From positions 1-23,827 of IMG/VR virus record IMGVR_UViG_3300030328_003764: DNA of 23,827 nucleotides. The stretch is one strand, 5' to 3'. The translations under genes and the position numbers were made by a program. The DNA is from a virus. How positions within the stretch are numbered: the stretch's first letter is position 1; each line of letters opens with the position of its first letter. A model generated the notes under the pieces. The model had not been told where the DNA came from. It was given only the letters and a program-made list of their open reading frames with translations, and did no database searches. Below, one piece after another: positions 1 to 23,827 of this stretch.

Positions 1-1839
1 TTCCTGTCCCTGCTGCTGCGAGAGAGTCTCAATTTCCCTCTTGATAGCAGAGGTAACACTCGCCGGGAGAGGAGCGTAATCGAGCAGAGCAATCGGAAAT
101 GTTCCTTGGCGAACGAGCATCGGCAACAACGGCTGCAAGTTCTCCCAAACGGCCATCTTCTGGTTAGGATCAGTAGGCGCGTCATCCAGCATCAAATCGT
201 AAGAATCTGCCAGATCGTCCTTGACCAGCTGCAAGTACTGACTGTTGTATGGACCGCCAATACGGATCCATCTTCCGTCCGTCAAAAACATTCGCATGAA
301 ATCCAAAGAAATCTTGGCTTCCGATTCACGATAACGAGCGTAAGAATTAAAGATGGGGGCCAGGATTGTAAGCCCCTGCGTCTGTCTTTTTTGAATGGCG
401 GGGCCAGCTTCCGCGCCTTCTGACTGACCGAGAACCTCCATGTTAATTCCGGTCACATCCCGCAAGGATTCAATGCTGTACTGAATCATGGTGGAAGCCG
501 CTTGGGGGAAGGGCGGTGGAGGCTCAACTTTGACCATGGACTGGGACAAAGCTCCGGGCTTTAGACCAATGATAGAACCCGGTCGCGACCAGTCCCGACT
601 GGCCTTCTGTGGGTTCTGGAAAGCGCCGGTTTCTGCCAGCATGGTGCCCTTGGGACTTACGCTGAACAGGTGTACACCGAGTGAGAAGTACTTGTTGGCT
701 CCGCGCTGCGGATCCTTCATGGCCCTGACAAGACCGTACCAGCACTTCTCCTTGGCATCCCACGTACAGGTCATGGCTTGGTAGGTAAAGTGATCAAACG
801 GCAAATCATCTTGTTGAAGGATAATGTTCCCGCAAACAAAGGCACGGTGGTATCTACGCTGATACTGCTGAACTGCGTTTATATCTTCGTTGATCTTTTT
901 TGAGCGCTTCTTCAGTTTCTTGAAGTCTTCGTCAGACAGGACAGTAATGTTGTTATTCTTGTCTGCCACACGGTAAACAGTGTGCCGCTCAAACCACTGA
1001 TACTCGATAACGTTAATATAGCCGCGATCGTTTGGGTTGCGTTCTGGAACATTAACCTTCTGCGTACCGTAGCTGGAAGTGCCCGGAGTCTCCGTAGTCG
1101 TCATGGTGTCGCCGCCACCGGGGGTGTAGTTGGTGTACTTCATACCGACCGGTGTTTGGGCGACGGGGTTAGTAATACTTGTGGGCTGAATACCCGAACC
1201 AGCGCCATAGATATTAAGTTGGTCCTGCTCCTGACCCGCAGCTTTAACCTCTGCTACCTTGTCAGGCCATAGCTGCCCTAACTCAGCAACCGTCATAACC
1301 TTCATTCGAGCGACCCATTTAGCATCGCCCAAGTTCTGCTGACGGGAATCCGGATCGTAGTACATATCCATACCGTCAACCTTGGTAAGGACAAACTTTC
1401 CGTCCAGATCTTCTTCATAATCCATGCGGTAGTTAACCCAACCGATACCGCGCACGATCATGTCTTTAAACGCCAGGGTGCGTTCGTACTCACCCCCGCA
1501 TTGCTCAAGTGCCCACGAGTACGCCTCTGTAGCCAGATCGGAAGCACCAGCAGACTGCTCGTTAGTAGGATCGCGAGGGATAAAGATCATCTTCTGGCGA
1601 TGCTGAATCTCAGTACCTACAATCGCGTTAACCATAGGGCCAATGCGGTTATATGTAATCGAAGGCTTGCCGTGCTCCTTTAGAGCGTTCTGATCTTCTT
1701 TCTCCCACTGATGACCGGCCACGAAAGCATCGTTCTCTTCCGCTTCTTTCCTCCAGTCGCCAAATGCGTCAGCAGACTTCTTTAGGTTATTGTGGATAGT
1801 CCTGACTAGGGAGAGATCTTCTGTATTATCAACTGGCAT
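1..1839 (-). CDS. P22-type portal protein (3' end beyond the window)
   Basis: The frame is open from an ATG at 1839 to the left edge: 613 codons without a stop. The product would form the dodecameric ring at the capsid vertex through which DNA is packaged and ejected. The N-terminal part carries sequence typical of the P22-like portal family: KPSITYNRIGPMVNAIVGTE, then HRQKMIFIPRD (approx. residues 51-84), and further on MVRGIGWVNYRMDYEED- and MDMYYDPDSRQ-like stretches. The central part includes the conserved-looking WYGLVRAMKDPQRGANKY segment, and the right-hand part contains SIESLRDVTGINMEVLG, as expected for the portal stem and wing region. It is the third gene downstream of the large terminase and overlaps its upstream neighbour by 11 nt, consistent with translational coupling in a packaging operon. 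P22-family portals are about 700 residues, so perhaps 100 residues are missing. Assignment by recognition of the family pattern, not by a search. Confidence 0.9.
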   Translation of the reverse strand, partial: MPVDNTEDLSLVRTIHNNLKKSADAFGDWRKEAEENDAFVAGHQWEKEDQNALKEHGKPSITYNRIGPMVNAIVGTEIQHRQKMIFIPRDPTNEQSAGASDLATEAYSWALEQCGGEYERTLAFKDMIVRGIGWVNYRMDYEEDLDGKFVLTKVDGMDMYYDPDSRQQNLGDAKWVARMKVMTVAELGQLWPDKVAEVKAAGQEQDQLNIYGAGSGIQPTSITNPVAQTPVGMKYTNYTPGGGDTMTTTETPGTSSYGTQKVNVPERNPNDRGYINVIEYQWFERHTVYRVADKNNNITVLSDEDFKKLKKRSKKINEDINAVQQYQRRYHRAFVCGNIILQQDDLPFDHFTYQAMTCTWDAKEKCWYGLVRAMKDPQRGANKYFSLGVHLFSVSPKGTMLAETGAFQNPQKASRDWSRPGSIIGLKPGALSQSMVKVEPPPPFPQAASTMIQYSIESLRDVTGINMEVLGQSEGAEAGPAIQKRQTQGLTILAPIFNSYARYRESEAKISLDFMRMFLTDGRWIRIGGPYNSQYLQLVKDDLADSYDLMLDDAPTDPNQKMAVWENLQPLLPMLVRQGTFPIALLDYAPLPASVTSAIKREIETLSQQQGQE

Positions 1840-2158
1840 CTTTTAGGTACTCTTCCACTTCTCCAACGATAGCCCAAGCCTTTTGACAAGGGCAGCTGTT
1901 ACGTCCGGGGATGTAATTAGACTCGCAAGCTGAACAACAGTCCTTATTAACCCTGCCGTCTGCAAAGCTAGTAGAGATTACCATTAAAACGTCCTTTAGG
2001 GTATCGGAGATCTCAATCAGCTTACCCCGACTGGCATCTTTAACTTCCCGGCGATTGACAGCTTTTGCCGATCTGGCAGCTCTAGCCTTGGCCAAGTTCT
2101 TACGGAGCTTGTCTTTAGTAGCCTCTGATACGTTACGCTTCTTCTTTTCTGTGGTCAT
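1829..2158 (-). CDS. small Cys-rich protein between large terminase and portal
   Basis: A 109-residue protein. I chose the ATG at 2158 because it forms an ATGA overlap with the stop codon of the large terminase gene; a TTG four codons upstream is also possible. The first half is strongly basic (MTTEKKKRNVSEATKDKLRK and an Ala/Arg/Lys-rich run), suggesting nucleic-acid contact. The second half has a compact Cys cluster, DCCSACESNYIPGRNSCPC, whose spaced CxxC and CPC pairs look like a metal-binding knuckle. The gene overlaps the portal start by 11 nt, so terL, this gene and the portal gene are likely co-translated. I do not recognise a named family. Its place suggests a packaging or head-assembly accessory, but this is inferred from position only. 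Confidence 0.72.
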   Translation of the reverse strand: MTTEKKKRNVSEATKDKLRKNLAKARAARSAKAVNRREVKDASRGKLIEISDTLKDVLMVISTSFADGRVNKDCCSACESNYIPGRNSCPCQKAWAIVGEVEEYLKDAS

Positions 2159-3642
2159 GCGCTCATCCAACCTTCGCCATCGTCTGTAGAATACATCTCA
2201 TTTTCCAGCTCTTCTTCTGTAAGAGGCCAGTCTAATTGTACCGTGTCATCCAGGAATCTGGACAACGCATCGATCATATCGTCATGGAAACCAGAGGGGA
2301 AAGTAAGGTACTCCTCGTTCCGGAATACCTTGACCAGATCCAGCTCCTCGCCCTCGAAGTTGGTGTACCAGAGGGATTTGGGGAACCATATGCGTCCCCC
2401 CTCAAACCAAGGAACCAGCCTGCGAACCCTCTCCTCCTTGGACAGCTTGCCGGCAACAGTCTGCAATCTGAACCGGTAATTCAGCTGTTCCATCTTCTCT
2501 GCCATATAGGCGTTATCTGCCTGCGCTCCGTACTGCTCATAGAGGACGCTACGAATAGGCTTCCACTTTCGGTGTAACCTAAACAGGCAATCAGCCCTTT
2601 CAGTAAGGGAGAACTTGTCCCTGACCATATCCAACAAATAAACGTTCCTGTCCTGAGACAAACCAATCACAGCCATAGCTGTGTAGTCAGAACGCTTCTT
2701 CTTGGAGTTGGCTGGATCAACCAAGATATATTTGGTCATTGACTTGGGATCGGTGTTCTCATACTGGGAAGAATCAAACCATTGGGCTTTAAACACCTCC
2801 CCGTCAGCACTACCTACGCGCTGCTGGTAAAGGCTGGTAAAATCACTAGATCCAATAGCCTTGCGAATACGATCCAGAGACATGCCACGTTCCCCATCGG
2901 GCAAGATCAATGGATAACGTTCCGGCCACAGAGCATCGCCCTGTTCACGCCAGCCTTCGTCCTTCTCTGCAATGGCGGGCATATTAAACAACTCCCACCC
3001 GTCATCCATGTGCTCTCGGAGAAGCCATCCCGCCAAATCGTCTTCGTGCCAGCGGGTCTGGATAATAAGCATCTTCCCGCCCTTCATAAGACGGGTGTAA
3101 ACGACACTGGTAAACCAATCATGCAAAAGCTGGCGAACACGTTCGCTGTTAGCTTCTTCGCGGTCCTTGATAGGATCATCTACGATAACTAGGTGCCCAC
3201 CACGGCCAGTGATGGATCCACCGCGACCCACGGCAAAGTACTGACCGCCAGATCGAGTAGCAAACTTCTGTACTGATGCGGAGTCTTCCGAAAGCTCAGT
3301 GCCGGGAAACACGGCGCTGTGCATCGGGTCTGCCATCAGGTTTCTTACTTTACGCCCGAAATCATCCGCCAGCTGTTGGGCATAAGAAGCCGTAATAACA
3401 TAATGATCGGGATTACGGCCAAGATACCAAGCAGGAAAAAAATGGCTGCAAAGATTAGACTTACCATGTCTAGGAGGCATCGTAACGATGACTCGATCCT
3501 TCTCTCCACACTCAACGGCATGGAGAACTTTGGTAAGATACTCAATGTGCTTTGGCCTCTCGAACTGGGGCCAAAGCAGCCTAGCATAAGCCGCTACGCT
3601 ATGACGAGCGAACTCAAGAGCTGCTTTCTGGTGATCATCCAT
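2155..3642 (-). CDS. terL: terminase large subunit (TerL)
   Basis: A 495-residue, complete packaging motor and nuclease. The N-terminal ATPase has a Walker A motif MPPRHGKSNL (approx. residues 55-64), a Walker B motif HLVIVDDP (150-157) and the coupling-type motif QTRWHEDD (195-202). The C-terminal RNase H-fold nuclease begins with YILVDPAN (305-312, Asp309), and ends with a FPSGFHDDMIDALSRFL segment, whose acidic pair is typical of the last metal-binding motif. The enzyme would translocate DNA into the prohead through the portal and cut the concatemer. The ATG at 3642 overlaps the end of the upstream gene by 8 nt, and the stop overlaps the next ATG (ATGA), so the packaging genes form one translationally coupled operon. 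The length fits the family. Whether packaging is headful or site-specific cannot be read from the sequence. Confidence 0.96.
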   Translation of the reverse strand: MDDHQKAALEFARHSVAAYARLLWPQFERPKHIEYLTKVLHAVECGEKDRVIVTMPPRHGKSNLCSHFFPAWYLGRNPDHYVITASYAQQLADDFGRKVRNLMADPMHSAVFPGTELSEDSASVQKFATRSGGQYFAVGRGGSITGRGGHLVIVDDPIKDREEANSERVRQLLHDWFTSVVYTRLMKGGKMLIIQTRWHEDDLAGWLLREHMDDGWELFNMPAIAEKDEGWREQGDALWPERYPLILPDGERGMSLDRIRKAIGSSDFTSLYQQRVGSADGEVFKAQWFDSSQYENTDPKSMTKYILVDPANSKKKRSDYTAMAVIGLSQDRNVYLLDMVRDKFSLTERADCLFRLHRKWKPIRSVLYEQYGAQADNAYMAEKMEQLNYRFRLQTVAGKLSKEERVRRLVPWFEGGRIWFPKSLWYTNFEGEELDLVKVFRNEEYLTFPSGFHDDMIDALSRFLDDTVQLDWPLTEEELENEMYSTDDGEGWMSA

Positions 3643-4093
3643 CCTGGCTCTCGATTTCTATAGTAGTGGACTTGTAATCCTCTGCCAGCTTCTTAACTTC
3701 GTCCTGAGAGACGTTCATGTGCAGATGGAGAGTCTGGTTGCTCTTTGAAGCATGCTTATCAGCAACGCCCATGATCTTGGCCTGTGTCTCAAGAATCTGA
3801 GCAAGCACCTTAAGCCCAGCGATAGCCGTGTGATAAGACTCCGCCTCACGGGCTTCTTGAATGATATCCTTGGTGTCAGTGATCGCCTCATCAAGCGCGC
3901 TGACTACCTTGGTTGTATATCCTTCGTCTTGGGCCAACTGAACCGCCGTTTCCTTTTTGTGCGTTAGTGCAACGTCTGAGGTCATGCTCGCCAAGGGCTT
4001 GCCGTTCCCAAAGATTATTGATGTGTCAATTTCGTGTCGCCTACTGGATCTACAAGCAGGACAATTATCAGAATGTCGTTTTGAGGGAGTCAT
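3635..4093 (-). CDS. putative terminase small subunit
   Basis: A 152-residue protein encoded immediately upstream of terL and overlapping it by 8 nt, the usual place of the DNA-recognising small subunit. Visible features are an N-terminal CPACRSSRRHEID segment, which could be half of a zinc knuckle or resembles the treble-clef starts of phage HNH-like or TerS-like proteins; a predicted mostly helical middle (approx. residues 55-115, rich in Ala, Glu, Gln); and an acidic C-terminus. Small terminases are poorly conserved, so the call rests mainly on position, size and helical content. The ATG at 4093 has no clear Shine-Dalgarno sequence. A sigma70-like promoter ends only about 15 nt upstream, so the mRNA may be nearly leaderless. 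An alternative is a DNA-binding head protein unrelated to packaging. Confidence 0.62.
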   Translation of the reverse strand: MTPSKRHSDNCPACRSSRRHEIDTSIIFGNGKPLASMTSDVALTHKKETAVQLAQDEGYTTKVVSALDEAITDTKDIIQEAREAESYHTAIAGLKVLAQILETQAKIMGVADKHASKSNQTLHLHMNVSQDEVKKLAEDYKSTTIEIESQDG

Positions 4094-4107
4094 CCAGACA
4101 CGAGTAG

Positions 4108-4135
4108 TGTATATCGGCTAATGCTTCTTTGTCAA
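4108..4135 (-). promoter_or_regulatory. sigma70-like promoter of the leftward packaging operon
   Basis: On the minus strand a perfect -35 hexamer TTGACA (4135-4130) is followed after 16 nt by TATACA (4113-4108). Transcription would start near 4101, only about 8 nt before the ATG at 4093. A TGTTACA heptad (4138-4144), the same unit found in the 9.3-9.6 kb array, lies three bases upstream of the -35 box and could be an operator. Inferred from consensus match only. Confidence 0.6.
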
Positions 4136-4293
4136 CGTGTTACACAAAGACTTTTAAAAAATGGTCAGAATTTCCGAGGCACTCAATGTTATAGGGAAGT
4201 GAGCCAGCTCCCTTCCCTACTGATATGGGACCCAAGTGCAAGAAGAATTGGCAGCGCCAGCACATAACTCTGGGAATGTGACCAAGTTTTGCG

Positions 4294-4328
4294 CCAGGTC
4301 GTAGGTCCAGGTCCAGGTCGTAGGCCAA
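4294..4328 (+). repeat. short CCAGGTCGTAGG direct repeats
   Basis: CCAGGTCGTAGG occurs at 4294-4305 and 4313-4324, with a partial CCAGGTC copy at 4307-4313 between them. The second copy continues as GCCAA, so it resembles a degenerate form of the CAGGTCGTTGGCCGA sequence at 4903-4917 and 5157-5171. They lie in the divergent control region between the leftward and rightward operons, where repressor or activator sites would be expected. Confidence 0.5.
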
Positions 4329-4362
4329 TTCTTCTGGGTTCTGGGCAATAGGTGGCCCTGTA

Positions 4363-4475
4363 CATGACGTATCTCCTCCGCTCCGTCCCACCGGTAGCCC
4401 TGCCGCCCGGGGTGTCATATGAACCCCGGGGCAACAGGGCTACCGGAGGAACTGGAACTAAGGAGATACAACATG
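4363..4475 (+). promoter_or_regulatory. long inverted repeat covering the RBS and start codon of the next gene
   Basis: Several nested arms pair across a loop at 4414-4422: CCCGGGGT (4406-4413) with ACCCCGGG (4423-4430); CCGGTAGCCCTG (4391-4402) with CAGGGCTACCGG (4435-4446); GTATCTCCT (4369-4377) with AGGAGATAC (4461-4469); and CATG (4363-4366) with CATG (4472-4475). The third pair contains the Shine-Dalgarno sequence of the gene at 4473 and the fourth contains its ATG. In the transcript the ribosome binding site would be sequestered. There is no T-run, so this is not an intrinsic terminator. A translational switch or a protein-binding RNA element is an inference. Confidence 0.7.
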
Positions 4476-4832
4476 GAACAGGAACTCACCATTGCAACCC
4501 AGAACTTTAACCACCGGGAAGTCACCGGAGGCATTCGGTTCAGCGTCATGCTGGCGACTGCAGACGGAACCCCGGTCGAATCGGTCGCAGTTCGGACCAG
4601 CTCGCCGGAGTCCGTAGCGTTCTTCGCCCGATGGGTACAGGCGCTCGGCTTCCGCAAGGGCACGAAACTCAGCCAGTTCGCTGGGCCACGCGTTGGCACC
4701 AAGTTCATGGCCGAAGTCGTGGAGTCCGAAGTGCCCGAGGGCTACGGCAAGGCATCCGGCACTCTCAGGCTGGAGACTCAGGGCATGCTGCGGATTCAGC
4801 TCGCAGCGGATGAGCTGGACTCTCTGCTCTGA
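4473..4832 (+). CDS. hypothetical protein, first rightward gene
   Basis: A 119-residue protein of unknown function. I chose the ATG at 4473 because AAGGAGATAC lies directly upstream at good spacing; an in-frame ATG at 4419 sits in the loop of the upstream hairpin and has no Shine-Dalgarno. Composition suggests a small soluble beta-rich protein: FNHREVTGGIRFSVMLATAD near the start, a GFRKGTKLSQF stretch in the middle and an acidic ELDSLL tail. No signal peptide or membrane segment. Its GC content is visibly higher than that of the genes downstream. It forms a single-gene unit: a structured leader before it and a textbook terminator right after its stop. That isolation and the structured leader suggest tightly controlled expression, but no role can be assigned. 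Confidence 0.72.
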   Translation: MEQELTIATQNFNHREVTGGIRFSVMLATADGTPVESVAVRTSSPESVAFFARWVQALGFRKGTKLSQFAGPRVGTKFMAEVVESEVPEGYGKASGTLRLETQGMLRIQLAADELDSLL

Positions 4833-4841
4833 GCCGGATGT

Positions 4842-4881
4842 GCCCTCCCCGAAAGGGGAGGGCCTTCTGCTTTCTTTTTTT
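4842..4881 (+). terminator. intrinsic terminator after the 4473 gene
   Basis: A 9-bp perfect stem GCCCTCCCC / GGGGAGGGC (4842-4850 with 4855-4863), a GAAA tetraloop and then a T-rich run ending at 4881. It lies 10 nt after the stop codon. Confidence 0.92.
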
Positions 4882-4905
4882 ACCTTCGACCTGCGAAGTA
4901 CTCAG

Positions 4906-4917
4906 GTCGTTGGCCGA
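4906..4917 (+). repeat. 12-mer GTCGTTGGCCGA, copy 1
   Basis: First of five exact plus-strand copies in the window, preceded by CA, AG as in copy 2 (shared CAGGTCGTTGGCCGA). It begins 24 nt after the end of the T-run of the 4842 terminator. Confidence 0.7.
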
Positions 4918-5068
4918 TGCGATTAGGCATTGGACCTGCGAGCAACGCTCAATGGTAACGCGTAAGCCCTGATCACTGTTGTTGAGGACCAAGCAATCTC
5001 AAAACTGACGAGCCGGATTCGATAGGCCATGACTCAGTTGCGATGGGGTGGTAGCCGACCTCACATTC

Positions 5069-5138
5069 GAGTTGTCTGGCGGGAGGTGCAGCCTTAACGG
5101 TACGAGCACGGGAACCCGCCAGGCAGCTCACCTTTTTT
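5069..5138 (+). terminator. intrinsic terminator or attenuator upstream of the 5183 gene
   Basis: A 15-bp stem with two G-U pairs, GAGTTGTCTGGCGGG (5069-5083) with CCCGCCAGGCAGCTC (5115-5129), a 31-nt loop, then ACC and six Ts (5133-5138). No gene ends just before it, so it would terminate a leader or a small RNA and may act as an attenuator for the gene starting 45 nt later. Confidence 0.82.
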
Positions 5139-5159
5139 ATTTACTTGGCAAGGTCGCAG

Positions 5160-5171
5160 GTCGTTGGCCGA
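5160..5171 (+). repeat. 12-mer GTCGTTGGCCGA, copy 2
   Basis: Exact copy, starting 21 nt after the T-run of the 5069-5138 terminator and running directly into the Shine-Dalgarno of the 5183 gene (AAGGAGGA, 5171-5178). Confidence 0.75.
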
Positions 5172-5182
5172 AGGAGGATAGG

Positions 5183-5740
5183 ATGAACGTACCAAGCAAT
5201 ATCAAACGCAACAACGTAGTTCTCGATGCCATTCGAGACACGCCTTCGTACTACTGGGAGGGTACTCTTTCCATGCGTAGTCGCGGGGACGAACAGCAAT
5301 CGGGTAGCTCTTACGACATGTCTCCTCGTTGCATCGAAGCAGCTATTAAAGCAGCCGATTGGTTTGACTACAGTCACGATGATGTAAGCCCAGGTGTTAA
5401 GGCTTTTGTTACACACGATATCGGTGGTGACACTGGTGTCATTGCTCTTGATAAATTCTGTAGGACTGAGCCTCATACGTATGTCTCACTCGTAGACCCG
5501 AAGAACACTGGGTTCTATTCCGCAGAGGTGAAGCGTCATCCCGATCAGCCGCATTGGAAGACTGATCCTTCCAACTTCACCGTAATTCTTATCGGTGATC
5601 ACGAGGGCAAGGACGTTGTGTTCACCTTCCATCCCGGTGAGCCTGCCATTCCTTCTACTCTTAATCATAGACCTGCCATGCAAGTTACAGCTGTCGCTGC
5701 TCTTGAGCTTGGGCTTCAGACATTGAAGCTCAGGCACTGA
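5183..5740 (+). CDS. hypothetical protein
   Basis: A 185-residue protein; the ATG at 5183 has a near-perfect AAGGAGGA 4 nt upstream and is preferred over a GTG at 5048. I cannot assign a family with confidence. The C-terminal half reads as alternating strands: TYVSLVDPKNTGFYSAEV, then NFTVILIGDHEG and KDVVFTFHPGEPAIPS (approx. residues 108-165). The His-Pro-Gly-Glu-Pro motif after hydrophobic strands is reminiscent of small beta-barrel RNase-like folds of the BECR type, but this is only a resemblance. The N-terminal half has an Asp-rich DWFDYSHDDVSPGVKAF segment. No signal peptide or membrane helix. It is a single-gene unit between terminators, each of which is followed by a GTCGTTGGCCGA 12-mer. 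A host-directed effector is one possibility, not supported beyond context. Confidence 0.75.
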   Translation: MNVPSNIKRNNVVLDAIRDTPSYYWEGTLSMRSRGDEQQSGSSYDMSPRCIEAAIKAADWFDYSHDDVSPGVKAFVTHDIGGDTGVIALDKFCRTEPHTYVSLVDPKNTGFYSAEVKRHPDQPHWKTDPSNFTVILIGDHEGKDVVFTFHPGEPAIPSTLNHRPAMQVTAVAALELGLQTLKLRH

Positions 5741-5801
5741 CTCTTAGTCGGCACCCTCGAGATCTATCGGGGGTGTCGCGGAGTCAGCGTCCCGTTTTTT
5801 T
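5737..5801 (+). terminator. intrinsic terminator overlapping the end of the 5183 gene
   Basis: Nested stems: outer CTGACTC (5737-5743) with GAGTCAG (5781-5787), inner CGGCACCCTCGA with TCGGGGGTGTCG (about 5749-5778) with a short loop, then CGTCCCG and a run of seven Ts (5795-5801). The hairpin begins at the stop codon itself. Confidence 0.88.
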
Positions 5802-5822
5802 AAATGCCTGCATCGAAACGAT

Positions 5823-5834
5823 GTCGTTGGCCGA
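5823..5834 (+). repeat. 12-mer GTCGTTGGCCGA, copy 3
   Basis: Exact copy, again starting 21 nt after a terminator T-run (5795-5801) and 25 nt before the ATG of the RHH-like gene. Confidence 0.75.
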
Positions 5835-5859
5835 CAAATGAAAGAAGAGGTGAGAGTAA

Positions 5860-6126
5860 ATGACATTCAAGATTGACATTGATACTGAAGGAAAATTGCA
5901 GAAGCCAGTAAGAAAAATGCTGGCGACTGAGGTGCCCGAAGATGTGCTGGCTATGCTGAATGATTACCTTGATAAGACTAATCTTAGAAAGGTGGAAGTT
6001 GTTCGGCAAATGGTTTTGTTTTGCTTGCGAGATTTGGGGTACTCGGGAGCGGAACAATACATTAAACCTCTCGCTCCCAAATCAAACATGAATTGGGGAA
6101 GAGGTAAGGAACAGAGATCTGATTAG
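5860..6126 (+). CDS. ribbon-helix-helix-like DNA-binding protein
   Basis: An 88-residue protein with a strand-helix-helix pattern: a short strand MLATEVPEDV (approx. residues 20-29), helix LAMLNDYLDKTNLR and a second helix KVEVVRQMVLFCLRDLGY (to residue 61). This matches the layout of ribbon-helix-helix (Arc/CopG/MetJ-type) repressors, which dimerise and read DNA with the paired strand; the N-terminus and C-terminus are charged extensions. The start is an ATG with AGAGGTGA upstream. It lies between a terminator and the large swivel-protein gene, which suggests it regulates its own operon or neighbours. RHH proteins such as the plasmid omega repressor bind runs of 7-bp sites, so the TGTTACA heptads at 9.3-9.6 kb and 4138 are natural candidate targets. 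The fold assignment is from pattern only; no helix-turn-helix repressor is visible elsewhere in the window. Confidence 0.65.
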   Translation: MTFKIDIDTEGKLQKPVRKMLATEVPEDVLAMLNDYLDKTNLRKVEVVRQMVLFCLRDLGYSGAEQYIKPLAPKSNMNWGRGKEQRSD

Positions 6127-6144
6127 AATGATGAGGGAAGCGCC

Positions 6145-6200
6145 GCCCTCCCCCCGCGACTCGCGAGCGAGGGGAGGGCAGCCCTCCCCCCCTCAAGCAT
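6145..6200 (+). other. C-rich hairpin between the RHH gene and the swivel gene
   Basis: GCCCTCCCC (6145-6153) pairs with GGGGAGGGC (6171-6179) around a 17-nt loop with the palindrome CTCGCGAG. The same 9-bp stem forms the terminator at 4842. A second C-run (6181-6193) follows. No T-run, so termination is doubtful; an RNA structure that lowers read-through or protects the 3' end is possible. The minus strand carries G-runs that might fold. Confidence 0.5.
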
Positions 6201-6219
6201 ACAACAAAAGGAGAGATGA

Positions 6220-8481
6220 ATGACTGATGTAGTTAGGACACAGAAAGCAAGAAGCGTTCAATCTGTTTCGGATTGGGTGAACAGTACAAGTGGCATGAGC
6301 ATGCACTTGGATGTGCCTGCCTTTTGGCTTATCCAATCTAGGCCAGGGTCAGCTGATAATTATCCGAGTTGGGTAAGCGAATACTTTAGAGAGTGTGAAG
6401 AAATCAGTGACCCCAATCCTCATCACACTCATAATAAGCCTGTCTTTGCACGTTGCTGTCCTGTTAATCCAGCTCATGGATTTGAGGACAGCATTATTGT
6501 TAAGTCTCGTCTTGAGCTGCGTAATCTTTGGGACAAGATGATCGAGACAGATCCCAATGGTGAGATACTTCTCATGCAGTATGTCAGCTCAACTTCAAGC
6601 TCTATCATTACACCATACACATTGACTGTAGGTAAGGGCCATGACGGTGCAACTAATGGAGACGATCCTCTTACTCTAGCTTACGATTCAACTACGAGTG
6701 ATGGATTGCTTAACGATAGTTGGGGTGACTTGGCTAGTCAGTCGGGCGTTGGTAATGATGGTGACTGGAAGCCATCTGATCCTGATGCGAAGCATCCTTT
6801 TCTTGAGATTGTTTGCAATAGGCATCGCATGTTTCATATGCACGATCATGCCGAGGCCTTTGGCATGGGGAACAATAATCTTAGAAGGGACAATCGTAAT
6901 TGGATTGTTCAGTGCCGCAAGGGTGAACATGTTCAATCAGGGATGAAGGACTTTGTACCCAAGGACTTTGAAGTAAAGAAAGTTATTTATCCTACTGGAA
7001 AAGAAACTCTTATTGAGTGGCGAGACAGGATGGCCAAGGTCAGTCAGGATAGCGATGGCTCAGGTGTAGCTGTCTATCACCACAAGGGAGCTATCACTTC
7101 CCATTGGGGTATCAATTGTATGGAGTATAACATCCCATACTTTACAACCTATGAGCCATCGATAGGAAACAAGATTAGGGCGAAGGACTTTATTCAATCT
7201 AGCTACGAGCATATTGATTCGGAAGTTGTTGACGGTATCTGGTTGGCTACTGTTAATAATGAAAACGATCCTGTTCATGGAGTACATACTCCTTCTACTG
7301 TTACATATCCCGAAGCTGTAGACATGATGCTCTTTGGTCTGCACAACTATCGTCTTCAGTCACCAAGGGTGGGCAGTAGGTTGCTCGGCCTAGCTATTGG
7401 ATCGGCCATGCGTCTTCTTCAAGCAGCTTGCTTGGGTGAGCTAAGACATAACAAGAAGACTGGTTTGTCTAGACAGCAGATCTTCCAAGCATCTTGGACT
7501 GACTATCTTTACGGACAGAAGAAGATGATCAAGGCATGGCGAGCATTTAGAGATGAGTCGTGGTCGTCAGGCTATGGAGGTCATGCTTGGGCTGAGTGTG
7601 CATCGAGCCAGCTTGAGATGCACATGATCTCTGAAACTTATGCCAAGTACCATGGTACTGCTAACTATAAATCTCTTGTTGATGCGTTCAACATCGCAGT
7701 TAATAGAGCGCACAATAATGGATGGGTCTTCAATAAGTTTGCAGATAGAGGTGTCTTCGATGCAGCTGCTGAATCTAATGTTAGGTTTGCTGCTGAATGT
7801 ACTTCAGTCCTTAATCATTACGGCAAGTTTATTTCTGAAGGCAAGGCAGCCTTGTCCAATACGGTTCTTGGTACTGCTTTTGTTTCGCATAGACGTAACT
7901 GGAAAAAGCAAAGACCAAACAAACTGAATGTTCAGTTGGCCTATGATGCCAAGATGAATAAGCATGTACTTGTTGATCTTGATTACCTGAAGAACATTGG
8001 AAGTGATGTCGCTACTTACTTGACGAGTCTTCATCCAGGACCTCCCAAGTTCATGGTACTTCTTAACCTAAGAACACTCTCGAACAAGAGAGTTAATACT
8101 GTTCATCATGTAATCCATATTCAATATGGGCAATACGATTCACAGAAAACTGATAGGCCTACTCAGTACGGCAAGATTGATGTACCTATTAACAACAGTG
8201 ATGCCGGTAATTCTTTGGTTGAAAAGATTCAACTTAACTTAGACTCAGATGACTGTGAGTATGTGAAGAGCATGGCCGGTACTCATACTGTCTATGCCGT
8301 AGGCCACGTTTATCCGTATGCTCATTCGGGAACTTATGTCCTTAAATGTCAAGACCCTAATGACACAAACACTAGGTTTACAATAGGGACAATCGATGAC
8401 CCTGATTTTCACAGGGCATACACCAAATGGAAAGAGGAGGAGCAAGCATATGTCGCGCAGGAAGAAGAAGAAAAAGAATAA
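6220..8481 (+). CDS. phosphohistidine swivel (PEP-synthase-like) protein, 753 aa
   Basis: The ATG has AAAGGAGA at ideal spacing. Residues about 281-310 read as a divergent PEP-utilising mobile domain: SGVAVYHHKGAITSHWGINC followed by MEYNIPYFTT. In PEP synthase, PPDK and rifampin phosphotransferase the equivalent segment has (T/S)xHAAI...E.GIP, with the His carrying the phosphate; here His295 is in place. Just upstream NWIVQCRKGEH (227-237) matches the 'VQaRP' strand that ends the ATP-binding part of those enzymes, and a second such motif, FWLIQSRPGS, lies at 35-44. Residues 113-140 (NGEILLMQYVSS...) could be a remnant of the ATP-grasp core. I see no PEP/pyruvate-binding barrel: the C-terminal 380 residues are a helical region (SWSSGYGGHAWAE near 448) and then a beta-rich part of unknown type. 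It overlaps a phosphatase gene. AT-richer than the replication genes. Likely transfers phosphate from ATP to an unknown acceptor, by inference. Confidence 0.72.
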   Translation: MTDVVRTQKARSVQSVSDWVNSTSGMSMHLDVPAFWLIQSRPGSADNYPSWVSEYFRECEEISDPNPHHTHNKPVFARCCPVNPAHGFEDSIIVKSRLELRNLWDKMIETDPNGEILLMQYVSSTSSSIITPYTLTVGKGHDGATNGDDPLTLAYDSTTSDGLLNDSWGDLASQSGVGNDGDWKPSDPDAKHPFLEIVCNRHRMFHMHDHAEAFGMGNNNLRRDNRNWIVQCRKGEHVQSGMKDFVPKDFEVKKVIYPTGKETLIEWRDRMAKVSQDSDGSGVAVYHHKGAITSHWGINCMEYNIPYFTTYEPSIGNKIRAKDFIQSSYEHIDSEVVDGIWLATVNNENDPVHGVHTPSTVTYPEAVDMMLFGLHNYRLQSPRVGSRLLGLAIGSAMRLLQAACLGELRHNKKTGLSRQQIFQASWTDYLYGQKKMIKAWRAFRDESWSSGYGGHAWAECASSQLEMHMISETYAKYHGTANYKSLVDAFNIAVNRAHNNGWVFNKFADRGVFDAAAESNVRFAAECTSVLNHYGKFISEGKAALSNTVLGTAFVSHRRNWKKQRPNKLNVQLAYDAKMNKHVLVDLDYLKNIGSDVATYLTSLHPGPPKFMVLLNLRTLSNKRVNTVHHVIHIQYGQYDSQKTDRPTQYGKIDVPINNSDAGNSLVEKIQLNLDSDDCEYVKSMAGTHTVYAVGHVYPYAHSGTYVLKCQDPNDTNTRFTIGTIDDPDFHRAYTKWKEEEQAYVAQEEEEKE

Positions 8482-9328
8482 TGGACAGGAGTCTACTATT
8501 AATTACCCAACACCCGATGAGCTTGAGGCCAGGGGTGAGAGTCAGTGCGTTAGCTTCCTAACACAGAATGGATTTGCTGACATGCTGGACTACGAAGACT
8601 GGTATGATCAGATGAATCCGGATTGGGATGTTAAAGAGGAGGATGACATGAAAGATTGGTTTGGAAGTGGTGGGACAAATGATACGCCCACCTCTTTGAC
8701 TAAGTTTAAAAACAATTCAACTACATACAAGGCACCATCTACTGGTAAGCAGGGGACCCTGTATCCAGGCACAAGCTATGTATCCAAGAAGTCTTGTCCG
8801 ACTCACGACGGAACTCAGATTGTATTCCGCCGGGGTAACGACAAGTTTATGAAGGAGGTTGCCGGGGCACAGGGCGCACATGTTCTAGTTGAACCCGAGC
8901 TTAAGTTGGTCATTGATCTCGCAGGTATGTTCCATCCTCCCGAGCCAGACACACTTAAGTTTACACCGGGCACGAACGACTGCGCTTACCAAGATAAGAT
9001 GGATCAGCTCTCATCCCATCTGTATCAGCCAGCTGTTCTGGATATTAAATGGCAGGACATGGGTGTTCCTCCATTGGACTTCCCTTTCTGGAAAGATCTT
9101 TGGTCGATCCTCCCTAATGGACGTACAGTTGTATGCTGCTTTGGTGGTCATGGCAGAACGGGCACAGCTCTCGCTTGTCTGTTGATGGCAGCTGACAAGA
9201 GTATCACTGCCGAGAAAGCCACGGCAGTTATCCACACCAAGCACTGTGAAAATGCAATCGAAAGCTCAAGCCAGGAGAAGTACCTCAAGAAGATCCAAGC
9301 TCAGAGAGATGAGATGCTTGCAGCCTGA
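8450..9328 (+). CDS. Cys-X5-Arg (PTP/DSP-like) phosphatase
   Basis: A 292-residue protein starting at an ATG inside the 3' end of the swivel gene (32-nt overlap) with AAAGAGGAGG upstream. The active-site loop is VVCCFGGHGRTG (approx. residues 227-238), a full C-x5-R-T/S-G signature with nucleophile Cys230 and Arg236. WQDMGVPPLDFPFW (201-214) is placed as the general-acid loop would be, with Asp203 or Asp210. The N-terminus is a Lys tract (MSRRKKKKK) and an acidic, low-complexity stretch to about residue 100, so the catalytic domain is the C-terminal half. Tight coupling to the swivel protein suggests that it removes or controls the phosphate that the partner adds, or that both act on one nucleotide or protein substrate. 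Could be protein-, lipid- or RNA 5'-phosphatase; the substrate cannot be told from sequence. Confidence 0.85.
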   Translation: MSRRKKKKKNNGQESTINYPTPDELEARGESQCVSFLTQNGFADMLDYEDWYDQMNPDWDVKEEDDMKDWFGSGGTNDTPTSLTKFKNNSTTYKAPSTGKQGTLYPGTSYVSKKSCPTHDGTQIVFRRGNDKFMKEVAGAQGAHVLVEPELKLVIDLAGMFHPPEPDTLKFTPGTNDCAYQDKMDQLSSHLYQPAVLDIKWQDMGVPPLDFPFWKDLWSILPNGRTVVCCFGGHGRTGTALACLLMAADKSITAEKATAVIHTKHCENAIESSSQEKYLKKIQAQRDEMLAA

Positions 9329-9331
9329 CCC

Positions 9332-9638
9332 TGTTACACCTGTTACATGTTACAGGTCACATCGACATATAAGCCAGAGAGGTGGGGCTACCCCCTCTTC
9401 TATAGTATAATAATAATATTAATATAGAAGATTATATGTAACATGTAACAGAACAGGAATAACTCCCATGGCTACTACGCTTTTCCTGTTACACCTACCA
9501 CTACCACTACCTGTAACATCTGTAACATCATATCAATATACCTAGTATAAACATGTACTTACATACATGTGTTTTATTCCTGTGTTACACGTTACACCCA
9601 CACCAAACACTATCCCGTTACATGTGTTACATGTAACA
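9332..9638. repeat. TGTTACA/TGTAACA heptad array
   Basis: The units point both ways, in direct, inverted and abutting arrangement, unlike a CRISPR (no spacers of constant length). Chance would give about three copies in the whole window; eleven fall in about 310 bp here. Confidence 0.9.
9397..9430. other. AT-only segment within an inverted repeat
   Basis: CTTCTATA (9397-9404) and TATAGAAG (9423-9430) flank 18 bases that are A or T except one G. It lies between heptads at 9348 and 9437 and could be the easily melted part of a replication origin. Confidence 0.5.
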
Positions 9639-9660
9639 TAACCAAACTTTGGAGAAACCA

Positions 9661-10176
9661 ATGACTAAAGAAGAAGATATTAACCTGACCCCTATCAAAA
9701 TGTTACAGGTATCGCTGCTCCCTATGCCCGGTGATTCCAATTCATGGCGCGCTCATTTCCAATACGGAACCCGTGGCATGAAGGAGGATGGAGCATATGT
9801 TTCTCGAAGCACCTTGCTTGAAGACAGAGAGGCTGTGCTTATTACAAAAACATTCACCAATCACACACGTTCTCTTCGCCCTGGATCTGCCAGCATTTAC
9901 TTCAGCCTCAACAAACCTGGCTACATGGAGGCAGAAGATCCTGTCCTTATACATAACTGCATCGATCGCCAGACTCTCGTGTCTTATATCAGAGGTACGA
10001 TTAACCACCTCTGGCCCGAGGAACAATCCTTCCAAGAAAAGGTAGAGGAAGAACTCAAGTCCGAAGCCAGGGATGTAGCAAAGGAGATGGAAGAGATTAA
10101 TCCTGGCAGTACCTTGAACACAATCCTTGACGATCTTCTTAATGAGGGACAAAAGAAGAAAGAAACTTTCCATTAA
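9661..10176 (+). CDS. hypothetical protein downstream of the heptad array
   Basis: A 171-residue protein; the ATG has TTGGAG 7 nt upstream. No family recognised. The first part (to about residue 105) looks like a compact alpha/beta domain with RAHFQYGTRGMKEDGAYVSR and RPGSASIYFSLNKPGYMEAE; the second part (105-171) is a charged helical tail, with QEKVEEELKSEARDVAKEME suited to a coiled coil. No membrane segment. One TGTTACA heptad lies inside its coding sequence (9701-9707), so the array may extend over its start and control it. It could encode the protein that acts at the array, but no DNA-binding motif is visible. It is followed by a terminator at 10248. Confidence 0.78.
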   Translation: MTKEEDINLTPIKMLQVSLLPMPGDSNSWRAHFQYGTRGMKEDGAYVSRSTLLEDREAVLITKTFTNHTRSLRPGSASIYFSLNKPGYMEAEDPVLIHNCIDRQTLVSYIRGTINHLWPEEQSFQEKVEEELKSEARDVAKEMEEINPGSTLNTILDDLLNEGQKKKETFH

Positions 10177-10186
10177 CAATTAGCCA

Positions 10187-10225
10187 TTGACATTTACCCC
10201 AGGGTTAACCTCCTTTTCCCAGGGT
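10187..10225 (+). promoter_or_regulatory. possible -35 box and CCCAGGGT direct repeats
   Basis: TTGACA at 10187-10192 is a perfect -35 hexamer but no good -10 follows at 16-18 nt. CCCAGGGT is repeated at 10198-10205 and 10218-10225, a 20-nt period, as an operator or activator pair might be. Weak evidence. Confidence 0.25.
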
Positions 10226-10247
10226 ATTTCCTATATGTCAGTGGTTA

Positions 10248-10295
10248 GGGACCAGGACTTGAGCCGTTCCACTTAAGTCCTGGTCCCATTTTTTT
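10248..10295 (+). terminator. strong intrinsic terminator just before the 10306 gene
   Basis: A 13-bp perfect stem GGGACCAGGACTT (10248-10260) with AAGTCCTGGTCCC (10275-10287), a 14-nt loop and seven Ts (10289-10295). The next gene's Shine-Dalgarno (GGGAG) starts one base after the T-run, leaving no room for a promoter. Confidence 0.93.
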
Positions 10296-10305
10296 GGGAG
10301 ATGAT

Positions 10306-10587
10306 ATGGACAACAAGACTATAAAGAAACCTTTAACCGAGATCACAAGACCGGAGTACTTAGAGTTCATGGAAAAGAGAGGAGCCAAACCAACCAGCTA
10401 TCACAACTGGAAGAAGGCATGTCTTAACATAGCCAAGAACAGGTACGGCATATCGTTGTACGACATGGTTAGTGACGACGAGGAAATCTTCCAAGGATTC
10501 TGGGATCATATACCTAGCGAGAAGTTCGTGGATGAAAGAGCAAAGAAACATAACCTTATCAACATGGAAGAGGTGGCAAAGAAATGA
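10306..10587 (+). CDS. hypothetical small protein
   Basis: A 93-residue, charged, helical protein. The ATG at 10306 has GGGAG at 10296-10300; a TTG four codons earlier lies in the terminator T-run. The pattern TRPEYLEFMEKRGAKPTSYH then NWKKACLNIAKNRYGISLYD suggests two or three helices packed in a small domain, and ACLNIAKNRYGISLYDMV looks like a conserved-family motif, but I cannot name it. The start is directly downstream of a terminator, so translation depends on read-through or an internal promoter. Its stop overlaps the next ATG (ATGA), so at least three genes follow as a coupled set (10306-11289). Likely an early, host-directed phage gene by position. Confidence 0.75.
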   Translation: MDNKTIKKPLTEITRPEYLEFMEKRGAKPTSYHNWKKACLNIAKNRYGISLYDMVSDDEEIFQGFWDHIPSEKFVDERAKKHNLINMEEVAKK

Positions 10588-10967
10588 GCCGAGTTTATTT
10601 TGATCATGTCGATGAAGACAGAGAAGTTTGTATTGGTTTGGACAAGCCAACTAACAGTTGGTTCATTCAGATTTGGAAGTATGGCTGCGAGCAATGCGGA
10701 TCCGACGTAGATTACATGGAGAAAGAACACAACTACCATGGCGGTCAACGCATGGACATGCTCGAGACAGTGGAGCCATTGATCAAGAAGGAATCAGATG
10801 AAGTCAAAGAGTACTGGTCCAAGGTCAAGCAAGCTGTTGTCTTGGACCTTGATCCAGGGGATGTACCTAGATCTGACGATGTACCATTGACCATGAGTCA
10901 CGAGCTTGTGGATGTGATCAAAGAGTTTATGAACTCACCAACACTGGACTCTAAAGATGGACATTGA
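10584..10967 (+). CDS. hypothetical protein
   Basis: A 127-residue protein starting in an ATGA overlap with the previous gene, with GAGGTGG upstream. It begins with a beta-rich stretch, YFDHVDEDREVCIGLDKPTN then SWFIQIWKYGCEQCGSDVDY; the CEQC pair could bind a metal but a second pair is missing. The C-terminal half is helical and acidic (ELVDVIKEFMNSPTLDSKDGH). No named family recognised. Overlap with both neighbours suggests one operon with fixed ratios. Confidence 0.72.
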   Translation: MSRVYFDHVDEDREVCIGLDKPTNSWFIQIWKYGCEQCGSDVDYMEKEHNYHGGQRMDMLETVEPLIKKESDEVKEYWSKVKQAVVLDLDPGDVPRSDDVPLTMSHELVDVIKEFMNSPTLDSKDGH

Positions 10968-11289
10968 TTTTGAGCGTAATCATCTTGGCGCATGGCACCT
11001 TAAACACAATGCAAGTTACAAGATCCAGTGCAAAGACAAAGCAATAAACAACTCTGGTTGGTACGACATCAAGGTATCTACGGATACACCCAGCCCGCAC
11101 GGGTGGATCTATACCGTGGAGCTGTACGATACATACGAATCAGCACTGGCTGAGATGACTGTGCTCAAAGAAGAGAAACCATATAGCAAAAATTTCTTGC
11201 GTGTTATGTGGGAGAACCACCCAGAGGACTGGGATCCATACAGTTATGATGGACCACATGACGATACGATTGATGAAATGCTCACGTAA
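10957..11289 (+). CDS. hypothetical protein
   Basis: A 110-residue acidic protein. The ATG overlaps the end of the previous gene by 11 nt. The middle has alternating strands (SGWYDIKVSTDTPSPHGWIY, TVELYDTYESALAEM) and the C-terminus is Asp-rich (HPEDWDPYSYDGPHDDT). Unknown function; similar small, acidic proteins are common in early regions of phages, where some mimic DNA, but nothing here shows that. Confidence 0.72.
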   Translation: MDIDFERNHLGAWHLKHNASYKIQCKDKAINNSGWYDIKVSTDTPSPHGWIYTVELYDTYESALAEMTVLKEEKPYSKNFLRVMWENHPEDWDPYSYDGPHDDTIDEMLT

Positions 11290-11322
11290 TACGGCACGTA
11301 TAGATGCGAGTAGTGAGCAAGC

Positions 11323-11362
11323 ACAGGGGCTTGGACTTAGGTTCAAGCCCCTGTTTATTTTA
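11323..11362 (+). terminator. intrinsic terminator just before the 11374 gene
   Basis: A 14-bp stem with one G-U pair, ACAGGGGCTTGGAC (11323-11336) with GTTCAAGCCCCTGT (11341-11354), TTAG loop, then TTTATTTT. The next Shine-Dalgarno, AAGGAG, begins within the last bases of the T-rich run, again without room for a promoter. Confidence 0.9.
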
Positions 11363-11373
11363 AGGAGAAGACC

Positions 11374-11568
11374 ATGACAAAGAAAAAGACTTACGACCTT
11401 ATCGTAAAGACTTACGACCTTGACGAACTCAATGAATACTTTCAGATACCAACCGTGCTACCACCTGATCTCGAAGAGAAAGAGATAGCAACCTTGCCCG
11501 ATGGACGGAAGATCCTGTCCTTACTACCAGCTGATCAGGTAGAGAAAGAGGAGGAAGATGATGGTTAA
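11374..11568 (+). CDS. hypothetical small acidic protein
   Basis: A 64-residue protein with AAGGAG 7 nt upstream of its ATG. KTYDL is repeated near the start (residues 5-9 and 12-16) because a 16-bp sequence, AAAGACTTACGACCTT, is duplicated at 11385-11400 and 11406-11421. The C-terminus is very acidic (EKEEEDDG). Function unknown. It overlaps the next gene by 8-11 nt. Confidence 0.7.
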   Translation: MTKKKTYDLIVKTYDLDELNEYFQIPTVLPPDLEEKEIATLPDGRKILSLLPADQVEKEEEDDG

Positions 11569-11869
11569 AGAAATAAGCGTTTATGAATTCGTTGACGAGT
11601 TCAAGAAACGTGACCGCATGAAGGGCTGGACACATGAAGGATTGACAGCTCTATACAATTACCTTGAAGAGTTGTGGGAACATGGTGGAGCCTTTGGTCA
11701 TAGGTACACCCTCGATGTAATCGCACTCGACTGTGAGTTCACACAGCATGATAGCTTTGATGAAGTGAACAAACTGTACGACAACAAGTTCTCTTCCATT
11801 GATAAGCTGGAAGAGGAGACGACAGTAATCAGGGTAGACAACGAATCAATTATCATTGCAGACTTCTAG
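11561..11869 (+). CDS. conserved phage hypothetical protein (VIALDCEFTQHDSF type)
   Basis: A 102-residue protein; the second of two adjacent ATGs (11561) has GGAGG at better spacing than the first (11558). A helix pair around GLTALYNYLEELWEHGG is followed by a strand-turn-strand part, DVIALDCEFTQHDSFDEVNK and then TTVIRVDNESIIIADF at the end. This arrangement, with a closing 'VIRVDNESIIIxDF', is a pattern I know from short uncharacterised phage proteins found in early or DNA-metabolism regions, function not known. It ends the small-gene block at a strong terminator. Confidence 0.78.
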   Translation: MVKEISVYEFVDEFKKRDRMKGWTHEGLTALYNYLEELWEHGGAFGHRYTLDVIALDCEFTQHDSFDEVNKLYDNKFSSIDKLEEETTVIRVDNESIIIADF

Positions 11870-11875
11870 TAACCA

Positions 11876-11918
11876 ATGGCAGAGCATGGCTAACAACCAT
11901 GCTCTGCCATTTTTTTTT
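11876..11918 (+). terminator. strong intrinsic terminator at the end of the small-gene block
   Basis: A 14-bp perfect stem ATGGCAGAGCATGG (11876-11889) with CCATGCTCTGCCAT (11897-11910), 7-nt loop, then nine Ts. The T-run covers the stop codon of the minus-strand primase gene. Facing the primase there is only an A-run before the hairpin, so it acts chiefly on plus-strand transcripts. Confidence 0.93.
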
Positions 11919-14106
11919 AAATTTTTGCCGCAGCCGAACCCTCTACGTCGTTGGCCGAGCCGCACTCCTCAACGTAAGCAGCCCACACTTCGCTACCCTT
12001 CTTGCTTTCCATATATTCTCTGGCCCACACACGCACCTGCCTGCGCTGGCCCGACGCACCAGCGTCAGCCATCATCTGCTTGAAGCCTTCATCTCTAAGG
12101 TAGCCACCTACCCTGCGGCTGAAAGCCATGGTCGATTTGCTTACGTGATCGTAGCCAAAGACAGCTCGTGCTGCGTCGTCGATGCGGATGACCGAGCGTG
12201 TTTCGACAAGGCCCCTGATGATCTCCTCCTCTGGACCAACGATCCTTCTAAGTTCCCTGCCTGTATTTAGATCTGCCATTACCTCTGGTGCAATGACCAG
12301 TCTCTTGTTGTCACGGTAGGATTGGACAGCCTCCGCTAACAATTGGCCACGGTTCTTTATCATCTCCTCGAAGTTAAGTTGTCCAACACGCACGGGTAGG
12401 TAGCGACGGTTACTTGTATCTATCAGGTACGTCGAGTCGTTCGTCGTGCCGGCAAAGACGAAGGATCTTTTACGATGCGTAACGTTCTTTGCGTAGGGTC
12501 GTCGGAAGCTGTCACTCTTTTTGGTAAGGAAGGACTTGAGAGTTTCCACTTCCGATTTACGGAGAGCAGTAAGCTCGCCCATCTCGACAATCCAGCACTG
12601 CTCACTATGTAGTTTTCTTGCGATCTCATCTTCACCCTTCCTGTCTAGCTCAAGGTTAGTTTCTATGTGGTACTCACCACCCAGAATCCTGAGTGCGGAT
12701 GTCTTGCCCACACCCTGCTCGCCCTCAAGTATCATGGCGTAATCAAACTGCACCCCAGGATCCAAGACTCTTGCGACCGCACCCTTCAACCACACCTCAC
12801 CTATCTCTCTGTTGGCAGGCGTGTCATCAGCACCGAACAAGTCTATCAACCAAGAGCCAAGCCGTGGCGTACCATCCCATGTGATTGTAGTTAGCCAGTC
12901 CTTCAGATCATCGAAGGGTCTGTCGCTAGCTGCACGGAGGATGGCATCGTTGACTGACTCCTTGCTAAACTCACAGCCTACCTTGCGGATGATCCATGTC
13001 TGTATGCAGTTGATATCTACGTCAGTGACAGGGCGTGGCTGCTCGTCACCCTCACGGTCACGCACCTCGGCAGGTAACTTAACGAACACCATGTCGGAAC
13101 GTTGGTTGTGCCAGATACCTTGCAGCTCGGCGGCGCACTTAAAAATTTGGCGCAAATTTTCTGCGTCCTTAACTACCTGACCCTTGGCAGTTAGCCTTAG
13201 ATCCCACTCATCTCTGGCCGAGAACTTAAGTGCGAATCCCCACGGCGCACGGCTCTTGTTCTCTGCGTCAGTTATCTTGTGCTGTATATCTTTCTCTGAC
13301 CATGGGTAATTATCCCCGGTCTTCCCGTCGATACACTTGGGGTTGAACACCTCGTCAAAGATCTTGGCTGCATCTGCCTGCTCCAAGCAGTAGCCACGGG
13401 TAACTACCACAGCTGCACGGAACGCAGCCGTGTGGCCAGCGGCACCTGCGATGCTGCCTTCCATCTTGTCCAGCGCCCGCCGTGCCCATGCTATCCTGTC
13501 CTCGGTAGGCGGCAGCGATGCCTGCGTTGGCCGAGCGCCAGTCTCATCCACACCTATCTTGCTTGCGTTCTTGAACGCCAGTGCCCACTCATCAGGTGCA
13601 GGGCACAGCTCGTTCTCTGGCCCACGCTCCCACTTGTATGTCTCACCCGACAGGTGAGGGGAGGGAGGACACACGAGGAATCCATTGACCTTGATCTCCA
13701 CACCCGGAGCGAACGTGTTAAGATTACCCTTTGGCCATTCACCTTTCTCCAAGTAGATGTGGTATCCACCGCTACCAGTCAGCACCCTCGGTGTAGCACC
13801 GGGCAGCGGGCCAAGGATCTTTACCAGTTCATCGAGGCTCTCCAGCCCTCCGTTCTTCGGGTCAACATCAATGCAAATAAAATTTCTGATGGGGATACCC
13901 AGCCCACCCCCACCATCTATGTGTTGCTGTATTTTTTCTGCGTCATCTACTACGGCAGCAGGCCCACCGATGGGGTGCTTGCCCGCACATTTCTCCGGCT
14001 CCTCCCCATCGCACGAACATCGCTTAAGTCCTTTATCGAATGGGTAAACGAGCACTCTCTCCACAGGTAACTTCAATTTATTCTCCTTAATATTGTGGTT
14101 AGCCAT
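11917..14106 (-). CDS. Prim-Pol / VirE-type (SF3-like) helicase, bifunctional replication protein
   Basis: About 729 residues. N-terminal Prim-Pol domain: a CSC...C...H patch (approx. residues 30-44), catalytic IDVDP (79-83), SGGYHIYL (112-119) and GVEIKVNGFLVCPPS (135-149). C-terminal helicase: Walker A GEQGVGKT (463-470), Walker B-like WIVEMGEL (506-513), FAGTTND sensor (552-558) and NRRYLPV (567-573), as in the virulence-associated E family. It would synthesise primers and unwind DNA at the phage fork. The start is uncertain: the ATG at 14106 lacks a Shine-Dalgarno, while a TTG at 14076 has a perfect AAGGAG 6 nt before it; both keep all motifs. It is the only minus-strand gene between 4.4 and 22 kb, convergent with the small-gene block and divergent from the integrase block. 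Confidence 0.93.
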   Translation of the reverse strand: MANHNIKENKLKLPVERVLVYPFDKGLKRCSCDGEEPEKCAGKHPIGGPAAVVDDAEKIQQHIDGGGGLGIPIRNFICIDVDPKNGGLESLDELVKILGPLPGATPRVLTGSGGYHIYLEKGEWPKGNLNTFAPGVEIKVNGFLVCPPSPHLSGETYKWERGPENELCPAPDEWALAFKNASKIGVDETGARPTQASLPPTEDRIAWARRALDKMEGSIAGAAGHTAAFRAAVVVTRGYCLEQADAAKIFDEVFNPKCIDGKTGDNYPWSEKDIQHKITDAENKSRAPWGFALKFSARDEWDLRLTAKGQVVKDAENLRQIFKCAAELQGIWHNQRSDMVFVKLPAEVRDREGDEQPRPVTDVDINCIQTWIIRKVGCEFSKESVNDAILRAASDRPFDDLKDWLTTITWDGTPRLGSWLIDLFGADDTPANREIGEVWLKGAVARVLDPGVQFDYAMILEGEQGVGKTSALRILGGEYHIETNLELDRKGEDEIARKLHSEQCWIVEMGELTALRKSEVETLKSFLTKKSDSFRRPYAKNVTHRKRSFVFAGTTNDSTYLIDTSNRRYLPVRVGQLNFEEMIKNRGQLLAEAVQSYRDNKRLVIAPEVMADLNTGRELRRIVGPEEEIIRGLVETRSVIRIDDAARAVFGYDHVSKSTMAFSRRVGGYLRDEGFKQMMADAGASGQRRQVRVWAREYMESKKGSEVWAAYVEECGSANDVEGSAAAKI
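11947..11958 (+). repeat. 12-mer GTCGTTGGCCGA, copy 4
   Basis: Exact copy within the last codons of the primase gene, on its antisense strand. It begins 20 nt after the second T-run (11922-11926) following the 11876 terminator, the same layout as copies 1-3. Confidence 0.75.
13524..13534 (+). repeat. partial 12-mer (CGTTGGCCGA)
   Basis: Ten of the twelve bases match at the 3' side. It lies inside the primase gene with no terminator before it, so it may be a chance or decayed copy. Confidence 0.3.
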
Positions 14107-14142
14107 TGGCGAAGGGCATACTCTGCTGTAAAACGCATCGCC

Positions 14143-14313
14143 ATGCAAGAGTACGAACCGGGGTTGATTTGTCAGGGCTGTTACGTATTATTCCGTCCAT
14201 TCCGTACTGTAACCAAGGACCACACACAAAGATGCCCTGATTGTGGGGAGGAAGTGTGGCCAGAATTGAAAGGAAAACATGTGATGGAAGACACCAAGAA
14301 GGAAGATCTATGA
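14143..14313 (+). CDS. small zinc-ribbon protein
   Basis: A 56-residue protein with two Cys pairs, CQGC (residues 10-13) and CPDC (32-35), a classic zinc-ribbon spacing, followed by GEEVWPELKG. Such mini-ribbons often bind nucleic acid or RNA polymerase. The ATG at 14143 has no good Shine-Dalgarno; a GTG at 14095 is possible but would reach into the primase start region. Divergent from the primase gene; its stop overlaps the next ATG (ATGA), so it heads the rightward block. Confidence 0.7.
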   Translation: MQEYEPGLICQGCYVLFRPFRTVTKDHTQRCPDCGEEVWPELKGKHVMEDTKKEDL

Positions 14314-14537
14314 GCAACGTAGAAGATATCGAGGGCGTAGTTAAGTCCAAGGCACTCACCTACAGGTGGGGATGGGAACAGTTCCGCATCGGTTGGGTGG
14401 AGAATACACCGCGCTTCTCTTTCCAAGTAGCGAAGAGCCCACCTATCCATATCCCCATCGAACATCTGCCACGCATCCAAGAAATCTTGGACGACTTGAT
14501 GATGGTGCTGGACAACCACGAGGCTTACGACAAATAG
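14310..14537 (+). CDS. hypothetical small protein
   Basis: A 75-residue protein translated from an ATGA overlap with the zinc-ribbon gene; AAGAAGGAAG lies upstream. The sequence suggests a strand pair (ALTYRWGWEQFRIGWVE, FSFQVAKSPPIHIPI) and a C-terminal helix (RIQEILDDLMMVLDNHEAYD). No known family. It lies 12 nt before the integrase and is likely co-transcribed with it; an excisionase-like role is conceivable from position but there is no helix-turn-helix to support it. Confidence 0.68.
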   Translation: MSNVEDIEGVVKSKALTYRWGWEQFRIGWVENTPRFSFQVAKSPPIHIPIEHLPRIQEILDDLMMVLDNHEAYDK

Positions 14538-14549
14538 AAAGGTAACTAC

Positions 14550-15452
14550 ATGAGCACAGCTCAGAACTGGGTGGACTCTATCGAACGGCCAGACACACGG
14601 GCCAACCGATCAGCAGTCCTCAATCGTATAGCTAATTATTTAAACCCAGGATCTAACTTAGAAACATTTGATTGGACAAAGGTAACTCGGCAGGATGCAC
14701 AACGACTGAAGGATTACTTTCTAAACGATCGGAAGATGAAGCCGACAAGCGTAAGGTTTCAACTGTCCACTCTTCGATCAGTACTACGCTACCATGTAGA
14801 GGAAGGGCTGCTGTCCAGTGATGTACTGGCAAGAGTCCGGGCGGTTAACCTACCCGCCAACCCAACAGTAGGACACACAGGCAGGGCACTCTCTCGTATG
14901 GAGATGGGTACTATCTTTGGCCTTGAGTCAAGGACACCTGTGGACAGGATGGACATTGCTATCTTCTCTGCCCTTGTAACCACAGGCATGAGAGTGTCCG
15001 AGCTTTGCTCCGTCAAGGACGAACAGCTCAAGCCCACGGGTGCCATCAGGTTCATGGGCAAGGGCAGCAAGGAGAGGGACACATGGTTGTCCGGACCCAC
15101 CTCCTACTACTTGGATCTACACAAGGAGGACTGCAACAGGGAACTACCGTGGTTGTTCCAGAACGTGGGCAACCGCACACCCGGCAGGCTGGACAGGTTC
15201 CATGTTCGAGCCAGCCTCAACAGGTTGTGTCGTCGGTCGGGCGTTCCGACGTTCACACCACACGACTGCCGAAGAACAGTGGCTACAATTTTATTGGACG
15301 AAGGTGTTGACCTTTTAATTGTATCTGATTTACTCGGCCATTCCTCCGTCGAAGTCACCAAACTTTATGATCGACGGGATGAGCAAACTAAAATAGATGC
15401 GCTCAAAAAATTGCAAGGATATATGGAGAGCTATGACTATGGAAACGAATGA
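14550..15452 (+). CDS. int: tyrosine recombinase / phage integrase
   Basis: A 300-residue, apparently intact enzyme. An N-terminal SAM-like core-binding domain (approx. residues 1-100) leads to a catalytic domain with all expected residues: Arg148 in TTGMRVSEL, Lys171 or Lys174 in GKGSKERD, His238-Arg241 in TPHDCRRT, His264 in LLGHSSV and nucleophile Tyr273 in VTKLYDR. It would cut and rejoin attP and attB, or resolve dimers. It overlaps the next gene by 14-20 nt and heads the replication module. No obvious attP core or tRNA fragment lies beside it, so the site may be elsewhere, or the enzyme may resolve multimers rather than integrate. Confidence 0.95.
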   Translation: MSTAQNWVDSIERPDTRANRSAVLNRIANYLNPGSNLETFDWTKVTRQDAQRLKDYFLNDRKMKPTSVRFQLSTLRSVLRYHVEEGLLSSDVLARVRAVNLPANPTVGHTGRALSRMEMGTIFGLESRTPVDRMDIAIFSALVTTGMRVSELCSVKDEQLKPTGAIRFMGKGSKERDTWLSGPTSYYLDLHKEDCNRELPWLFQNVGNRTPGRLDRFHVRASLNRLCRRSGVPTFTPHDCRRTVATILLDEGVDLLIVSDLLGHSSVEVTKLYDRRDEQTKIDALKKLQGYMESYDYGNE

Positions 15453-15774
15453 TGAGAAGCTCGAAGAGAAGGTAGAAGCAGCGAGCGAACAAGCAGCCGA
15501 GTGGTTGCAGGCTGCAATGAACGAGCTTTGGAATGACTACGAGGAGCAGGTCAATCCAAAGGAGCATAAGGATTTCAGTACGCTGTACTTCAACACGGTT
15601 GACTTTATCTTCCTTAGACTCTGTACACTTTTGTACACAATCCACGTATCAAACCCGTCGTTGGCCGAAGCCTACCAGACTGCGCCAGTCCCGGTGAAGA
15701 AGGTACACGACAAGATGAGTGAGACAGTACGAGAGAACACACTGCCCAATGGAAAGGACCACGACGATGAGTAG
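15439..15774 (+). CDS. hypothetical helical protein
   Basis: A 111-residue acidic, mostly helical protein. I prefer the second of two ATGs (15439), 8 nt after GGAGAG; the first (15433) is too close. The hydrophobic patch DFIFLRLCTLLYTIHV (approx. 56-71) is either a buried helix or a short membrane segment; it has a charged start, so I favour a soluble helix. It overlaps both neighbours, the integrase and the next protein. Copy 5 of the GTCGTTGGCCGA 12-mer lies in its coding sequence, about 100 nt before the next start. Confidence 0.72.
   Translation: METNDEKLEEKVEAASEQAAEWLQAAMNELWNDYEEQVNPKEHKDFSTLYFNTVDFIFLRLCTLLYTIHVSNPSLAEAYQTAPVPVKKVHDKMSETVRENTLPNGKDHDDE
15657..15668 (+). repeat. 12-mer GTCGTTGGCCGA, copy 5
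   Basis: Exact copy inside a gene, coding PSLAE. A TGTACA-CTTT-TGTACA inverted repeat with four Ts (15623-15638) ends about 20 nt upstream, loosely recalling the hairpin-then-motif layout of the other copies, but this is no convincing terminator. Confidence 0.65.
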
Positions 15775-16330
15775 CCTTGAAGATCTCTTCGACGAGAACA
15801 TGGTATCCGAGATTGAAAATTGGGAGCCATCTGATAAAGACTTGTCTGACATTGGGCAGCTAGCCTCTAAACTTATTGAATGTCAGAACGAGGTGAAGCA
15901 GCAAGAGGAGCAGCTAGCTCTTGCTAAGTCCAGGCTCAAGGAAGTGCAGGAAGAAGCACTGCCTGCGGCTATGGAGAAGACAGGTCTGTCCGAGATCAAG
16001 CTAGCGACAGGCGAGAAACTTTCTATCGATCGGTACTACGGTGCAAGCATCCCGGCAGAAAATAAAGAGCAGGCCTTCGAGTGGCTGCGAGACACCGGCA
16101 ACGGAGACATCATCAAGCACACGGTCGGAGTTGACTTCAAGAAGGGAGAAGGAGAGTCGGCTGAACGAGCCTACGAACTCCTACGATCTGCTGGCTTTGA
16201 AGCGAAGGATGAGGAGAAGATCGCGCCGCCTACTCTGAAGGCGTTCGTGCGAGTAGAAGTAGAGGAAGGACGCACGTTGCCTCCCCACTTCAATGTATTC
16301 ATCGGACAACGTGCAAAGATTAAGAGGTAG
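15767..16330 (+). CDS. hypothetical coiled-coil replication-module protein
   Basis: A 187-residue protein, start ATG overlapping the previous gene by 8 nt. A coiled-coil-like helix (approx. residues 35-70, NEVKQQEEQLALAKSRLKEV) is followed by a compact domain: MEKTGLSEIKLATGEKLSID, EQAFEWLRDTGNGDIIK and a C-terminal FNVFIGQRAKIKR. I know proteins of this layout from DNA-metabolism regions of phages directly before an SSB-like gene, without an assigned function. Five nt separate it from the SSB-like gene, so it probably belongs with replication or recombination. Confidence 0.75.
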   Translation: MSSLEDLFDENMVSEIENWEPSDKDLSDIGQLASKLIECQNEVKQQEEQLALAKSRLKEVQEEALPAAMEKTGLSEIKLATGEKLSIDRYYGASIPAENKEQAFEWLRDTGNGDIIKHTVGVDFKKGEGESAERAYELLRSAGFEAKDEEKIAPPTLKAFVRVEVEEGRTLPPHFNVFIGQRAKIKR

Positions 16331-16335
16331 ATAAT

Positions 16336-17106
16336 ATGTCAGTCAAAGCTGTAAAGGTTAAAGATGAAACACTCCCCGCTGAAATGTTTGAAGGGATGGA
16401 GGGATTCGGTACTGAGTTTTCTCAGGACGAAGTTGTCTACCCCTTCATCTCCCGGATCCAGACCAACTCCCCGCAGTTGATCCCCGGTGACTCGCAGTAT
16501 GTCGAGGGTGCCAAGCCCGGTGACCTGCTGCACACCACCACCAACAAACTATACAGTGAACTCAACTTCATCCCCATCAAGTTCCAGCACATCATCATCC
16601 AGTGGCGTGATCGTGACAGCGGCGGTGGGTTCGTCGCCGCATACAACCCCGGAGATCCTGCTATCCCTGCGTCCCACAAGGTAGATAATGTTTCTATCGT
16701 AACGGACGATCCTCAATCCTACCTCGAACCTAACCTACAGTATGTGTGTGCGTTCTTTGATGGGGATGAACCCATTGGTCCTGCCATTCTTAGCTGCAAC
16801 AAGAGCCAACTTAAGTACGCTAAGAAGTTTAACGTGGCCTTGCAGAACAAGAAGATCAACCTGTCCGATGGACGGAAGATCTCTGCACCAATCTTCTCCC
16901 ACGTTTACGGACTGTCCACCATGCTTGAGTCCAACGCCAAAGGATCTTGGTTCAGCTACAAGTTTGGTGAGGGCAGGGCAGTGACAGACAAAGCTCTGCT
17001 GCAAGAGATGCTGGAGACAGCCAAGCAGATGCGCGAGAGCGAGCAGGTGTTTGTTCCCAAGGACGAGCAGTCCGAAGGCAGCACCGACGACGCATTCGAG
17101 ATCTAA
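16336..17106 (+). CDS. putative single-stranded DNA-binding protein
   Basis: A 256-residue protein starting at ATG 16336 with GAGGT upstream. The body is beta-rich with aromatic residues (FIPIKFQHIIIQWRDRDSGG, SYLEPNLQYVCAFFDGDEPI, KGSWFSYKFGEGRAVTDKAL), as an OB-fold would have. It ends in an acidic tail closing with aromatic and hydrophobic residues (EGSTDDAFEI), the same style as the protein-interaction tails of SSB and T7 gp2.5. Its place directly before the DNA polymerase gene (1-nt gap) fits. The role is by analogy; the sequence is not similar enough to E. coli SSB for me to name the family. Confidence 0.6.
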   Translation: MSVKAVKVKDETLPAEMFEGMEGFGTEFSQDEVVYPFISRIQTNSPQLIPGDSQYVEGAKPGDLLHTTTNKLYSELNFIPIKFQHIIIQWRDRDSGGGFVAAYNPGDPAIPASHKVDNVSIVTDDPQSYLEPNLQYVCAFFDGDEPIGPAILSCNKSQLKYAKKFNVALQNKKINLSDGRKISAPIFSHVYGLSTMLESNAKGSWFSYKFGEGRAVTDKALLQEMLETAKQMRESEQVFVPKDEQSEGSTDDAFEI

Positions 17107-17107
17107 T

Positions 17108-18988
17108 ATGTTCGGCGCAGATTGGTTTACCAAAGTACCCGAATCTGATTGGCAACCACCCTCCGAATTCCCTGACCTATCTGCTGCCGATAAGATTGCC
17201 GTTGACTTAGAAACCAACGACCCTAACCTAAAGGATCACGGCCCCGGCTGGGCCACAGGCAAGGGCAACATCGCTGGTATCGCAGTAGCCGTGGAGGATT
17301 GGAAGGGTTACTTTCCGATCCTCCACGAGAACGGCACCAACATGGACAGAGACATGGTGCTCCGCTGGATGCGGGACGTTATGTCCGACGACAAACAAGA
17401 CAAGGTGTTCGCTAATGCTACCTATGATGTAGGCTGGCTGAAGCGAGAAGGTGTCGAGGTGAAGGGGCGCTGGCTTGATGTTCAAGTCGCCGCCCCTTTG
17501 TTGGATGAGAACGCCAGAAGCTATTCGCTTAACGCATTAGGTGAGCACTACCTTAAGGAAACAAAGAGCGAGTCGTTGCTGTACGATGCGGCTGAAGTCT
17601 TTGGGTTCGATCGCAGGCAGGCCAAGGGTAAGATCCATGTCCTCCCCCCGCAGTACGTAGGTATCTACGGTGAACAGGATGCAGACCTGACACTTAGATT
17701 GTGGGATCACCTTTGGCAATTAATCCAGAGCAAAAACCTGGAAGAGATCTTTGATCTTGAGACTAGGTTAACCCCCGCTCTGTTCCAGATGAGATGGGAT
17801 GGGGTAAGGTTCGATGAAGCCAAGGCTAACTTGCTCCGCACTAACTGGACTAACTCCTATGAATCTATCCTTTGGGAATTGAAAGAGAAGGCAGGCAAGG
17901 AGGTAGATATCTGGGCGGCAGCTAGCATCCACGAGGCAGCAGTGTCGGCAGGGATCAAGGACTTCCAGTGGACAGCGACAGGCAAGCCATCGTTCACCTC
18001 TGCCATACTGGAGGAATCTAATGATCCGTTTCTTAAAAAGATTAAGCAGGCGAGAAAGATTAGCAAAGGTCTACAGTTCATCACCAGCCTCATCGAATGT
18101 TCCGCGCAAGGGAACGGGAGGATCCACGCACAGATACACCAACTACGTGGAGACGACTACGGAACTGTCAGCGGCAGACTCAGTTACAGTAACCCTAACC
18201 TTCAACAGATCCCCACAAGGGACCCAGAAATTGGAGCGCCTCTTCGTTCTCTTTTCCTCCCAGAAGAAAACGAGCGCTGGATATCTGCGGACTACTCAAG
18301 CCAAGAACCTCGGGTGCTCATGCACTACGTGGTCAAGCGGGATTTTGCTCCGGATCATCCTCTGGTTCGCGAGTACACAACCAATCCAGATGCGGACTTC
18401 CACGCCTTGGTATCAGAACAACTAAACATCTCTCGGTTCCAAGCCAAGACTATCAACCTTGGCATCATGTATGGGATGGGCAAGGCAAAGCTGGCAGCAC
18501 AACTCGGAGTCAATCAATCCGACGCAGAGCTTATCCTTAACAAGTACCACACGCAGTTCCCCTTCGTTCGCCAGCTTAAGAAGCTGTGCGAATCCATCGC
18601 CAAGAAGACAGGGGAGATAGGTACGCTGGCGGGGAGAAGGTGCAGGTTCAACCGCTTCTCTCCTCGTGGTCAGTACGGGGTAGCTGCATTGCCAATGGAA
18701 GAAGCCCTTAAGAAGTGGCCAAGGCTGGAGCTTGAACGAGCCTATACCTACCGTGCGCTCAACCGATTGATCCAAGGGTCGGCTAGTGACCAGTGCAAGA
18801 TTGCTCTTACCAAGCTGCACGAACAGGGCATCGTCCCGAAGATAACTATCCACGACGAGGTGTGTGCCAGTGGCGACGAAGATACCATGCGTACAATCAT
18901 TGACTGCATGGAGAACGCAGTCGAAACCAAGGTCCCGTTTAAAGTAGAGGCCAGCATGGGCGACACATGGGGCGGCATCGCAAAGTAA
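17108..18988 (+). CDS. polA: family A DNA polymerase with 3'-5' exonuclease
   Basis: 626 residues. The proofreading exonuclease has Exo I VDLETN (Asp33, Glu35), Exo II FANATYDVGW (Asn103, Asp107) and Exo III YGEQDAD (Tyr187, Asp191). The polymerase has motif A SADYSSQEPR (about 406-415), motif B RFQAKTINLGIMYG (443-456) and motif C IHDEVC (about 583-588). The residue aligned with E. coli Phe762 is Leu451. No 5'-nuclease domain, as usual for phage Pol A. It would be the replicative polymerase of this phage, following the SSB-like gene with one base between and feeding into the small genes after it. ATG at 17108 chosen; an upstream start would overlap the previous gene. Confidence 0.97.
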   Translation: MFGADWFTKVPESDWQPPSEFPDLSAADKIAVDLETNDPNLKDHGPGWATGKGNIAGIAVAVEDWKGYFPILHENGTNMDRDMVLRWMRDVMSDDKQDKVFANATYDVGWLKREGVEVKGRWLDVQVAAPLLDENARSYSLNALGEHYLKETKSESLLYDAAEVFGFDRRQAKGKIHVLPPQYVGIYGEQDADLTLRLWDHLWQLIQSKNLEEIFDLETRLTPALFQMRWDGVRFDEAKANLLRTNWTNSYESILWELKEKAGKEVDIWAAASIHEAAVSAGIKDFQWTATGKPSFTSAILEESNDPFLKKIKQARKISKGLQFITSLIECSAQGNGRIHAQIHQLRGDDYGTVSGRLSYSNPNLQQIPTRDPEIGAPLRSLFLPEENERWISADYSSQEPRVLMHYVVKRDFAPDHPLVREYTTNPDADFHALVSEQLNISRFQAKTINLGIMYGMGKAKLAAQLGVNQSDAELILNKYHTQFPFVRQLKKLCESIAKKTGEIGTLAGRRCRFNRFSPRGQYGVAALPMEEALKKWPRLELERAYTYRALNRLIQGSASDQCKIALTKLHEQGIVPKITIHDEVCASGDEDTMRTIIDCMENAVETKVPFKVEASMGDTWGGIAK

Positions 18989-19022
18989 ATTTTATACTTG
19001 ACTAACGTAGGGGGCGCGCCAA

Positions 19023-19247
19023 GTGTCTGACGTACATCCACCACATTATCGAACAGGGGACATCGAGTGCATAGACGCGATTCGCTCGTTCCTTGGTGAG
19101 AACTTCAAGCCCTACTGCTTAGGCCAAGTAGTTAAGTACGTGTGGCGCGCAGGTAAAAAGTATTCGGACGAAGACACCACCGACTTAGAGAAGGCTATGT
19201 TCTATCTGCAAATGGCCATTGGCCACGACCCTCGCACTGATAGGTAG
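19023..19247 (+). CDS. DUF3310 family protein
   Basis: A 74-residue protein with the DUF3310 pattern HPPHYRTGDIECIDAIRSFL, then YCLGQVVKYVWRAGKK and TTDLEKAMFYLQMAI. The family is common in phage DNA-metabolism regions and has been linked to nucleotide-metabolism enzymes, with no settled activity. It starts at a GTG with a GGGGG-rich Shine-Dalgarno-like stretch; no earlier start is possible without entering the polymerase gap. Confidence 0.92.
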   Translation: MSDVHPPHYRTGDIECIDAIRSFLGENFKPYCLGQVVKYVWRAGKKYSDEDTTDLEKAMFYLQMAIGHDPRTDR

Positions 19248-19267
19248 TTACATGTTATCCTGTACTA

Positions 19268-19681
19268 GTGGCCGGTCAGAACGAAGCGGGGTTTTGGTCC
19301 CTTGTAAGAGGACATCTCAAAGAGATGGTGGTGCCTACTCGTATCGAAAACACAGCCAGCCCCGGCGTACCCGATGTCTTCTGGACACACAGAAAGGTGC
19401 GAGGTTTAACTGGCTGGATAGAGTTGAAGATAATCAGAGGAAACAAGACACGCTTCGGACAAGAACAAGTCGCGTGGATAAAGTCTCATGCAAATCTTGG
19501 TGTAAACGTTTGCATCCTGGCGAGGAAGGACGACACCATACTGCTATGGGACGGGTCCCAAGTAGCAGAGGTAGCGTCTGATGGGATCCAAGTCGAACCA
19601 GTCGGGGCATGGGACAGGCCATTCAAATGGGACGAGATCATCGCAGCCATCATGGACCGCCAAGCTCCACATATCGGTTGA
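19268..19681 (+). CDS. VRR-NUC-like nuclease (PD-(D/E)XK)
   Basis: A 137-residue protein with the core of a VRR-NUC/Holliday-junction-type nuclease: RIENTASPGVPDVFW (approx. residues 25-39, Glu27 and Asp37), then GWIELKI (49-55, the ExK motif) and QVAWIKSHANLGVNVCILAR (67-86). Such single-domain phage enzymes cut branched DNA or recombination intermediates. The GTG at 19268 is the only start that keeps the N-terminal helix (FWSLVRGHLKEM); it has a weak Shine-Dalgarno. It lies in the replication module before the SNF2 helicase, a partnership seen in many phages. Confidence 0.88.
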   Translation: MAGQNEAGFWSLVRGHLKEMVVPTRIENTASPGVPDVFWTHRKVRGLTGWIELKIIRGNKTRFGQEQVAWIKSHANLGVNVCILARKDDTILLWDGSQVAEVASDGIQVEPVGAWDRPFKWDEIIAAIMDRQAPHIG

Positions 19682-19967
19682 TCCACAAGTCGATGCTGCC
19701 GCTTACTACAGAAGGACCAACCACCTTGGAAGTGGGGAAAGGTTGCAGTATGTGTGCCTTCTCGATGCCATTCAAAACTTACACTCAAACCATCCCGAAG
19801 CTAGGCAAGAAGCTAGGGATTGGGTCAGCAGCGACAGGGAAGACCATGTGTTCTCCTTCCTCCAGTGCTGTGAGACATTTGACCTTGACCCCAGCAGCGT
19901 AAGAGAAGCACTCGAAAGAACTAAATGGGATCCCGTAATAAAAAGACTGAGGCTGTACGCATTGTAG
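19581..19967 (+). CDS. conserved phage hypothetical protein, uncertain start
   Basis: The convincing part is the C-terminal ~95 residues: RTNHLGSGERLQYVCLLDAI, REDHVFSFLQCCETFDLDPS and VREALERTKWDPV. This pattern (L..AI.DL....A..WV.SD....FSF...CE...LDP..VR.AL) occurs in small uncharacterised proteins of Gram-negative phages. The only ATG in frame (19581) would overlap the nuclease gene by 101 nt and add a Ser/Gly-rich N-terminus; a TTG at 19743 next to GGGGAAAGG would be shorter. I give the longest form. Helical, soluble, function unknown. Confidence 0.62.
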   Translation: MGSKSNQSGHGTGHSNGTRSSQPSWTAKLHISVDPQVDAAAYYRRTNHLGSGERLQYVCLLDAIQNLHSNHPEARQEARDWVSSDREDHVFSFLQCCETFDLDPSSVREALERTKWDPVIKRLRLYAL

Positions 19968-20233
19968 GGCTAGCCGATTCCATCTCCCGGAACAGAAATA
20001 CCGGACATGCTATGGACAGGCTGGCAGAGATATGCGAACTACTAGGCCCCGGATGGGGGTTGAAAGTCTACTGGTCCAGCTCTGGCTGGGAAGTAGACAT
20101 ACGATCCGGCTATGGACTCATACCATATTACAGCGTTGTCGAAGATAAACTTATTACAGCCATAAAAAAGATGGCACAAAAAATATATAAGGACGCAGAA
20201 GATGGATCTATCCACGTATCCCTTCAAGACTAG
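19925..20233 (+). CDS. hypothetical protein
   Basis: A 102-residue basic protein starting at ATG 19925, overlapping the previous gene by 43 nt and the SNF2 gene by 32 nt. A helix (residues 15-40), then GWGLKVYWSSSGWEVDIRSG with strands, then a Lys-rich helix (AIKKMAQKIYKD). No family recognised. The overlaps suggest translational coupling to the helicase. Confidence 0.68.
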   Translation: MGSRNKKTEAVRIVGLADSISRNRNTGHAMDRLAEICELLGPGWGLKVYWSSSGWEVDIRSGYGLIPYYSVVEDKLITAIKKMAQKIYKDAEDGSIHVSLQD

Positions 20234-21662
20234 ACCGTATGCACATCAATATACTATCATCGAAAACAGCTGGGCAAGAAATGATTACGCTCTCCACTTG
20301 GAGATGGGGCTTGGCAAGAGCCGCATAGTAATCGACAACCTAGCCATACTCCACGCCCAAGGTAAGCTGACCCACGCTATCATCCTCGCACCAGCAGGAG
20401 TCTACTCCAACTGGTTGCTAGAGTTTGACAAGCACCTCCCCGACACAGTGCCATTAGCCTTGCACCTTTGGAAGAGGCTGGGCACCCAGAAGGAAACAGA
20501 CGCTTTCAAGAGTATCGTACTAGAAGACACCGACTCCTTGCGTGTACTGGTAATGAACATTGAAGCACTGTCCACAGAGAAAGGACAGAAGGCTGCGGAG
20601 GTATTCAACAAGAAGATCCCTGGCCCCAGCGCAATCGTCATTGATGAAAGCACCGCAATCAAAAACCCCTCTGCTCGTAGAACCAAGGCGGCTATCAAGC
20701 TAGGCAAGGAAGCTGACTACCGGCGCGTACTGTCGGGACTCCCCACCCCCAACTCACCCCTCGACTTGTACGCACCCTTCTCTTTTCTAAGTGGTGCCAA
20801 CAGACACCTGCTTGGATACGATAACTACTACGCCTTCCGCTCCCGCTACTGCATAGAGAAGACCATGCGTATGGGTAGCCAACGCCAGTTCAAATCCGTA
20901 GTAGGTTACCGCAGATTGGATGAGCTACAGGGCAAGGTAGAACAGAACGCTGTACGACTTAAGAAGACAGACTGTCTGGACCTACCGGAGAAGTCCTACC
21001 TTCAACGATCCTGCGAGTTAACTAGCGAGCAGTCCAAGTTGTACAAGAGCTTGAAGAAAGAGTTCCTCACAGAGTACGAAGACCAGACAGTATCCCCAAC
21101 CATAATGATCACCAGACTGCTACGCTTCCAGCAGCTAGTCACTGGCCACATTACCACCGATGACGGTGAGGTCAGGGAAGTTCCCAGCAAGAGACTCAAG
21201 TGCCTCATGGAACTACTGCAAGAGGTCAGCGGGAAGGCAGTCATCTGGACCAACTTCCGCTACTGCATCAAGGACATAACCAAAGCCATCGCTGAAGAGT
21301 ACGGCAACGACTCGGTAGCCTCCTACTTTGGAGACACCAAGCAGGCAGATAGGGTCGAGATAGTAGAGAGGTTCCAAGACCCCAACTCAGACCTACGGTT
21401 CTTTGTCGGCAACCCATCCACCGCTGGCTATGGCATCACCCTCACAGCTGCCAACCTAGCCATCTACTACAGCAGGGACTTCCGGCTGGACAACAGGCTG
21501 CAAAGTGAAGACCGCATCCACCGCATCGGACAGACCAAGGGAGTAAGCTACGTAGATCTCTACACCCCGGACACTATTGACGAGCGGATAGTCTCAGCCC
21601 TCAGATCCAAGCTGGACTTAAGCGCCAAGGTACTAGGGGAGAAGGCAGCTAAGTGGCTGTAA
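20202..21662 (+). CDS. SNF2-type DEAD/DEAH-box helicase (ATPase)
   Basis: 486 residues. Motif I EMGLGKSR (approx. 34-41), motif Ia ILAPAGVYSNW (61-71), motif II VIDESTAIKN (146-155) and LSGLPTPNSPLDLY in domain 1; domain 2 has VIWTNFRYCIKDI, then GYGITLTAANLAIYYSRDFR and motif VI EDRIHRIGQTKGV near the end, a hallmark of SNF2-like proteins. It would translocate on duplex DNA and may remodel protein-DNA complexes in phage replication or recombination, next to the nuclease. It starts within the previous gene and overlaps the next by 10 nt. Intact and of normal length for the phage members. Confidence 0.95.
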   Translation: MDLSTYPFKTRPYAHQYTIIENSWARNDYALHLEMGLGKSRIVIDNLAILHAQGKLTHAIILAPAGVYSNWLLEFDKHLPDTVPLALHLWKRLGTQKETDAFKSIVLEDTDSLRVLVMNIEALSTEKGQKAAEVFNKKIPGPSAIVIDESTAIKNPSARRTKAAIKLGKEADYRRVLSGLPTPNSPLDLYAPFSFLSGANRHLLGYDNYYAFRSRYCIEKTMRMGSQRQFKSVVGYRRLDELQGKVEQNAVRLKKTDCLDLPEKSYLQRSCELTSEQSKLYKSLKKEFLTEYEDQTVSPTIMITRLLRFQQLVTGHITTDDGEVREVPSKRLKCLMELLQEVSGKAVIWTNFRYCIKDITKAIAEEYGNDSVASYFGDTKQADRVEIVERFQDPNSDLRFFVGNPSTAGYGITLTAANLAIYYSRDFRLDNRLQSEDRIHRIGQTKGVSYVDLYTPDTIDERIVSALRSKLDLSAKVLGEKAAKWL

Positions 21663-22162
21663 AGAAACCCACCCGCATCAGCACGTTCAAGGACAAAGAA
21701 CCAAGTGCCGTTAGCCCTTTGCAATTAGCCGAGAGCATTGTTCAAAGAGTAGAGGATAGGGTTGACTGGTGGTTGGCCAATTCAAAAAGAGTATCCACCG
21801 GTCGCCCATCCGAAACGAGAAAGAACTTTGTCAACGTCCACATCACCGCCCTTATAGAGACAAGGGATCTGATGAGGCTGCTACTGAATGAGCTACAAGA
21901 GTGGAGGAATGTCCTTTGGCCAAGAGCCACTGCCGACATACTAACCAAGCATGCCTTCCAGGCGCAGCTCAAGTACAAAGATCTTTACAAACTGGAAAGA
22001 TTAAAGAACCATAAGTCTGCTATGCTCGCGCTCAAGATGAAGGCTGGGTTGTCAAAGCTGGAAGCTGAGTCAATTCTAGCCAAGCTAGACGACGAGTATC
22101 TCAGTGATTTCGTTCGCAGGATTACAGAGCTGGAACCCCAGACATCCCAACCACCGGAATAG
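21653..22162 (+). CDS. hypothetical helical protein after the SNF2 helicase
   Basis: A 169-residue protein starting at a GTG in the end of the helicase gene. Almost all helical: AESIVQRVEDRVDWWLANSK, ALIETRDLMRLLLNELQEWR, HAFQAQLKYKDLYKLERLKN and LSKLEAESILAKLDDEYLSD. A heavily charged mix of Leu, Lys and Glu suggests a coiled coil or a helical bundle. No family recognised. It ends tail-to-tail with the minus-strand gene, with a 41-bp coding overlap and no terminator between. Confidence 0.7.
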   Translation: MAVKKPTRISTFKDKEPSAVSPLQLAESIVQRVEDRVDWWLANSKRVSTGRPSETRKNFVNVHITALIETRDLMRLLLNELQEWRNVLWPRATADILTKHAFQAQLKYKDLYKLERLKNHKSAMLALKMKAGLSKLEAESILAKLDDEYLSDFVRRITELEPQTSQPPE

Positions 22163-23827
22163 AATCGTCTTCGCCCATGCTCGCTGCCATCGCAATCGGG
22201 ATAAGGCTCATTGCAAGTACCTGCGGGTACTTTTCAAGTAGCGCTTTAAGCCTTGGCAAAGCTCCTCGTTCCCCACGCCTAGCCCTCAAGGTTAGGTCAA
22301 TCAAACGTGCGGTTGCTTCCGGGTTAATCTCAACACCCTTTGCCCGAGCCGCTTCGATACCTGCCTTAGCCTCGGCTGCACCCGGCCCCTCGGTAATAAA
22401 CTCTTGGGCCGAAGCCGGCCTACCCTTGGCAATGTTGTGAAGCTCTGCACCCCGATCAGTTGCAGGGTCGTAGAACTGGCCGAACTTTTCCGGCGGGACG
22501 TTATCTGATGTAGGAGCCACGCCCCTGATCTCCGCTACACGGGAACCAAGCTCGCGACCCGAAGGAGACTTGCCAGTGGGTTGACCTTCAAGCGGGCCAT
22601 GCACATCAACAACATCTGTTCCTGTTGGTAGGTTGCTTTCATCTGTAGCCCTACCTCTCGGCGCTCCCCTCGGCACTTGGACACTCATCATTTCTGGATT
22701 AAGATGGTCCGTTGTCCCGAGCCGGTTAGCAAACAGGTCCGGAATTCCCGCCATGGTTCTTGCTTCCTCGGCATCTTCCTTAATGTTCTCGGAAACTTCG
22801 GTGACAACATTTGGGTTAGCAACCTCACCCTTTCCTTTAGGGTTCATCGCAGCCACTAGCTGCTCTGTGGGACTCAACATATCTGGGATCAGGAGGTCCA
22901 GCTCATCTGAGGCTTCAAGCATCGCCTCATCCGGATCCGTTGCAACTACATCTATCCCAGCTTGAGTTGCCTCCGCTGCCAGTTCTTGCTCATCATCTCC
23001 GGGAGTAAACGCAGCCCGCCCACGGATAGGCGTACCCTCGGGGTAAGTATGGATAAGCTGCTGTCTTGTCGGCAGCTTCGCTGTCTGCCTCACACCCTCA
23101 AATTTAGTATATGCCCTTTGAACTTCTTCGCTGGAAGCAAGAGCCTCCTCGAATTCTCCGGGGCGCAGATCTTTTATTCCCCGGAGTGGTCCGAGCTTCC
23201 CTTGCTCTGTCATCTCAGCAATTCTCTGGGGAGGCATAGGCTGCGGGTTAACTGGACCGCCCGGTCCCATACGCCCCGGTCCCTCTGGAGGACGAACAGT
23301 AACGTTCCTTTCCATTCCCGGAATATTAAACGTATGCGTAGGGCCCTGCGCTCGATCAAAGCCGCCATCATCCGTTTTAGCAAGAGGTTGTTGATCTACC
23401 GACATACCCGGCCCAGTAAATCTAAACTGTGTGGCTTCGTCAGGGATCTCTACAAAACTCTCCCTTTGCTGAGTGGCCCCAGAATTCCTTGTTGCAAAAT
23501 CCTCTACAAGTTCAGCTTCCCTGTTCCTCCGAACCTGATCCAAGAGAACCTTTTCAAACTCTTGGTAAGCAGAGGCCATCTCATCGCTATAGTAGCCCGG
23601 GTTTTGACCGATAAGTTTCTGGGCCTCCGGATCTACCTGTCGCTTCTTGAACTCGGTGTCGAGCTTAACTCCCGGAGCTTCACGCTTCCTTCGCTCCTCA
23701 TTTTCCCTGTCAATGCTCCGTTGTTTTGCCGCATCCTTTTTATTCTCTGCTATCTGCGAATCAGTTAGCCTAACCTCAAACTGTTTTAATTCTCCCGGAG
23801 CCGTCGTAGCTTCCGGAGCCGCCGTAG
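22122..23827 (-). CDS. large Pro/Gly-rich, probably virion-associated protein (5' end beyond the window)
   Basis: The frame is open from the stop at 22122 to the right edge (568 codons), and the region upstream of the ATG at 23579 is charged and helical (for example SIDRENEERRKREAPG), so the gene probably begins beyond the window. The sequence is low in complexity: Pro, Gly, Glu and Ala-rich linkers, for example PPEGPGRMGPGGPVNPQPMP. An apparent helical part follows (GAAEAKAGIEAARAKGVEIN) and the C-terminus is hydrophobic, YPQVLAMSLIPIAMAAS, which might be a membrane-associated segment. Long, flexible proteins like this are often internal or ejection proteins of podoviruses. The strand matches the packaging genes at the left edge, so it may be the last gene of the late operon on a circular map. 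No enzyme motif is visible. Confidence 0.7.
   Translation of the reverse strand, partial: TAAPEATTAPGELKQFEVRLTDSQIAENKKDAAKQRSIDRENEERRKREAPGVKLDTEFKKRQVDPEAQKLIGQNPGYYSDEMASAYQEFEKVLLDQVRRNREAELVEDFATRNSGATQQRESFVEIPDEATQFRFTGPGMSVDQQPLAKTDDGGFDRAQGPTHTFNIPGMERNVTVRPPEGPGRMGPGGPVNPQPMPPQRIAEMTEQGKLGPLRGIKDLRPGEFEEALASSEEVQRAYTKFEGVRQTAKLPTRQQLIHTYPEGTPIRGRAAFTPGDDEQELAAEATQAGIDVVATDPDEAMLEASDELDLLIPDMLSPTEQLVAAMNPKGKGEVANPNVVTEVSENIKEDAEEARTMAGIPDLFANRLGTTDHLNPEMMSVQVPRGAPRGRATDESNLPTGTDVVDVHGPLEGQPTGKSPSGRELGSRVAEIRGVAPTSDNVPPEKFGQFYDPATDRGAELHNIAKGRPASAQEFITEGPGAAEAKAGIEAARAKGVEINPEATARLIDLTLRARRGERGALPRLKALLEKYPQVLAMSLIPIAMAASMGEDDSIPVVGMSGVPAL

Follow-up and report, generated by a model that had tools for sequence, protein, structure and literature searches.

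The question raised by this locus is whether two overlapping genes of a virus form a functional unit that handles phosphate, and if so, what kind of unit it is. Both genes lie in the window, i.e., the whole 23,827-nucleotide (23.8-kb) stretch analyzed here, which represents a viral fragment from IMG/VR (IMGVR_UViG_3300030328_003764). A sequence-only reading had proposed that a protein of 753 residues with a divergent phosphohistidine motif and a downstream phosphatase constitute a "writer" and an "eraser" of phosphate, located next to an RHH-type regulator and a repeat array, and had suggested a new phosphotransfer or counter-defence system, a nucleotide-modifying pathway, or a host-takeover device. 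We found that the observation itself is correct, whereas the interpretation could be supported only in part and had to be extended.

Gene 1 (6220-8481, plus strand) encodes 753 aa and contains QCRKGEH (Q231-H237) and GAITSHWGI, the latter with His295 (codon 7102-7104). The longest ORF of gene 2 is open from 8396 on the same strand; however, an AGGAGG sequence at 8435-8440, inside gene 1 and nine bases before the ATG at 8450, makes 8450 the likely start, which gives a gene of 292 aa (8450-9328) and exactly the 32-nt overlap previously proposed. The gene 2 product contains CFGGHGRTG. The observation is beyond chance, since His295 is invariant in 17/17 aligned relatives and a phosphatase gene follows in 18/18 loci. 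Three findings that had been named in advance as refuting the proposal were not observed: residues 241-320 are modelled at pLDDT of about 83-92 in nearly all blocks and match the swivel domains of rifampin phosphotransferase (RPH) and pyruvate phosphate dikinase (PPDK), His295 does not vary, and the two genes are always adjacent in the loci found. Of the neighbouring features, the presumed RHH regulator (5860-6126) has no significant family match, and the presumed repeat array is a cluster of 11 TGTWACA heptamers at 9332-9638, the whole window having 15 such heptamers against 2.3 expected. No tandem repeats were detected in the window.

Fused and split forms of the cassette

Direct scans of the 753-aa protein against Pfam, PHROG, NCBIfam and PADLOC gave nothing useful, and a single-sequence scan of viral contigs found nothing. 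In 50,697 phage records, this protein first gave only one weak hit, a group of four near-identical podoviruses from Manatee Spring, in which a 569-aa protein is collinear with it (BLASTP 4e-18 over 510 columns) and is also overlapped by a phosphatase gene. The window phosphatase hit Rhizobium phages, and in Rhizobium phage RHph_Y1_11 a gene annotated as pyruvate phosphate dikinase, a phosphatase gene, a hypothetical protein gene and a second phosphatase gene are neighbours. The hypothetical protein carries YGGxxW and HNNGxxFNK, the same motifs as the C-terminal half of the window protein. These findings revealed two forms of one cassette.

In the fused form, profile scans of viral contigs, begun with a two-sequence profile, gave 16 loci; together with the window and the Manatee group there are 18 loci, ranging from a 41-kb podovirus to a contig of 448 kb. 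In all 18, a phosphatase gene follows, mostly overlapping or within a few bases, and no other gene family is shared by more than 5 of the 18, except for an 11-locus cluster of minus-strand ORFs that lies inside the fused gene itself and is its antisense shadow. The distances of gene 1 and gene 2 are correlated (r 0.70, Mantel p 1e-4), although correlated divergence also follows from simple co-inheritance. No relative of the fused family was found in 84,980 bacterial and archaeal species genomes.

In the split form, the same parts are separate genes in a fixed order: PPDK-like, CsrA-like, PTP1, HEL (the helical domain described below), PTP2 and one unknown. HEL profile scans gave 80 viral-contig loci, 40 phage records and 7 bacterial genome or MAG contigs. 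Among 46 distinct viral loci with enough flanking sequence, 46 have the PPDK-like gene, 46 a phosphatase gene before HEL, 46 a phosphatase gene after HEL, 46 a further unknown gene and 44 a CsrA-like gene, all on one strand. Conversely, all 22 phage records with a close relative of the Rhizobium phosphatase also carry HEL or the fused protein. These counts are conditional on how the loci were found, and not every phage PPDK belongs to this group, as gp139 of Bacillus phage G is annotated as a kinase without such neighbours. In addition, near-identical contigs designated L088-L092 encode HEL plus phosphatase with no detectable ATP-grasp or swivel domain; either the phosphate donor lies outside these fragments, or HEL and phosphatase can act without it. 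With regard to the ancestry of the window phosphatase, 13/18 fused PTPs score better with PTP2 than with PTP1, with margins that are often small, and the P-loop CxGGHGRT favours PTP2.

The split HEL, PPDK-like and PTP proteins fall in PHROG 20946, 18609 (named kinase) and 17568 (named thymidylate synthase), respectively. The last name, also found in several public records, is wrong for these proteins: they match PTP/DSP models, and no thymidylate synthase (PF00303) was detected in 8 phage genomes, whereas 9 of 14 control genomes gave a match.

Predicted domain architecture of the two proteins

The sequence-only reading recognized only the swivel domain, whereas residues 1-240 (6220-6939) are a divergent PPDK/RPH-type ATP-grasp domain. 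An AlphaFold model of the window protein together with 16 relatives has a mean pLDDT of 70, but values of about 80-92 over most of the ATP-grasp and swivel parts. Residues 1-320 align best with RPH (5hv3, Z 14.3, 254 residues, 4.5 A) and PPDK (1dik, Z 13.2, 249 residues), covering both ATP-grasp and swivel, whereas non-PPDK/RPH ATP-grasp proteins score at most 10.5. Sequence-only profile support is weak, with an hhalign E value of 0.002 (probability 13%) for the N-terminal part and 2.9e-4 (probability 40%) for the swivel domain (aa 241-325, 6940-7194) against the phage PPDK swivel, and neither the window protein nor its ATP-grasp domain has a Pfam match. The assignment is therefore based on structure plus invariant residues. 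K9, R78, E115, E196, Q231, R233 and H295 are invariant in 17/17 relatives; K9, R78, E196, Q231, R233 and H295 occur in the same order as the K, R, E, Q, R and H that are invariant in 60 split PPDK-like proteins where not gapped, and His295, the predicted phosphorylated residue, is aligned with the PPDK His, which is invariant in 60/60 of the split proteins.

The swivel domain is followed by HEL (aa 330-545, 7207-7854), which carries ExRH, GGxxW and HN(N/G)G..NK and is homologous between the two forms: hhalign to the stand-alone HEL family gave a probability of 97% with E values of 4e-11 and 2e-12, and the fused-family profile finds HEL in each of 7 split genomes. HEL alone was modelled at pLDDT 94.5 as an all-helical fold, but no Foldseek match below E 1 was found in the PDB and the best VIA Z was 4.3, so that no fold can be named. 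E87, R89, H90, G157, G158, W161, H190, N191, K198 and Q217 of HEL are invariant in 70/70 sequences and are carried at the ends of several helices, which suggests a pocket. The C-terminal region (aa 600-753, 8017-8478) is beta-rich in a low-confidence part of the model; it had no profile match, and comparison with the downstream "nprot" family gave no support for a relationship.

No PEP/pyruvate TIM barrel was detected in either form. PF02896 is absent in 7/7 split proteins and in 17 fused proteins, and the PPDK equivalog model TIGR01828 matches only 10-531 of 865 with a score of 541 against a cut-off of 843. The split proteins nevertheless match PPDK_N (7/7) and the PEP-utilisers mobile domain, and are clearly PPDK-derived up to about residue 530.

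Gene 2 encodes a PTP/DSP-fold phosphatase by family match (Pfam PTP-SAK, 1.1e-6, 29.2 bits against a cut-off of 27), and its family profile matches solved PTPs and DSPs (best 8e-11). The Cys and Arg of the predicted catalytic P-loop CFGGHGR (9137-9157; C248 and R254) and the predicted general acid D221 (9056-9058) are invariant in 18/18, the latter within a WQD motif that is WPD or W-x-D in relatives. In comparison with other PTP/DSP cysteine phosphatases (PTP-SAK, Tc-R-P), the family has a specific CxGGHGRTG loop and a downstream HCxxA(I/V)E motif, and its close relatives were found only beside HEL in the phage collection searched.

Possible functions and related systems

We consider it more likely than not that the two genes form a phage phosphotransfer cassette in which gene 1 is a dikinase-like enzyme of the PPDK/RPH superfamily rather than a lone phosphohistidine domain. 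By established RPH/PPDK chemistry (PMC4844700; PMC5371819), the ATP-grasp domain would, as inferred from fold and invariant residues, transfer phosphate from ATP to His295, and the swivel would then carry it to an acceptor bound by, or part of, HEL, which in the fused protein sits where the TIM barrel holding pyruvate would be. Gene 2, translationally coupled to gene 1, would remove or trim the phosphate on the same product or target. What the analysis establishes directly is the sequences, synteny, conservation and predicted folds, whereas the reactions, including His phosphorylation and phosphatase activity, are inferred, and the acceptor role of HEL rests only on its position. The exception of L088-L092 also means that "writer and eraser" is plausible but not proven for a substrate that remains to be identified. 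Nothing observed here shows counter-defence or host takeover; 8 proteins gave no match to any PADLOC model, although absence from a 2023 library proves little. A tentative extension of this view is that the cassette is a His-swivel phosphorelay with its own acceptor domain of new fold and a dedicated phosphatase, i.e., a writer-eraser phosphosignalling (or takeover/counter-defence) system that moves as a unit between unrelated phages, unlike any described phage system.

Several characterized enzymes provide precedents. RPH and the two-component small-molecule dikinases (HpeHI, PMC12167813; CreHI; PpsAB) likewise combine ATP-grasp and His swivel with a non-TIM acceptor domain. However, the order here is ATP-grasp, His, HEL, so that the swivel lies in the middle instead of at the C-terminus as in RPH (ATP-grasp, acceptor, His); in addition, the third domain has no recognized match, and the protein is phage-encoded and paired with a PTP-fold phosphatase in every locus found. 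The missing PDB match for HEL does not exclude the fold of the RIF-binding (arm/apex) domain. In RPH, Arg666-Glu667 of the acceptor domain bind the phosphate and the His (PMC4844700), which the invariant ExRH of HEL resembles only loosely. PPDK and PEP synthase share the ATP-grasp and swivel folds and the invariant K/R/E/Q/R/H residues, but differ in the undetected TIM barrel and in the HEL and phosphatase partners. VadK (Rv1127c), a truncated PPDK encoded on a bacterial chromosome, also has ATP-grasp plus His domain and no PEP domain, as in the split phage form, and autophosphorylates on the corresponding His (PMC13400623); it has no reported HEL or phosphatase partner. No phage kinase-phosphatase cassette of this type was found in the literature searched.

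Among the alternatives, a sequential pathway for a small molecule or nucleotide is possible although unlikely. In this case, the phosphotransferase would activate a metabolite (or a base or nucleotide), another activity would use it, and the PTP-fold enzyme would remove the phosphate or act on a different intermediate, kinase and phosphatase being steps and not writer and eraser. The closest characterized relatives with non-PEP acceptors, RPH and HpeHI, phosphorylate small molecules, two different phosphatases flank HEL in split loci, and a dCTP deaminase or dUTPase gene lies just upstream in two Vibrio phages. On the other hand, no thymidylate-synthase (dUMP-hydroxymethylase type) homologue was found in 8 phage genomes, giving no hint of thymine hypermodification (a search for the HMUDK helical domain gave no match anywhere, controls included, and is uninformative), and no other conserved enzyme is present in fused loci. 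Somewhat less likely is a regulatory pair centred on HEL, in which HEL is itself the phosphorylated target or an RNA- or protein-binding regulator whose state is set by kinase and phosphatase. This would fit HEL plus phosphatase as the minimal shared unit, considering L088-L092, and the CsrA-like gene in 44/46 split cassettes; however, the 10 strictly invariant residues of HEL are more like a binding or active site than a passive target, and in the fused form HEL sits where the acceptor domain sits in PPDK. It is very unlikely that these are degenerate enzymes kept as scaffold or virion proteins, since, despite PPDK similarity below Pfam detection for the window protein, the putative catalytic residues of both enzymes are invariant across 17-18 divergent relatives. 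The weakest alternative, despite the matches of the split proteins to PPDK_N and the PEP-utilisers mobile domain, is the view published for vibriophages that the phage PPDK is a glycolytic auxiliary gene interconverting PEP and pyruvate to boost host energy metabolism (PMC9229204; PMC12038007), because the PEP/pyruvate domain was not detected, PMC12038007 itself states overlap with PPDK 1GGO only for residues 1-527, and the tight link to HEL and phosphatases would remain unexplained.

Taken together, the cassette is real, widespread, conserved and unstudied, and its mechanism is half inferred. Dikinases are already known; what is new is the partnership and possibly the acceptor fold. The data indicate a PEP-domain-less phosphotransferase locked to a helical domain without recognized fold and to phosphatases, in cultured phages of Vibrio, Stenotrophomonas, Rhizobium and Rhodobacter and, in compact fused form, in otherwise dissimilar phage genomes, which corrects a recurring annotation ("PPDK", "thymidylate synthase") and gives a directly testable enzyme pair. 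If the acceptor is a protein or a defence signal, it would be a new way for phages to control their hosts.

Sequence elements flanking the two genes in the window

Eleven TGTWACA heptamers, in both direct and inverted orientation, are located downstream of the phosphatase gene (9332-9638), and the whole window contains 15 against 2.3 expected, suggesting possible operator or origin iterons. In addition, a strong GC-rich RNA hairpin without a T-run (6129-6195; -39.7 kcal/mol, z -3.85) was predicted between the small upstream gene and gene 1. By visual inspection, the beta-rich sequence of the ORF at 9649-10176 resembles the C-terminal region of gene 1, which may represent a paralogous domain, and a similar ORF follows the phosphatase of locus L095.

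Variation among fused and split cassettes

A CsrA-like gene (PF02599, 2.6e-6) lies between the PPDK-like and PTP1 genes in locus L006 (6828-7301) and 44 of 46 split cassettes, whereas it was not seen in the fused form. ORFs downstream of two fused cassettes (L096:12555-13139 and L100:11342-11899) contain a GCxGGRHRSV motif that, by motif alone, is reminiscent of the RapZ C-terminal domain. Two fused proteins (L098:6981-10226 and L103:7158-9725) possess an N-terminal hexapeptide-like repeat region and C-terminal Cys-rich repeats. Cys-rich regions are also present in HEL and PTP of contig L088, where HEL and phosphatase form a pair (5936-8871, same in L089-L092) without any detectable ATP-grasp/swivel gene in the records, and HEL has ExRY instead of ExRH.

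Annotation of the phosphatases

PTP-fold phosphatases are annotated as thymidylate synthase in public records, including PHROG 17568, gp080 and gp078 of NC_042082, and VPEG_00063 of NC_016567, which is apparently an error that has spread.

Follow-up and report, generated by a model that had tools for sequence, protein, structure and literature searches.

A two-orientation array of TGTWACA heptads as the probable iteron-type replication origin of a phage with a Prim-Pol/VapE primase-helicase

Gene content of the window

The window, which is the whole stretch of DNA analyzed here (IMG/VR record IMGVR_UViG_3300030328_003764, 23,827 nucleotides), is a 23.8-kb linear virus fragment with a G+C content of 50%, and its features are collected in Table 1. 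The only initiator-type protein found in it is a 743-residue Prim-Pol/VapE-like (SF3) primase-helicase with matches to PF09250 (9.6e-17), PF05272 (6.4e-63) and PF19263 (1.4e-4, below the cut-off of that family). A structural model of its residues 380–743 has PriRep1 bound to dsDNA as the best match (PDB 7pds, E 1.6e-18), followed in order by the C-terminal region of NrS-1, poxvirus D5/E5 and the SaPI5 primase-helicase. Past the helicase, the same model predicts a helix-helix-strand-helix-strand-strand arrangement at low confidence (pLDDT about 40–60). The 3′ end of the VapE gene faces the repeat array described below at a distance of 2.3 kb, so that the array is not immediately 3′ of the proposed initiator gene. 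The tyrosine recombinase gene sits among the replication genes, no lysogeny regulator was recognized, and two Pam3-like proteins were detected by Pfam. The GC skew of the window, a genome fragment, tracks gene direction.

The genes flanking the array (6220–10176) are mostly orphans. The open reading frames (ORFs) starting at 6220 and 9661 have no relatives among viral contigs and phage records, barring a weak match at 19% coverage for the former; for this 753-residue protein (6220–8481), no family was recognized, and the sole partial match, a weak one, was in Manatee Spring phages. The product of ORF 8450–9328, directly upstream of the array, carries a tyrosine/dual-specificity phosphatase signature (PTP-SAK, PF22784, E 1e-6, above the cut-off), which is unusual phage cargo.

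Table 1. Coordinates of the repeat array and of the genes considered in the window
Feature	Position	Strand	Basis
Portal	1–1839		By eye only
Terminase large subunit	2155–3642		Homology
Presumed small terminase	3635–4093		By eye only
Small protein, RHH per first-pass annotation (RHH identity unsupported); rival explanation only	5860–6126	+	
Intergenic region with array, proposed replication origin	9329–9660	.	ORF limits, G+C, 7-mer cluster search
Left iteron set, TGTTACA at 9332, 9341 and 9348, spacings 9 and 7	9332–9354	+	
82-bp core, left set to first inverted pair; proposed melting region	9355–9436	.	
Short G+C-rich hairpin GGGG...CCCC in core	9384–9395	+	
A+T-rich inverted repeat, arms 9396–9407 and 9420–9431, A/T-only run 9406–9426	9396–9431	.	
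Inverted iteron pair TGTAACATGTAACA; 9437–9451 100% complementary to 9340–9354	9437–9450	-	
Single TGTTACA iteron	9487–9493	+	
Inverted iteron pair TGTAACA-TC-TGTAACA, spacing 9	9512–9527	-	
TGTTACA iteron and near match CGTTACA, spacing 7	9583–9596	+	
Near match CGTTACA, TGTTACA (9625), back-to-back TGTAACA (9632)	9616–9638	+	
Outlying TGTTACA in ORF 9661–10176	9701–9707	+	
Prim-Pol and VapE-like (SF3) primase-helicase, 743 aa, proposed origin-binding initiator	11917–14148	-	Pfam and fold
Tyrosine recombinase	14550–15452		PF00589
Family A DNA polymerase, likely primer extension	17117–18988	+	PF00476 4.9e-55
Nuclease counterpart	19268–19681		By eye only
SNF2-type helicase; same replication gene set in other VapE phages	20202–21662	+	PF00176 5.8e-21; neighbours

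Architecture of the array

The gap between ORF 8450–9328 and ORF 9661–10176 measures 332 bp, has a G+C content of 37%, and holds eleven exact TGTWACA heptads within 307 bp (at 9332, 9341, 9348, 9437, 9444, 9487, 9512, 9521, 9583, 9625 and 9632), all of them intergenic. Two near matches with the sequence CGTTACA are interspersed at 9590 and 9616, and a twelfth exact heptad lies outside the main array at 9701, within ORF 9661–10176. These counts agree with the first-pass annotation, which had claimed eleven exact heptads in about 310 bp, two near matches and one more in the next gene; its AT-only core was likewise recovered as an A/T-only run inside an AT-rich inverted repeat. The array is real and non-random. 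In the whole window, TGTWACA occurs 15 times against 2.3 expected from dinucleotide shuffles, none of 100 of which reached 15, and simulation of the gap with a local first-order Markov model gave a mean of 0.29 heptads and a maximum of 4, with none of 20,000 simulations reaching 11. The top clustered 7-mer of the whole window is the array motif, the runners-up derive from this array too in a shifted or overlapping register, and within the window a two-orientation heptad cluster with more than six copies occurs in the array region only.

When the flanks of the heptads are aligned, conservation stops at 7 bp, and adjacent heptads are spaced by 7 or 9 bp and not uniformly by an unspaced 7 bp. Because TGTTACA is an odd palindrome (TGT-N-ACA), the “orientation” of a site rests on its central base pair only; with this reservation, the direct, inverted and back-to-back layout described at first pass holds for the sites as they are arranged. 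Part of the left set, TGTTACA-CC-TGTTACATGTTACA, forms together with the pair TGTAACATGTAACA at 9437 a perfect 15-bp inverted repeat (9340–9354/9437–9451). The left sites read T-T-T at the central position and the next sites A-A, i.e., opposite directions across the 82-bp core, and further mixed sites lie beyond. The core between these iteron sets is 65% A+T, compared with 50% for the contig, includes a 21-bp A/T-only run, and as ssDNA folds better than its shuffles (z -2.6). The short hairpin within the core is possibly the transcript end of the phosphatase gene; it did not score as a terminator in the scan for promoters and terminators, which gave chance-level results only.

TGTWACA arrays in other genomes

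True relatives of the array region were not found, and distant phages were therefore used in their place for the comparative tests. The nearest relatives by terminase, contigs L088 (72%) and L089 (50%), lack the array region; no TGTWACA array occurred among 80 loci of PolA relatives, the pattern search gave no close viral contig for the window VapE, and megablast of two array contigs against phages returned no matches. Nothing on point was found in the literature for the TGTWACA motif or for VapE together with iterons.

A search pattern of three heptads was matched by at least 120 viral contigs and by at least 118 bacterial or archaeal genome records. Many matches exceed this pattern, with 8–12 sites in 400 bp, a spacing of mostly 7–9 bp between neighbours of the same direction and an often mirror-symmetric arrangement, and among the matches listed, two-orientation TGTWACA arrays recur across unrelated phages. 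The pattern read backwards was found in none of the 50 records checked. Non-redundant arrays with five or more sites numbered 110 among the matches listed. The largest gap measures 80–112 bp in 28 arrays, including that of the window (89 bp); the direction of the sites flips across it in 26 of these 28, and these gaps average 72% A+T versus 58% for their contigs. In seven of 50 array records the array is essentially of one orientation.

Several matches are of separate interest. Three genome contigs of Prevotella/Prevotellaceae carry mirror-symmetric arrays whose central bases read AAAA, a 123-bp gap and TTTT (L225, 1487–1662), TTTT, a 142-bp gap and AAAA (L231, 606–798) and TTT, a 118-bp gap and AAA (L214, 1643–1800). 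The repeats of Chryseobacterium contigs (L222, 5266–5352; L219, 178–224; L270, 3514) are mostly one-orientation TGTWACA with an exact 8-bp period and look like a different kind of repeat. Matches of one orientation with an 8- or 9-bp period (e.g., L159, L177, L219 and L317) were not considered further, since they probably represent coding or tandem repeats. A PolA-related phage contig (L059, 13926–14192) contains about 22 tandem copies of the 12-bp unit CGGCTACGGATA.

Association with SF3/VapE helicase genes

Among the viral matches listed, the most frequent Pfam domain in the nearest neighbours of the arrays was DUF5906 (9 of 77), followed by D5_N (5), VapE and Terminase_2 (4 each) and Pox_D5 (3); DUF5906 also led among the listed arrays of bacterial genomes (4 of 68, with VapE in 2). 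Of 50 non-redundant array records, 21 carried DUF5906 or VapE, and DUF5906 was present in none of 43 array-free PolA-related records, a contrast not to be over-read since the control records have a single DNA polymerase type in common and are no neutral sample. In 13 of the 21 DUF5906/VapE records, the array is no more than 1.6 kb from the helicase domain, compared with 5.0 expected from random placement (P 5e-5). In L150, L166, L171, L188, L206, L217 and L253, the array follows the 3′ end of a gene homologous to the window VapE. An SF3 helicase was not detected in the remaining 29 of the 50 array records, many of which are fragments. In L092, the array (10864–11071) overlaps a D5-type helicase reading frame (8525–11422) in its 3′ portion, and origin and coding sequence may thus coincide there.

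An independent test was made with named phages selected solely by a homologue of the window VapE, disregarding repeats and taking the stretch around the gene. Of the 14 loci in which two-orientation heptad clusters occurred at all, 8 had the top one just 3′ of the VapE gene, against 1.3 expected (P 8e-6). The heptads of this set are phage-specific: TGCAACA in Paenibacillus phage TonyLawson77, GGGACAA in Corynebacterium phage Dina, ATCGGAC in Ruegeria phage V16, GTGGTCA in Streptococcus phage SG586P3 and CTGTCCC in Pseudomonas phage Haddon. In several Bacteroidales phages with VapE, no iterons were found in the stretches examined. The gene order in several VapE-chosen phages is polymerase, VapE, iterons, small nuclease and SNF2-like helicase, and the window has the same gene set bar the nuclease, of which a counterpart was recognized by eye only. 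Similarity at the C-terminus among VapE proteins does not track a shared heptad, and VapEs beside TGTWACA arrays are no more similar to the window VapE in their C-termini.

Comparison with known origins

The closest precedents are found in phage P4, the phage-inducible chromosomal islands (PICIs) and Streptococcus phage Sfi21. In the P4 record, TGTTCACC is annotated as an 8-bp type 1 repeat that occurs both in crr, situated just 3′ of the alpha gene, and in ori, about 2.3 kb beyond the other end of this gene. P4 ori1/crr and the window share short two-orientation iterons (mostly 9–11 bp apart in P4 when adjacent), A/T-rich stretches, an SF3/D5 primase-helicase and one array 2.3 kb from its gene. 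In contrast to the window, P4 uses another motif, the primase of alpha is of the Toprim type and that of the window protein a Prim-Pol, and a second array, none of which was seen in the window, lies beside the helicase gene. The placement of P4 ori indicates that adjacency to the initiator gene is not obligatory; record G003 provides another precedent for a non-adjacent array, even though an origin directly 3′ of the initiator is usual in PICIs, Sfi21 and P4 crr.

The record of Sfi21 annotates a 302-bp non-coding origin 3′ of orf382, a DUF5906/Pox_D5 gene. This origin resembles the window array in its succession of tandem sites (GTTAC), A/T-only core and inverted sites (GTAAC), whereas its motif is GTTACT instead of TGTTACA, its helicase gene is adjacent and its sites are fewer. 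A DUF5906 match is common to alpha, orf382 and the window VapE, that of the last being below the Pfam cut-off. In PICIs, including the SaPIs, two sets of iterons always flank an AT-rich region of the origin (PMC6092414), and as in the window a self-loading primase-helicase is encoded, with PriRep1 and the SaPI5 protein among the fold matches given above. Unlike the window phage, which has its own terminase and polymerase and a proposed origin placed otherwise, PICIs/SaPIs are satellites whose origin is directly 3′ of pri-rep. The C-terminal domain of SaPI Rep recognizes the iterons directly downstream of its gene, and that of Cch2 binds the downstream repeat region specifically (PMC7581432). 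In P4 alpha, a winged-helix domain binds the origin repeats, and for prim-pol phages stem-loops have been proposed (PMC4234260). ORF904 of pRN1 combines, like the window protein, Prim-Pol and SF3 domains, in ORF904 together with a winged-helix domain, and a cis element is located downstream of its gene (PMC4234260); the pRN1 origin is a stem-loop, in contrast to the iterons of the window.

Possible mechanism and alternative explanations

Based on the layout of the array, the family and fold of the helicase, and the repeated co-occurrence of such arrays with helicases of this type, we propose, with a probability of about 0.7, that the array serves the phage as an iteron-type replication origin like those of P4, PICIs and Sfi21, to which its own Prim-Pol/VapE primase-helicase binds. 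The VapE protein may bind the TGTWACA heptads, probably via a putative C-terminal winged-helix domain. With site sets of opposed direction on the two sides of the AT-rich core, ring helicases could assemble on either side, and these rings may then melt the core at the A/T-rich repeat. Following melting, the primase domain of VapE could prime, and the family A polymerase of the phage would extend the primers.

The best-surviving alternative, itself unlikely, is an operator array, at which a small phage DNA-binding protein, e.g., the product of ORF 5860 or 9661, binds cooperatively and controls the operon from 9661. The array does fill the ORF 9661 leader to within 22 bp of the ATG, sites spaced by 7 and 9 bp would fit binding by cooperative dimers, and a phage repressor family of PHROG is weakly matched by the 5860 protein (E 0.01). 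However, promoter-like sites are at chance level and on the opposite strand, and arrays elsewhere are often at the 3′ ends of helicase genes rather than at promoters. This alternative bears on the likeness to an RHH repressor of the omega type suggested by the first-pass annotation. The omega operators of pSM19035 are runs of 7-bp sites in both orientations. The window heptad differs from the omega consensus, its spacing is 7 or 9 bp, no RHH Pfam match was obtained for the 5860 protein, whose single-sequence model was poor and had no PDB match, and RHH_1 was found in none of the 50 array records (the window and 49 others); the likeness is not supported. These results make an RHH repressor less likely without removing it, as small proteins of this fold easily escape detection when divergent.

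Less probable still is an origin recognized by another protein, either a host factor or an unseen phage initiator. The non-adjacency of array and VapE gene, the fragmentary contig, from which further initiators may be missing, and the differing C-termini of VapEs beside the same heptad are compatible with this explanation, against which stands the absence of any initiator-type protein other than VapE among those found in the window, as well as the recognition by this protein class of its own iterons.

Packaging provides a further, highly improbable explanation, in which the array is a pac site or binds the terminase small subunit. Among the matches listed, about 27 redundant array loci were grouped by a small-terminase-like protein, whose gene is often less than 300 bp from the TGTWACA array, and in the separate list of nearest neighbours given above four were Terminase_2 members. 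The presumed small terminase gene of the window, on the other hand, is 5.2 kb from the array, and clusters in the phages chosen by VapE are found after that gene. The small-terminase group includes L111, L176 and L190, with an SF3 helicase about 10 kb from the array in L111 and L176; it possibly reflects a second role or another genome layout, and TGTWACA arrays may accordingly have more than one role. Least probable of all is a partition centromere bound by a ParB/omega-type protein: repeat arrays of such size are typical of centromeres, but no ParA-like partner was present among the proteins scanned (part of the ORFs of an incomplete contig), which leaves this option without a partner gene, and RHH_1 is absent from the array records; of the functions listed at first pass (origin, centromere or operator), the origin is the one well supported by comparison.

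Implications for phage replication

Returning to the array as an origin bound by VapE, the chances are about even that the heptad is lineage-specific, that TGTWACA has been reached repeatedly by helicases with unlike C-terminal domains, and that an origin may be located at a distance from the gene of its initiator. The more interesting outcome is the occurrence of lineage-specific heptad arrays beside SF3 primase-helicases across ordinary phages, which extends to them an origin layout thought to be special to phage satellites. Pairing of helicases with their iteron sets could allow the recognition code of the C-terminal domain to be derived. Furthermore, as the origins of most uncultured phages are unknown, the heptad-array signature together with one class of primase-helicase would allow their prediction from sequence in many viral contigs.
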